Source of the DNA: a virus | Length of the DNA stretch: 49,302 nucleotides | Reading direction: 5' to 3' (one strand) | Virus record (IMG/VR): IMGVR_UViG_3300031566_000067 | Location: 1 to 49,302 of that record | Shown: piece after piece, positions 1-49,302 of the stretch | How positions within the stretch are numbered: position 1 is the stretch's first letter | How the letters are laid out: each line of letters begins with the position of its first letter | Translations under genes and position numbers: made by a program | The notes under the pieces: generated by a model | What the model was told of the DNA's origin: nothing | Databases searched by the model: none | What the model saw: the letters and a program-made list of their open reading frames with translations, nothing else

Positions 1-334
1 GGTGGACCTGTCTACCTCCAGTCGGACCCGACACCCGGACCACCTCGACCGGGACCACCTCGCCCGTATCACGGACCCGGACCCGCCGCCCGGACCCCGG
101 ACCACGGACCCGGACGAACTCGAACCCTGTCAGGATGGCGACGGGGGCGGACAGGAGCCGATGACCGGGCCAGAGACCGAGCCGGGAGTCATCCAACCCC
201 GCCACGTGCGCCCGGACAGGCTAACAGGGACGCGACCCGCTCGCCCTGTGCCCCGGTGAAGGATGACCACCGTCCCCCCCCCCACCTCGGTTTTGACCCC
301 TATCCCTCGCACGTACTACCAACCAGATCCCTCT

Positions 335-425
335 ATCTCTCACACCGGACTCGTCCTCGTATCCGTCCTCGTATTCGATCTCGATCTCGTCCTCGTCCTC
401 GTCCTCGGACTCGTATTCGGTATGC
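335..425. repeat. Imperfect tandem hexamer tract
   Basis: The tract is built from CTCGTC, TCGTAT and TCTCGA units in near-continuous 6-base register. It has no unique spacers, so it is not a CRISPR array. Function unknown. Confidence 0.7.
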
Positions 426-909
426 CCCTCTCGGGACCGGTCTCGGTGATACCCCTATGGGTCTGGGGTTGGGTGGATGGAAATTTTCGGGGGGGGTACT
501 CGGGAATCTGTAGACGGAGCCCTCTCTTCGAGCGGGAGCCTCAGAGGAAGAATTTCTTTTTACCGGGGTTAGTGCTCGGGGTCGGGGCAGGGACTCGGGA
601 GAAGGAAACCCGGACTCGGAGCCATTAGGCGGAGAGATCCGGAACACAGCTACCGCCATCCGGGGGTTTGAGTGGTCGTCGCTGGGATGGGCGGGGGAAC
701 TCTACCGAAAGAACCGCTTGATCGACGAACCAGCCGGGTAGGTGCCATCACTTCCTGCCAGTTCCATTTTTGGGTCTTTTTCTATCTCCGGGGGGCCGCT
801 CCTCTGCACGGGTGCAGGGCTCGGATTTCCGTTGGTGTCATCGAGTGATAGGTTGGAAAACTTGAGTCGATCCTCGGGAGTCGTTTCGGTGGAGTCAAGC
901 GGAAAAGAA

Positions 910-942
910 GAACCCCGGACTCGATAATCGAATCCGGGGTTC
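910..942. terminator. Strong hairpin, possible minus-strand terminator
   Basis: GAACCCCGGA (910-919) pairs perfectly with TCCGGGGTTC (933-942), and an inner TCGA/TCGA pair shortens the loop. Read on the minus strand the stem is followed by a T-rich run (complement of about 899-909). On the plus strand no T-run follows. It may be a terminator for transcription coming from the right, or a transcript-stabilising hairpin. Confidence 0.45.
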
Positions 943-985
943 AGGCTTGAAAGGTTTTCCAAACTCACTCGCCCTGACTGGACGC

Positions 986-1004
986 TCGCAACTATATGTT
1001 GCCA
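986..1004 (+). promoter_or_regulatory. Repeated dyad / -10-like element, copy 1
   Basis: TCGCAACTATATGTTGCCA occurs here and, with one mismatch, at 1854-1872. The core GCAAC-TATAT-GTTGC (988-1002) is a perfect inverted repeat and contains a -10-like TATATG. It lies about 35 bases before the methyltransferase start. A promoter with an overlapping operator is the simplest reading, but no clear -35 box is visible for this copy. Confidence 0.5.
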
Positions 1005-1038
1005 TGTCAAGCGTAGGAATGCAGGGTATTGCACGATT

Positions 1039-1701
1039 ATGAACAGGGGAGAACGACTGCGGACGATCAAGGAGAGGATACTGAGGGAAAAGCTGACGAT
1101 GCTGCCGCCTCGGGTGTTGGAGAATTTTCGTTTGTGCATCGAGGACGTGGAGATGGGGCACGTGGCTGGGGATGTGGTAGAGGCGGGGGTATGGCGTGGC
1201 GGGGCGTGCATTTACGCCTATCACGTGCTCGGGGCTCTTGGGTCGGCTCGGAAGCTGTGGGTGTGCGACTCGTTCGAAGGGCTCCCGCCGCCGAACGCTT
1301 TGGAATACCCGGCTGATGCTGGGGATCCTCATCACCTGATGCCGATTTTCAGGGTGGGGTTGGAACAGGTGAAAGCGAACTTCAGGCTTTTTGGTCCGAT
1401 CGACGAGTCAGTGGTGTTCGTGAAGGGGTGGTTCAGCGATACGATGCCGGGGCTGGGGGTCGAGGCGATCTCGGTTCTTCGGCTGGACGGCGATATGTAT
1501 GAATCGACGTTTCTAGTGCTGGAGAATCTTTATCCGAAGCTGTCGGTCGGCGGATTCTGCATCATCGACGATTTCGGCCACAAGAGGGCGAAGCAGGCGG
1601 TTCTCGATTACCGGAGTCGGGAGGGGATCGAGGATGAGATCCTTCGCATAGACCCTACGCCCAAAGCCTATCCCTCGGCCTACTGGAAGAAGGAGCGGTA
1701 A
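1039..1701 (+). CDS. TylF/macrocin O-methyltransferase family protein
   Basis: A 220-residue protein, close to full family length. It is predicted to move a methyl group from S-adenosylmethionine to a sugar hydroxyl. Visible signs are a SAM-binding segment at about residues 45-56 (DVVEAGVWRGG) and an acidic cofactor-ring region (VCDSFEG, 75-81). The family's metal-site region follows, with LRLDGDMYES at 147-156 and IIDDFGH at 175-181 (D150, D152, D177, D178). TylF relatives act in macrolide and surface-polysaccharide methylation. The gene stands alone behind a promoter-like dyad and is followed by two hairpins, so it looks like an independently transcribed cargo gene. It joins the other glycan-modifying genes of this phage in theme. 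The family call is solid; the substrate is unknown. Confidence 0.85.
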   Translation: MNRGERLRTIKERILREKLTMLPPRVLENFRLCIEDVEMGHVAGDVVEAGVWRGGACIYAYHVLGALGSARKLWVCDSFEGLPPPNALEYPADAGDPHHLMPIFRVGLEQVKANFRLFGPIDESVVFVKGWFSDTMPGLGVEAISVLRLDGDMYESTFLVLENLYPKLSVGGFCIIDDFGHKRAKQAVLDYRSREGIEDEILRIDPTPKAYPSAYWKKER

Positions 1702-1714
1702 GCAGATACGAGAA

Positions 1715-1750
1715 AGCCCCGATCCACACCTGCGCCGGGGGATCGGGGCT
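1715..1750 (+). terminator. Hairpin after the TylF-like gene
   Basis: AGCCCCGATCC (1715-1725) pairs perfectly with GGATCGGGGCT (1740-1750) around a 14-base loop, 13 bases after the stop codon. It lacks its own T-run but sits directly ahead of a second, classical terminator. Confidence 0.6.
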
Positions 1751-1762
1751 CTCGTAAGGCTG

Positions 1763-1789
1763 GGTTCGCGATGCACCGAACCTTTTTTT
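1763..1789 (+). terminator. Rho-independent terminator
   Basis: GGTTCG (1763-1768) pairs with CGAACC (1777-1782) and is followed by seven T residues (1783-1789). With the hairpin just upstream it should end transcription of the TylF-like gene. Confidence 0.8.
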
Positions 1790-1826
1790 CTTGGGGGTAA
1801 TGTATCAAACGAGCATTTGAAGTCAA

Positions 1827-1842
1827 GTAGGCAATTTTTGCC
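1827..1842 (+). promoter_or_regulatory. Phage dyad repeat, copy a
   Basis: GTAGGCAATTTTTGCC, a near-palindrome around GGCAAnTTTTGCC. Bases 1827-1846 are identical over 20 positions to the reverse complement of 23302-23321, before the capsid gene. TTGCCG (1838-1843) lies exactly 17 bases before TATATG (1861-1866), which makes a good -35/-10 pair driving the next small ORF. Confidence 0.6.
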
Positions 1843-1853
1843 GGGTAGGGGGG

Positions 1854-1872
1854 TCGCTACTATATGTTGCCA
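1854..1872 (+). promoter_or_regulatory. Repeated -10-like element, copy 2
   Basis: This is the second copy of the 19-base element seen at 986-1004 (18 of 19 identical; 14 contiguous). It supplies the -10-like TATATG for the promoter whose -35 candidate overlaps dyad copy a. Confidence 0.5.
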
Positions 1873-1883
1873 GATTGGCCGGG

Positions 1884-2087
1884 ATGGGATTGGCTTTGGG
1901 GACTATGGCAAAGATGCACCCATCGATCGAAAAGGGATTGGCTCACGACAAAACGGAAATCTACACCCACGGTAAACTTCGGGAGCGCATGGACGCAGAA
2001 CGCAGGATTGAGAAAGCGGATAGGATCTACCGCAAGGAAAAGCTAAAGGCAGACGCCTTGGCGGTATCGAAGCGTTGGGTAGGTTAG
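1884..2087 (+). CDS. Small charged hypothetical protein
   Basis: A 67-residue protein not recognised as any family. Its second half is rich in Lys, Arg and Glu (REKADRIYRKEKLKA-like) and probably helical. The start is uncertain: TTG at 1875 and ATGs at 1884, 1905 and 1914 share the frame, and only a weakly placed GGGGA (1898-1902) resembles a ribosome site. It is the only plus-strand gene between the TylF-like terminator and the minus-strand block, and its stop is one base from the 3' end of the convergent gene at 2089. Its own promoter-like repeats suggest an early, separately controlled transcript. Confidence 0.5.
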   Translation: MGLALGTMAKMHPSIEKGLAHDKTEIYTHGKLRERMDAERRIEKADRIYRKEKLKADALAVSKRWVG

Positions 2088-2088
2088 A

Positions 2089-2559
2089 CTATTTTCGCCG
2101 GGTATCGTCGAGGATTTGGAACCGGGCGGTATCCCATCGCAGTTCGCCGATGTCGCCACGTTGGAAGAACGCCCACCAGATTTTGAGGACTTTGGTTGAG
2201 GACGACATTTGCCGCACTAGAAAGTTCTGATCGGGATTGGTGAATCGATATTTCCTGAGTCTTTCCCTGATCCTCACTTTGCCTGAACTGCGATTCTTTC
2301 GCGAGAAGCCGATGATCATGGCCCTTTCCCCGGTGAGGGAGTATTCGACGATCGTTCCGATTCGGTTGGGGATCTCTGGCGGCGGGTCGCGGAAGCAGTC
2401 GATGAACACGCTCGGGCAGACGGAAGCGCCCCACACGGGCAATTGTTCTTGCCGGGCCTCGATCGTTGCCTTCGCCCACCACGGGGATTTCCAGAATAGT
2501 TTCGACGCCTGCTTATTGACCGGTTTCCACAGCGCGACCTCTGAGGCTAAGACATTCAT
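2089..2559 (-). CDS. Hypothetical protein
   Basis: A 156-residue protein with no family recognised. It is rich in Trp, Phe and Arg and contains a segment resembling a small beta domain (around residues 60-80, GTIVEYSLTGERAMIIGFSRK) followed by basic residues. The start at 2559 overlaps the stop of the upstream gene by four bases (ATGA), which argues against the longer upstream start in this frame. It is the last gene of the minus-strand operon. Confidence 0.65.
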   Translation of the reverse strand: MNVLASEVALWKPVNKQASKLFWKSPWWAKATIEARQEQLPVWGASVCPSVFIDCFRDPPPEIPNRIGTIVEYSLTGERAMIIGFSRKNRSSGKVRIRERLRKYRFTNPDQNFLVRQMSSSTKVLKIWWAFFQRGDIGELRWDTARFQILDDTRRK

Positions 2560-2795
2560 TTTCGGGTGGTTTTGACCAGTCGGACTCGGGGAACGAAGGG
2601 TTCTCCGGGTTTTCGACCGAGAACTTGGGTGAGGCGTTTTTTCTCTTGGTGGGCACGCTCGCGGCGGTTCACGGCACGATCGGCGGCAAACTGGACTCTG
2701 GCCCTTTTTCTTTGTTTCGCGGCGTTCTTGCCGGTTCCTCCTTGCATGGAGACGCCGGTTGCGCCCTTGAGGTTGGTTGGTATTCGTCGTTTCAT
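2556..2795 (-). CDS. Small basic hypothetical protein
   Basis: A 79-residue, strongly basic protein with many Arg and Lys and no acidic clusters. It is coupled by ATGA overlap to the gene at 2089-2559 and lies six bases after the gene ending at 2802. The charge suggests nucleic-acid contact, but no motif supports a specific role. Confidence 0.6.
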   Translation of the reverse strand: MKRRIPTNLKGATGVSMQGGTGKNAAKQRKRARVQFAADRAVNRRERAHQEKKRLTQVLGRKPGEPFVPRVRLVKTTRK

Positions 2796-2801
2796 GGTTG
2801 G

Positions 2802-3032
2802 TCAATCCAGTGATTGATGTTCGACGATGCCACCTACCTCGGCTGAAATGCTGTGGGTGGAATTCTCCGCAACGTTCTTGAGGGCGAGCGCGAGTTCGTG
2901 ACCGAAGTTTGCTCCGGAGGCTCCGTCGAAGAGAGTCTTTTCGTTGATGACACTTGCCAGAGTGAGGATCGCGCAGGCGGTATCGTCTTCAGTGAGTTCG
3001 GAGGCATCTAACCAGTGATCTTTGATACTCAT
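2802..3032 (-). CDS. Small acidic hypothetical protein
   Basis: A 76-residue, probably helical and mildly acidic protein. No family was recognised. It overlaps the upstream gene's stop by four bases (3029-3032), so it is translated from the same message. Confidence 0.65.
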   Translation of the reverse strand: MSIKDHWLDASELTEDDTACAILTLASVINEKTLFDGASGANFGHELALALKNVAENSTHSISAEVGGIVEHQSLD

Positions 3033-3451
3033 GTTTTCGGTGGGTTATCGGGTTTGGGTTCAGGTTCGTGACCGTTGAGGGAGATTTTGGCGATCGTATC
3101 GACAACCGATTGCCAGTCATGGTGATCCATAGCGTTCATCATCAGTTCGCTCATCCAGTCGCGGCAATATGCCCAATCCGGCCAGTCGTCGCCGTAGTGG
3201 ATGCAGGGATCGAGTTGAATCGTATTGTCTTCAGGAATGTCGAAGAGATCCCCGACATAGTTTTCGATGTTGAAACAGTATTCGAGCAGTTCACCCCCTT
3301 CGGGAGAATCGAAAGGATCGGGTTCGATCGCTTCCAAATCCTGTCCGAATTGGTCGTATGCTTCGAGCAGGGACAGGGCGAAGCACTTGATCGCCTCGAT
3401 GTGTTCGGGGTGTTTGGTGAAGGGCGAATAGAAGTCTATTTTCTCTCTCAT
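3029..3451 (-). CDS. Acidic hypothetical protein
   Basis: A 140-residue protein, rich in Asp, Glu, Trp and Tyr in its middle and Pro/Lys-rich at the end. The start at 3451 (MREKIDFYSP) was chosen because residues encoded upstream of it in the same frame overlap the preceding gene and look non-coding. The family is unknown. Many phages carry acidic small proteins of this kind as inhibitors or DNA mimics, but nothing specific is visible here. Confidence 0.6.
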   Translation of the reverse strand: MREKIDFYSPFTKHPEHIEAIKCFALSLLEAYDQFGQDLEAIEPDPFDSPEGGELLEYCFNIENYVGDLFDIPEDNTIQLDPCIHYGDDWPDWAYCRDWMSELMMNAMDHHDWQSVVDTIAKISLNGHEPEPKPDNPPKT

Positions 3452-3461
3452 GGTCGGCGGT

Positions 3462-3986
3462 TCATGATTTCTTGGCATACGGTCCGGAACAATAGTCAAT
3501 AGGAGAGGGGTCGGCGTAGTTCCTTCGTTTGGAGGGCGGTCTGAAAAACCCATCATAGATCGTCGGATGCTCCGCATCGCGGTTCTGGATCAGGGAACCG
3601 TCTTTGATCCACTTGGCGGTTTCCTCGTCGATGTTGACCGCGCCTACGAGTTCGATTAGGTGATCGTTTATTCGGTAGGACGGGTTCTGGTGTGTGATGT
3701 CGAGCATGTCGGACCCATCCATTGAAGTCTCTTGATCGGCCTGTTTCTGAATCCAGCGATGCAGTCCGAGGACGGTGTATTGGCGTTCTTTGGCTCCGAT
3801 GTATCGGATGTCGCCGGTCAGGGCATTGAATGTAAAATCGTTGTCAATTCCAAAGATTTCCGTGCCGACAATGGGCGAGCCCATGAATCCGCGTTGGAAC
3901 CAGCCACCCGTGAGAATCAGCTTCGGAATGTGAGGCAGGATGATCCCGCCGAGAATCAGGGAACGGAAGAAGGCTTTACGTTTCAT
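3462..3986 (-). CDS. Membrane-anchored or exported copy of a virion-protein N-terminal domain
   Basis: A 174-residue protein. Residues 1-28 form a basic start and a hydrophobic stretch, resembling a signal anchor or a variant twin-arginine signal (KRKAFFRS). Residues about 50-148 align end to end with residues about 5-99 of the 791-residue structural protein at 26255-28630. Shared landmarks are GDIRY(I/V)G, a Tyr-Thr-Val...(L/F)HR motif, (M/L)LDIT, (N/D)(H/N)LI, the DGS(L/I) motif and IYDG. The tail after residue 150 is basic and not shared. The duplicate therefore sits in the early-type minus operon, far from the virion genes, and is predicted to be exported. Function is unknown; a decoy or exclusion role is only a hypothesis. 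Confidence 0.75.
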   Translation of the reverse strand: MKRKAFFRSLILGGIILPHIPKLILTGGWFQRGFMGSPIVGTEIFGIDNDFTFNALTGDIRYIGAKERQYTVLGLHRWIQKQADQETSMDGSDMLDITHQNPSYRINDHLIELVGAVNIDEETAKWIKDGSLIQNRDAEHPTIYDGFFRPPSKRRNYADPSPIDYCSGPYAKKS

Positions 3987-4304
3987 TCAAAAAATGCGTC
4001 TCCAGACTTTAAGTTCTCTGGCATGGTTGGTTTTGCGCATGGACTTCACGCGATCACCGGTAAAGGCCCATCGTCCCGATTTGAATAAAGAACCGGATGC
4101 CGGACCGATACACTTCACGAATCCTCGTTCCATCATAGAGCGAAAAACATCGTCGGCAGTTATCGCCTCTCCGACCGGGCAAATCTCTATGGCAGTTGTC
4201 CTTGCAAGTTCGAGACCGGAAGGATTGTTCGTCGCGGCTTTAGTCATCCCCGCTTCTTTAAGGCGGACACTTTCGGCGTAATCAAATAAATCACCAGTTT
4301 TCAT
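3987..4304 (-). CDS. Small phage protein, winged-helix-like
   Basis: A 105-residue protein. Its layout resembles small proteins common in phage early regions: a helical start with AGMTKAA, a middle ITADDVFRSMMERGFVK segment, and an SGRWAF...WRR end (Phe-Thr/Glu-Asp-Val, then a variable loop, then Gly...Trp-Arg). Such proteins are usually annotated as hypothetical, with a winged-helix shape suspected. It is directly upstream of the paralogue gene at 3462 (no gap). Confidence 0.6.
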   Translation of the reverse strand: MKTGDLFDYAESVRLKEAGMTKAATNNPSGLELARTTAIEICPVGEAITADDVFRSMMERGFVKCIGPASGSLFKSGRWAFTGDRVKSMRKTNHARELKVWRRIF

Positions 4305-4313
4305 GATATTCGT

Positions 4314-4850
4314 TCATGCCAGAAGCCAGTTTTCGATTCGCTTGATGACATCGGCGGAGGTATGCCCGTCCCACCTCGGAGCGCGGTCTAGGTATCGGGC
4401 TCCGGAGTTGAAGGCGAGGGGGAGCAACCGGGTTGGGAGATGGTAGGTGATCGGTTGGTGCCCCAGCGTGCAACCGGCAATGAACCAGCCCTCCATGCCC
4501 TTCCCGTCGTCATGTAGAAGGGCAAACCATGAATGGATCGAATCGTCCCCCATCATCGCCAGAAAGAGCATGTGACGGTGTTCGTAGAGTTCGTTGAAGG
4601 TGTGATACCCATCCGAGACTTCTCCCTTGTCCTCTTCGTCCTGCGACATCGCCGGAACGCCGAAACTTGTCATGTGCTCGCGAATACTTTTTAGCTGATC
4701 GGCCAGAACTTGTTCGACCGTTGCGACATAGAAAGCAGCCTCTTCCAGCAGCATCATGGTCTGATCGTTCCCGACGTTGCCAAAGGCGATTCCCGCAGCT
4801 TCGGCTCTCAGGCGCTCGTTTAGTGTTTTTGTTTTCGGTTGGTCGCTCAT
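4314..4850 (-). CDS. Conserved phage protein with WDGHTS motif
   Basis: A 178-residue protein. Residues about 80-105 carry GYHTFNELYEHRH and the C-terminus carries WDGHTSADVIKRI, a pair I associate with a widespread phage hypothetical protein in which a central Trp-Phe-Ile-Ala segment follows an Asp-Gly-Lys loop. The N-terminal 70 residues are helical and differ from the common core. The biochemical function of the family is not known to me. It is coupled to the HTH-like gene upstream by ATGA overlap (4847-4850). Confidence 0.7.
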   Translation of the reverse strand: MSDQPKTKTLNERLRAEAAGIAFGNVGNDQTMMLLEEAAFYVATVEQVLADQLKSIREHMTSFGVPAMSQDEEDKGEVSDGYHTFNELYEHRHMLFLAMMGDDSIHSWFALLHDDGKGMEGWFIAGCTLGHQPITYHLPTRLLPLAFNSGARYLDRAPRWDGHTSADVIKRIENWLLA

Positions 4851-5062
4851 GTTTTTATTCGGTTGTCTGTGAAGGCAGTCTCCCCGATCTCTTCGACGTA
4901 GATCACCCGTTTGTTGATTCGGTGGTATCGGATATTCGGATACTTCCCCCTATGAAGGCGCATATAGACTGCCGAGATACTGACTCCCCTTTCGAACGCT
5001 CGATCCACTACCCATTCCTTCAGGCGGACCAGCCCCCGTTTCTCAAGTTGCGCTATAGTCAT
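4847..5062 (-). CDS. Small helix-turn-helix-like protein
   Basis: A 71-residue basic protein. Residues about 22-45 (RAFERGVSISAVYMRLHRG) look like an HTH of the excisionase or MerR-type wing class, followed by a basic strand and the hydrophobic NKRVIYVE. The start at 5062 overlaps the stop of the WcbI-like gene by four bases, which decides against the longer frame starting at 5128. It is probably a regulator or DNA-architecture protein of the early block. Confidence 0.6.
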   Translation of the reverse strand: MTIAQLEKRGLVRLKEWVVDRAFERGVSISAVYMRLHRGKYPNIRYHRINKRVIYVEEIGETAFTDNRIKT

Positions 5063-5862
5063 CCCCCAAAGAGTTCGTCTTCTTTTGTGTATGCGGAAAA
5101 TCCTTCGGCATACTGTTGTTTCGTCCATTCGGCCTTTAGAAGACCGCGATAATAGTTATGAGCATCCGGGTCTGCCTCTCTCGGCATCCCGAAAAACTTC
5201 GAGATGTATGCGGAGTGAGGTAGGGTGCAGGGCAAGCCGGTCAGGTTTTCAGGGTGATCCACCTTGAATGGTCTTATGTCCTTCCCCAGCGCGTGCATAA
5301 GTTGAGCGGACAGTTCAACGAACATAATCGAAGTCGGGTGATTGACATTAAGAAGGATTCTACTGTTGCGATGTTCGAGCATCCATTTCGTCAGCTTCAG
5401 ATCGGTGTTCTCTTCTCGCCTCGCCTGTTCCGCCAGACAGTGCAGGAAGCGCGACCAGAGGGCGAAGTCCATAGTCCCCTGATCGTAGTGGTTCAGGAGT
5501 TCATTCAGAGGCATCTGCCAATACCCAGCATTGATAAACTCTGCGCCGATGTATTTGCCGCCGTGCTCAGTTAAAGGATAGAAGGCGTGATTGTAGACGT
5601 AGGCGAAGGAGATCGTCTCGGCATGAACCGGGATCTTCGTAAGCATATTCTCCGAAGAGGAATCCCCGTGCTTGTCGTTGGTCGGTTGATAGACGAACAG
5701 GTCGCATTGCTTGGAGTCTCGTTCGAGATCCGCCATACTCTGTTCACCAATGATTATCTGGTAATTTCGATAGACCGTGATCTGGTAATCGAATCCCATC
5801 ATCGGGAGAAAGAGAGCCAACCCGTCAGCTTGGCAGTTGGAATAGATGACACACTTTTTCAT
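5059..5862 (-). CDS. WcbI-like polysaccharide biosynthesis protein
   Basis: A 267-residue protein. The N-terminus MKKCVIYSNCQADGLA carries the SNCQ nucleotide/CoA-loop signature of WcbI-type capsule enzymes. It is followed about 50 residues later by CDLFVYQPTND, another landmark of the family. WcbI proteins bind CoA or acetyl-CoA and are thought to decorate capsular polysaccharide, probably by acetyl transfer. The start at 5862 is fixed by ATGA overlap with the zinc-ribbon gene upstream; the longer upstream extension reads as non-coding. Together with the TylF-like gene it places glycan-modifying functions outside the late operon. Homologues in phages are usually cargo genes. Confidence 0.72.
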   Translation of the reverse strand: MKKCVIYSNCQADGLALFLPMMGFDYQITVYRNYQIIIGEQSMADLERDSKQCDLFVYQPTNDKHGDSSSENMLTKIPVHAETISFAYVYNHAFYPLTEHGGKYIGAEFINAGYWQMPLNELLNHYDQGTMDFALWSRFLHCLAEQARREENTDLKLTKWMLEHRNSRILLNVNHPTSIMFVELSAQLMHALGKDIRPFKVDHPENLTGLPCTLPHSAYISKFFGMPREADPDAHNYYRGLLKAEWTKQQYAEGFSAYTKEDELFGG

Positions 5863-6119
5863 GATTTGAAGATGAAGTAAACAGGGAGTAGAATAATACA
5901 GAGAAGCAAGAGAATGAAGAGTCCACAGAGAACCCAATCGAGCCACGTATCGCAGTAGTCTTCAAAGTCCGGGCGGGTGCCGGTGTTCCGGGCGGGAATC
6001 TTCTCGGCCACGGTTCGCTTGCACTTCGGACAACGGACAATGATCTCGTCCGGATACCCCCGGAACTCCATCTCGCAGTTCGGGCAGAGGTATTTCGGGT
6101 ATGACTTTGGAAAGTTCAT
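5859..6119 (-). CDS. Zinc-ribbon protein with C-terminal membrane helix
   Basis: An 86-residue protein. Two CPxC knuckles (C12/C15 and C30/C33) form a probable zinc ribbon. Residues about 60-85 are a single strongly hydrophobic helix (CGLFILLLLCIILL), so the ribbon should face the cytoplasm or be tail-anchored. It overlaps the WcbI-like gene by four bases. The first 158 bases overlap, in another frame, the longer reading of the upstream zinc-finger gene. Role unknown. Confidence 0.7.
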   Translation of the reverse strand: MNFPKSYPKYLCPNCEMEFRGYPDEIIVRCPKCKRTVAEKIPARNTGTRPDFEDYCDTWLDWVLCGLFILLLLCIILLPVYFIFKS

Positions 6120-6273
6120 TTCTTGCGCGGTTGCGTTGGTAGGTAGACAGGCACTCGATACACGCCGTCTTTCGCCCCGATCGGTGGAACCGGTCTTTGT
6201 AGAATCCAGAGGTCTTCAGCTTGCACTTTCCGCACAGGCGACAAACCATGTAATCCTTTGGTGAATGCGGCAT
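5962..6273 (-). CDS. Small zinc-finger protein with long 3' overlap
   Basis: A 103-residue reading. Residues 11-41 hold CRLCG...ACIEC (C11, C14, C38, C41), the pattern of small phage/HNH-associated zinc fingers, followed by YQRNRARN. The domain ends near residue 52, at position 6119. The remaining 50 residues lie fully inside the next gene in another frame and have poor composition. The real product is therefore either a zinc-finger protein with a long overlapping tail, or one end of a frameshift fusion with the gene at 5859-6119. It follows the upstream stop with no spacing. Confidence 0.55.
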   Translation of the reverse strand: MPHSPKDYMVCRLCGKCKLKTSGFYKDRFHRSGRKTACIECLSTYQRNRARNELSKVIPEIPLPELRDGVPGVSGRDHCPLSEVQANRGREDSRPEHRHPPGL

Positions 6274-6561
6274 TCATTTATGAAGCAGTTTCTCCGCCCC
6301 GAAAAGTTTCTGGAGTTCCTTGCCCATCGCAACCTGATCAATTTTGAGGTTGTTAAGAGGAATGTGAATACGAAGGCGGTATTCATTTCCAAGAATGGTA
6401 GGGATGTAGTCGTGAACGACTTCGCACCCGCGATTGACGCACTCCTGAACGAATGCCTCAAGTGCCGCTTCGTGCCTGTGACCTGAATTCCAGCTTCCCG
6501 GCACTCGGAGGGGATGCCACTGGATCTCGACGGTCCGGTGGGGGTCGGTTATTCTATTCAT
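6274..6561 (-). CDS. Hypothetical protein
   Basis: A 95-residue protein of mixed alpha/beta composition, with a His/Trp-rich start (HWHP-like) and a Leu/Lys-rich end. No family was recognised. The start at 6561 overlaps the end of the upstream gene by eight bases; an ATG nine bases earlier is an alternative. Confidence 0.6.
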   Translation of the reverse strand: MNRITDPHRTVEIQWHPLRVPGSWNSGHRHEAALEAFVQECVNRGCEVVHDYIPTILGNEYRLRIHIPLNNLKIDQVAMGKELQKLFGAEKLLHK

Positions 6562-6784
6562 TGAGATCACACTCCATTGTGAAAGAATCCAGACTCATCA
6601 TCAGGGCGATCGTTTTCGCAGTCATCTCCTTCTTGTCATCGGTTCTGATCAGATCGACCGTATGTTCGGCATGGGCGGAATACCCAGCGAAGAACGCCCG
6701 GCGCATTGCCAGAACGGCTGTTGGGCCGACATCGGAATAACACTCCTTGCGGAACGTATCGAAGCATTCGTGCAGTGACTTCAC
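6554..6784 (-). CDS. Small hypothetical protein with GTG start
   Basis: A 76-residue, helical protein with an AMRRAFFAGYSAHAE segment typical of small phage proteins of unknown role. The GTG at 6784 overlaps the upstream stop as GTGA, matching the coupling seen through this operon. A GTG at 6805 would give a 25-base overlap and is less likely. Confidence 0.58.
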   Translation of the reverse strand: MKSLHECFDTFRKECYSDVGPTAVLAMRRAFFAGYSAHAEHTVDLIRTDDKKEMTAKTIALMMSLDSFTMECDLNE

Positions 6785-6987
6785 GCCACCTTTCTCTCTT
6801 TCCACTTAGCATAGATTGTGTCGAAAGCAGGACGGTTCTTCTCCCGCATCCATGCTCCCCACCGGTCCAGCTTAACGGAGGTCGATTTCAGCCAGACCTT
6901 GTAGAGCGGATGACCCTTGATTGGGTGATCGTTGAGATGGCGCTCGTAGACGATCTTCGAATAACGGTATCGATCTTCGGTTTTCAT
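6781..6987 (-). CDS. Small basic hypothetical protein
   Basis: A 68-residue protein, rich in Lys, Arg, Tyr and Trp. No family was recognised. It begins with a one-base overlap (TGATG) with the stop of the upstream gene, so it is co-translated. The longer frame upstream is antisense-like and rejected. Confidence 0.6.
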   Translation of the reverse strand: MKTEDRYRYSKIVYERHLNDHPIKGHPLYKVWLKSTSVKLDRWGAWMREKNRPAFDTIYAKWKERKVA

Positions 6988-7376
6988 CAGACAAACTCCT
7001 TTGGTGGAAGAGAGATTTCGAGAGCGTAGCCATACGGACGCCAGAGATGCAGGACGTGAGGATGGGTGTTCACGTAGATTTCCTTCGAAGGGTGATACTG
7101 GATAACCGTCTCGCTCGGCAACCAGAACAGATCCTTGATCTTGCACATCTGATCCCAATTCGGGGTCTGGATCGAGACCTTCCGGCGAGCGTTCAGCTTC
7201 TCGATGTGGACGCTCACGTGCTCCCAGCCGCCTTTGTCGGAGACCTGAACTCCAGCCATCGTCTTCGCGTCGAAGCGGAAAACGAACTGGCCGTTCCACT
7301 CGGCTTCCTCTGGAGAGGCGTATGGACCCTTGACGATCCGTTTCAGGAGTTCAGGTTTGTCAGTATAGGCTTTCAT
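6987..7376 (-). CDS. Conserved phage protein, DUF7694-like
   Basis: A 129-residue protein. The C-terminal half contains MCKIKDLFW...VIQYHPSKEIYVNTHPHVLHLWRP, a set of landmarks (HP, YVN, HP, LHLWRP) that I associate with the phage family DUF7694. Its function is not established. It is the first gene of the minus-strand operon; an AAGGTG lies 10 bases before the ATG, inside operator-like box 1. Its promoter region is shared with the divergent HTH gene, so it should answer to the same regulator. Confidence 0.68.
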   Translation of the reverse strand: MKAYTDKPELLKRIVKGPYASPEEAEWNGQFVFRFDAKTMAGVQVSDKGGWEHVSVHIEKLNARRKVSIQTPNWDQMCKIKDLFWLPSETVIQYHPSKEIYVNTHPHVLHLWRPYGYALEISLPPKEFV

Positions 7377-7382
7377 TGGTTT

Positions 7383-7428
7383 CGAGCACCTTGAACACTT
7401 TTTGGTTGCAATGCGAGCACTTTGCACG
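7383..7428. promoter_or_regulatory. Two direct-repeat operator-like boxes in the divergent control region
   Basis: CGAGCACCTTGAACAC (7383-7398) and CGAGCACTTTGCACG (7414-7428) share CGAGCAC-Y-TTG and are 31 bases apart, about three helical turns. They fill the 64-base gap between the divergent starts at 7376 and 7441. Box 1 covers the ribosome site of the minus gene. They are good candidates for binding sites of the HTH protein encoded at 7441. Confidence 0.6.
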
Positions 7429-7440
7429 TTTTCTTTGATT

Positions 7441-7821
7441 ATGACTGAAATACCGCGTCCGACAATCGATGTGAATATCGGAGATTTCTCCCTGAAACTC
7501 CGGGCTCTCAAGAAGGCAATGGGGGCATCGAATAATCAGCCATTGGCTGAACTCTTGTCGGTTCCAAATACCACAGTCGGGAACTGGATTCGCGAGACCA
7601 ATGAACCCCGTCTCCAGATACGCCGGGCGCTGGAAAAGAAGATCGACGCCGAAATGCTCCGACTCCGGATTGCGGCGGATGCCCCCCCTCCCACTACTTC
7701 GGCCAACCCCTTCCCGGATGGCCCACCCCCACCGACTCAACCGCAGGATGCCCCGGAACCCGCAGGATCGGGCCCGGTTGTTCGTTCCCTTCTCCCCGAT
7801 GATCGACGCTGGGATGTCTGA
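7441..7821 (+). CDS. Helix-turn-helix regulator with proline-rich tail
   Basis: A 126-residue protein. Residues about 17-60 form an XRE/Cro-like DNA-binding domain (LRALKKAMGASNNQPLAEL, then VPNTTVGNWIRETNEPR). Residues about 80-126 are proline-rich and disordered (PPPTT..., PPPPTQPQ). The start MTEIPRP at 7441 is preferred because the 13 codons upstream in the same frame lie in the operator region. No Shine-Dalgarno is visible, so the message may be nearly leaderless. Position opposite the long minus operon, with paired boxes between, makes it a likely phage switch regulator. Whether it represses or activates cannot be read from sequence. Confidence 0.7.
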   Translation: MTEIPRPTIDVNIGDFSLKLRALKKAMGASNNQPLAELLSVPNTTVGNWIRETNEPRLQIRRALEKKIDAEMLRLRIAADAPPPTTSANPFPDGPPPPTQPQDAPEPAGSGPVVRSLLPDDRRWDV

Positions 7822-8107
7822 CACGATGGACTTCAACTTTAGAACGGTGATGGATCGGATCGGGATTTCTCTCGGCGATCCAAAACGCAATCAAGTAGTG
7901 GGTCGGTTGCTGGATCGATGGGCATCCGCAAACGGAGTCCCGAAGCAAAGACCCCTGACCGACAAGACTTCTGATACACCAAGCGTTGACGCACCGCATT
8001 GCATCTGTGCCTACCCAATGGAACACTTTGAAAGTGCCGTGGCGTTCATCCAAATGAAGGTCGAACATTTAGACGATCCCCGTCAGTTACAGATGGAACT
8101 AAGATGA
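7814..8107 (+). CDS. Hypothetical protein
   Basis: A 97-residue protein. The N-terminus (VMDRIGISLGDPKRNQVVGRLLDRWASANGVP) is helical and could include a small DNA-binding fold; the rest is not recognised. The start overlaps the HTH gene's stop by eight bases; a second ATG at 7826 is possible. It is coupled downstream by ATGA to the next gene. Confidence 0.6.
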   Translation: MSDTMDFNFRTVMDRIGISLGDPKRNQVVGRLLDRWASANGVPKQRPLTDKTSDTPSVDAPHCICAYPMEHFESAVAFIQMKVEHLDDPRQLQMELR

Positions 8108-8367
8108 AATACCGTTGTAAATCATGCGTTAATAAGCGGGTGGTCGAAGCGGTCCAGATCACCGAGACGACCTTCACCCTTCTCCCGAACCCGGAGCACG
8201 TTCCGGGAATCGTCTATGATCCGACAAACCAACTGGCGAAACTCAAGGCCGATGGAACGACCATGATCGGGCGACTTTTGGACTGGATCGTGACCGAAGA
8301 GACGGGGGAGATCGGGATTTACCGGGCCAGATACTTCGCAGCCAACTTTGAGAAGGAGACAGAATAA
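8104..8367 (+). CDS. Small phage protein of the 'VEAVQ...DWIV' type
   Basis: An 87-residue protein with CxxC near the start (C5, C8), a VVEAVQIT strand, and the end segment LLDWIVTEETGEIGIYRARYFAANFE. This matches the pattern of a very common small phage protein (VEAVQ..., GDWIV...GE, FE.TYE) whose function is unknown. ATGA overlap with the gene upstream. Confidence 0.65.
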   Translation: MKYRCKSCVNKRVVEAVQITETTFTLLPNPEHVPGIVYDPTNQLAKLKADGTTMIGRLLDWIVTEETGEIGIYRARYFAANFEKETE

Positions 8368-8384
8368 CCCAAACCAACCCAACC

Positions 8385-8543
8385 ATGCCAACCGAAGAAT
8401 ACACCGAAGGATACAACTCTGGATTAAACGATTCAGGGGACAACAACCCCTATTGCCAGTCCAGCCAGACTCGCGAGTTCCAAGACTACTGTTCCGGATA
8501 CGAAGCAGGAGAAAAGGAACGACTCGAACTCCAAGAGGCTTGA
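8385..8543 (+). CDS. 52-residue protein resembling ribosome modulation factor
   Basis: A short open frame starting 18 bases after the previous gene. The order EGYNSG..., NPYC near the middle and YCSGYEAGEKE near the end parallels ribosome modulation factor. In RMF, a GYxAG turn, a CPY segment and a W..GW..G turn fold against each other. The two G-Y-x-x-G turns and the Pro-Tyr-Cys are the only firm signs. Small RMF-like proteins occur in many phages; a role in ribosome hibernation would be inference. Confidence 0.5.
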   Translation: MPTEEYTEGYNSGLNDSGDNNPYCQSSQTREFQDYCSGYEAGEKERLELQEA

Positions 8544-8548
8544 TTCTC

Positions 8549-8607
8549 GTCGGCGGTCCCACTAACCTTCTTGCACGAAACACGGGGTATTTGGGGTAGC
8601 CGCCGAC
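8549..8607 (+). repeat. Inverted repeat between small genes
   Basis: GTCGGCGG (8549-8556) and CCGCCGAC (8600-8607) are perfect complements separated by 43 bases. They enclose the gap between the RMF-like gene and the next gene. This may act as a weak terminator or processing hairpin; no T-run follows. Confidence 0.4.
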
Positions 8608-8618
8608 ACTCTTTCATT

Positions 8619-8858
8619 GTGAAACTTGAATTTATAGGAGGAAGCCGGGACGGGGGGATGATCGACGTTCCGGCGAAGATGATCCCCACCTCCCCCTTGT
8701 TCGATGGGCCCGTTTATCTTGAGCCTATGGATCATACGATTCACAAAGCAGCCTTTGGGGTGAAGCTGGGTAAGGCATTGGAGTATTTCGAAGTCTACGC
8801 ACAGACCGAAGTTGGAAAGCTACTGTTCCAAGGCTGGCGCGTGAATGGCGGAGATTGA
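8619..8858 (+). CDS. Small hypothetical protein
   Basis: A 79-residue beta-rich protein beginning VKLEFIGGSRDGGMIDVP, a GG-x-x-DGG opening seen in small phage proteins of unknown role. The GTG at 8619 is chosen; a TTG at 8571 would add residues with poor composition. It ends 32 bases before the terminase gene. Confidence 0.55.
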   Translation: MKLEFIGGSRDGGMIDVPAKMIPTSPLFDGPVYLEPMDHTIHKAAFGVKLGKALEYFEVYAQTEVGKLLFQGWRVNGGD

Positions 8859-8890
8859 CGGGGAGCGCCGTCCGAGCATGATGCCCGTGA

Positions 8891-10849
8891 ATGGACCTAC
8901 TTCAGACGATCCTTGAGGATTACCCGGAACCAGAACTTCTCGCACGGATAGATTGGCTCGCTGAGGTCCGCGAACATTGCGTGGCCGGGAACTGGAAAGC
9001 CGGAGCGAAATTGCTCCAGATGGGGGCGAAGACGAACAAACAGGTTGGCTCTGAAGAACAGGCTCAGAAGTTCGTCCATGACTTTTTCATGGATCTGTTG
9101 GAAGCGGACCATTACCTCGAAGCCTCAGCACTGGCATGGTCACGCGGACTTTTCGAGCAACGTCCTCTCTGTGTTAAAAGGGTATTCGATGCCCTCCAGA
9201 ACGAGGATCTTGTGATCCTTCTCGGTGCGTCCGGCCAGTCGAAGACCTACTCCGCCGCCGCGTTCTGTTCGCTGGATTTCATGCGAGATCCACAGAACAC
9301 CTCAGTCAAGTTTGGCTCAGTCAATGATACCAATCTGAAGGGCAACCTCTGGTCGAACCTACGGACCTTCCAAGAGCAATCCCTCTTCCCGATCGATCTC
9401 TACCCGAATGAGACCCGGATGCGGATGAGACCCATGAATGCCCGACCCGATTGCGGGATCGATGCCGTCCTGTTCTCGAAGCAACGGGACTCAACCGGTA
9501 AGATCAAGGGGTTCCATCCCAAACCCTTCCGCCTGAAGAAACACCCCAAATACGGGGATTTGACCGTTGTGCGGATCTTGCTCGACGAAACGCAAGAATT
9601 GTCTCCCGGCGTCCAGTCCGACTTGGGTTCCCCGATGTCCACGATCGACCGTGGAGCCGGGCACATGAAGATCATCCTCACCGGCAATCCGATCGATGAA
9701 GGCAAGTGGGTTGTCCAGATGGCGCAGCCGCCCGGAGGATGGGAAGAGTCCAAGATCGACGAACTCAAGGAATGGACGGCAAACGGCTGGCACGTGGTCA
9801 GACTCGACGGTGCCGACTTCGAGAACGTGAAATACGGCAAGACCGTGTTCCCCGGCTTTCTCACCCGACAGGCATACGACGCCTACATGAACGATGGGAT
9901 GCCGACTCCCAATTGGTATATCTTCGCCCGTGGCTGGCCCCCACCCGGACGGGCCAAGGAGACCGTCGTTCCCTCCACGTGGTTCGATCACGCCAAAGCT
10001 GAACCGATCTTCCTTGGGGCGACTCGCGGCATTCTTGGGGCGGATCTGGCGTTCATCAACGACAAGGCAATGATCGCAGTCGGGAGGTATGGAACGGCAA
10101 CCGGTTGGCTGGATTGGGAAGGCAACGAGCATAGGTTCGCTTCCCGCAAGACCCCCAACCAATTCGAGGCCCGGCATTGCTGTGTTCTCGATCGCCTGAT
10201 TACGATCAGGGCAACCGATAACCACGGGGTTGCAGAGGAAATCAAGCAGTGGGCCGAGTCCTTGGACATAGAACCCAACCACTGCGTCATGGATATGACC
10301 GGCAACGGATTCGGAGTTGTCTCCCATCTCCAGAAGTTTTGGGGTGCAGTTGAGGGGGTTCACTGGAAGGAGGGCGCGACCAAGGGGAAGATTCTGGTCG
10401 AGGATAAGTTCCCAGCCGATGAGCAGGCCAAGAACAAGATTTCCGAGATGTATTGGACGGTCCGCCGCTGGATCGATCCACGGGTCAGGGGGTTCTTTAT
10501 CAATCCCAACTGTGAAAACTGGCAGGCTGTTCGCCGTCAGTTGACCACCCGCGCCTACAAGCCGGACGGAGTGAAGGTTCTGGTGGAGTCCAAAGAGGAA
10601 TACCTGAAACGCTTTCCAATCTCCCCGGATGAAGCGGACGCAACGGTGATGATGTGCCTTGCTCCACGTGTCCGAGGTCTTCAGCTTCCCGCTCTGGTAG
10701 ACGAAGATGCAAGGGTCTCTCGCATCGCCTCGAAGGATGGCACGAAATACCGGACATCAGATCGCGCAGACAGTAAATCCCCCGCGTGGGCCAGCACTCA
10801 TTTGGGCGGAATGAAGGAAGTCAGACTCCCGACTCAGCTTTCAAGGTAG
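8891..10849 (+). CDS. terL: Terminase large subunit
   Basis: A 652-residue DNA-packaging motor. The ATPase part has a Walker A-like loop GASGQSKT (112-119) and Walker B ILLDE (229-233, D232/E233). The RNase-H-like nuclease part has acidic residues in GADLAF (D385), VMDMTGNG (D468) and SPDEADA (D580/D583), the expected three-part metal site. It should cut concatemers and pump DNA into the prohead through the portal encoded at 12081. No small terminase is found immediately upstream, as would be usual; the HTH protein just downstream is the only nearby candidate. The start ATG at 8891 has no obvious ribosome site, like many genes here. Confidence 0.9.
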   Translation: MDLLQTILEDYPEPELLARIDWLAEVREHCVAGNWKAGAKLLQMGAKTNKQVGSEEQAQKFVHDFFMDLLEADHYLEASALAWSRGLFEQRPLCVKRVFDALQNEDLVILLGASGQSKTYSAAAFCSLDFMRDPQNTSVKFGSVNDTNLKGNLWSNLRTFQEQSLFPIDLYPNETRMRMRPMNARPDCGIDAVLFSKQRDSTGKIKGFHPKPFRLKKHPKYGDLTVVRILLDETQELSPGVQSDLGSPMSTIDRGAGHMKIILTGNPIDEGKWVVQMAQPPGGWEESKIDELKEWTANGWHVVRLDGADFENVKYGKTVFPGFLTRQAYDAYMNDGMPTPNWYIFARGWPPPGRAKETVVPSTWFDHAKAEPIFLGATRGILGADLAFINDKAMIAVGRYGTATGWLDWEGNEHRFASRKTPNQFEARHCCVLDRLITIRATDNHGVAEEIKQWAESLDIEPNHCVMDMTGNGFGVVSHLQKFWGAVEGVHWKEGATKGKILVEDKFPADEQAKNKISEMYWTVRRWIDPRVRGFFINPNCENWQAVRRQLTTRAYKPDGVKVLVESKEEYLKRFPISPDEADATVMMCLAPRVRGLQLPALVDEDARVSRIASKDGTKYRTSDRADSKSPAWASTHLGGMKEVRLPTQLSR

Positions 10850-10903
10850 CATTTCGCTCGTTTTCGCTTCTAATTGAGCGAGCGTTCTGCTTCTATGGGG
10901 GAA

Positions 10904-11149
10904 ATGAGCGAGGAAATTGAACAGAAAATGGACGCTGAGAGACTTCGGCAGGTCGCCGAATTCCTCTTTCCGGGCGCAGGCCGATCATGGAAATCCAAGG
11001 TCGCAGTCGCCATCCGAGTTCACGTGACAACCGTTCGGCGATGGGTAAATGCCAACTCGGTTCCGGGTGGTTTCGATCAATGCCTCGAAGGTCTTTGCGT
11101 CATTAACCAACTCCGAGCGACTATCAAACAACTCAGAGCGAACAAGTAA
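10904..11149 (+). CDS. Small HTH protein, possible small terminase or regulator
   Basis: An 81-residue protein. Residues about 35-55 (VAVAIRVHVTTVRRWVNAN) form a classic helix-turn-helix, followed by a helical tail. Starts at 10895 and TTG 10874 share the frame; GGGGGA lies just ahead of 10904 but at short spacing. Placed between terminase and head genes, it may recognise packaging sites as a small terminase or regulate the late operon. Neither is proven. Confidence 0.6.
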   Translation: MSEEIEQKMDAERLRQVAEFLFPGAGRSWKSKVAVAIRVHVTTVRRWVNANSVPGGFDQCLEGLCVINQLRATIKQLRANK

Positions 11150-11520
11150 TGGAACAGAACGGAAAACCGAAACCGATCAGGGTGATAACTGAGAAGGGCG
11201 CTTTCGGGCATCCCGGCTACATGGTGGTTGTCAAAATGTTAATTGAAGACACTCCAGACGGAAAGCCGCAATGTATAGCCAACCCCTTTACCGTCACCGT
11301 TGGAACGGATGAGGAACAGTTGAAGGCAATTAAAACCATGAAAGAGAAGGCAATTGTCGAACCCGCCTTCCACGCATTCACGGTTTTGAAGTTCGTCGAG
11401 GAAACTCGTCCCCTTGAGGAACCAGACGAGAAGACCAAGATCCATGTTCCCACTTCGATACAGACGAAGCGTTACAGTGGTGGCGGCAACCGTAGCAAAT
11501 TTCAGCCAGACGGCACTTAA
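11149..11520 (+). CDS. Hypothetical protein
   Basis: A 123-residue protein with a beta-rich middle and a Ser/Gly/Lys-rich C-terminal tail. No family was recognised. Its start overlaps the HTH gene's stop by one base, and the next gene starts at the base after its stop. Confidence 0.65.
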   Translation: MEQNGKPKPIRVITEKGAFGHPGYMVVVKMLIEDTPDGKPQCIANPFTVTVGTDEEQLKAIKTMKEKAIVEPAFHAFTVLKFVEETRPLEEPDEKTKIHVPTSIQTKRYSGGGNRSKFQPDGT

Positions 11521-12084
11521 ATGCTGGAGGTAAAGAGAGGTCACGCGAAGCCGCCAAAGGACGGACATCGCTTCCCGATATATTCGGGTGGTTTCCTCAA
11601 GGGCGATACGGTCGAAGAAGTTCTTGAGAAGATGGAGGACTACCGGGCCGAGAATGCTTTCCCGCTCGATGACCCTGAAACCGATCTGGCGTATTTTTAC
11701 CTGAAGAATGCGAAGTATCTGGTTCGGGTGGTTGAGGGAGAACGCTTCAAACTTCCCTCTCTGATCATTGCTGAGGCGATCATGGCGCTCTGGCGCGAAC
11801 ACCCGAAGGTGATGCCTGCCGATTCCCTAATACCCGGTATCAGGTCGAAAACCTGTGCCTCTTGCCCTATGCGCCGGGAATTCCCCTATGGTCGAGACTT
11901 GGGGAGTTCCCGGCCATACGTGAAGAAGGCTCACCAGAGAGCGAGGATGCTCGCAGGAGATCGGGAAGTCGCGGAGGGGGATTACTGCCACATCTGTAAG
12001 ATCCCGTTGGATCTGATCAATCGGGTAGAAGCACCTGAGTTATTGCAGTCAGCGCCGAAAAGCTGTTGGGTCAGCGAGATATGA
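11521..12084 (+). CDS. Cysteine-containing hypothetical protein
   Basis: A 187-residue protein. The N-terminal half is mixed and contains a KYLVRVVEGE strand. The C-terminal half has CASCPM, CHICK and a final Cys-Trp. Together with nearby Arg/Lys residues, these five cysteines could bind zinc or an iron-sulfur cluster. Placed between terminase and portal and coupled to the portal gene by ATGA overlap. No known head protein matches it, so the role is open. Confidence 0.65.
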   Translation: MLEVKRGHAKPPKDGHRFPIYSGGFLKGDTVEEVLEKMEDYRAENAFPLDDPETDLAYFYLKNAKYLVRVVEGERFKLPSLIIAEAIMALWREHPKVMPADSLIPGIRSKTCASCPMRREFPYGRDLGSSRPYVKKAHQRARMLAGDREVAEGDYCHICKIPLDLINRVEAPELLQSAPKSCWVSEI

Positions 12085-14285
12085 TCGCCAATAACCTCAC
12101 CACATCCATTAATGAGAATTACGGGACACCCCCCGAAATTCCAGCCGGGAGCGAAGAATCGCTTACCCCGTCCACCGAGACAGAGTTTGCAATCAACAAC
12201 CCGTCACAGGCTCTCGCTGTAGCATACAGGTTGATTGAAGACTGGAAAAACGGCATCGCGAATCAAGCCGCCATCACGGCACAACTAAACGGCCAGCGAC
12301 CCCGAGATCCGGGCGTTCTGGAGAACTTGGGCCGCAACTGGCTCCCGAATATCAACGCTGGAGTCTTGCGGGTTGAAGCGGGGAAAGTCCCAGCCCGACT
12401 CTGGCAACCGATCAACACCGCAACCCATCTCACCGCCGCCAAACTCCCGGAGAACTGGCCGCAGGGCGTGAAGAAAACAGGGATCTTCCGCCAGAAGGTG
12501 ACACACACAATTCGCTCTTGGAGGAAATGGCCTTGGTTCATGCGCCAACTCGCAAGGGAAGTTGGATTCTTCGGGTTCGGCTACGCTGTTTGGTTCGATA
12601 AATTCGACTGGAAGCCAACGTTCGTTCGTCAGGACAGGGGGTTCGCCCCGATGGGATTCGAAATCCTCGAAGACGAGATGCCGGTTTTCTTGGTTAAGTA
12701 TGACTACCAGCCGCATGAACTCCTGAAACTGGTGAAGGCACAGGCCGATGCCGGAGTTGAAGAAGGCTGGGATAAAGAAGCAGTCGCAAACGCGATCAAC
12801 TCCGCGAGCCCGAAGGCACAGAACGCCGACAGACAGAATCTCCGCAGTTACGAAGAGATGATTCGGGAAGCCTCGATTGGGTGGACCTACGAGAAAGGGT
12901 ATAACAAAATCTTCACCTACCACATCTTTTCAACTGATGCCAATGGGTCCGTTTCCCATCACATCATGCTTGCCGCTGATCTGAAGAACTACACCCCGAA
13001 CCAGACGAAGGATAATGTCTCGCTGACCGGTGGGACCAAGTTCATTTACGAGAAGCGAAACAAGTTCAAGAAGTTGAGCGAAGCGGTTACGCCGCTGATG
13101 TTCGATCCGGACGATGGGACAATTCAAGGCTCTTGGGGTGCCGGACAAATGCTGTTCGATCTCTCAATTGAAGCCGAGAAGACGATCAACGATTGGATGT
13201 CCTCGATGAAGCAAGCCGCGAAGCTGAAGATTCAGGCTGGCGAGGGGAAGAATCCAGATGAGGTTCGTCTCGATGTGGATGATGCAATGATGGTTGTTTC
13301 CAATGGCACTTACGCCGGAAACACCGCAGCCGTATCCACAGATCCCCGACCGTTCCAAGCATTGTTTGACGCATTGGGGCAACTCGGACGTGAGAAGATT
13401 GGTTCACACATCCCACCGATCCCGCTTCAGCCCAGCGACATCAAAGCCACACAGTTCAACGCGAAACAGCGAGAACAGGAAGAGGTCAAAGAGCAGTTAT
13501 TCCAAACGTGGCTCTGGCAGTTTGCCTGCATGATCGAGAATATAGTCACGCGCTTGCTTGATTCAGATTCCCCGGATGATGATGCCAAGAAACTTCGCGA
13601 GGAACTTCTCATGGTAATGTCGAAGGAAGAGATCGATATGTTTGTGAACCAAAACCAGATCGAGACGATCATGGAGTTCACTGATTCCGCTAGAGCAAAA
13701 CGAGCAACCTTCGCCGCCGCAAAGCAGGGCAACACATTCTACAATCAGAAGGTTTTGGAAGAGATCCAAGCAGAAGCCGTAGGCGGAGCATCATTCATGG
13801 AAGCGGTCTTGATTCCCGGCGACGATGCCACAGTGGAAGCCGGAGCACGTCGCGATCAAATGGGCGAGACTTCAGATATGATCACGCTTCGGCGGATGGC
13901 TCCGGTTCTTCCCGGCGATCTCGATTGGTATCACATGACCGATCTGCGTCAGGATCTCACGAATTTCCTTGAACAAGGGATCTTCGACTTGGCGGCAATT
14001 CTTCTCAGCCACTATACCTCTCATTACGTTGGCGCAGTAGGTAAACAGGGAATGCCCAAGCAACTGATCAACGTCGAAAAAGCGTTCATCGCGAAAGCGG
14101 GGAAGGCGATTGAAACACAAGTTCTCCCGCCAGATGGGTTCGAGGATGACATCGATCCGATCGATCAGGCACAGGCGAATATGGCGAACCAGTCAACAAC
14201 CACATTGGGCCCGACAGATCGGCGTCCAGTTCCGGAAGTAGGGACAGGCGTAGAAGGGCGCGAAGCCCTCGTTGAAATGAGATGA
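12081..14285 (+). CDS. Portal protein
   Basis: A 734-residue protein, in the long size class of podovirus portals. The position after the terminase is one line of evidence. The other is the organisation: N-terminal wing, a central region with a Trp-rich stretch around residues 145-180 (RSWRKWPWFMRQLAREVGF), and a long alpha-helical stem/clip region. The C-terminus is helical with Gln/Ala-rich segments. It should form the dodecameric ring at the head vertex, binding terminase during packaging and the neck adaptor later. The start at 12081 overlaps the previous stop by four bases; a TTG 15 bases earlier is less likely. No odd features. Confidence 0.8.
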   Translation: MIANNLTTSINENYGTPPEIPAGSEESLTPSTETEFAINNPSQALAVAYRLIEDWKNGIANQAAITAQLNGQRPRDPGVLENLGRNWLPNINAGVLRVEAGKVPARLWQPINTATHLTAAKLPENWPQGVKKTGIFRQKVTHTIRSWRKWPWFMRQLAREVGFFGFGYAVWFDKFDWKPTFVRQDRGFAPMGFEILEDEMPVFLVKYDYQPHELLKLVKAQADAGVEEGWDKEAVANAINSASPKAQNADRQNLRSYEEMIREASIGWTYEKGYNKIFTYHIFSTDANGSVSHHIMLAADLKNYTPNQTKDNVSLTGGTKFIYEKRNKFKKLSEAVTPLMFDPDDGTIQGSWGAGQMLFDLSIEAEKTINDWMSSMKQAAKLKIQAGEGKNPDEVRLDVDDAMMVVSNGTYAGNTAAVSTDPRPFQALFDALGQLGREKIGSHIPPIPLQPSDIKATQFNAKQREQEEVKEQLFQTWLWQFACMIENIVTRLLDSDSPDDDAKKLREELLMVMSKEEIDMFVNQNQIETIMEFTDSARAKRATFAAAKQGNTFYNQKVLEEIQAEAVGGASFMEAVLIPGDDATVEAGARRDQMGETSDMITLRRMAPVLPGDLDWYHMTDLRQDLTNFLEQGIFDLAAILLSHYTSHYVGAVGKQGMPKQLINVEKAFIAKAGKAIETQVLPPDGFEDDIDPIDQAQANMANQSTTTLGPTDRRPVPEVGTGVEGREALVEMR

Positions 14286-14557
14286 GCGTTCACTTCGAAG
14301 AAAAACATCGTGAGGCATGGTTGGCGTTCTTCAATACTGAAGCGGGTTCCGTAGGTATAGCGTTCCTACGCGAATCCAAACGTCCAACCATTCGACGCAC
14401 TGGACAACCTCACGAAATGCAGTTTGATGTTGGCGCTCAGGAGGGGTTCGACGTGGCTATCAATGCGGTCGAGGGGCTGGCTCGGCTGACCGAAGAAAAA
14501 GAACTCAAGACCGCTGATCGTCCAGCACTTTTTGATACCCGACTTAAACGCGAATAA
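14282..14557 (+). CDS. Small hypothetical head-region protein
   Basis: A 91-residue charged, mixed alpha/beta protein with no family recognised. ATGA-coupled to the portal gene and followed three bases later by the scaffold-like gene, so it is probably involved in head assembly. Confidence 0.65.
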   Translation: MSVHFEEKHREAWLAFFNTEAGSVGIAFLRESKRPTIRRTGQPHEMQFDVGAQEGFDVAINAVEGLARLTEEKELKTADRPALFDTRLKRE

Positions 14558-14560
14558 ATC

Positions 14561-16069
14561 ATGACACAAACAACCGAAGACATAACTCCGGCAGATCAAG
14601 CGTTCAAACCGTCAGACTCGTTCCGGGCGACGATGGATGCAGTTCAAGGCGGGGAAACCGACGAGCAGAAACTTCAGGACATTGCCACCAAAGCGATGCC
14701 TCAGAAGCCATCGATTGATCCGGTTGCCGACATAACTGCCAACGCTGAAGCCAAAGAGGCTGAGGAAGCCGCAGCACAGGCCGCAGCCGACGAGGAAGCA
14801 GCAGCCGCCGCCGCTGGAGAAGGCAAGACTTCCGAAGAGAAAGACGCCGAGACCTTGACCACGGATGAGGAAGCGGAAAAACGCGAAGAGATGCGTGCCA
14901 AACTCTCCAGCGAGGAACCCGCCGCAAAGATCGAGGATGACGAGATGCGCGGGATCAAGCCGACCGATCCGACTCGGTTCCAGAAGCGGGTGAACAACTA
15001 CGAGAAGCTGATCGGCGAAAAGGATCAACGACTCACAGAAGTTCAGGCGGAACTCAATACCCTTCAAGAGAAGATTGCCGCAGTCGAAGGAGTAGGGGCA
15101 CCGGAAGAGATTCAGGAACAACTGAATGAGTTGAAGCAGTATCGTCGGCGGTATGCGATCGAGCGTGACCCGGAGATCCAACAGCGATTTCAGGGGAAAA
15201 TCGATGAGTCCAACGAACTGATGGATGAAGCACTCGACAGCGCGGGTGTTTCCGTGAAGATGCGATCCCACATCAAGGAGATGGGTGGGGTCGCCGCGTT
15301 CCTAAAGTCGGGCGATACGATCGATTTCTTAGAACCCGGTCAGACCAAGAAGCAGAAACTCACACCGGGCCAGTATATCTCCAAGGCACTTGCCAATGCG
15401 CGAGCAGTCGCGCCGGATGCCGCCGCCATCTTCGAGTCTGAACTCGCAGCACAACGCCGCCTCGACAAAGAGAAGGCGAAGTTCATGGAGGGTGAAACGA
15501 AGGAGTCGAAGGAGTATTTCGATAAAATCGAGAACCGCGAAGCTGAAATCTCCAAACTCGGAGAGAATGCGGAAGAAGAACTTGAAAAGGTCATCCTCTC
15601 ATTCAAGACCACCGTTCACACCCGCGACTGGATGAAGAATCTGGTTGCTCCGGCTGATGCAAGCGATGATGTGAAGAAAGCGGTCGATGTTGATAATGCC
15701 TTCCGCAAAGACCTTCGCGGATACTTTGATCTTCAGACTCAGATTCCAGCAGTCCGCGAAGCCGCGAAACGAACGACTACTCAGCAACAGGCGGACGAAC
15801 TAGCCCGGTTGATCATCGATTCGGCTAGAGTATTTCACGTGGAGCGCGAGTTGAAAGCCGAGAAGGCGCGTTCTGAATTTCTACAGAAAGAAATCGACAA
15901 GGTTCGCAAGGGATCACGCTCAACCCCAGAGAAAAAGACCACAGGAGGTAGAACCCCAGCCGCCGACATTTCTGGTCAGCCAAAGAGGGAAAACTATTCG
16001 ACCAACCTACAATACGGGATCGAACTCAATCGCTGGAAAACCGCTAATGGCATCCCGATTGAGACATGA
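14561..16069 (+). CDS. Scaffolding-like coiled-coil protein
   Basis: A 502-residue acidic protein. Residues about 60-130 are very rich in Ala and Glu (EEAAAQAAADEEAAAAAAGE-like). Residues about 145-220 and 340-400 are predicted coiled coil, and the C-terminus is basic. This composition and the position after the portal fit a capsid scaffold. Unusually, the capsid gene does not follow directly: the glycan island is inserted and coupled to this gene by ATGA overlap at 16066. The role is inferred from layout rather than motif. Confidence 0.65.
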   Translation: MTQTTEDITPADQAFKPSDSFRATMDAVQGGETDEQKLQDIATKAMPQKPSIDPVADITANAEAKEAEEAAAQAAADEEAAAAAAGEGKTSEEKDAETLTTDEEAEKREEMRAKLSSEEPAAKIEDDEMRGIKPTDPTRFQKRVNNYEKLIGEKDQRLTEVQAELNTLQEKIAAVEGVGAPEEIQEQLNELKQYRRRYAIERDPEIQQRFQGKIDESNELMDEALDSAGVSVKMRSHIKEMGGVAAFLKSGDTIDFLEPGQTKKQKLTPGQYISKALANARAVAPDAAAIFESELAAQRRLDKEKAKFMEGETKESKEYFDKIENREAEISKLGENAEEELEKVILSFKTTVHTRDWMKNLVAPADASDDVKKAVDVDNAFRKDLRGYFDLQTQIPAVREAAKRTTTQQQADELARLIIDSARVFHVERELKAEKARSEFLQKEIDKVRKGSRSTPEKKTTGGRTPAADISGQPKRENYSTNLQYGIELNRWKTANGIPIET

Positions 16070-16854
16070 GCGAGGAACAGGAAGTCTACGGATCGGATGA
16101 AATCATAGAGTCGGACGTTCCCGGCTACATGGATCACTCGCCGATGTTCGATGGGGCGAAGGCAATCCTGTGCATGGCAGTTTACATGCACGTCGAGCCG
16201 GAAGCGATGGAGTCGCTTATGATCGCAATGTCCCGGTTTGACCGGACGGTTCTCCGGTTTATGTCACAGGAAAAGACCTGTGTTTGGGAGTCGCGCAATC
16301 GACTGGCTCACCGGTTCCTTGAGACCGATTCAGATTGGATGATCTTCATCGATGCCGATATGGCGATCCCGTGTGGCAATGCCACTTATTTCAATACCCG
16401 ATTCCGCCAGAAACTTCCTGATCGAATCGCTGGGATGAACGCGATTCAGCGTCTCCTTTCACACTCCGGGAACATCGGGGTTATCGGAGCATCCTACTTT
16501 GATCGCCAGATCGGGACACAGCTTCAATGTTCCAGAGGATGCGGCACGATGGCGGAGGTTGGGTTCAATGAACGTTTCCGGCGCGGAGAGGTTACGGGAG
16601 TTCATGAAGTGCTTTGGACGGCGACAGGGGGCATGAGGATTCATCGTTCAGTCTTCGAGAAGATCCGGGACAACAAGGACAAGTTCCCCGAGATCATCCC
16701 GCGCAAGGAAGGCGGAATTTGGGGATACTTCACACCGCATCGGGTAAGCATGGGAGAGGATGTTGCATTCTGTGCCCGAGCCCGATTGTCAGGATTCAAA
16801 ATCTGGCAGGACTTCGATCTGCGATTCATGCACAAAAGCCATCACTTCAACTAA
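16066..16854 (+). CDS. Family-2-like glycosyltransferase (GT-A fold)
   Basis: A 262-residue protein. IFIDADMA at 94-100 gives a clear DxD metal/nucleotide-sugar site (D96, D98). A Gly-Ala-Ser-Tyr-Phe acceptor strand follows, then TGGMRIHRSVF. The late MGEDVAFC...GFKIW is the ED base and downstream helix typical of GT2 enzymes. There is no membrane segment, so it should act in the cytoplasm. It is the first gene of the island and is translationally coupled to the scaffold-like gene. The target sugar and acceptor are unknown. The fold call is strong and the precise family moderate. Confidence 0.8.
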   Translation: MSEEQEVYGSDEIIESDVPGYMDHSPMFDGAKAILCMAVYMHVEPEAMESLMIAMSRFDRTVLRFMSQEKTCVWESRNRLAHRFLETDSDWMIFIDADMAIPCGNATYFNTRFRQKLPDRIAGMNAIQRLLSHSGNIGVIGASYFDRQIGTQLQCSRGCGTMAEVGFNERFRRGEVTGVHEVLWTATGGMRIHRSVFEKIRDNKDKFPEIIPRKEGGIWGYFTPHRVSMGEDVAFCARARLSGFKIWQDFDLRFMHKSHHFN

Positions 16855-16856
16855 TC

Positions 16857-17543
16857 ATGCAAAAACAACCGAAATTCCCACTGATCGCAACTGCCGCAAC
16901 CCGCGCCGTTCTTGAGTCTCCAATCTTCCCACAGGTTCTCGAACATTGGGCCGAGGTCGCTAACCGGGTTATCGTAGTGATCCCACAAGGGGCACAGGCA
17001 CCCGCCGTTCGTAAAGTGCGATTCATGCAAGTCAGTCGAAACATCCCGAGTCTCGGAGACGTGGTTACTGAAGTGAACAAGGGGATGGATTATGTCGTCA
17101 ATAATGCCGCGATCGTTGACCCGTTCACCGTTTTCAAGTGGGATGCCTTCCAGATATTCGAGATCGGCAAACGCCGTCAGCTTTCCCTCTCTTGGGTAGC
17201 GACCGCTCACCCGGTTCGCCTGATCGATTTTGATACCCCGACTGGAGTAGATGAAACGCAACTTTCGTTCTTCTGCGGAGCGGAATCAATTTGGGCATTC
17301 TTGAACAACCGGGAGCCGCCAGAACACGTTCCCTTTGTCAGCCCGGCATGGTCAGGTTGGCTGGCTCACTGGTGTTCCCAGCACGTCCACACCCACAAAT
17401 ACCACGACGTAACGGATCTGAAGGCGATCGGTCTCTTGGAGGATATTCCGGTCGAAGAGGTATCGCTTGAAGGGATCGGGAAACTGACCTTCAATCCCCC
17501 GATGCGCAATTACGTAACCAAGGGATCACGTGTTTCCCTATGA
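16857..17543 (+). CDS. Possible nucleotide-sugar transferase-like protein
   Basis: A 228-residue protein. It begins with an alpha/beta opening (FPLIATAATRAVLES) and has YVVNNAAIVDP at about 84-93, where a GT-A enzyme would show DxD; here both metal-binding Asp are replaced by Asn. Later segments (SWVATAHPVRLIDFD, FFCGAESIWAF) are consistent with a GT-like fold. It could be a degenerate partner or an enzyme using another mechanism. Three bases separate it from the previous gene and it is ATGA-coupled to the next. Confidence 0.45.
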   Translation: MQKQPKFPLIATAATRAVLESPIFPQVLEHWAEVANRVIVVIPQGAQAPAVRKVRFMQVSRNIPSLGDVVTEVNKGMDYVVNNAAIVDPFTVFKWDAFQIFEIGKRRQLSLSWVATAHPVRLIDFDTPTGVDETQLSFFCGAESIWAFLNNREPPEHVPFVSPAWSGWLAHWCSQHVHTHKYHDVTDLKAIGLLEDIPVEEVSLEGIGKLTFNPPMRNYVTKGSRVSL

Positions 17544-18445
17544 GCAAGATATTATACGCCCTCCAGTATCACGCTGGAGACCAGAAGGCGGCGATGTCTC
17601 TTGCCCGACTGATGGCGGACATCATCCCTGAGAAGAAGTGCCTCGATGCTGATATGATGTTCGCAGCCAGCGCGAACGCGGACATCGATATGGCAACCGT
17701 CCGGTATTGCGCCCGGAAGTTCGCTCAAGTCCGGACGTTTCGGTGCATCAAGGATATTAACGGCTGGCCTGCGGGTCCGAACAATCAGGCGCATGAGGTT
17801 GCCCGGTATTTTGCCCAACAGGTCCAGACCGACAGATGGAAATACACCGGTATTCTGATGGGGGAACCCGATTGCGTCCCCACCCGGCGAGATGTGTTCA
17901 GCCTCTTGAACGAGGAATGGAAGAAAGGTCCGCATACTATTCTCGGTCCTTGGGTCACATCGGGCCCAGCCCCGTATAATCAGCACATCAACGGCAACTC
18001 GATCTTCGGTCCGGCTTTCATTTACACGAATCCGGACCTGTTTCGATGTGATCCGTGGATAGGATGGGACGCGGCGAATGCGAACTTCATCATGCACCAC
18101 GGTCGCGCTTCCCTCTGGATGTATTCCGATTACCAACTCGGAACCGAGCAAAACCCTTGGAAGGGGTGTGAACACCTGTTCTCGGATCGTCCGTTGCGCC
18201 AACCACACCCATTCTGGAATCTTCGGACACAGAAAGTTGCCTACGTCCACGGCGTAAAACGCTGGGATCTGGCGCAGGCATGTGTTCGCGAACGCCTATT
18301 AGGAGAAACAATAGATGAAAGCCTCAAACATGAACCAATCCTCCCTGCCGTCGAACCTCCCTCGCCTGTTTCGCCCCCCGAGACTCCACCGGAAACAGCA
18401 GACCACAAGCAAGGGGGAGGAACTGGTATCGCGCCCGGCTTCTGA
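17540..18445 (+). CDS. Glycosyltransferase-like protein with proline-rich tail
   Basis: A 301-residue protein. The core has YTGILMGEPDCVPTRRDVF with an acidic E-P-D in DxD position (about residues 110-115) and NGNSIFGPAFIY (about 155-165), the donor/acceptor loop pattern of several phage and capsule GT-A enzymes. Residues about 265-301 form a proline-rich tail (PPSPVSPPETPPET) overlapped by the next gene in another frame. Its likely role is sugar transfer within the island pathway. Exact family not recognised. Confidence 0.6.
   Translation: MSKILYALQYHAGDQKAAMSLARLMADIIPEKKCLDADMMFAASANADIDMATVRYCARKFAQVRTFRCIKDINGWPAGPNNQAHEVARYFAQQVQTDRWKYTGILMGEPDCVPTRRDVFSLLNEEWKKGPHTILGPWVTSGPAPYNQHINGNSIFGPAFIYTNPDLFRCDPWIGWDAANANFIMHHGRASLWMYSDYQLGTEQNPWKGCEHLFSDRPLRQPHPFWNLRTQKVAYVHGVKRWDLAQACVRERLLGETIDESLKHEPILPAVEPPSPVSPPETPPETADHKQGGGTGIAPGF
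18301..18305 (+). promoter_or_regulatory. Ribosome binding site inside the preceding gene
   Basis: AGGAG, nine bases before the ATG at 18315. It is one of the clearest ribosome sites in the window and supports translation starting inside the end of the upstream glycosyltransferase-like gene. Confidence 0.6.
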
Positions 18446-18746
18446 GGCGAGTTCTGATGGGACGCCTGCGGCGAGTTCTGAGGGCACGTTCGTTATCAAG
18501 GTGAAGCAGTTCGTTTTCCCTACCGGAGAAGAACAGGAAGCGACGGTTAAACTCCCGATCGACGTTGCCGCCTTGCATAAGGAAATGACCGATGCGGGGT
18601 TTCACTTCGTTGCCGACTTCCTCACCCCTCTGACGCTTACCGTCTCAATCACCAACGGCAAAAAGCACACCGCGATTCGGGAGATCGAATTACGGTCAAT
18701 CAAGCACGTCATGGCGGATATGCTCGTCGAGGGCTCTTGGAAATGA
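18315..18746 (+). CDS. Hypothetical protein overlapping the upstream gene by 131 bases
   Basis: A 143-residue protein. Residues 1-43 are encoded in the overlap and are basic, Ser/Pro-rich and low in order. Residues about 57-143 form a conserved-looking alpha/beta domain (TFVIKVKQFVFPTGEEQEA, then ALHKEMTDAGFHFVADF) with no family recognised. The AGGAG at 18301 supports the early start; an internal start would leave the domain without a good codon. ATGA coupling to the next gene continues the operon. Confidence 0.55.
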   Translation: MKASNMNQSSLPSNLPRLFRPPRLHRKQQTTSKGEELVSRPASEASSDGTPAASSEGTFVIKVKQFVFPTGEEQEATVKLPIDVAALHKEMTDAGFHFVADFLTPLTLTVSITNGKKHTAIREIELRSIKHVMADMLVEGSWK

Positions 18747-19372
18747 AACCAACCGTCTTTACCTATCACCAGAAGATCCCGACTTGGAATCACGGTCAGA
18801 TCCTCAATGTCTGGAAACAGAACTGGCGACGGCACAACTGGCGTCCGCTTGTTATGGGCCGGGAGATGGCGAAGCGCCACCGGATGTTCGGGGACTTCAT
18901 CACCAAGATCCGGACCTTCCCCACGATCAACGATCCGGCATACGAGGAAGCCTGTTACATTCGCTGGCTGGCATTCGAGGTCATGATCGACGCCACCGAT
19001 GGACGGGCGACGATGAGCGATTACGATGTCTTCAACAACGGATTCACCGCCGAAGATATGGGGACAGATGATGTCGTTTGCCATGAGATCACGCAGGTTC
19101 CCTGTCTAGTCAGCGCCAACAAAAAGGGAGCACGCGAGATCGTAGAGTTCATCATGAGCCGCAAGCCCGATTTCGGGATCGGGCACTATTCGGATATGAT
19201 TGCGTTCAAGGAATCAAACTGGCCGATCTCCGGATTCTGTCAGGAGTTGGGGGAGATTCGAGGCAATTGCCCGTGGTCGGAAGCCAAGACGATCCATGCC
19301 GCCTCTGGAGCAATCGACCGGGAAGCGCACGGGACGGACAAAACGAAATACATCATGCAACACTACCGATGA
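18743..19372 (+). CDS. Glycosyltransferase-like protein
   Basis: A 209-residue protein. It begins VFTYHQKIPTWNHGQILNVWKQNW, as in transferases that start with 'F-x-Y-W' strands. ATMSDYDVFNNGF at about 91-103 gives an S-D-Y-D metal motif. The C-terminal CPWSEAKTIHAAS may contribute the acceptor-side histidine. These point to a GT-A-type enzyme, but the match is by layout. Coupled by ATGA on both sides, which makes it an integral member of the island. Confidence 0.55.
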   Translation: MKPTVFTYHQKIPTWNHGQILNVWKQNWRRHNWRPLVMGREMAKRHRMFGDFITKIRTFPTINDPAYEEACYIRWLAFEVMIDATDGRATMSDYDVFNNGFTAEDMGTDDVVCHEITQVPCLVSANKKGAREIVEFIMSRKPDFGIGHYSDMIAFKESNWPISGFCQELGEIRGNCPWSEAKTIHAASGAIDREAHGTDKTKYIMQHYR

Positions 19373-20031
19373 TGAAATATAAACGATGCGCTCTCGCGTC
19401 CTATCCCCGATCCGGGAACACATGGATGCGCCACCTGATTTACAACGCAGTTGGACTCAAGAGCGCCTACATCACGAATCCGGAGACGGGCGACGTTCAC
19501 AAGTCCGCCGCGATCCCAGAGATCGCCGATGTTGATTCACCCTTGGTCAAGACTCACGATCTGAACACGCGCCCATTCGATGCCGCGATTCACATCGTCC
19601 GCAATCCGTTCAACGCGATCGCTTCGTATCTGGATTACTGCCATAGGTTCAATGTTCCAATCCAGCGCCGGAGTTGGTTCATAAAGACAGAGGCAATAGG
19701 ATGGAATAAGCATAGCGAATACTGGCGTCTTGCCAGAGAGTCGGGGGTTCTCGAAGGGTATCATCGGGTCCGCTACGAGGATCTTCTCGTCGATACGAAT
19801 GGAGAACTCTGGAAGGTCGTCCACGATTTTCTTGGGTTCGATATTGATCCCGGAGCAGTCGAACAGGCTGTTACAGATTGCAGTCTCGCCAAGATGCAGG
19901 CGAAGGGATCGGAAGAGTTCTACCCCAAAGGGTTCTCCCGGAGATACTCGGATACCTTGACCCGTGTGGAGATTGATCAGATTGGACATATAGTTAGATA
20001 CGAACTTGCACACCTGATAAACGACGAATGA
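19369..20031 (+). CDS. PAPS-dependent sulfotransferase
   Basis: A 220-residue protein. All main sulfotransferase marks are readable: the 5'-phosphosulfate loop SYPRSGNTW (11-19), the catalytic KTH (K61, T62, H63), and the 3'-phosphate site VRNPFNAIASY (77-87, with R78 and S86). The late KGFSRRYSDTLT resembles the family's terminal substrate/PAP segment. It should move sulfate from PAPS to a hydroxyl, probably of a sugar, in the cytoplasm. PAPS must come from the host, since no sulfate-activation genes are in the window. It is coupled by ATGA to the glycosyltransferase-like gene and to the methyltransferase that follows. Rare in phages as far as I know. Confidence 0.85.
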   Translation: MMKYKRCALASYPRSGNTWMRHLIYNAVGLKSAYITNPETGDVHKSAAIPEIADVDSPLVKTHDLNTRPFDAAIHIVRNPFNAIASYLDYCHRFNVPIQRRSWFIKTEAIGWNKHSEYWRLARESGVLEGYHRVRYEDLLVDTNGELWKVVHDFLGFDIDPGAVEQAVTDCSLAKMQAKGSEEFYPKGFSRRYSDTLTRVEIDQIGHIVRYELAHLINDE

Positions 20032-20615
20032 AAAACTACAACGAACGCCTCTTACACCTTCTAAACCGGGATCATCTCCCGGCGTTCCTCAACATCAATT
20101 ACCCCCACGAAAAGATGGTCGAGGTCGGGACGTATCACGGGGTTTTCGCCGAACACATCGCCCGGCATTGGAAGGGGGAACTGACTTGCATCGATCCTTG
20201 GGCTGATCAACCCGACGCCGTTTATCGTGACGGGTGCGCTAATGGCGGAGTCGCCGGAGGGCGAAACCCGATGGGTCCAATCTTCGAAGAAGCGAAAAGA
20301 AGACTCTTGGATGCCGGGGGCAAGGTTACGATGATCGCATCCTACTCAGTGGATGCAATGCCCCGGTTCAACCACGGAAGTCTCGCTGTCGTCTACGTGG
20401 ACGGGAACCACTCCTACGAGACCGCCTTTCAGGATCTAACCGGGTGGTGGGGTAAAATCAGATGTGGAGGCTTGATTGGAACCCACGATTGTTACATACG
20501 AAAAGATGCCGTGCAGAACTGTGGAGTTTGGGATGCCGTATGGGACTTCGCTCATCAAATCGACCAAAAGCCGTTTTTAACCAATTGTGGCTCCGCGTGG
20601 TGGATCAAACCATGA
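20028..20615 (+). CDS. SAM-dependent class I methyltransferase
   Basis: A 195-residue protein. MVEVGTYHGVFAEHI (30-44) is motif I with the Glu/Asp-x-Gly loop. LTCIDPW (52-58) is the ribose-binding acidic end. VVYVDGNHSYETAFQDL gives the VDGNHSYE motif of the Methyltransf_24 type used in sugar and glycan methylation. The following GGLIGTHD carries a second acidic residue, as in metal-assisted enzymes. ATGA-coupled to the sulfotransferase and to a second methyltransferase. Confidence 0.8.
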   Translation: MKNYNERLLHLLNRDHLPAFLNINYPHEKMVEVGTYHGVFAEHIARHWKGELTCIDPWADQPDAVYRDGCANGGVAGGRNPMGPIFEEAKRRLLDAGGKVTMIASYSVDAMPRFNHGSLAVVYVDGNHSYETAFQDLTGWWGKIRCGGLIGTHDCYIRKDAVQNCGVWDAVWDFAHQIDQKPFLTNCGSAWWIKP

Positions 20616-21163
20616 ACAAATACTTTGAACCCTATCTGGCGGAACTGTTTCACCAGAGCGACATCAATGAGCATTTGCCGATCCTCTTCACGTTGGGTCT
20701 CCAGTGCCAGACGATCGTGGAATTCGGGGTCCGCTCCGGCTGCTCGACCAAGACGTTTCTCGCATCCTTGCAAATGCAGGCGAGGCGATCCTGCCTGTAT
20801 TCCTACGACATCAACAATTGCGCCCAAGTATTAGGACAGGTGGGGGCGCTAGGGACCGACTCGAACACGCTCTGGACGTTCGTTCAGGCGGACACCGCCC
20901 ATCTGGAGATGATTCCGGAATGTGATCTCCTGTTCATCGACACCCTCCACACCCACAATCAGGTTGTCGCGGAGGTCGAACATCACAAGTCAGTCCGCAG
21001 GTTCATGGTCTTCCACGACACGGTTCTGTTCGGGGTCAACGGAGAACAGGGTCAGCCGGGAATCCGAATCGCAATCGACACCTTTCGCCATAGAAATCCA
21101 CAATGGAGAATTCTTTGGGAATACCGTCACAACAATGGTCTATTGATCCTCGAACGAAGATGA
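20612..21163 (+). CDS. SAM-dependent class I methyltransferase
   Basis: A 183-residue protein. IVEFGVRSGCSTKTFL at about 35-50 is motif I, SYDINN follows as the acidic loop, and LLFIDTLHTHNQVVAEVEHH with MVFHDT carries the Methyltransf_24-like metal and acidic residues. It differs clearly from its neighbour, so the pair is not a recent duplication. It probably methylates the same glycan at another position. Starts by ATGA overlap. Confidence 0.78.
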   Translation: MNKYFEPYLAELFHQSDINEHLPILFTLGLQCQTIVEFGVRSGCSTKTFLASLQMQARRSCLYSYDINNCAQVLGQVGALGTDSNTLWTFVQADTAHLEMIPECDLLFIDTLHTHNQVVAEVEHHKSVRRFMVFHDTVLFGVNGEQGQPGIRIAIDTFRHRNPQWRILWEYRHNNGLLILERR

Positions 21164-21897
21164 AAAAAGAACACCAACTACTCAGCCTGATCCTTGGGCT
21201 CATCGCGTTAGCCGTAGGGCTCAACGCCGCCGAACTTCGGCTCAACTGGCAAGATAACTCAGACAATGAATCAGGCTTCCTGATCGAGAGATCGATCGAT
21301 GGGGGTTCAGAGTTCCTGATTATCGATCAAACTTTGGTCAACGAAGAGACCTATCTCGATACCGGGTTGATCGGGGATACCGAATACTGGTATCGGGTCA
21401 GAGCCTACAACTCGTTTGGGAACTCTGGAGCCACCAACGTAGCCTCTGCGATCACCAACCCTGACGGCAACCCACCCACCCCGCCGACTGCCCTTTCGCT
21501 GGAAATGGCCGGGAAGCTGACGAACATCTCCAGCCGGGGACTGGTCGAAGTGGATCAACAGATCGTGATCGGCGGATTCGTCATCGAGGATGGACCGGTC
21601 AAGATCCTGATGCGCGGAGTCGGTCCGACACTCTCTCAGTTTGGAATCACGAATCCTTTGCCAAACCCACGGATCTCTCTGGTCCTTCAGGATGGCACGG
21701 TGGTTCTGGAGAACGACAACTGGAGCGGAACCGATGTGGCTCAAGCCGCCGCCGATGTTGGTGCCTTCCCGCTTCCCGCTGGGTCTCTGGATGCCGCCCT
21801 TCTGATCAACCTTCCACCGGGCACTTATACGACTCACCTCTCAGGAGTCGGCGGGATGCAGGGGGTTGCGTTGCTTGAAATCTACGCCGTCCATTAA
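21160..21897 (+). CDS. Secreted FN3-like protein with Verrucomicrobiota-type C-terminal domain
   Basis: A 245-residue protein. Residues 1-22 are a signal peptide (basic start, LLSLILGLIALAVGL, then NAAE). Residues about 24-110 form a fibronectin-III-like domain (WQDNSDNESGFLIERS, WYRVRAYNSFGNSG). Residues about 120-245 form a second beta domain (NISSRGLV, ILMRGVGPTL, PPGTYTTHLSGVGG) that I associate with exported proteins of Verrucomicrobiota such as Opitutales. It is the strongest host clue in the window. It may be displayed on the virion or exported. ATGA-coupled to the methyltransferase, so it is expressed with the island, and its stop overlaps the antisense gene by four bases. Confidence 0.72.
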   Translation: MKKEHQLLSLILGLIALAVGLNAAELRLNWQDNSDNESGFLIERSIDGGSEFLIIDQTLVNEETYLDTGLIGDTEYWYRVRAYNSFGNSGATNVASAITNPDGNPPTPPTALSLEMAGKLTNISSRGLVEVDQQIVIGGFVIEDGPVKILMRGVGPTLSQFGITNPLPNPRISLVLQDGTVVLENDNWSGTDVAQAAADVGAFPLPAGSLDAALLINLPPGTYTTHLSGVGGMQGVALLEIYAVH

Positions 21898-22373
21898 TCT
21901 TCTGGCCGGACCGCCGCCGGACCCGGAGTGTTCGGAAGATTTGCCACAAACCATTCTGTGATAGGCACCCCGTTGACCGTTTCAACCGGCGCGGGGTGTT
22001 CATCATCCCAAGTAATCCAGTAACCCCTTTCATTCCGGAAGAAAGCCAACTCACCAGTATGTTCGAGCGCGATCGTAGCCTTGCCTACCTCCCCCACCGC
22101 CGCCCAATAGGAGGGAAGATAATCGAGATCCCCAACCTGTGCATCGTTGAATCCCTCGTCGATCGCCAGTTGCTTGAACCGCCCGATCTCGTTCTCAGGA
22201 ATGGCGATCAACGTTCCGGACCCGGACAGGCGGGTAACGATGAAGAACTCCAACTGGCCGGGAACCCTCTTTGAATAGTTAAACTCCATCCGGATCGGGA
22301 GTTCGATCATCGAGACCTCAGCGAAGACCAAACTGAACAGGAGACAGAATAATATGATCAATCGTTTGTGCAT
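21894..22373 (-). CDS. Secreted hypothetical protein on the opposite strand
   Basis: A 159-residue protein with a clear signal peptide (MHKRLIILFCLLFSLVFA). The mature part is beta-rich and contains no recognised domain. It is the only minus-strand gene in more than 40 kb of late plus-strand genes. It is convergent with the FN3 gene (four-base overlap) and its start overlaps by 20 bases the start of the next plus gene. This isolated, exported gene has the features of a 'moron' expressed on its own. Superinfection control is one possibility, without direct evidence. Confidence 0.6.
   Translation of the reverse strand: MHKRLIILFCLLFSLVFAEVSMIELPIRMEFNYSKRVPGQLEFFIVTRLSGSGTLIAIPENEIGRFKQLAIDEGFNDAQVGDLDYLPSYWAAVGEVGKATIALEHTGELAFFRNERGYWITWDDEHPAPVETVNGVPITEWFVANLPNTPGPAAVRPED
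22339..22343 (+). promoter_or_regulatory. Ribosome binding site before 22354
   Basis: AGGAG, ten bases before the ATG at 22354. It lies within the opposite-strand gene, so the two genes share their 5' ends. Confidence 0.55.
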
Positions 22374-23025
22374 GGTATTGGCCCACGGTGGGGCACAGGC
22401 TACGGTTTTGCGACATCTTCCGATCTGGAAATCACTTCATGATCGGGTGATCCTCTGTTCCCCGGCTGATGACCCGCTCAATCTCCCGAATCACTGGAAT
22501 TTCGTGACCGGTCGATCCTCTCTCTATGCCACGGAGACCAACGCTAGAGCGCATGAGGCGATGCGACTGGCGAGCGAACTGCATCCTCATACATTGACCA
22601 TTTGCGAGTATGATGCTCTCTTGTGGAGATGGCCGGAAGCGTCCATTCCGATGATGGGTCCGGATGGTGTAATAGGGTCAGTATTCACCAGTGCGGACCC
22701 ATCATTCAGGGGGAAGTTCTACATCCACTCCCCGATAATCTTCGGGCCGAGGGCAATTCAAATGGTTCTCACGGCGATGGATCACCTCCCGCCCGATGCC
22801 GAACGCGGGTTCGGGGATCGATACTTCGGACTGGCAATCGAGATGGCAAAGATCCCGGTAACAGACGGGCACGCTCACGGACTCTCCTACTCTCAGAACC
22901 ACATCGAGCCCAAGCACATACCTGAAGCGATCCACGCCATCAAAAACGGCGCGTGCTTCACTCACGGAGTCAAGGACGCCCCTACTCTTGCGAAATTAGC
23001 ACAGGCAGCAAAAATTGTTGGTTGA
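22354..23025 (+). CDS. Glycosyltransferase-like protein
   Basis: A 223-residue protein. It starts with VLAHGGAQATVLRH and contains TICEYDALLWRWP (about residues 75-87), an acidic E-Y-D in the DxD position. The later SPIIFGPRAIQMV and ERGFGDRYFGLA segments are like acceptor and base loops of GT-A proteins in polysaccharide clusters. The start at 22354 follows an AGGAG; an ATG at 22372 is an alternative. It is the last gene of the island. Its stop lies inside the first dyad repeat region (23021-23053). Confidence 0.55.
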   Translation: MINRLCMVLAHGGAQATVLRHLPIWKSLHDRVILCSPADDPLNLPNHWNFVTGRSSLYATETNARAHEAMRLASELHPHTLTICEYDALLWRWPEASIPMMGPDGVIGSVFTSADPSFRGKFYIHSPIIFGPRAIQMVLTAMDHLPPDAERGFGDRYFGLAIEMAKIPVTDGHAHGLSYSQNHIEPKHIPEAIHAIKNGACFTHGVKDAPTLAKLAQAAKIVG

Positions 23026-23053
23026 CGGGTAGGCAGAATTTGCCGATTCCTAT
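23021..23053 (+). repeat. Direct repeat, left copy, with phage dyad copy b
   Basis: GTTGACGGGTAGGCAGAA followed by TTTGCCGATTCCTATT. It matches 23271-23298 (GTTGATAGGTAGGCAAAA, then GATTCCTATT), except for two substitutions before the shared AGGCA, one after it, and a six-base gap. Bases 23029-23044 are the dyad GTAGGCAGAATTTGCC. Together the two copies flank the small basic ORF. Confidence 0.65.
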
Positions 23054-23060
23054 TACTACT

Positions 23061-23282
23061 ATGCCACTAATAGAACGAGGACCAGCAAGAGGATTAACGG
23101 GCGGCGATCCTTTTAGCACCCGAAAAAAAGTGACCTCAATTGCCAAGGCAGCAATGAAAGGCCCATTGACAGACGTAACAGTTTCGGCGATAAAGAAGAT
23201 TAAGGAAAGCGATAGGGGCGTAATGAAGTCGATGTTGCCGAAGAAAGTGAAGGTTTCCGTGGCGAAAAGCGTTGATAGGTAG
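23061..23282 (+). CDS. Small highly basic protein between repeats
   Basis: A 73-residue protein, rich in Lys (KKVTSIAKAAMKG, SAIKKIKES, PKKVKVSVAK). No family was recognised. The ATG at 23061 has no ribosome site and a CTACTAT box runs directly into it, so the message may be leaderless. The stop codon lies inside the right-hand direct repeat. A basic protein next to the capsid gene could be a DNA- or capsid-binding protein; the flanking repeats instead suggest a small inserted cassette. Confidence 0.5.
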   Translation: MPLIERGPARGLTGGDPFSTRKKVTSIAKAAMKGPLTDVTVSAIKKIKESDRGVMKSMLPKKVKVSVAKSVDR

Positions 23283-23321
23283 GCAAAAGATTCCTATTGA
23301 CACCCGGCAAAAATTGCCTAC
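23271..23321 (+). promoter_or_regulatory. Direct repeat right copy and phage dyad copy c, capsid promoter candidate
   Basis: Bases 23271-23298 repeat the left copy. TTGACA (23297-23302) is a perfect -35 box, with ACCTAT at 17-base spacing (23320-23325). Between them, GGCAAAAATTGCCTAC (23306-23321) is the exact reverse complement of dyad copy a at 1827-1842; identity extends to 20 bases (23302-23321). This is the best promoter candidate for the capsid gene, with the dyad placed where an operator or activator would act. Confidence 0.6.
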
Positions 23322-23402
23322 CTATTAGTTCCGGCGTAAGGGTTATCCCGCCCATCGTGTTCGCCAACGAGAAGGGTAGTTGTGTAGATCGTCTCCCACA
23401 AC

Positions 23403-23439
23403 GGACGAAGCGTAGGAACGGATTTCCGTGCGCCCGTCC
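23403..23439 (+). promoter_or_regulatory. Structured leader hairpin of the capsid gene
   Basis: GGACG (23403-23407) pairs with CGTCC (23435-23439). Inside this, GCG pairs with CGC and GGAA with TTCC, making a nested stem in the ~170-base untranslated leader of the capsid gene. It may stabilise the message or control capsid translation. A second short pair (GTTGTG/CACAAC, about 23379-23402) precedes it. Confidence 0.45.
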
Positions 23440-23494
23440 AGTCCTGCGTTGAATCCCCCTTGGGCGTGCGAGCAGTTAATAATTCGCACACACA

Positions 23495-24718
23495 ATGTCA
23501 GATTTCACCGCATGTTCACAAGCTGAACTCAATACCGGCATCGCCGCTCAGAGTTCACGTGTGCGCCTCGAAGCGATTGAATGGGATGCTCTCAACAACC
23601 CTTACTCAAATCTCATCGACGGCGGCACTCAGGAAGCACATACCGGCGCGACCATTACCACAGTGGTTCCCGAGCGTGTTGTCCTCAATCAGTCGATGAC
23701 CGTTCCCGACACAGTTCTAAAGACCGCCCTTTGTGGACGGACCGGAACTGAAGCGGAATACGGAATGACCCAATACACGACCCAGCTTCGAGCAATCGAT
23801 GGCAAAGGTCCGTTGCTTTGCGTCCATCAGGCGTTCCACCTCGTAGAGCGTGGTCTGATCACGATGGAACAGGGTCTCCGCAATGCGATCACCGACCTGT
23901 CAATGGCAGATATTCGAGCACAGTTGCTCATTCTGTCAGGTTACAAGTTCGTTATGACCGCGACTGGTTCCCCGCTCGATAACATCACGGGTGGAGAGAA
24001 TCAGGTTCAGGTCGATTTCTCTGGAGCGAATCCTTCGTCCGAGATGACTCACCAAGCACTCATCAATCTTCGAAACATCATGTTCGAGGAAATGAATGTG
24101 ACTCCGTTCGGTTCGGGCGATGGTGCCTATGCCGTTTGGATCGGATCTCTCAGTATCATCGAGAAGATGCGAAATGAGTCCGGTCTGAAGACTGAAACTC
24201 TCGCGTTCGTTCAGGGTAGCGATTCCGCAGCCAAAGCTGCGATGCGTCGTTACACCTTCGCGCAGTATCCTTATCGGGGTATTCGCACGGCGATTGATCC
24301 GAAACCGCTTCGGTTCAACGAAATCGACATCGACGGGTTCCCGATCTTGATCGAGCCTTATGTCGAGGTCGCGACTGATCACGGTTCCGGCTGGAGAACG
24401 AATCCAGACTGGCGGACCGCCGCCAATGAAGTCGGGTTCTTGGTCTTCCAGAACACGTTTCGTCGGATTGTGCCTACCCGGTTTACCGGAGACGGTGCCG
24501 CTCAGTTCCCCGCTCAGTTCACAATGGGCGAGTTGAAATGGGTGAATCCTCAAACCTTGGAATGCAATGTCTGGCAGGATTACGGCCAGTTTGTTTTCCG
24601 GATCATCCGTGCGTATGAGGCGATCCAGCCTTACGCCGTTTGCCCGGTTCTCTACAAGCGTTGCAAGGAAGATTGGGGACAGACTGCCTGCACCGGTATT
24701 TCCGAGGCTGGCGACTAA
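23495..24718 (+). CDS. Major capsid protein
   Basis: A 407-residue protein, of usual size for an HK97-fold coat protein, and followed at once by a strong terminator as expected for a very highly expressed gene. An N-terminal arm is followed by a region beginning GPLLCVHQAFHLVERG (about residue 100), a long helix rich in Ala/Met, and beta-rich segments such as WIGSLSIIEKMRN and GFPILIEPYVEV. It should form the head shell. It has its own promoter candidate and long leader instead of coupling to the scaffold gene. Family assignment rests on context and layout. Confidence 0.75.
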   Translation: MSDFTACSQAELNTGIAAQSSRVRLEAIEWDALNNPYSNLIDGGTQEAHTGATITTVVPERVVLNQSMTVPDTVLKTALCGRTGTEAEYGMTQYTTQLRAIDGKGPLLCVHQAFHLVERGLITMEQGLRNAITDLSMADIRAQLLILSGYKFVMTATGSPLDNITGGENQVQVDFSGANPSSEMTHQALINLRNIMFEEMNVTPFGSGDGAYAVWIGSLSIIEKMRNESGLKTETLAFVQGSDSAAKAAMRRYTFAQYPYRGIRTAIDPKPLRFNEIDIDGFPILIEPYVEVATDHGSGWRTNPDWRTAANEVGFLVFQNTFRRIVPTRFTGDGAAQFPAQFTMGELKWVNPQTLECNVWQDYGQFVFRIIRAYEAIQPYAVCPVLYKRCKEDWGQTACTGISEAGD

Positions 24719-24738
24719 TCCTCATCTGGATTGAATTC

Positions 24739-24770
24739 GAGGGTGCCCTGTTAAACCGGGGCATCCTCTT
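24739..24770 (+). terminator. Terminator after the capsid gene
   Basis: GAGGGTGCCC (24739-24748) pairs with GGGCATCCTC (24758-24767), with one G-T pair, followed by a short T-run. It lies 21 bases after the stop, so capsid messages can end here while a fraction read through. Confidence 0.7.
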
Positions 24771-24784
24771 TCCAGTAACCAACT

Positions 24785-26011
24785 ATGCCTGCACTCTATC
24801 CGGCTTCAGGGGAAAGTGATTACCAACTCTGGCGGAAGATCCTCACCAATCCGGGTGGGTCGAACTCCTACAGTTCCGGAGAGCCAGAGCATTCCATCAA
24901 GAAGAAGATTCTTCGTAATCAACAGGGAACCTTCTACCCGAACGGCACAGACTCAGAAGAGATCACCGTTCGCAAGATTCTGCGCAATCAAGCCGCAGCA
25001 TTAATTTCGGAGTGTGGGAGAGCAGATCCCGAAACTCCATCCTCGTCGGACAGCATGAACAGGTCACTCGCAAGGATTCTGATCAACCAGAACGGTGCCA
25101 GTGCCTATCGGAACGCGATGCACGATAACGCAATTCTCAAGAACATTCTGCGCAATCAAGCTGAGGCCGTCGATGCCGCCGCAGGGGATCTACCAACTCT
25201 GACACAGATCCAAAAGGTGATCGGTCCGTGTGTGGGGGGAGTCGTTCCGTTGTCCACGAACTACATCGAACTGCCGATCATCACCGCTTACAAAAATAAT
25301 GTCGGTGGAGGGAATAGCTACAGTCTCCAGTATCGAGGGGTCATGCAGGTTTGGGAGGGGGGGGCAGTCGTTTTCCTCGCCGGAGAGACAGAATCAAATG
25401 ATCCATCTGCCAACGTTTTCGAGGTTTGGGTAGGGTCCAGTCCTACAGTCGGCGCATACGTCACGGTTGCCGCTACCGTTGGAGGTGGGGGATGGAACGC
25501 ATCAACCGAGAAGGTCATTCTTCCGGGCGCGGGAGAAAGCGTTTACCTGATTTCTGGAGATCGAGGCGGGACAGGGTATCTCACTCACGTTCCGGCCTTC
25601 GCCTATCCGGGTGGTTGGTCGTATCCGATCGACTTCATTCTCGGATACCAAGGCGGAACTCCATCCGCGCCGACCGAGCCTTATCAGGATTTCTCGATCA
25701 CTCGAATCGCCGACACGATTCATTACACTGGTGATTGGGTGAACACAGGAAGTTTCATTGGTCTCTTGTATTCATGGGATTCGTATGACACGGACGACTG
25801 GAGCGTTTTGGGATTCCTTATTCGGCATAATCAATCGCCCGCCATTCCGGCCTTCGATTACTCCGCCGCCACGTTTGCCGATGCAACTCTCGGACCGGCG
25901 TTTCAAGGAATGATCGCGATCTCAGGAAGCAATCAGATCATCAATCAGTTCACCCTCGGTCCGTTCCTTCGAGCCGCACCGACCGTTCAACAAGGAACGT
26001 ATCCAGAATAA
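24785..26011 (+). CDS. Virion protein with N-terminal KILxNQ repeats
   Basis: A 408-residue protein. Residues 1-130 hold five copies of a helix-turn unit centred on (R/K/A)xILxNQ: 17-22, 40-46, 63-69, 96-102 and 119-125, spaced about 23 residues apart. Repeats of 'L-x-K-I-L-x-N' type occur in many phage structural proteins and may form a stalk or attach to the particle. Residues about 145-408 form a beta-rich Gly/Thr/Ser domain (VFEVWVGSSPTVGAYVTVAA) as in tail fibres or head decoration proteins. No enzyme motif is visible. Confidence 0.65.
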   Translation: MPALYPASGESDYQLWRKILTNPGGSNSYSSGEPEHSIKKKILRNQQGTFYPNGTDSEEITVRKILRNQAAALISECGRADPETPSSSDSMNRSLARILINQNGASAYRNAMHDNAILKNILRNQAEAVDAAAGDLPTLTQIQKVIGPCVGGVVPLSTNYIELPIITAYKNNVGGGNSYSLQYRGVMQVWEGGAVVFLAGETESNDPSANVFEVWVGSSPTVGAYVTVAATVGGGGWNASTEKVILPGAGESVYLISGDRGGTGYLTHVPAFAYPGGWSYPIDFILGYQGGTPSAPTEPYQDFSITRIADTIHYTGDWVNTGSFIGLLYSWDSYDTDDWSVLGFLIRHNQSPAIPAFDYSAATFADATLGPAFQGMIAISGSNQIINQFTLGPFLRAAPTVQQGTYPE

Positions 26012-26014
26012 CCG

Positions 26015-26230
26015 ATGGCATTAGCAGATATTCTATACCCGAAATCCACCGATAACCTCGTTCGGATCTTCTACAAAATCTGTGTCAACCAAGGCGGACC
26101 AGAGGTTCCGGTTGTCAGCGAAGGCGCAGTATCAATTGCTCGTAAAATTCTCATCAATCAAATCACTGGCATCGGTTCAGGTGGGGGCAGTGGCACAGGC
26201 AACACCTACTTCCCGTCCGGCTGGAATTAA
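26015..26230 (+). CDS. Small protein with two KILxNQ repeats
   Basis: A 71-residue protein with YKICVNQ (20-26) and RKILINQ (43-49) and a Gly/Ser-rich end. The 23-residue spacing equals that of the preceding gene, so it is either a duplicated repeat module or a separated C-terminal part. It starts four bases after the previous stop. Confidence 0.6.
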   Translation: MALADILYPKSTDNLVRIFYKICVNQGGPEVPVVSEGAVSIARKILINQITGIGSGGGSGTGNTYFPSGWN

Positions 26231-26254
26231 TACCCAACTCAACCATATCACGAA

Positions 26255-28630
26255 ATGGCTATCGCAGACGATTTCTCAATCGCAGTAAACGGCGACATCC
26301 GATACGTCGGAACGACCACCAATTATACCGTCATTGAATTCCATAGATATTTGGGAGTTCTGATGGATGACGCAGAGGCGGTCGGGAATGATCTTCTCGA
26401 CATCACCGACGCGACGGCATCCGAGCGAGCGACCGATAACTTGATCACGCTCAACGATCCCTACAACATCGACGACATCGCCGCACAGCATCTTTTCGAT
26501 GGCTCGATTGTCCAAGGTCTATCGGGCGCGGAGATTTACGATGGGATTGTCTGTTTCGCCACAGCCGGAACGCCACTTCAGATCCACCAGAACGGCAAGC
26601 CTCTCTCCCCGAACTTCTGGGATACCGGGCTTAATGCTGATGCTGGAAACGGAATCAGTCATCGGTTCATGATCAAAACGAGAACCGCTGGAGTTGACAT
26701 CAATCTTCGGAAGATCCGTGGGACGACCCGAGAACTTGGGTTCACTTATTCGTCCTTCACGATCAACTCGACTTCGAGAGGCAACAACGTCTTGGCGCTC
26801 ACCTATGCCACTGACTTGAACAACGCGACGGCCATCGCGACGATTGCCGGTTGGACAGCGATCACGAACACCGAGGGGTATCGCTTACTCGACGTGACCA
26901 ATGATACGGTCGATGAGCCTTACTATTCGGAATGGAACCGGGATGCGTTCACGATCAATCAGCTTTACGAGCGCTCGAAGTGGCTCGCGCGTGAATCCAC
27001 GGCGGAGCAAACCGGAGCCGATACCGGGATCGATTTCCAGTTGGCGAATGCCACCGTCACCGGCCAATCACAGTCGTTCGCCAACGGCGCAAACAATCAG
27101 TTCATCACTCGCATTCGGATGCGAATGAAGAAGACCGGTTCACCGACCGGAAACATCACGCCGACGATCAAGGCTACCTCTGGCGCGTTCGGGTCGGCTT
27201 CGATTCCGACCGGAGCGGCACTGGCAACCGGAGAGTTATTCGACATCGCCACTCTGACGACTGCCTACAAGACCTATGAGATTGAGTTCGCTACCCCGTT
27301 TGAGGCCGTCGCTTCGACCAACTACAATCTGACGCTGGAAGCCGCAGTAATCGATGGCTCAAACTTCGTCAGTGTCGAAGGTCAGACAACGGGCACATCA
27401 GCCGGTAATCGATCACAGGAAGTTACAGCGACTTGGACTCCGACAGCAGGCGACGATCTCAATCACATCGTCTTTGCTTCCCCGGTTCTCTACGAGATCC
27501 CCGGAGAGCGTTTCGTTGGGCCGACTCACCAATTGCTTGTGAACACCCCGACTGGTTCATTTCAGCCAGTTGAGCCGGTTTCATGGCCAACCGGAACCGG
27601 TCAGATGCTTGCGATCAATTCGCCGACCGCCGCAACAAAGATGTGGATTCAGCTTCTCACCGGAGCGGCTCCGACAGGAACGGATCTAATCACCGCTCCC
27701 GGTTCGGGAGCCACGGTCAATCTGAATACGACCGTCACACCGAGAACGATCTCCGAGGTCTTCCTTGGAGTCTCAACCGGAACCGCTCTCATCGGCGCTT
27801 ACGGTGTGGGAGTGGAGACGGCGGATCTGACGGTGGCCGACAAGCTGACGGATCTCGACAATGTTCTCAATCCACCCCCGAACAACGTCGTGTTCACGGT
27901 CGGCGGTTTGGTGTCGGCAGAGGATCGGGTTCTTGTTGGTCCCCTTGGATACGAGTTCGCCTTCGACGGTGAATTGACCGGACCCTTCACACTTGGGGAA
28001 ACACTCACCTTCACCTCACCAGCCGGAACAGCTTACCTCTCGGAACTCCGAGACAATGCCGACGATACCGGTCGGATGAAAATCCGGGTTCTTTCCGGAG
28101 TTCAGCCAACCGACAATTCCACGATCGCAGGTGGAGGTTCAGGCGCGACAGGAGCAGTCGCTGGAGCAGTTGTTCCGAGTGAAGATCCTCGTCAGTTGAA
28201 GTTGGCGACCACTCTGGTTTCCGGAACTGAGACGGCAGTTGTCTCGGTAGACGTGATCCCCACGGATACCCCGTCAACGGGTTTCATCCGGATCAAGCTG
28301 AATACCGGAGTAGATCGGCTCATCGCTTATCTGTCCTACACGGGGTCAACATTCACCATTGCCTCAACGGACTTCTCTGGAGTCCTGACAGCAACGGGTG
28401 GAGCCGGGGAGACCGGCAACAGCATGTTCATCTCCTACATCGACAAACTCGCAGTATCCGCCACGGAAACCTTCACGTCGGTTTACTCTGGGGCAGATCG
28501 CAGCTTGTTCGTCCGGGTGCGTGATGGTGGAGATGCCGGAGATTTGATCCCGATCAAAACCTTTGAATCAACCGGAACGCTCGGAAGTGCTGGCGGATCG
28601 TCAACAGCGATTCGCACCAGTGATGCTTAA
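26255..28630 (+). CDS. Large virion structural protein
   Basis: A 791-residue protein beginning MAIADDFSIAVNGDIRYVG. This N-terminal layout, with LDIT, IYDG and the later LYERSKWLAR, is one I associate with structural proteins of marine and freshwater tailed phages. Residues about 5-99 are duplicated as the stand-alone protein at 3462-3986. The remainder is Thr/Gly/Ala-rich beta structure. It is probably a tail or particle-surface protein. It overlaps the next gene by one base (TAATG). Confidence 0.7.
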   Translation: MAIADDFSIAVNGDIRYVGTTTNYTVIEFHRYLGVLMDDAEAVGNDLLDITDATASERATDNLITLNDPYNIDDIAAQHLFDGSIVQGLSGAEIYDGIVCFATAGTPLQIHQNGKPLSPNFWDTGLNADAGNGISHRFMIKTRTAGVDINLRKIRGTTRELGFTYSSFTINSTSRGNNVLALTYATDLNNATAIATIAGWTAITNTEGYRLLDVTNDTVDEPYYSEWNRDAFTINQLYERSKWLARESTAEQTGADTGIDFQLANATVTGQSQSFANGANNQFITRIRMRMKKTGSPTGNITPTIKATSGAFGSASIPTGAALATGELFDIATLTTAYKTYEIEFATPFEAVASTNYNLTLEAAVIDGSNFVSVEGQTTGTSAGNRSQEVTATWTPTAGDDLNHIVFASPVLYEIPGERFVGPTHQLLVNTPTGSFQPVEPVSWPTGTGQMLAINSPTAATKMWIQLLTGAAPTGTDLITAPGSGATVNLNTTVTPRTISEVFLGVSTGTALIGAYGVGVETADLTVADKLTDLDNVLNPPPNNVVFTVGGLVSAEDRVLVGPLGYEFAFDGELTGPFTLGETLTFTSPAGTAYLSELRDNADDTGRMKIRVLSGVQPTDNSTIAGGGSGATGAVAGAVVPSEDPRQLKLATTLVSGTETAVVSVDVIPTDTPSTGFIRIKLNTGVDRLIAYLSYTGSTFTIASTDFSGVLTATGGAGETGNSMFISYIDKLAVSATETFTSVYSGADRSLFVRVRDGGDAGDLIPIKTFESTGTLGSAGGSSTAIRTSDA

Positions 28631-30531
28631 TGTCCACTGTAGCTGTAGCATGGTTCGGTGTAGGATCGAACGTCGGAAAAGTTCTTCTCGACAATCAAGA
28701 CACCGCTTGGACGGGATCATTCAATGTCGATGTCGTCAATTTCGTTGAGGGAGTAGCTTCCCTCGGCGAAAAGGTATCGGCGACGACCGTCCAAAATCAG
28801 ACGGTCAACACGACTGATGTTGTCGGAGAGCCGTTCGATTTCTCGTCGGGCGGCGGCAATGACGGTGATCACCTATTTGGTTGGCTTCTGATCTTTGCCG
28901 CTTGGGATACTCTCGCGGCAGGCGGGTTCGGGCTCGCAATGGTTGACGATCTCGCGACGGACTCAAGCGGGACTTGGTATGTCGGACCGCAGGCCGGATA
29001 CCTTGGCGGTTGGGCATCCTACGCTATCAATCCATCGGCTGACTTTGATATTGTTGTGGCTGGCTCAGGCTCTTGGACAACGACTGGAAACCCGGCGCAA
29101 CTGACAGGGGTCGATGGATTCGGTGCGCGGTGGGTTGTCACCGTTTCAATCACCGGCAACACGGACAATGCTTTCTGTGATTCGTTTGCGGTAGGTCAAG
29201 GATACCGCCTGACATTAGGGGATGCGGGATCAACTGAAGGCACGTTTGCCGACTTCATCACCTTTGAGGAGATTGCTTCAACCGGACGATTCGGAGGCTT
29301 GCGAGCGATCTCCGGGATTCTGTTCGCCAAGAGCAAACTTCACATTGGGGTGGCATCCGGAACGACGAACACTGAGTTCATCGACTCGAATTTCACGGTC
29401 GTTTGGGAACAGCAGACGCTTTCAGACGGTGCAAGTTCCGCCGTAGCTTCTGGTTTCTACGCTCTGAAGTTCGAGCAAGACACCGGGACAACCGATGTCA
29501 CTTTGGATTCTGGTTCCCTCTCCGCCGTCGATCCGCATTACGTGGATCTCGACTTCTCAGGAGTCAACTCGGTCACGATCACATCACTCAACGTTACCCG
29601 CGCCCTCGCAATCCTCCTTGATTCAGCAGTTAATTGGGTAGGCGGAGGGGTCACGGGGTCAGGCTTGATCACACTGGCCGGAGCAATTTTCTCGTCGATC
29701 ACCGTATCGGATTCCACAGTCGCCGCCGATGCCAGCGCAATGCTCTGGAATTTCAATGCTGATCCAGACGGAGAGTTGAATAGCTTGACGATCGTGAAGG
29801 GAATCGCCGCTCACCATGCGATCGAGTTGGGGGCAAGCACTCCGATCGAGATCACCCTTCGGGGGTGGGAAGTATCCGGGTTCAATGTGGCGGATGAACA
29901 GAATGATTCGGTAATCCACAACACAAGCGGCAAGACGATTACCGTCAATGTGATCGGAGCAACCGGGACAATCAGCAAAAAGGACACCGGGGTCGGATCT
30001 CTCACAATCATCGTCGCCGATCCCGTATCTGTGTTTGTTCACGCTCAGACAGTTGCCGGAATCGATGTGGAGAATGTCCGAGTCTTCCTTCAAGCGCTCG
30101 ACGGAACCGGACCCTTCCCATTCGAAGACACGGTAACGATCGCCAACTCTGGAACCCTTGCGACCGTCACCCATACCACTCACGGGATGGCAAACAACGA
30201 CAAGGTTGTGATCAGGGGAGCGTCACTGACCGCGAACAATGGGGTGTTTACAATCACCGTCAACACAGCCAGCGAATACGAATACACGATGGGTTCGACT
30301 CCGGGTTCGAGCCCGACTGGAACGATCCTCTCGACGTTCGTAGCACTCGAAGGACTGACGAACGTGAACGGAGATGTCAGCACAAGCCGGGTTTACCCAT
30401 CGACCCAGCCCATCACCGGGCACGCTCGCAAATCCACCACTGCTCCATTCTACAAGACTGCTCCCCTTGGAGGGGACATCAGTAACACACTTGGCTTTTT
30501 GGCAACCGCGATCATGATCCTCGACCAATGA
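28630..30531 (+). CDS. Virion structural protein, beta-rich
   Basis: A 633-residue protein. The middle is made of short Val/Thr/Ser strands (TSLNVTRALAIL, ITVSDSTVAAD) as in beta-solenoids. Residues about 515-575 form a small repeat domain (ATVTHTTHGMANNDKVVIRG, then YEYTMGS). The C-terminus ends with PITGHARKSTTAPFYKTAPL, a sequence I recall from structural proteins of environmental phages. Probably tail- or fibre-associated. It is ATGA-coupled to the next gene. Confidence 0.65.
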   Translation: MSTVAVAWFGVGSNVGKVLLDNQDTAWTGSFNVDVVNFVEGVASLGEKVSATTVQNQTVNTTDVVGEPFDFSSGGGNDGDHLFGWLLIFAAWDTLAAGGFGLAMVDDLATDSSGTWYVGPQAGYLGGWASYAINPSADFDIVVAGSGSWTTTGNPAQLTGVDGFGARWVVTVSITGNTDNAFCDSFAVGQGYRLTLGDAGSTEGTFADFITFEEIASTGRFGGLRAISGILFAKSKLHIGVASGTTNTEFIDSNFTVVWEQQTLSDGASSAVASGFYALKFEQDTGTTDVTLDSGSLSAVDPHYVDLDFSGVNSVTITSLNVTRALAILLDSAVNWVGGGVTGSGLITLAGAIFSSITVSDSTVAADASAMLWNFNADPDGELNSLTIVKGIAAHHAIELGASTPIEITLRGWEVSGFNVADEQNDSVIHNTSGKTITVNVIGATGTISKKDTGVGSLTIIVADPVSVFVHAQTVAGIDVENVRVFLQALDGTGPFPFEDTVTIANSGTLATVTHTTHGMANNDKVVIRGASLTANNGVFTITVNTASEYEYTMGSTPGSSPTGTILSTFVALEGLTNVNGDVSTSRVYPSTQPITGHARKSTTAPFYKTAPLGGDISNTLGFLATAIMILDQ

Positions 30532-30779
30532 GCGACCGACAAACTAACAGAAAGTTGGGGGAAGACCGTCTCAGCAGGCGAAACGCCGAGACTGCAACCG
30601 CAGCTATCAATCGATTCGAGAAATTACTTCACGAAGGACTTTCGGTAATCTCCGCACAACAGAACACGCTGAGGATGCTGTTGGATCGGGTCAGCCAACT
30701 GGAAAACGCCTTGAATATCGAGAAGATGAAACTGACCGGTCTTGGCCCTACCGTGAAGCCGCCAACACCGCCGCGATGA
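30528..30779 (+). CDS. Small coiled-coil protein
   Basis: An 83-residue protein with a long heptad-patterned helix (residues about 20-68, INRFEKLLHEGLSVISAQQN and LLDRVSQLENAL) and a proline-rich tail. It is probably a structural spacer or chaperone for the neighbouring virion proteins. Confidence 0.6.
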   Translation: MSDRQTNRKLGEDRLSRRNAETATAAINRFEKLLHEGLSVISAQQNTLRMLLDRVSQLENALNIEKMKLTGLGPTVKPPTPPR

Positions 30780-30780
30780 A

Positions 30781-31365
30781 ATGGCTATTACAATCGATCC
30801 AGCAACGTTTGTTATCTCGATTCCGCAATCGTTCCTGACGCTTGTAAGTGGAATTCTGTGGGATCTGGACGTAAACGCATTCCGGCTCGCGCTTAAAGAG
30901 ATCACAGCAAGCGAGTTCGGGATACCACTTCTCGATACCCACAAGCATAATACGGAGGTTGTTCTCTCTGGAGTGACCTATGCCCGGTCGGTCGAGATCA
31001 TCAACGGATATACCGTCACCTTTCAGAATACGGGATCGCCCTACACCGTCCAAGCATCCGGAGCGAATCACAACATCGCCGACGTGACCAACTACACCAG
31101 CAATGTTTCCATTATCATCGGCAATTCAGCCGGACTGATCACAGTCGCCGGGGGCGGAGCAAGCACGACCGAAATCCTTGATATGATCGTTGAGGCGGGG
31201 ATTGACTTTCAAGCCGTCCTTCAGGTTCTCCTTGCTGTCGCAGCCGGTAAAACGTCTATTGCAGCAACCACTGTTACCTTCCGGGATCAGGCGGACACCA
31301 AGGATCGAGTCACCGCAACAATGCTCGGAAGCGAACGAACAGCAATCGTGCTCGATCCAGATTAA
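30781..31365 (+). CDS. Virion structural protein
   Basis: A 194-residue protein beginning MAITIDPATFVISIPQSFLT. Later landmarks are LDTHKHNTEV, EIINGYTVTF, a Gly-Asn-Ser-Ala-Gly-Leu turn (GNSAGLITV), and the end RDQADTKDRVTATMLGSERT. I recall this arrangement from conserved structural proteins of environmental tailed phages, where it accompanies proteins like those at 26255 and 28630. The exact position in the particle is not known to me. Confidence 0.68.
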   Translation: MAITIDPATFVISIPQSFLTLVSGILWDLDVNAFRLALKEITASEFGIPLLDTHKHNTEVVLSGVTYARSVEIINGYTVTFQNTGSPYTVQASGANHNIADVTNYTSNVSIIIGNSAGLITVAGGGASTTEILDMIVEAGIDFQAVLQVLLAVAAGKTSIAATTVTFRDQADTKDRVTATMLGSERTAIVLDPD

Positions 31366-31376
31366 CCCAAAGACCT

Positions 31377-31694
31377 ATGATACTCGCAATGATCGCAGAA
31401 AGCGGAACTCCGGCAGCAGGCGTTTCCGCCGTTACCCTCTCAGGGATACTCGTCACACTTGGCATTTTCCTGAAGAACCGGACACCACTCAACCCCGACT
31501 GGATACCACTGATCCTTGTGATTATTGCCGTTCCGGTCTTCATTATCTGGACTTGGCCGATCGATTTCAACGGGTGCGTGATGGCAGTCGGGAGCGCCCT
31601 TTCAGCAGTCGGGCTCTACGAATCAACTAAATCAACCGCCGCAGCCAAGAAACAAGGAACCCTCCGAGCACCGGAAAAATCACCCAACCCATGA
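31377..31694 (+). CDS. Holin-like membrane protein
   Basis: A 105-residue protein with three hydrophobic stretches: about 14-32 (VSAVTLSGILVTLGIFL), 42-60 (WIPLILVIIAVPVFIIWTW) and 68-82. It has a short positively charged C-terminal tail (KSTAAAKKQGTLRAP). Size and shape fit a holin that would open the inner membrane at lysis. It is followed by a lipoprotein and another membrane protein, as in a lysis cassette, although no endolysin is found in the window. Confidence 0.55.
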   Translation: MILAMIAESGTPAAGVSAVTLSGILVTLGIFLKNRTPLNPDWIPLILVIIAVPVFIIWTWPIDFNGCVMAVGSALSAVGLYESTKSTAAAKKQGTLRAPEKSPNP

Positions 31695-32086
31695 GATACC
31701 TTCTATCGCTCGTAATCCTCGCCACAGCCCTCGCATTCTCGCCGGGGTGTAACCACACTCAGCTTGACCCAGCCGGGGTCTATCAGGGCAACGTTGGGGC
31801 ATTCAACGCCGATTCTACGATCAACACCGCTTATGCTCTGATGGACAACTTCCTGAAGTGGGAGTTCGAGAACCGTCAGGTCTTCGCCGGGAATCCCGAG
31901 GTCAAGAAGTTTGCCGATCACATCCGGGCGAATGGTCGCCAGTGGATCAGTTCGGCAATCGCTCTGAACGAAGCCTACAAGTTAGATCCAACGGAGGGGA
32001 ATCGGAATGCCCTCGACGCCTCTCTCGACATCATCGATGCCGCACTGACAGAAGCCACGAAATACATGATCAAGAAACCCCTCTAA
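31691..32086 (+). CDS. Lipoprotein
   Basis: A 131-residue protein with a signal peptide and lipobox-like SPGC (C20) after LLSLVILATALAF. The mature part is helical (TINTAYALMDNFLKWEFENR, then IIDAALTEATKYM). It overlaps the holin-like gene by ATGA. It could be an outer-membrane spanin subunit or an unrelated lipoprotein; its length is greater than most o-spanins. Confidence 0.6.
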   Translation: MRYLLSLVILATALAFSPGCNHTQLDPAGVYQGNVGAFNADSTINTAYALMDNFLKWEFENRQVFAGNPEVKKFADHIRANGRQWISSAIALNEAYKLDPTEGNRNALDASLDIIDAALTEATKYMIKKPL

Positions 32087-32087
32087 T

Positions 32088-32297
32088 ATGGACCCAATTA
32101 CAATCTTAGCCAGCGTCAACGCAGCCATGAAACTTACAAAAGTTCTCTTACCAGAGATCGACCGTATGTTTCGAGCCGGACTGATCACCGCCGCCCAGCA
32201 GGCCGAGGCGCATTCCGAATATCAGTCTCTCAAGGCTGTAGCGGATGGACAGTTTCAAGGCGCTCACTGGCAAATCGACCCTCCCGCTACCGACTGA
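32088..32297 (+). CDS. Small helical hypothetical protein
   Basis: A 69-residue protein, amphipathic helical (ILASVNAAMKLTKVLLPEID...AAQQAEAHSEYQSLKAV). No family was recognised. It starts two bases after the lipoprotein stop and ends 16 bases before a strong hairpin. Confidence 0.6.
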   Translation: MDPITILASVNAAMKLTKVLLPEIDRMFRAGLITAAQQAEAHSEYQSLKAVADGQFQGAHWQIDPPATD

Positions 32298-32312
32298 GAA
32301 GTCGGTTCACTA

Positions 32313-32351
32313 GCGCCAGTCCGGTTCTTCGGTTGGTTCCCGGACTGGCGC
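32313..32351 (+). terminator. Strong hairpin in the lysis region
   Basis: GCGCCAGTCCGG (32313-32324) pairs perfectly with CCGGACTGGCGC (32340-32351) around a 15-base loop. A short CTCTTT follows. It may end most transcripts of the block from the capsid onward or act as an attenuator. Confidence 0.65.
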
Positions 32352-32368
32352 ACTCTTTCAAGATAATT

Positions 32369-32797
32369 ATGCACCCCCACAAAGTTATTTGGAATTGGGA
32401 TATTTCCTTCGGGAACATCCTCTCCATCATCCTAACGATTGGTGCAGTCGCCGCTGCAATGATCGGGGGTTACGTCCGCTATGAGAAGAAGTTTATCCAG
32501 ACCGACGAGCGGATCACCCACGTTGAAGCAGAGGTTTTCAGCAGCGTAGAATTGATTTCAGGTCATGCCGAAAAGGAAGGGGTTCACATTTCTAAGGCCG
32601 AGTCCACCTTGGAGTTTGTTCCGCGAGCCGTCTACGAGGCTAAAGAAAGCGAGCAAGATACTCGCATTCGAGCAGCGCAGTTGGATCTCAAAGCCGACCT
32701 TACCGAAATCAAAGGAATGGTTCGCGACAACGGGAAGGCTGGATTGGAACAATATCGCCAAATAACCAGCAGAATTGATCAGATTGTGGATCAGTAG
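32369..32797 (+). CDS. Membrane-anchored coiled-coil protein, possible i-spanin or lysis accessory
   Basis: A 142-residue protein. One N-terminal membrane helix (about residues 13-33, ILSIILTIGAVAAAMIGGY) is followed by a long charged coiled coil (residues 35-142). An N-in/C-out protein of this form fits an inner-membrane spanin, and the lipoprotein at 31691 could be the partner; this is inference. The start at 32369 was taken because upstream codons lie in the hairpin. The stop codon is part of dyad copy d. Confidence 0.5.
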   Translation: MHPHKVIWNWDISFGNILSIILTIGAVAAAMIGGYVRYEKKFIQTDERITHVEAEVFSSVELISGHAEKEGVHISKAESTLEFVPRAVYEAKESEQDTRIRAAQLDLKADLTEIKGMVRDNGKAGLEQYRQITSRIDQIVDQ

Positions 32798-32809
32798 GCA
32801 AATTTTGCC
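32794..32809 (+). promoter_or_regulatory. Phage dyad repeat, copy d
   Basis: GTAGGCAAATTTTGCC, overlapping the stop of the preceding gene. It matches copy a at 15 of 16 bases and is a more complete palindrome (GGCAAA/TTTTGCC). It lies before the small ORF at 32849 and the neck/tail genes, so it may start the second late transcript. Confidence 0.55.
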
Positions 32810-32848
32810 TATTGCTCCCGGAGCGGAAAGGTGTTTTGGATTAATCCC

Positions 32849-33043
32849 ATGTCAGACGCAAGAGACCCGATCCCAACTTCCACGCTTCTGTGTGGAACTT
32901 TCCCAGCCCCGGCTGTTCGGGACGCTGGCCGCAGCTACTCAGCCGCAATCGCTCCGGGATGTGAAGCGCCCGATGTGACCGTGGATGGGGAAGCCGAAAT
33001 CGTCTATGTAGACGGAGAACCCGTAGCACTGGAGATAGCATAA
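32849..33043 (+). CDS. Small hypothetical protein
   Basis: A 64-residue protein beginning MSDARDPIPTS and ending in a Val/Asp/Glu-rich strand pair. No family was recognised. A GTG at 32831 would add six residues. It is the first gene after dyad copy d. Confidence 0.55.
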   Translation: MSDARDPIPTSTLLCGTFPAPAVRDAGRSYSAAIAPGCEAPDVTVDGEAEIVYVDGEPVALEIA

Positions 33044-33045
33044 TT

Positions 33046-33438
33046 ATGCCGATGATAGACTTAGGACATACCTACCCTTCGCAGCCTGCCGAGCCAGAGA
33101 TGCCCGAGACGCCGAAGGAACCTTCTGTTGATTACCCGCAAATCTACATTCGAGAGCGCAAGGGGATGAAAGTCCCAAAGTTTCCCGAAGGTGAATTTTA
33201 CACGGTGATGAAGGTCCGCGTTGCCGGGTTCCGCGATCCCACAGATGGAGAGAAGTCGGTTGATCTCGAAGTCATGGAGATGTCGCCGCCCGTCGATGAC
33301 GAAGCCGCTATGCAATGTGCTGGCGGGAGTTACGAGGAAGAGGACGACGACGATATGATGGAGAAGTTCTCTGAGGAATCCGCGACCAAAGCATTCCGTG
33401 ATTCCCTCGATAAAGATCAAATCGGTCAATCTGGATAA
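33046..33438 (+). CDS. Acidic hypothetical protein
   Basis: A 130-residue protein, proline/glutamate-rich at the start, with a beta-like middle (YIRERKGMKVPKFPEGEFYTVMKVRV) and a very acidic patch (EEEDDDDMMEK). No family was recognised. It lies two bases after the previous stop. Confidence 0.6.
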   Translation: MPMIDLGHTYPSQPAEPEMPETPKEPSVDYPQIYIRERKGMKVPKFPEGEFYTVMKVRVAGFRDPTDGEKSVDLEVMEMSPPVDDEAAMQCAGGSYEEEDDDDMMEKFSEESATKAFRDSLDKDQIGQSG

Positions 33439-33443
33439 AACTT

Positions 33444-34427
33444 ATGTTTGTGAAAGACATCCTCCCCGATCTCGCTGAAGCGATCGGAACATGCCCGAAT
33501 GAGACCGCCTACCGGCGTCTCACTGATGCGGTTCGTCTTCTCACCAACGAAAGCCTGATCGATTCCCAAGTTGGCGAGATCACCGTATGCGTTTGCGGGA
33601 ACTTTGCTACCCTCCCTCCAGAGGTTCAGACGCCTCTCGGAATGGTGGTCAATGGAGTTCCGGCAATCCTGCGAAATGAATGGTTCCAGTATCACATCAA
33701 CGGGCCCGGAGATACCGGATACACTCCGTTCCCGTTCGCTGACGTTCTCGGAACTGACTTCCCGACGATCCGCGATCCAGACAAGCCGCTTCAACTCGCA
33801 GCCCGGATCTCCGCAGCCAGTGATTCGAACAAGGAACTTCGCGCTTTCGGTTGGGCTGAGAATGGGGATCGTCTTCAGACCACCAATGCCGAGGGCGAGA
33901 CTGAGGACGGGTTCCTTGTCCCGACCGTCTTCGGGCGAATCCTGACCAACACGGATGTTCCGCCGATTGCGAAGATCGAACGCATTTACAAGGCAACGAC
34001 CGATGATATGGTCGAGTTGTTCGGAGTCGATCCGGACACGGACACCGCAACGACCCTTCTCGGTAGATACCGCCCACGGGAGAACACTCCAGCTTACACC
34101 CGAATCAGGACTCCCGAGACTCAGGCTGTTCGAGTCAAATACAAGCGCCGGGTATTCGAGATCCACGATCAATACGACTGGATTCCGGTCGAGAATCGCG
34201 AAGCCCTCATTCATGCAGTCCGCGCCGTCAAGTTCCGGCTCGATGGCAAATACACAACGGCAAGGGAAGCACAGGCTGAAGCCGTCAAGTTGGTTCAGAA
34301 CGATACCACCTCGAACATGCCCGGAGGAATCAAACCTCCGCAGGTCATCAACAACGAGTTGCCGAGAGAGACCGCAGGCAGTTCGATGTTTTACGGTTCA
34401 TACCGCAGTGGGTGGTCACGTGGATAA
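33444..34427 (+). CDS. Neck/tail adaptor protein (tail tubular protein A-like)
   Basis: A 327-residue protein. The start (LPDLAEAIGTCPNETAYRRL, TDAVRLLTNES) and the following GEITVCVC...TLPPEVQTPLGMVVNG match the head-to-tail adaptor layout known from podovirus-like environmental phages. The C-terminal half is helical, with ENREALIHAVRAVKFRLDGK, and is unique to the family. It should join the portal to the tail tube. The next gene follows after six bases and encodes the tail protein. Confidence 0.7.
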   Translation: MFVKDILPDLAEAIGTCPNETAYRRLTDAVRLLTNESLIDSQVGEITVCVCGNFATLPPEVQTPLGMVVNGVPAILRNEWFQYHINGPGDTGYTPFPFADVLGTDFPTIRDPDKPLQLAARISAASDSNKELRAFGWAENGDRLQTTNAEGETEDGFLVPTVFGRILTNTDVPPIAKIERIYKATTDDMVELFGVDPDTDTATTLLGRYRPRENTPAYTRIRTPETQAVRVKYKRRVFEIHDQYDWIPVENREALIHAVRAVKFRLDGKYTTAREAQAEAVKLVQNDTTSNMPGGIKPPQVINNELPRETAGSSMFYGSYRSGWSRG

Positions 34428-34433
34428 TTCGTC

Positions 34434-37400
34434 ATGGCAGACCTTGATACCCTTCAAGCGATTACTCGTTATTGGCCCGGAGGAATGGACAGTTGGACGG
34501 CACCCGTAGCGGTTCCGTCTACCAGATACATCTACGGCCAGAACGTTCTGAACAAGGGCGGTATCCCGCAGACCCGTCCCGGAACTCGTTCCGTGGTCTG
34601 TATGCCGACCGGCAACGCACAAGGGGTTGGGATGTTCACCCCGGAGAATGGGCTCACGCATCTTCTGGCCGCAGTCGATGGAGCGATTTGGGTATCCCCC
34701 CAGCCGTTTTCCGAATGGAGACAGTTGACCGGGTTGCGGTTCAACGCTCACGCGAAGTTCATTACCTTCACCGAATGTCTGAAGACCACCGATTATGATT
34801 CAATCGGGGAACTCCGTTATCTAAACACTCCGTATCGAGTTGTCATCATTCAGGATGAACTGACCCGCGCAGCCTATTGGGACGGGTCCACCTACCAGCA
34901 CCAGAACCCGACGCCTTCGAATGCAGTCCTCACAGTGGACAACCGGGACGAGACTAAGATCGGTCTTTGGGGTGCCTACTCGAACAATCGATACTGGTGT
35001 TCCCGTGGTCGGTTCGTGTTCGCCAGCGACATCGGCAACCCGCTCAAGTTCCACGAAAGCCAATACCTCAACGAAGCCCCAGCATTCGTTCTCTCGGATG
35101 ATTGCACGGGCATTATCGAGACGCCGGATCAGCAAGGCATCTTGTGCTTCTACAAGGGTGGAGCCGATTACATCCAGTCCTCAATCCAAGATCGCACGCT
35201 CTGGTTGAATACCCCCAATTTCCAGAGGAAGGTAATCGATACCGGGTGCATTGCCCCAAAGTCTTTGATCAAGCAGAACGGGATGATCTACTGGTTTTCT
35301 CCCCGTGGATGGATCAACTTGGATTCGGCGGCACACGCTTTCGTTACTTCTGTCCTCGATCCTCTCGATGATGAGATGGCATATTCGAAGGCTCGAATCG
35401 GGCCGAACCTCTCCCGGATCTGTGCCGGGTCAATCGAGAATCTGTCTTTGGTCAGTGTTCCATTCTGTTCACTGAAAAACACTCACACGTGGGTTCTCGA
35501 TTCAACGGTTCTGGCAGAGGCGAACACAACGGCATGGGCATCTATCTGGACCGGCTGGAACCCCGTTGCATGGGTTACGGGTGAAGTGGATGGGTTTGAT
35601 CGGATCTTCTTTCTCTCTACCGACACAGACGGAAAGAACCGGGTTTGGGAAGGGATGACCGCAGATAACAAGGACAATGGATGCGACATCACCTGTTCGG
35701 TTCAGTTCAGGATGGAAGAGTTCAACTCGCCGGAGACCCTGAAGAAGTTCAAATATGCTGAGGTCGAGTTCTCTCAACTCGCCGGAACCGTGGATGCAAT
35801 GATCGCAGTCGTCGGGCAACGAGGTTGGTTCGACCGCATCGCTACCCATGAGATGATCGCCACCTACGATCGCGTTGACTATTACCAGACCTACGGTGAA
35901 GGCACCGCAGAATACCCGTTGTTCGCCAGTTCCAGAAAGCAGAGCCGAACTCTCCGAAGCGAGGAATGGGCTGAGATTTCAGACTGTAACAAGTGCGGAG
36001 TCGAAGGACAGAGACTCGTCAATCGCGATTACGGATTCTCGGTTTTCGTAGGGTGGTCCGGTCGAGCCGCGATCACTCGACTGAAACTGGCCGCAGCCAC
36101 CGATACCGAAGAGAACGATCGGGGAGCCTGCCCTCCGGACGAAACAGGATTCCACGTGGTAGACGGGGGAGGTTGCTCCGCGAACGAGGAATATCCGGTT
36201 CTCGAAGAGGCGTTCCCGAAGTTCTTTGCAACCTCACTTCAGATCGGCGCGAATTATCTTGGAGTCCCTATCTCTTGGGAGTCCTCCGCGTTCTCACAGA
36301 TCAGCCAGAAGGACGCTCAACGTCGGGCAGACTGTAAGGCGTATCAGCAGAATCTTCTCAATAGTTCGTTCGATTTCGGGGTTGGTTCCCTACTCGTTTA
36401 CAACGAAGCCGGAACCGTATTGATCGGAGACCTGATCGATTTTGGACGCTGGCTGGCAGAGCAAACAGCCGATGTCACGGTTCGACTGGTCAACGTAGGC
36501 GATGGGATTCTTGAACTCGGAAGCATCAGCGTTACGGATGTGCAGTCATTCAGCGTCACGGATGGACCGGCGATCACTTCGCTTGATCCGAACGCATTCA
36601 CATTCATAACGATCACTTTCGATGCAGTCATCAGCGAAGGAGTAAACACAGAATCATCCGAGATCGTCAGTGCTCTTACCGACTCAGGCGAAGTCACTGT
36701 TCCGTATTCCTACCAGATCATAGCGACTGGAACGCCGGTATCCTACGGTGCCACCAACCTTCCGGCTGGACTTTCGATCAACACGGCAACCGGAATCATT
36801 TCTGGAACGCCAACAGTAATAGCGATTACGGCTATTGGTCTGACAGCCCTTGATGCAAATGGATCGGAGTCCAGTGCAACCCTGACTCTGAATGTAACCG
36901 CAGTTCTAGCACCGCCTTACACTCCGAGCGCCTTCGCCGCCGCAGACTTCACCGCAGCCTATGGGTTCCGTGTCCTGATCTCAGGATATATCGGGAATCT
37001 GTTCACCCTCCGCCGTGTATCGGATGATGCGTCGATGACCTTCGCAGCCGGGTATTCCCCGGACACTCTGACAACTTGGCTCAGTGGGACTACCGGGCGG
37101 GTAGTGACGTGGTTTGATCAGTCCGGCAACGGTCGTGATGCTGCCCAAGCCTCGCCCAGCCTCCAGCCGCTTTTGGGATTCCAAGCCCCAAACTCATATC
37201 CTGCGGTGGAGAACACAGCCGCTTCCGCTGACTATCTCGAAATTCCGTTCACCAATGTGTGCGGAGCAATCGTGGCTGTTGTGAATGTAGACGGTGGCAC
37301 CGCGAACGGCGGTTTGGTCTCGGACAAAACTAATGAAATTCCATCTATCCGAAATACCAGCCCAGCCGGAGTCGCATGGGATTCCTACAGCTTCCCTGAT

Positions 37401-37646
37401 GGGATTCGACGGGTCAGTGGAATAGGTGTGGCGGGAGTATTCTCAGCCGGAACATGGCACACCGGTTACTTCGACCGAACCGCAGCAGACACCACGTTTC
37501 CCAACCCACATATTTTCTTGCAAACTAGAATCAGCTTGAACCGAGTTCTCAATATGCAGGTTGCTGAGATGCTGTTTGGAACATTCGCCAAGAAAACTGA
37601 AGTATCTAATGCCGATGTTGATCTTGTAACTTTTTGGGGATTCTAA
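34434..37646 (+). CDS. Tail tube protein with C-terminal Ig-like and arabinofuranosidase-like domains
   Basis: A 1070-residue protein. The N-terminal about 650 residues form the tail-tube type body (TRYWPGGMDSW, the ENVLNKGG-like region, SPRGWINLDSA). About 660-765 is a choice-of-anchor/Ig-type beta domain (VRLVNVGDGILELGSISVTD). About 760-815 is a putative-Ig domain with LPAGLSINTATGIISGTP. About 825-1070 is a lectin-like domain of the arabinofuranosidase-B type (AAYGFRVLISGYIGNLFTLR, then VVTWFDQSGNGRDAAQAS). The tube body probably forms the nozzle; the added domains would lie outside and bind surface glycans. The fusion is unusual for a tube protein. Confidence 0.72.
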   Translation: MADLDTLQAITRYWPGGMDSWTAPVAVPSTRYIYGQNVLNKGGIPQTRPGTRSVVCMPTGNAQGVGMFTPENGLTHLLAAVDGAIWVSPQPFSEWRQLTGLRFNAHAKFITFTECLKTTDYDSIGELRYLNTPYRVVIIQDELTRAAYWDGSTYQHQNPTPSNAVLTVDNRDETKIGLWGAYSNNRYWCSRGRFVFASDIGNPLKFHESQYLNEAPAFVLSDDCTGIIETPDQQGILCFYKGGADYIQSSIQDRTLWLNTPNFQRKVIDTGCIAPKSLIKQNGMIYWFSPRGWINLDSAAHAFVTSVLDPLDDEMAYSKARIGPNLSRICAGSIENLSLVSVPFCSLKNTHTWVLDSTVLAEANTTAWASIWTGWNPVAWVTGEVDGFDRIFFLSTDTDGKNRVWEGMTADNKDNGCDITCSVQFRMEEFNSPETLKKFKYAEVEFSQLAGTVDAMIAVVGQRGWFDRIATHEMIATYDRVDYYQTYGEGTAEYPLFASSRKQSRTLRSEEWAEISDCNKCGVEGQRLVNRDYGFSVFVGWSGRAAITRLKLAAATDTEENDRGACPPDETGFHVVDGGGCSANEEYPVLEEAFPKFFATSLQIGANYLGVPISWESSAFSQISQKDAQRRADCKAYQQNLLNSSFDFGVGSLLVYNEAGTVLIGDLIDFGRWLAEQTADVTVRLVNVGDGILELGSISVTDVQSFSVTDGPAITSLDPNAFTFITITFDAVISEGVNTESSEIVSALTDSGEVTVPYSYQIIATGTPVSYGATNLPAGLSINTATGIISGTPTVIAITAIGLTALDANGSESSATLTLNVTAVLAPPYTPSAFAAADFTAAYGFRVLISGYIGNLFTLRRVSDDASMTFAAGYSPDTLTTWLSGTTGRVVTWFDQSGNGRDAAQASPSLQPLLGFQAPNSYPAVENTAASADYLEIPFTNVCGAIVAVVNVDGGTANGGLVSDKTNEIPSIRNTSPAGVAWDSYSFPDGIRRVSGIGVAGVFSAGTWHTGYFDRTAADTTFPNPHIFLQTRISLNRVLNMQVAEMLFGTFAKKTEVSNADVDLVTFWGF

Positions 37647-37649
37647 AAA

Positions 37650-39908
37650 ATGCCAGACTTCAAATTTACAGGAACCCTCCAGATCAACTCGGACGATCCC
37701 AATACCCCACGGGAGATCGGGCTTGAGGCATTGCAATCTACCTTCTTCACGCCAGTTGCGTTCGCTTCGTATGAAGGAGTCGCCTCGATCCACGGGATCA
37801 CGGAACTCGGCGATCTTACAGATCCGCCAAGGAAGTATCGACAACAGGTTGCTGCCGAGGCGCAGTTCAGAAGGCGAGAGTTGGCAGCAGCACCGGATGT
37901 TGTCGCAAATGTTAGCTACAACCCCTATCTCTATACCGGCGTAAATCTGGCAGATGCGGTGTATTCACAGATCGGGATTGCGCAAGAACACGGAAATCCG
38001 GGAGGGCAGTTCAATGTAGCGTCCTACACAGCGATACCGGTTGGCTTGCCTTGGTGGATGAACCTTTTGGGAACCGGAAGTTCCGGGACAAGTAATCAGG
38101 ATTCATTGTCGGATGAACCCTTTCCCGCTGGGTATGGCTACACCGCTGGAACTTGGACTAAGCTACCATTCACCGCAGGGAAGACATGGAAGACATTACA
38201 TCCACCTGAAGGATTCAATCTTTTCACCAACGAAGACCCTGAATCACCAAAAATGTATTTCAGGTCTGGTCCGATCGGTTCAACCACTAATCCCCAAGGT
38301 CGAACCAATCTCTCAGTCACCGCAGAACGTGGAGCCGGAGCATGGGATGACGGGTGGAATATCTATGTGCATTGGCAGATGAGTAATCCCCCGGTCGGTT
38401 CCGGACCCGTCTCCACATGGTATATTCAGGCACGTCGGGGGAATCAATCTGTTGTCTGTGACATTACAGGAGCACGTCTTGGTTCGCTTCAAGCCGGACC
38501 CGGTTCAGGAGCAGACCATTTCTATCGTCGGTTTGGTCTCCCGTCAGACACCTCTTTCCGTTTTTACGGAATCGTAGCCGGGGAACTCCACGATCACCAG
38601 TTCCCGCAGGATTTAACAGAGTATGAAGCGAACCTTGACGACGACACTTTGGATGCGGGAGGACTTTCTCCGTGGTTCTATCTGGATCGGTCCTATCCGG
38701 TTGGTGCCCTTTTGAGGCAGCAAGAATACAAGGAAATTCTGGTAAACGAAGATCCGCTTGTGGATGCTCTGATTGCCGATGGCGGAACCGTAGCGGCGAC
38801 TGATCAATGGTCAAAGACCACAGGATATTCCGGGGGCGTAACCGCCGAGAGTCACGATCCGATCGAGTTTACCGGGAAGACTGTTCGAGCATCCTTCACG
38901 ATGACCGGCTTAACCCCGCTTCAGGTTTATACCGTCAAGCTGACCTACGAGCAACGCTTGATCGGTTCCGTCAATTCGGTCTTCCTCGAAGACTCGATCG
39001 ATGTCTATCCGGGACTCGCCACTTCGAAACTTGTTGAAATCGATGTCATTGCCCCGAGCGGTTTCGAGCGGCGTCTCTATGGAACCAACGTTACCGGATT
39101 CATTCCCGAAGTAATAGGAGACGGGGTAGACGTGATCAATAATCTTTTGTGGGAATACGAAGCCGGGGAAGCCGGAGCGACCTACACTGCTACTGAACTG
39201 GCAGCAATCGCAGCATTCCAGAACGAACTCGTAACAAAGCCCTACAAGCAAAACGTGAAATACGTTCTTCCGTTCTTCGGGAACGATCTGGTCAGTTCGC
39301 TTCTCCCGTGCTGGGACTTCAACTTTTTGGGACCACCAGCCAATACCGGATTCGTCGATGCGGATTGTTCAAGCGCAGGAGGACTCAAGGGCAATGGAAG
39401 CAGCAAGATCCTCACGCTACCGTTCAAGTATTCCGAACTCAGCGGTTCGGTGAATTCATTCGGGATGGGAGTCTGGTTCAATGATTGGGACGTTTCCGGG
39501 ACCGCAGGTGGAAATATCGGCAGTATGTGGAATGCTGCCCCGACTCAGGTTTACGGTGTGGCAGTCAGTGGTGCGAATATCGACTTCCAAGCCGGTAACT
39601 TCGCCAACGTCGCCCGACTCGCCGGGACTGGAGTAGACAACACCAGCTACTATGGGCAGAAGTTCAGCGACACTTCACGAAAGATTTTCCGGACTGGTTT
39701 GCTTCTCAACGAGAATACCACCAACGACACCAGCACCGACATGGGGTATGCAGTTCCGTTCCTGTTCGGTGACAATTTAGGGGGAACTCGCTACAATGCC
39801 TCGTCGCTCCATGTAGCCTACTACACCGATGGAACGCTTTCCGATGCAAACGTATTGGATCTGCATAACCTGATCGAAACCTATCTGATCACAGCCGTAG
39901 GACGATAA
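37650..39908 (+). CDS. Tail fibre-like protein with C-terminal lectin-like domain
   Basis: A 752-residue protein. The N-terminus (MPDFKFTGTLQINSDDPNTP) is like the tail-joining part of fibres. The middle is Gly/Thr/Trp-rich. Residues about 560-752 form a concanavalin-like domain (FVDADCSSAGGLKGNGSSKI, then FGMGVWFND, then SSLHVAYYTDGTLSDANVLD). That end is of the same type as the last domain of the gene upstream, so both are probable receptor-binding parts. It follows the tail gene after three bases. Confidence 0.62.
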   Translation: MPDFKFTGTLQINSDDPNTPREIGLEALQSTFFTPVAFASYEGVASIHGITELGDLTDPPRKYRQQVAAEAQFRRRELAAAPDVVANVSYNPYLYTGVNLADAVYSQIGIAQEHGNPGGQFNVASYTAIPVGLPWWMNLLGTGSSGTSNQDSLSDEPFPAGYGYTAGTWTKLPFTAGKTWKTLHPPEGFNLFTNEDPESPKMYFRSGPIGSTTNPQGRTNLSVTAERGAGAWDDGWNIYVHWQMSNPPVGSGPVSTWYIQARRGNQSVVCDITGARLGSLQAGPGSGADHFYRRFGLPSDTSFRFYGIVAGELHDHQFPQDLTEYEANLDDDTLDAGGLSPWFYLDRSYPVGALLRQQEYKEILVNEDPLVDALIADGGTVAATDQWSKTTGYSGGVTAESHDPIEFTGKTVRASFTMTGLTPLQVYTVKLTYEQRLIGSVNSVFLEDSIDVYPGLATSKLVEIDVIAPSGFERRLYGTNVTGFIPEVIGDGVDVINNLLWEYEAGEAGATYTATELAAIAAFQNELVTKPYKQNVKYVLPFFGNDLVSSLLPCWDFNFLGPPANTGFVDADCSSAGGLKGNGSSKILTLPFKYSELSGSVNSFGMGVWFNDWDVSGTAGGNIGSMWNAAPTQVYGVAVSGANIDFQAGNFANVARLAGTGVDNTSYYGQKFSDTSRKIFRTGLLLNENTTNDTSTDMGYAVPFLFGDNLGGTRYNASSLHVAYYTDGTLSDANVLDLHNLIETYLITAVGR

Positions 39909-39909
39909 G

Positions 39910-40068
39910 ATGGCAGGCTTAACTCCAAGACCCTTCACCTACATGGTCGCGATCGAGGATCGAATTCTCGTTATCGATCATGATCCCTTTTTACCGTTCT
40001 GTTCGGAAGCCAGCGATCCTGACTCCACTGATGGAACGACCACAGATTCAACCTCAGCCGAGGATTAG
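39910..40068 (+). CDS. Small 52-residue protein between tail genes
   Basis: A short frame one base after the fibre gene's stop and two bases before the next start. It encodes an acidic peptide with an N-terminal strand (FTYMVAIEDRILVIDHDPF) and an Asp/Ser/Thr-rich tail. No family was recognised. It is likely a real accessory gene because of the tight spacing. Confidence 0.5.
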   Translation: MAGLTPRPFTYMVAIEDRILVIDHDPFLPFCSEASDPDSTDGTTTDSTSAED

Positions 40069-40070
40069 AT

Positions 40071-40976
40071 ATGGCTACAGCTAACGCACTTCCACTCACC
40101 ATTTCAGTTGGTCCTCTTCCCGTAGGAGTTCGCACAGATCCACAGGGACTCGCCGACGCAATCGCACAGCGCATCGAGATTGTCGCACAGCAGACCTATG
40201 CTCTCTTCACGACTGGCGGCACCGAGCCGAGTTCCGATCTCGGACCTTGGGCCAAAGACGGGCAGACGTGGTATTACTTCAATTCCGATACCGGAGACTA
40301 CAAACCGTTCGTCATCCCGCAGGAAAGCCTTGGGTATCAGATCAGCGTCGATGAACCGACCGCCGATGCGATCAATGTTTGGTTCCAGATCGACTCGTCC
40401 GGTTTGCCGATCGCCATCAAGACGAAATCGACTCAAGGCGGATCGATCGTTTGGACTTCAGCCTATTACCTGAAGACCGAAACTCTGAGCACAGGCGAAA
40501 TCCAACTGGAGATTGCCACGCAAATTCGTTGGGCAGCACGGGCGAAGCCGAACCTTGATCAGACCATTGCGATCGACGGCGCGTATCACAAGATGACGAT
40601 GAATGCCGAGACGATCGATCCGAACGGCGCATATACCGAAGTTGATTCCAGATACATCGCACAGGTCGATGGGATCTATCTGGCTTGCGGAGCCCTCCAC
40701 TTTGACGACGTTACTGGAACCCCGGCTGGCATGGAAATCAACGTGGACGTGTGGGCGAACGGGGTCACTACCGGCATCAACAAGGGCGGGGGTCAGACAA
40801 ACGTTGCCACACCCCCGAACAGCCGATGGATCGTTCCCCTCTCAGTCCTCTTTCAAGCAAGCGCCGGAGATCAGATCGAACTCGGAATGCTCGCCACTGA
40901 TGGAATCAATACCGGGGATCTCGACCTGATTGCCGCCGATTCGTTCTGGTCCGTTCACATAATTCAAACAGTCTAA
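40071..40976 (+). CDS. Tail fibre/spike protein with C1q/TNF-like end
   Basis: A 301-residue protein. The start (MATANALPLTISVGPLPVGV) and the WAKDGQTWYYFNSDTGDYKP linker are typical of tail proteins of environmental phages. Residues about 165-301 make a jelly-roll-like domain (AYTEVDSRYIAQVDGIYLA, MEINVDVWANGV, SAGDQIELGMLATDG) in the pattern of C1q/TNF-like knobs. It should form a trimeric receptor-binding tip. It overlaps the acetyltransferase gene by one base. Confidence 0.65.
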   Translation: MATANALPLTISVGPLPVGVRTDPQGLADAIAQRIEIVAQQTYALFTTGGTEPSSDLGPWAKDGQTWYYFNSDTGDYKPFVIPQESLGYQISVDEPTADAINVWFQIDSSGLPIAIKTKSTQGGSIVWTSAYYLKTETLSTGEIQLEIATQIRWAARAKPNLDQTIAIDGAYHKMTMNAETIDPNGAYTEVDSRYIAQVDGIYLACGALHFDDVTGTPAGMEINVDVWANGVTTGINKGGGQTNVATPPNSRWIVPLSVLFQASAGDQIELGMLATDGINTGDLDLIAADSFWSVHIIQTV

Positions 40977-41422
40977 TGACACTGATAAGACCGGTTGAAG
41001 AAAAAGACTGGTCAGAAATGGGCAACGTTTCCGAAGAAGCACACTCTTACACTACCAATCTCCCCGGTGGATTCGATCGGGACACTTGGATACGAAACTG
41101 GAAATCGTTCTCTGGAACTGAAGCAGCAATGATGTTAAACCTCGAAGTCGATGGGAAAATCAAGGGCGGGATCTGCGGAGCAATGACGTTGAACCCCGCA
41201 AATGATGACCCGATTGCCGTCATGATGTGGTGGCATATCCTCTCAGGTTTCCGAGGGTTTGGGATCAAACTTTTCAAGCGATGGATGCAACTGGCACGGG
41301 AGCGAGGTGCAGTTCGATTGACGATGCACCATCTTCTTGATTTAGACTCGAAGAGGTTAGAAACAATTTACCTCCGAATGGGGATGACCCCGCTGGAGAA
41401 AACCTACATACTGGAACTTTAA
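40976..41422 (+). CDS. GNAT-fold acetyltransferase-like protein
   Basis: A 148-residue protein. The N-terminal RPVEEKDWSEM is the usual first strand and helix. LSGFRGFGIKLFKRWMQLARE at about 82-102 is the acetyl-CoA loop and helix, in which the normal R/Q-x-x-G-x-G/A is kept as R-G-F-G-I. The end YLRMGMTPLEKTYILEL is the last strand region. It lies between fibre and internal-protein genes, the place of T7 gp13, which I recall as GNAT-like, so it may be a virion assembly protein rather than an active enzyme. Confidence 0.65.
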   Translation: MTLIRPVEEKDWSEMGNVSEEAHSYTTNLPGGFDRDTWIRNWKSFSGTEAAMMLNLEVDGKIKGGICGAMTLNPANDDPIAVMMWWHILSGFRGFGIKLFKRWMQLARERGAVRLTMHHLLDLDSKRLETIYLRMGMTPLEKTYILEL

Positions 41423-41423
41423 T

Positions 41424-42302
41424 ATGGGTGTTGTATCAGGATTAATCATGGCCGGAACGGCACTTTACAGTGCCTATCAAAAGAAGAAGGCAGGCGATCA
41501 AGCTGCGAAAGCAATCGAATCTGGTCAGGTAGACCCGAACCAAGTTGCCACTGATGCGCGAACGCAGGCTATCGAAAACGCCCGAGCGTCTCTTGAACTT
41601 GAGAACCAACTTACTCCTGAGAATCAACGACTTCGCAGGTCATCGGTCGGTGCCCTTCAGGGGTTTGTTGGTGATGCTGGATCGGCTGAACAGATCGCGG
41701 GGATCGACCGTGAGATTGCCGGGGGCGGAGATGCGGAGCAAAGTGCGCTCTTAACTAAGGCAATAGACAAGGCACGCTCCGACCTTGAACTCGGTGGACA
41801 ACTTGATTCGGAGACTCGCAATGAAGTCTCACGTCGGGCAATCGCCGCTGGCGGCAATACCGGAGCCGCCCGATACACGGTCCCACGGGATCTCGGCTTG
41901 CGCTCTCTGGATCTCTCGACCGAAAGACTGGAGCGAGGCGGACGGTTCGGCCAAGCCGAACAGGGGAGGTTCCAGCAGTCATTCAACAACCTTGGGAAAC
42001 TTCGTGAATTACGTGATCGTCTCAGGAGCACTCAACAGAATCGGGCAACTCAGCTTGCCGGGTTTGGGCAGTCCCTCCAGCCGCCCGATGTTGGACTGGC
42101 ACCGGGCGAGTTCGCGGGACTGGCTGTAGGTAATCAGAATCTTGTTGCTCAAGCCGGAATGCAACGGGCACAGAATACCTCGTCCAATGCCCAAAATATC
42201 GGCGAGGCAATCAACGTCGCCGGGGGTGCGATCTTCGGGAACCAGACCGAGGAACAGCAGAACAAAGGACTTCTCTCACCAATCTTCAACAAAGGAAAAT
42301 AA
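41424..42302 (+). CDS. Internal virion protein (T7 gp14-like in position)
   Basis: A 292-residue protein. The N-terminus is hydrophobic (VVSGLIMAGTALYSAY), followed by Gln/Arg/Ala-rich helices and an Ala/Gly/Asn-rich C-terminus (NQNLVAQAGMQRAQN). This composition and its place before a giant internal protein fit the DNA-ejection proteins of podoviruses. No direct sequence match to gp14 can be claimed. It overlaps the next gene by one base. Confidence 0.55.
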   Translation: MGVVSGLIMAGTALYSAYQKKKAGDQAAKAIESGQVDPNQVATDARTQAIENARASLELENQLTPENQRLRRSSVGALQGFVGDAGSAEQIAGIDREIAGGGDAEQSALLTKAIDKARSDLELGGQLDSETRNEVSRRAIAAGGNTGAARYTVPRDLGLRSLDLSTERLERGGRFGQAEQGRFQQSFNNLGKLRELRDRLRSTQQNRATQLAGFGQSLQPPDVGLAPGEFAGLAVGNQNLVAQAGMQRAQNTSSNAQNIGEAINVAGGAIFGNQTEEQQNKGLLSPIFNKGK

Positions 42303-43477
42303 TGGCAGTCATCCCAACAGGCACCGCATCACTCCGGGGGGTTGGTCCCCGAGCCCCGGCAATCAGATCGTTTGATCTCGACGTTGAAGGTCTTGCCAGC
42401 GCAGCCACCGCTCCGGCCAGAGTTCAGGACGTGATTGGAACAGCCCAAGCACGCAGACGAGAACGCGAGATTCAGGCTGAGACATTCGATTTCCGCAAGT
42501 CCGCAGCCATCCAAGATGCGATGACGGAAAACGATGCCGCTTTCAATAGGGGTCAGGATTCCGCAGCCGTCAGAGCCGCCGACCAACTCGCGAGAGAAGC
42601 CGCCGCTGAAGCCGATCGCCTTCGAACCGAGCAATCACAGATCCAATCCGAAATCCTCGCGAACAACAGGAACCGAATCGTCAAGGCAGGAACGACCAAG
42701 CAGGGGATTGAGGAACAGAAGTTGTCCGACGAACAACGGAAACTCTCAGGCATAGCCATAGAAACGTTCGAGAAAGAGGGAGATAAGGTGATCAAGAAGT
42801 CCGGGACAAGAACGCCGACCGGAGATGACCTTTTCACGTCAGAGGTTCAACTCGATCCGACCGAGATCGCCGCACGGAAAGCCGCGCAGCAAGCAGCCAT
42901 TCTCCGATCAAAAGCATACGCCAAGAGCATCGAGATTCAGGCCGCAAATGCGGGGAAAAAAGTTACGACTTCCATCCAGAAGATCGACGGGGGCTCCTAT
43001 GTAGGAGATACGGGTTTCGTGATCATCCAGACTGATCGAGAGGGGAACGTCAGTAGCACCGAATACGATATTCACGGGAACGTTGTTGGTCCGGGTGCAG
43101 GGATGGCGGAGATCGAGTCCGGGTTCGCTCAACCCGGAGCAGGCCCACAGCGCATTTCCTTCCCAAGCCCGACCGCCGCCCCCGCTCCGGGTGGTGAAGC
43201 TGAATCCCTTCTGATCCCGGAACCGACACGTCCTCTCTTCGAGTCAACGCTCCCGCCCGATGAGACCGCCGCTCCTGTCGCTGTCGCCAACGCCGCCGCC
43301 GACGCCACTGCCGCAGCCGGTGGCCCCGTCACCGCATACGAATTAGACTTTCAGCCGACAGGTGCCGGTCGCCCCGGTTACGATTTGGGATCGAAACATA
43401 AGATGCCCAATGGGTCAGAATGGATCTACACAGGCGGAAATCCTCAAGACTCCAGAAACTTTATTCAGATAAAGTGA
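42302..43477 (+). CDS. Internal virion protein, Ala/Gln-rich
   Basis: A 391-residue protein. The N-terminal 190 residues are helical and rich in Ala, Gln and Arg (DSAAVRAADQLAREAAAEAD). There follows a beta-like region (SYVGDTGFVIIQTDREGNVS), an Ala/Pro-rich linker (AAPVAVANAAADATAAAG) and a short C-terminal domain (YDLGSKHKMPNGSEWIYTGG). It is probably a second ejection protein. The family is unknown. Confidence 0.55.
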   Translation: MAVIPTGTASLRGVGPRAPAIRSFDLDVEGLASAATAPARVQDVIGTAQARRREREIQAETFDFRKSAAIQDAMTENDAAFNRGQDSAAVRAADQLAREAAAEADRLRTEQSQIQSEILANNRNRIVKAGTTKQGIEEQKLSDEQRKLSGIAIETFEKEGDKVIKKSGTRTPTGDDLFTSEVQLDPTEIAARKAAQQAAILRSKAYAKSIEIQAANAGKKVTTSIQKIDGGSYVGDTGFVIIQTDREGNVSSTEYDIHGNVVGPGAGMAEIESGFAQPGAGPQRISFPSPTAAPAPGGEAESLLIPEPTRPLFESTLPPDETAAPVAVANAAADATAAAGGPVTAYELDFQPTGAGRPGYDLGSKHKMPNGSEWIYTGGNPQDSRNFIQIK

Positions 43478-43480
43478 ATC

Positions 43481-46400
43481 ATGCCGGAACGCATCACATT
43501 CTCTCTTCCGCCGGAAGACACTTTGCTGGGCCCACAGGAAGCGATCCCTGAGTCTTCCGGGTTCGTTCCTCCCGCTCCCTATTCAGGGGAACCGGCTCCA
43601 GAATTCGCGCCTGTCGATACAGGGTTCGTTCCCCCACCTCCGGGTTCGGGTGAACCAGCACCCGAGATGAGAGGGGCATGGGAACAGCGCGTCGATGCGC
43701 TGGCTCACGGTATCGGTCAGGCGGATATGATGTTGAATGTGTTCGGCGGAATGTTTGCCGGATCAAAGAAGGACAGGCTTTCGGATCAGCAACTCGAACT
43801 ACTCAGGCAGGACGAACGAGATATTGAAGACGAAAAACTGGAGATTCAACAGAGGCTCGAAGCGATCGAACGTGATAATCCGGACGCACCTCCAGAACTG
43901 GTTGAGAAGGTAGTCAACGAGATCAAAGACCGTTACGCCAAACGGAAGGAAAGATTTACCGACCGCCGCACGGAGATCGAGGAAATCCTAAGAGCACAGG
44001 TAGACGAAGCTGACGAGACCATTGAACTCAAGGCCAAGAATTTCGCCATCATGCAACAGGCGATGGAGGATATTCCGAAGTCTGAGGTGATGAAGAAATT
44101 TGAGAAAGCCGAGGGGGCAGGGGAAGCCCTTGAAGTTCTTCTTCGCAATCCGGTCGGTGCCATTGATCTGATGCTCGAATCTCTCCCGGCATCAGCCGGA
44201 GCCTTGGGGCTTGGCTTCGGATTAGGTATCGCCACGGGAAGCCCACAGGTGGTTGCCGCAGGAATGTTCTTTGCGGAAGGCGCTCCGGAAGCCGCAGGCG
44301 CGATGATTGAAGTCATGTCGGAGAACGGGGTAGACCTTTCCGATCCCGCACAGGTCGCCGTGTTCATGAAAGACCCGAAGATGAGGGCGCTTGCCTACGA
44401 TCGCGGGTGGAAGAAGGGGGCAACGATTGGCGGTATCGGTGCGATATTCCAAGGATTCGCCGGGCACTTTCTTAAAAAGGCTATTAAAAAGGGTGCAGGC
44501 ACCATAAGAAAAGGCGGAGCAACCATTTTGGATGTCGGAGTTCAAATCGCTGGAGAAGGCGTTGCAGAAGGAGTTTCGGGTGGTGACGGGAAAGACATCA
44601 TCGCCGAGATGGGCGGTGCAGGAGGTAATGCTTCAGTCGGGATCGCCGCCAATGTTGTGATCGAAACAACAAAGGCACGCGATGAAGTCGTGGACCCGGT
44701 AATGGAGATCGTCCGGGAAGCGACCGAGAAACTTGCTCAAGCCTCACAGGTTCTCGAAGTAGCGAAAGCCGCTGAAGAAGAGAACGCGCAGAAAGCCGGA
44801 GGAATCGGCGCAGAGGCAGTTGCAGCCGTTACCGCAGATCCGACAAATCTCGAAGATGCAGACGATATAGCCGCCGCCCAGCGCGACATAGAGGAAGAGA
44901 CCAATCAGGCAATAAAGGATCAGGAAGAGATCAAAGCCGCCGCAGAAGCCGCCGCCCAAGAAGCCGCGCAGGCGATGGAGGAATTAGTCGCCGCTCAAGA
45001 ACTTCTCCAGTCCGACGAAGTAAGGGCATTGCAACAGGACGTTGACGATGCCGAACAGTTGAGTCTCCACTTCGAGACCGCACAGGAACTCGAAAAGACC
45101 AATCCGGAAGCCGCCGCCATGATGCGGCACCCAAAAGCCGCCGAACTTTACGAGGCACAGAAGGATACGTTGCCGGGCAACATCTTCATCGAACTTCAGG
45201 AAGCAGACGGGTCAGTGGTTCCGGGTCTGTTTTCCGGATACTTCAGCCCGACTCACGTTTCCTTTGGTCGGTATGCTCCCAATGAGGGAGGATTCTCCCA
45301 CGGGATCATCACCCCGGAAGCAAGCGGACAGACGATCCTGACCCCGATCCCCTCCTTTGAGGAATGGACCGCAGCACAGGAAGCGAAACAAGTTGGCACG
45401 GAGGTTGATCCGAACGCTCCGACCGTTGCAGTCACCGCTGAGGAAGCCGCTGGCAGCACAGCGACACCGATAGAACCCGAAACGTTCACGCTCCAAGGCG
45501 AGCAGGTAGTTGATCGGCAAGCCGCCGAACTCCAAGCCGCCGAACAACGTCGGGTTGCGATTGAGGATGGGACGCTCGATCAAGCCGCTGAGGCTGAAGC
45601 ACTGGCCGCAGCCGAGGCAGTTGCCGCCAACGACGCCGCAGGCGAAGCCGAAGTTCTGGCACAGGATCTCGCCCAACAGGCGGAACTCGAAGACGAGGCC
45701 GAGGTTGAAGCCACGATCCGGGAAGCCGCAGAGATCGCCGCTGATGAAGCCGCAGCCGCAGGGTTCGTTCCCCCTCCCCCGAACACGGGAGAACCCGCAC
45801 CGGAGACAGGTGGTAACATCGGAGGCGGAGAGTCGGTTCCGATAATGGGCCCGGAGACTCAGGCCCGGCTCGATGCTGAACAGCCGTTGACTACCGAGGA
45901 ACGTCTCGCCCAGCCGCTCCAACCCGAGGAACTTCCGGAAGCATTTGAGGGAGCCGCACAACCTGATGTTCAGAAAACCGTCGAGCCAGTCGTAGAGACT
46001 CCCGCAGCCCCGGTTGAAGAAGCCGAGACCTTAACGCCGGAAGCTGACAGGAACCGGCAAAGATTTGCGATACCCCCGATCGTCTCTGAGATGGTCAAGA
46101 CTGGTGTAGAAGCAGGCCGGGCAATCGCTGATCGGATCTCGAACGTTCAACTGGCACAATTCCAAGAGGGCCAGACCAACGAGCGAATCACTTTCGAGTT
46201 GGATGGTGAAACCTACGAGGGCGAGTTGGTTGGGAGAAACGCGGATCTGGTTGTCGGAGCAGGAGACATTGAGGATTCCGCAATTGCCGCTCGCGTTCTA
46301 GTCGATGGGAATGCAACTCCGGTCGAACCCACCGCCCCGGTCGAACCGACTCCCGTTCGGTTTGAGGTGGACGAGGTTCTTAATATCGCAGACCCGGACG

Positions 46401-49302
46401 GCACTCCTTCCGGCACTGCAACGTATCGAGGACCAGATCCAACTGACCCGAACAAGTCCGTAGTTTGGACAGGACGTTCACAGATTTCTGTCAACAACCG
46501 TCAGTTGACCCGACCAGTTGAAGAGACCGCGACTCCCGAACAGCGAGCCAATCTAATCGATCTGAACTTGCTCGATAAGTTCATTGAAAACGTTGACGGT
46601 GATGTGATGAATCTCGCTTCCCCCGGCACACTGACTCGGCGGATCAAGCGAGCACTCGATAAGGGCTGGATCACCCCTGAAGAAGCCGCCGAGATCAAAC
46701 GCATTCAGAAGGAAATGGGGTCGCGTGATGACACGCAGGATGCTTTCGAAGAACTGCGGACCACACTGGAATTCAAGCGGGAAGAGATTCAAGGGCAGAC
46801 CACTCCCGAAGGCGGACAACTGGAGGAAGGGCAAGAGACCTTTGGGACAGAGTTCCCGGTGGATACGATGACGGTCGCCGCGAAGCGCAAACTCCTTCGC
46901 CCGGAGATCAGCCGTATCCTTCCCAATGGAGTCGTCGCGAACCTCCCGATCGAAGAACTTCAATCGATTCGCACCGTCACCGGAGCCCAGCGATTGCGTA
47001 GGATCTACACCAGTCAAGTCACGTCACAGGAAGTCGCCGCCGTCGCACAGTTCGGTGAAGCCGGTCGGTTCTGGTATCAGGATTTCCGGGCGATGATGGA
47101 AGCGATGAACGTCCCACCAGAACAGGAATACATCTTGGCCGGAGTTCTCGCAGCCACTTCCCCGAACAAGAGCGTGCGCCAGAACGTTGAATGGACAGTC
47201 AAGGTTCTAAGGGCATGGCAGGAAGCCGGGAGCCCGACTGACAACGATTCAGTGGTCAACGCTCTGAGCACATTGAAGCCTAAGATGTGGGGTTCAGACT
47301 TCGGGAACACTGTTGCGGTCCTCACGAATCAGGATTTCGAGTCCGCCATAGGAGGGATGAGCGACCAGAGCCCGAAGGTGAAACCCTTCTTCGAGGCACT
47401 GATGGGCAATGAAAATGCCGTGGTTCTCGATACCCACATGGCCCGGTTCTTCGGGTTGCGTCAGTCTAAGATGGGCAAGGCGAATATCAATCGAGCCCTC
47501 ACGGCGCGAATTCGCAACATCGCCGGTCGGCTGGGATGGACCGCAGCACAGACGCAGGCAGCAATTTGGGCAGTCGCCAGACACTACGGCAACGCGATCA
47601 GCCCGAGTGTAGGACCGAACGTAACCGGGCGCTCCAAGGTGCCGGGGATTATGAATCAACCGGTTACAAATGATGTCTTGCTTCGGAACGATGACATTGC
47701 TACCTTACTAACTGAGGATTTTGCAAATGACTTTACTGAACTCGGATTTGACACCGCAGCCGGAGCCCGAAGTATTGCGCGGACCAGAGCCAGTCGCCCC
47801 ACCACAACCGGAGGACGAGGACAGACTCTTGGAGTTAGCCATCAACGCACGCTCGGTCGAAGACTCGAAACTCGATACCTCGACGATCGAGCCCGCAAAA
47901 ACGGTCAACCGGTAGCCTCTGACTCTCTTGCAGAAAGCACAGAGGAATACGGAAACGATTACGCCGACACCCTAGAGATCACCGATCCGGAACGCCGGGC
48001 GGGTGCAATGGGATATGTCGAAGCCGCAATCGATGGCGAGACTGAGACCGGTCCCGAATACACCGCGACCGATGAAGCCGCTCCCGTCACCGACTTAGAC
48101 GCGGAGATGCTTCTCGGTCCGGTCGGGATCGTTACAGAGAACGCACGCAAACGCCTCTCAGCCGGGGAACGGATCAGCGTGATCCTCGCCGCGCACGTGA
48201 AGGGAATCCAGAAAGCGTTCGACATGGTTGGAGCGGTAATCCAATCCACTCAGGACTTTGTTCAGGCACAGATGGCGATGCGCTCCCCTTATCAGGAGTC
48301 CGTCAAGATTGCCTTTGTCGATGAGGCGAACCGGGTGATCCACTCGGAGACCCTTTCGATGGGGTCTTTGTTGAATGTTCCGATCAGCCCTGAACTCGTC
48401 GAAGCCGCATACCAACGGGCACGGGAAAAGGGCGCAACGGAGCGCAAGTTCTTTATCGCCCACAATCACCCCTCTGGAAATACAAGCCCGTCAGCCGCCG
48501 ACCTTGCCCACCAAGCAATACTTGAGGATTGGGTTGCTGAGGTTGGCGGATCGATGGAGGACTTCGTGATCACCAACGGCAACGACTTCCACTCGATGAA
48601 GTCAGGCGAAAAGATCGCCCTCACCGAACCGAACCGGGCAGCATGGGAAGGGGTTCCTATAGGAGATCGCCGGAGACTGCGGACCGGTCGCCAGATGTCG
48701 GCAATGGTTGCAGTTTTGCGACAGGGAAACCCGGAAGCTGAGTTCATCGTTTACACGAACAACCAGCTTGTCGTGATGGCAGTCGAACAAGTTCCCCCCG
48801 GACTCTCCGCCGCCGAATGGGCACAGAGAGCGACCGAGGGTGCCCGACTCTCCGCCGCTACGGGCGTAAACCTCGTCACCGCGCAGGGTGAAACCGAAGC
48901 ACTTGGGATCGTCAACGCGATCTCGCCATCCGGATTACTGATTCAGGACGTGAGCAGCAATGATCGCCCGAGTTGGTATGGGTCCGGAGTTCTGGCAGAA
49001 GGTGCCTTAGTCAAAGGAGCAGAGCGCCGGATCGCAACGGGACTCGCTGAGGATCAGCTTGAGTTCGGTCTCGATCCCGAAGAGGTCAAGAAAGCCGCCG
49101 CCCCTCATAAAGTGGTTCCGCCACCTCCGCCCCCGCCACCGTCAAAGAGCGCCGAGAGTTCGGTGAAGAGTGCGATCGACGCAACGGGCACCGCCCCGGA
49201 TGCAGCCGTAAGCCTCAACCAGAAGTTCCCCGGAGTTGAAATCTCTCAGTGGAACGTCGCGGATCTCGATGATGCCAGCACCGAAGCGATCGACGCCGAA
49301 GG
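43481..49302 (+). CDS. Giant multidomain virion/polyvalent protein, partial at the window end
   Basis: An open frame of at least 1940 codons with no stop, cut by the window edge. In order: proline motifs FVPPxPxxGEPAPE at residues 28-41 and 49-62; coiled coil (about 100-200); a hydrophobic, possibly membrane-active stretch (about 225-310, LPASAGALGLGFGLGIATG); long Ala/Glu-rich helices (about 415-770) with a third proline motif at 762-775; and a helical domain (about 1190-1370) with VVLDTHMARFFGL (D1317, H1319). Then a RadC-like JAMM domain runs from about 1604 to 1705, with HNHPSG, H1661, H1663, S1671 and D1674. A polyproline run follows near 1885. It resembles 'polyvalent' phage proteins thought to be ejected with DNA and to act on host defences. 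Enzyme activity is unproven. Confidence 0.8.
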   Translation, partial: MPERITFSLPPEDTLLGPQEAIPESSGFVPPAPYSGEPAPEFAPVDTGFVPPPPGSGEPAPEMRGAWEQRVDALAHGIGQADMMLNVFGGMFAGSKKDRLSDQQLELLRQDERDIEDEKLEIQQRLEAIERDNPDAPPELVEKVVNEIKDRYAKRKERFTDRRTEIEEILRAQVDEADETIELKAKNFAIMQQAMEDIPKSEVMKKFEKAEGAGEALEVLLRNPVGAIDLMLESLPASAGALGLGFGLGIATGSPQVVAAGMFFAEGAPEAAGAMIEVMSENGVDLSDPAQVAVFMKDPKMRALAYDRGWKKGATIGGIGAIFQGFAGHFLKKAIKKGAGTIRKGGATILDVGVQIAGEGVAEGVSGGDGKDIIAEMGGAGGNASVGIAANVVIETTKARDEVVDPVMEIVREATEKLAQASQVLEVAKAAEEENAQKAGGIGAEAVAAVTADPTNLEDADDIAAAQRDIEEETNQAIKDQEEIKAAAEAAAQEAAQAMEELVAAQELLQSDEVRALQQDVDDAEQLSLHFETAQELEKTNPEAAAMMRHPKAAELYEAQKDTLPGNIFIELQEADGSVVPGLFSGYFSPTHVSFGRYAPNEGGFSHGIITPEASGQTILTPIPSFEEWTAAQEAKQVGTEVDPNAPTVAVTAEEAAGSTATPIEPETFTLQGEQVVDRQAAELQAAEQRRVAIEDGTLDQAAEAEALAAAEAVAANDAAGEAEVLAQDLAQQAELEDEAEVEATIREAAEIAADEAAAAGFVPPPPNTGEPAPETGGNIGGGESVPIMGPETQARLDAEQPLTTEERLAQPLQPEELPEAFEGAAQPDVQKTVEPVVETPAAPVEEAETLTPEADRNRQRFAIPPIVSEMVKTGVEAGRAIADRISNVQLAQFQEGQTNERITFELDGETYEGELVGRNADLVVGAGDIEDSAIAARVLVDGNATPVEPTAPVEPTPVRFEVDEVLNIADPDGTPSGTATYRGPDPTDPNKSVVWTGRSQISVNNRQLTRPVEETATPEQRANLIDLNLLDKFIENVDGDVMNLASPGTLTRRIKRALDKGWITPEEAAEIKRIQKEMGSRDDTQDAFEELRTTLEFKREEIQGQTTPEGGQLEEGQETFGTEFPVDTMTVAAKRKLLRPEISRILPNGVVANLPIEELQSIRTVTGAQRLRRIYTSQVTSQEVAAVAQFGEAGRFWYQDFRAMMEAMNVPPEQEYILAGVLAATSPNKSVRQNVEWTVKVLRAWQEAGSPTDNDSVVNALSTLKPKMWGSDFGNTVAVLTNQDFESAIGGMSDQSPKVKPFFEALMGNENAVVLDTHMARFFGLRQSKMGKANINRALTARIRNIAGRLGWTAAQTQAAIWAVARHYGNAISPSVGPNVTGRSKVPGIMNQPVTNDVLLRNDDIATLLTEDFANDFTELGFDTAAGARSIARTRASRPTTTGGRGQTLGVSHQRTLGRRLETRYLDDRARKNGQPVASDSLAESTEEYGNDYADTLEITDPERRAGAMGYVEAAIDGETETGPEYTATDEAAPVTDLDAEMLLGPVGIVTENARKRLSAGERISVILAAHVKGIQKAFDMVGAVIQSTQDFVQAQMAMRSPYQESVKIAFVDEANRVIHSETLSMGSLLNVPISPELVEAAYQRAREKGATERKFFIAHNHPSGNTSPSAADLAHQAILEDWVAEVGGSMEDFVITNGNDFHSMKSGEKIALTEPNRAAWEGVPIGDRRRLRTGRQMSAMVAVLRQGNPEAEFIVYTNNQLVVMAVEQVPPGLSAAEWAQRATEGARLSAATGVNLVTAQGETEALGIVNAISPSGLLIQDVSSNDRPSWYGSGVLAEGALVKGAERRIATGLAEDQLEFGLDPEEVKKAAAPHKVVPPPPPPPPSKSAESSVKSAIDATGTAPDAAVSLNQKFPGVEISQWNVADLDDASTEAIDAE

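Follow-up and report, generated by a model that had tools for sequence, protein, structure and literature searches.

The system closest to the locus described here is that of the Corndogviruses (cluster O mycobacteriophages; Firecracker gp33-36 and Catdawg gp33-36). In both Firecracker and Catdawg, the genes for the portal, an O-methyltransferase, three glycosyltransferases, the capsid maturation protease and the capsid stand in a row with short overlaps, one of the three glycosyltransferase genes of Firecracker being labelled hypothetical. In passages of two articles (PMC11600133 and PMC12363180, both citing Freeman et al. 2023), the Corndogvirus enzymes are reported to glycosylate the capsid and the tail tube. 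As far as the literature found goes, the phages whose own enzymes have been shown to glycosylate the virion are just a few mycobacteriophages. Phage gtr-type seroconversion operons encode a membrane flippase and a membrane-bound GtrB-like enzyme, and their glycosyltransferases could alter the host surface glycan.

The window, by which we mean the whole stretch of DNA analysed, is the 49,302-base IMG/VR virus record IMGVR_UViG_3300031566_000067; it is a fragment, because its last reading frame is still open where the record stops. It holds an island of about 7 kb (16066-23025, genes A to K) between a scaffold-like and a capsid-like gene, with a portal-like gene at 12066-14285 upstream and the capsid-like gene at 23495-24718 downstream. 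A search for this order in related phages, as proposed with the original prediction, yielded one relative with the island and the same arrangement, the 18.9-kb contig IMGVR_UViG_3300031539_000450, which spans terminase to capsid. The genes discussed below are as follows.

1039-1701, plus strand: TylF-type sugar O-methyltransferase (Pfam TylF, 1.2e-65)
5113-5862, minus strand: WcbI-like capsular polysaccharide biosynthesis enzyme, acyltransferase-like (Pfam WcbI, 6.4e-19)
8891-10849, plus strand: probable terminase large subunit (Walker-A-like GASGQSKTY, Walker-B-like LLDE, weak PHROG terminase matches)
12066-14285, plus strand: probable portal protein, by position and size (739 residues)
14561-16069, plus strand: inferred scaffold-like protein, acidic and Glu/Ala-rich, between portal and capsid
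16066-16854, plus strand: A, GT-A-like glycosyltransferase (DxD, here DAD, at residues 96-98; GED at 230)
16857-17543, plus strand: B, conserved enzyme-like protein (no profile match, no nameable glycosyltransferase motif)
17540-18445, plus strand: C, possible GT-A-like protein by motif (GEPDC, C-terminal HGVK)
18330-18746, plus strand: D, small protein overlapping C, start uncertain (C-terminal half homologous to a small protein of the relative)
18743-19372, plus strand: E, possible GT-A-like protein by motif (SDYD)
19369-20031, plus strand: F, PAPS-dependent sulfotransferase (Sulfotransfer_1, PF00685, E 1.4e-10)
20028-20615, plus strand: G, SAM methyltransferase (Methyltransf_24, 9.7e-17)
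20612-21163, plus strand: H, SAM methyltransferase (Methyltransf_24, 1.8e-7)
21160-21897, plus strand: I, FN3-domain protein with a hydrophobic, signal-peptide-like N-terminus (fn3, phrog_18315)
21894-22373, minus strand: J, protein with a signal-peptide-like N-terminus (codon-position GC resembling that of other genes)
22354-23025, plus strand: K, possible GT-A-like protein by motif (CEYD, C-terminal HGVK)
23495-24718, plus strand: probable major capsid protein, by position and conservation

Most structural proteins of the window match no PHROG or Pfam family. The product of 8891-10849 is read as the large terminase because of its Walker-type motifs, its weak matches to PHROG terminases (E 0.13 and 0.24) and the fact that an insert in the relative's terminase falls exactly in the Walker A motif. 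That terminase (L003 1682-4690) carries the insert in frame, over 348 residues, while the window's terminase lacks it, and we read it as a putative intein; a 4.5-kb terminase contig (L004) has the same spacing. The portal, scaffold-like and capsid-like proteins gave no match in profile searches, and we infer their identities from gene order, size and conservation. Compared with the relative, the portal is 69% identical, the scaffold-like protein 46%, and the capsid-like protein 90% over the 221 available residues, the highest conservation among the proteins compared.

Directly before the capsid gene, both phages keep a non-coding leader of about 175 bases (window 23320-23494; relative, L006 18068-18239), and the consensus RNA fold of these two sequences has three pairs kept by two-sided changes. 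Folded as a single sequence the leader is not significant (z about -1.2), and it has no match in Rfam. The motif GGTAGGCA occurs six times in the window against 0.5 expected, and three of these copies, possibly operator sites, lie around a small ORF (23061-23282) upstream of the capsid gene (window 23028-23322). Elsewhere in the window, 34434-37646 encodes a 1070-residue tail-like protein with Ig-like domains (He_PIG 1.5e-10; PHROG tail protein 8.9e-7), which is a possible adhesin and glycan acceptor, and the minus strand encodes a WDGH-domain protein at 4314-4850 (6.9e-26). A giant open-ended reading frame at 43481-49300 has RadC-like and DUF7178 domains, and its product appears to resemble polyvalent proteins, which some phages inject along with their DNA.

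Within the island, genes are joined by seven ATGA stop/start overlaps (scaffold/A, B/C, D/E, E/F, F/G, G/H and H/I), just as the four-base overlaps had been predicted, the first of them with the scaffold-like gene; the scaffold/A and F/G overlaps are retained in the relative. The GC content of the island is that of its neighbours, and it is therefore not a recent insert. Proteins A-H and K have no transmembrane-like segment, as expected for enzymes with a cytosolic acceptor, and a search against an anti-phage defence library gave no match. The minus-strand gene J, missed in the original prediction, interrupts the run between I and K. The secreted domain protein that had been predicted corresponds to I, in which the signal-peptide-like N-terminus is accompanied by an FN3 domain (fn3 1.5e-3, under the cut-off; phrog_18315 3.4e-9); searching genome contigs with I gave only weak FN3-level matches. 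Neither I nor J has a counterpart in the relative, and both are regarded as accessory genes.

Homology places F, G, H and the WcbI-like and TylF proteins in their enzyme classes, confirming the sulfotransferase, the two Methyltransf_24-like enzymes and the TylF-like and WcbI-like genes elsewhere in the window that had been named from the sequence at the outset. In addition to its Pfam match, F matches StaL and other sulfotransferases in the PDB (from 1e-8) and has the 5′-phosphosulfate (PAPS) loop motif PRSGNTW at residue 13, and H shows a weak match, under the cut-off, to the rhamnosyl O-methyltransferase/CmcI family (1.2e-3). The WcbI-like protein scores 68.9 bits against Pfam WcbI, above the curated cut-off of 29.2, and matches the capsular polysaccharide biosynthesis protein of PDB 4bqn (3.8e-11). 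The TylF protein, encoded outside the island, matches phrog_6608, the family of the Corndogvirus island methyltransferase (7.3e-9), as well as Firecracker gp33 by blastp (5e-9).

The predicted GT-A enzyme with a DxD is A, whose DAD motif is present as described. The protein matches phrog_1574, a family of function not known, at 6.4e-11 and, weakly, the glycosyltransferase family phrog_12406 at 5e-4, which suggests that A is probably a glycosyltransferase. The expectation of three or more glycosyltransferase-like proteins was not borne out by the profile searches, as B, C, E and K match nothing in Pfam, PHROGs or NCBIfam; C, E and K also gave no credible match in the PDB. Their GT-A-like acidic motifs make C, E and K possible glycosyltransferases, and the C-terminal HGVK common to C and K appears to be a shared motif and nothing further. 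The A-C, B-C, B-K and C-K pairs showed no relation when compared profile against profile. AlphaFold models of C and E from two-sequence alignments (pLDDT 34 and 36) were unusable for a fold search. B, C, E and K are candidate glycosyltransferase families outside every profile library.

The relative keeps the order scaffold-A-B-C-D-E-F-G-H-K-capsid, with protein identities of about 47-72% for A (72%), B (62%), C (71%), E (61%), F (47%), G (58%), H (about 50%) and K (59-61%), so that A and C are about as conserved as the terminase and the portal. The counterpart of D has diverged; its small protein (L002 4137-4406) aligns with the C-terminal half of D at a score of 90, against 24.6 ± 3.8 for shuffles. 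In every gene, codon positions 1 and 2 are more constrained than position 3, and since third-position differences far outnumber those at the first and second positions, all genes are maintained as proteins by purifying selection. Such selection on each gene, together with an order kept in an independent contig, argues that the island is not a product of chance. The WcbI gene of the relative (L002 4444-5193), 50% identical to that of the window, lies inside the island between C and E, and E begins within its stop. The WcbI gene is therefore tied to this gene set, and this placement is the strongest evidence that the WcbI-like enzyme would work with the island.

Scans of viral contigs recovered only the relative and the one 4.5-kb terminase contig. 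Searching annotated phages by tblastn with the terminase, A, C, E, F, H, K, the WcbI-like protein and the capsid gave no match, and G found generic O-methyltransferases only. Searches with E, C and K in up to 398 genomes each of several phyla gave no match or weak ones judged spurious, among them L025, rejected as a homologue because it reads as a von Willebrand A-like protein; K gave no match in genome contigs.

Taken together, we consider that the island is, with a probability of roughly 0.52, a virion-glycosylation cassette in the head-assembly operon, whose glycan would subsequently receive methyl, sulfate and perhaps acyl groups. After infection, translation of the island genes would accompany that of the scaffold gene. 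Sugars supplied by the host would be attached to a virion protein, most likely the capsid or a tail protein, by A and probably by some of C, E, K and B; G and H (and TylF) would methylate these sugars, F would add sulfate from PAPS, and acylation may be the task of the WcbI-like enzyme. The outcome would be a methylated, sulfated glycan coat that alters the surface charge and adhesion of the particle. In this scheme we infer the acyl step, the substrate, the sequence of the steps and the benefit, as well as what B, C, E and K do. The more specific proposal, that a phage pathway assembles on the phage's own capsid a glycan carrying sulfate, methyl and acyl groups by means of undescribed glycosyltransferase families, with production tied to scaffold translation, is a tentative one and rather doubtful.

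Glycosylation of the virion is favoured over remodelling of the host surface and over DNA modification because the enzymes look soluble, the set is coupled to the scaffold gene and the Corndogviruses offer a precedent; the position of the island and its conserved synteny favour it too. A cassette that remodels the host surface polysaccharide late in infection, for example blocking superinfection or making particles stick less to debris, would suit the membership of WcbI in a capsular polysaccharide biosynthesis family, the exported look of I and J, and the TylF and Methyltransf_24 families, whose substrates are sugars of secondary metabolism and of surface glycans. However, I and J are not kept in the relative, and the enzymes of the island lack transmembrane-like segments. 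The proteins scanned include no flippase, no polymerase and no membrane-bound undecaprenyl-phosphate transferase like those of gtr-type seroconversion. Tight coupling to the scaffold gene also points to late expression, a stage at which exclusion brings less benefit, so that we hold this explanation to be unlikely. Somewhat less likely still is a mixed gene set with no shared pathway, whose transferases work independently of one another on host metabolites or proteins and whose site is merely a tolerated place of insertion: the two phages differ in I, J and several small genes, WcbI is located differently in each and no function is assigned to B, C, E and K, but eight enzyme-like genes stand in the same order, under purifying selection, in phages whose core proteins differ by 10-54%.

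The lowest rank goes to modification of the bases of the phage DNA with sugars and further groups as a means of resisting restriction, which we regard as improbable even though, as one metagenomic study notes, nucleotide modification by glycosyltransferases and sulfotransferases has been reported in phages (PMC10829341). No base hydroxylase, thymidylate-synthase-like enzyme or other hypermodification starter is seen in the Pfam-scanned proteins (a subset of the ORFs of an incomplete genome), the genes lie in the head operon and not with replication genes, and the sugars on which the TylF and WcbI families act belong to small molecules or polysaccharides.

Several points count against virion glycosylation itself: homology evidence is missing for four of the five supposed glycosyltransferases, no island candidate is homologous to the Corndogvirus glycosyltransferases, no nucleotide-sugar genes are present among the proteins scanned, the window as a fragment may lack further relevant genes, its TylF and WcbI genes lie outside the head-gene block, and a place in a late operon leaves the substrate unproven. 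Of the original glycan-building reading, the transferase identities (sulfo-, methyl-, WcbI-type and at least one probable glycosyl-) and the coupling to head genes are retained; the glycan itself and its target are putative. A second, unrelated lineage with the same arrangement would suggest more than one origin for the decoration of phage heads with sugars, and the presence of a sulfotransferase would hint that phage particles bear charged glycans.

Among known systems, gtr-type operons share with this locus phage-encoded, here putative, glycosyltransferases that potentially alter the host surface glycan, whereas no membrane flippase or GtrB-like enzyme is seen in the window, itself a fragment, and the island enzymes look soluble and lie among head genes. 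Bacterial WcbI capsule clusters (PDB 4bqn) share the WcbI homology and the sugar-modifying enzymes alongside; the set here differs in standing in a phage head operon, with no polymer export or polymerase genes found. The likeness to the Corndogviruses is closer: in both, methyltransferase and (putative) glycosyltransferase genes with short overlaps lie between portal and capsid, and the TylF methyltransferase of the window is in the same family, although its gene is outside the island. In contrast to the window, the Corndogviruses have a protease gene between island and capsid, and the island proteins gave no significant match to Firecracker gp34-36 by blastp or phmmer. By analogy, the island most likely works like the Corndogvirus system, whether or not it belongs to it. 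The original prediction knew of no described phage system with this set; that is too strong, since the Corndogvirus arrangement does resemble it, but the window's set is larger, and its sulfotransferase, its two Methyltransf_24 enzymes and its WcbI-like enzyme are additions to the Corndogvirus one. New to the described set are the sulfotransferase, the WcbI-like enzyme and a group of conserved proteins with no assigned function.
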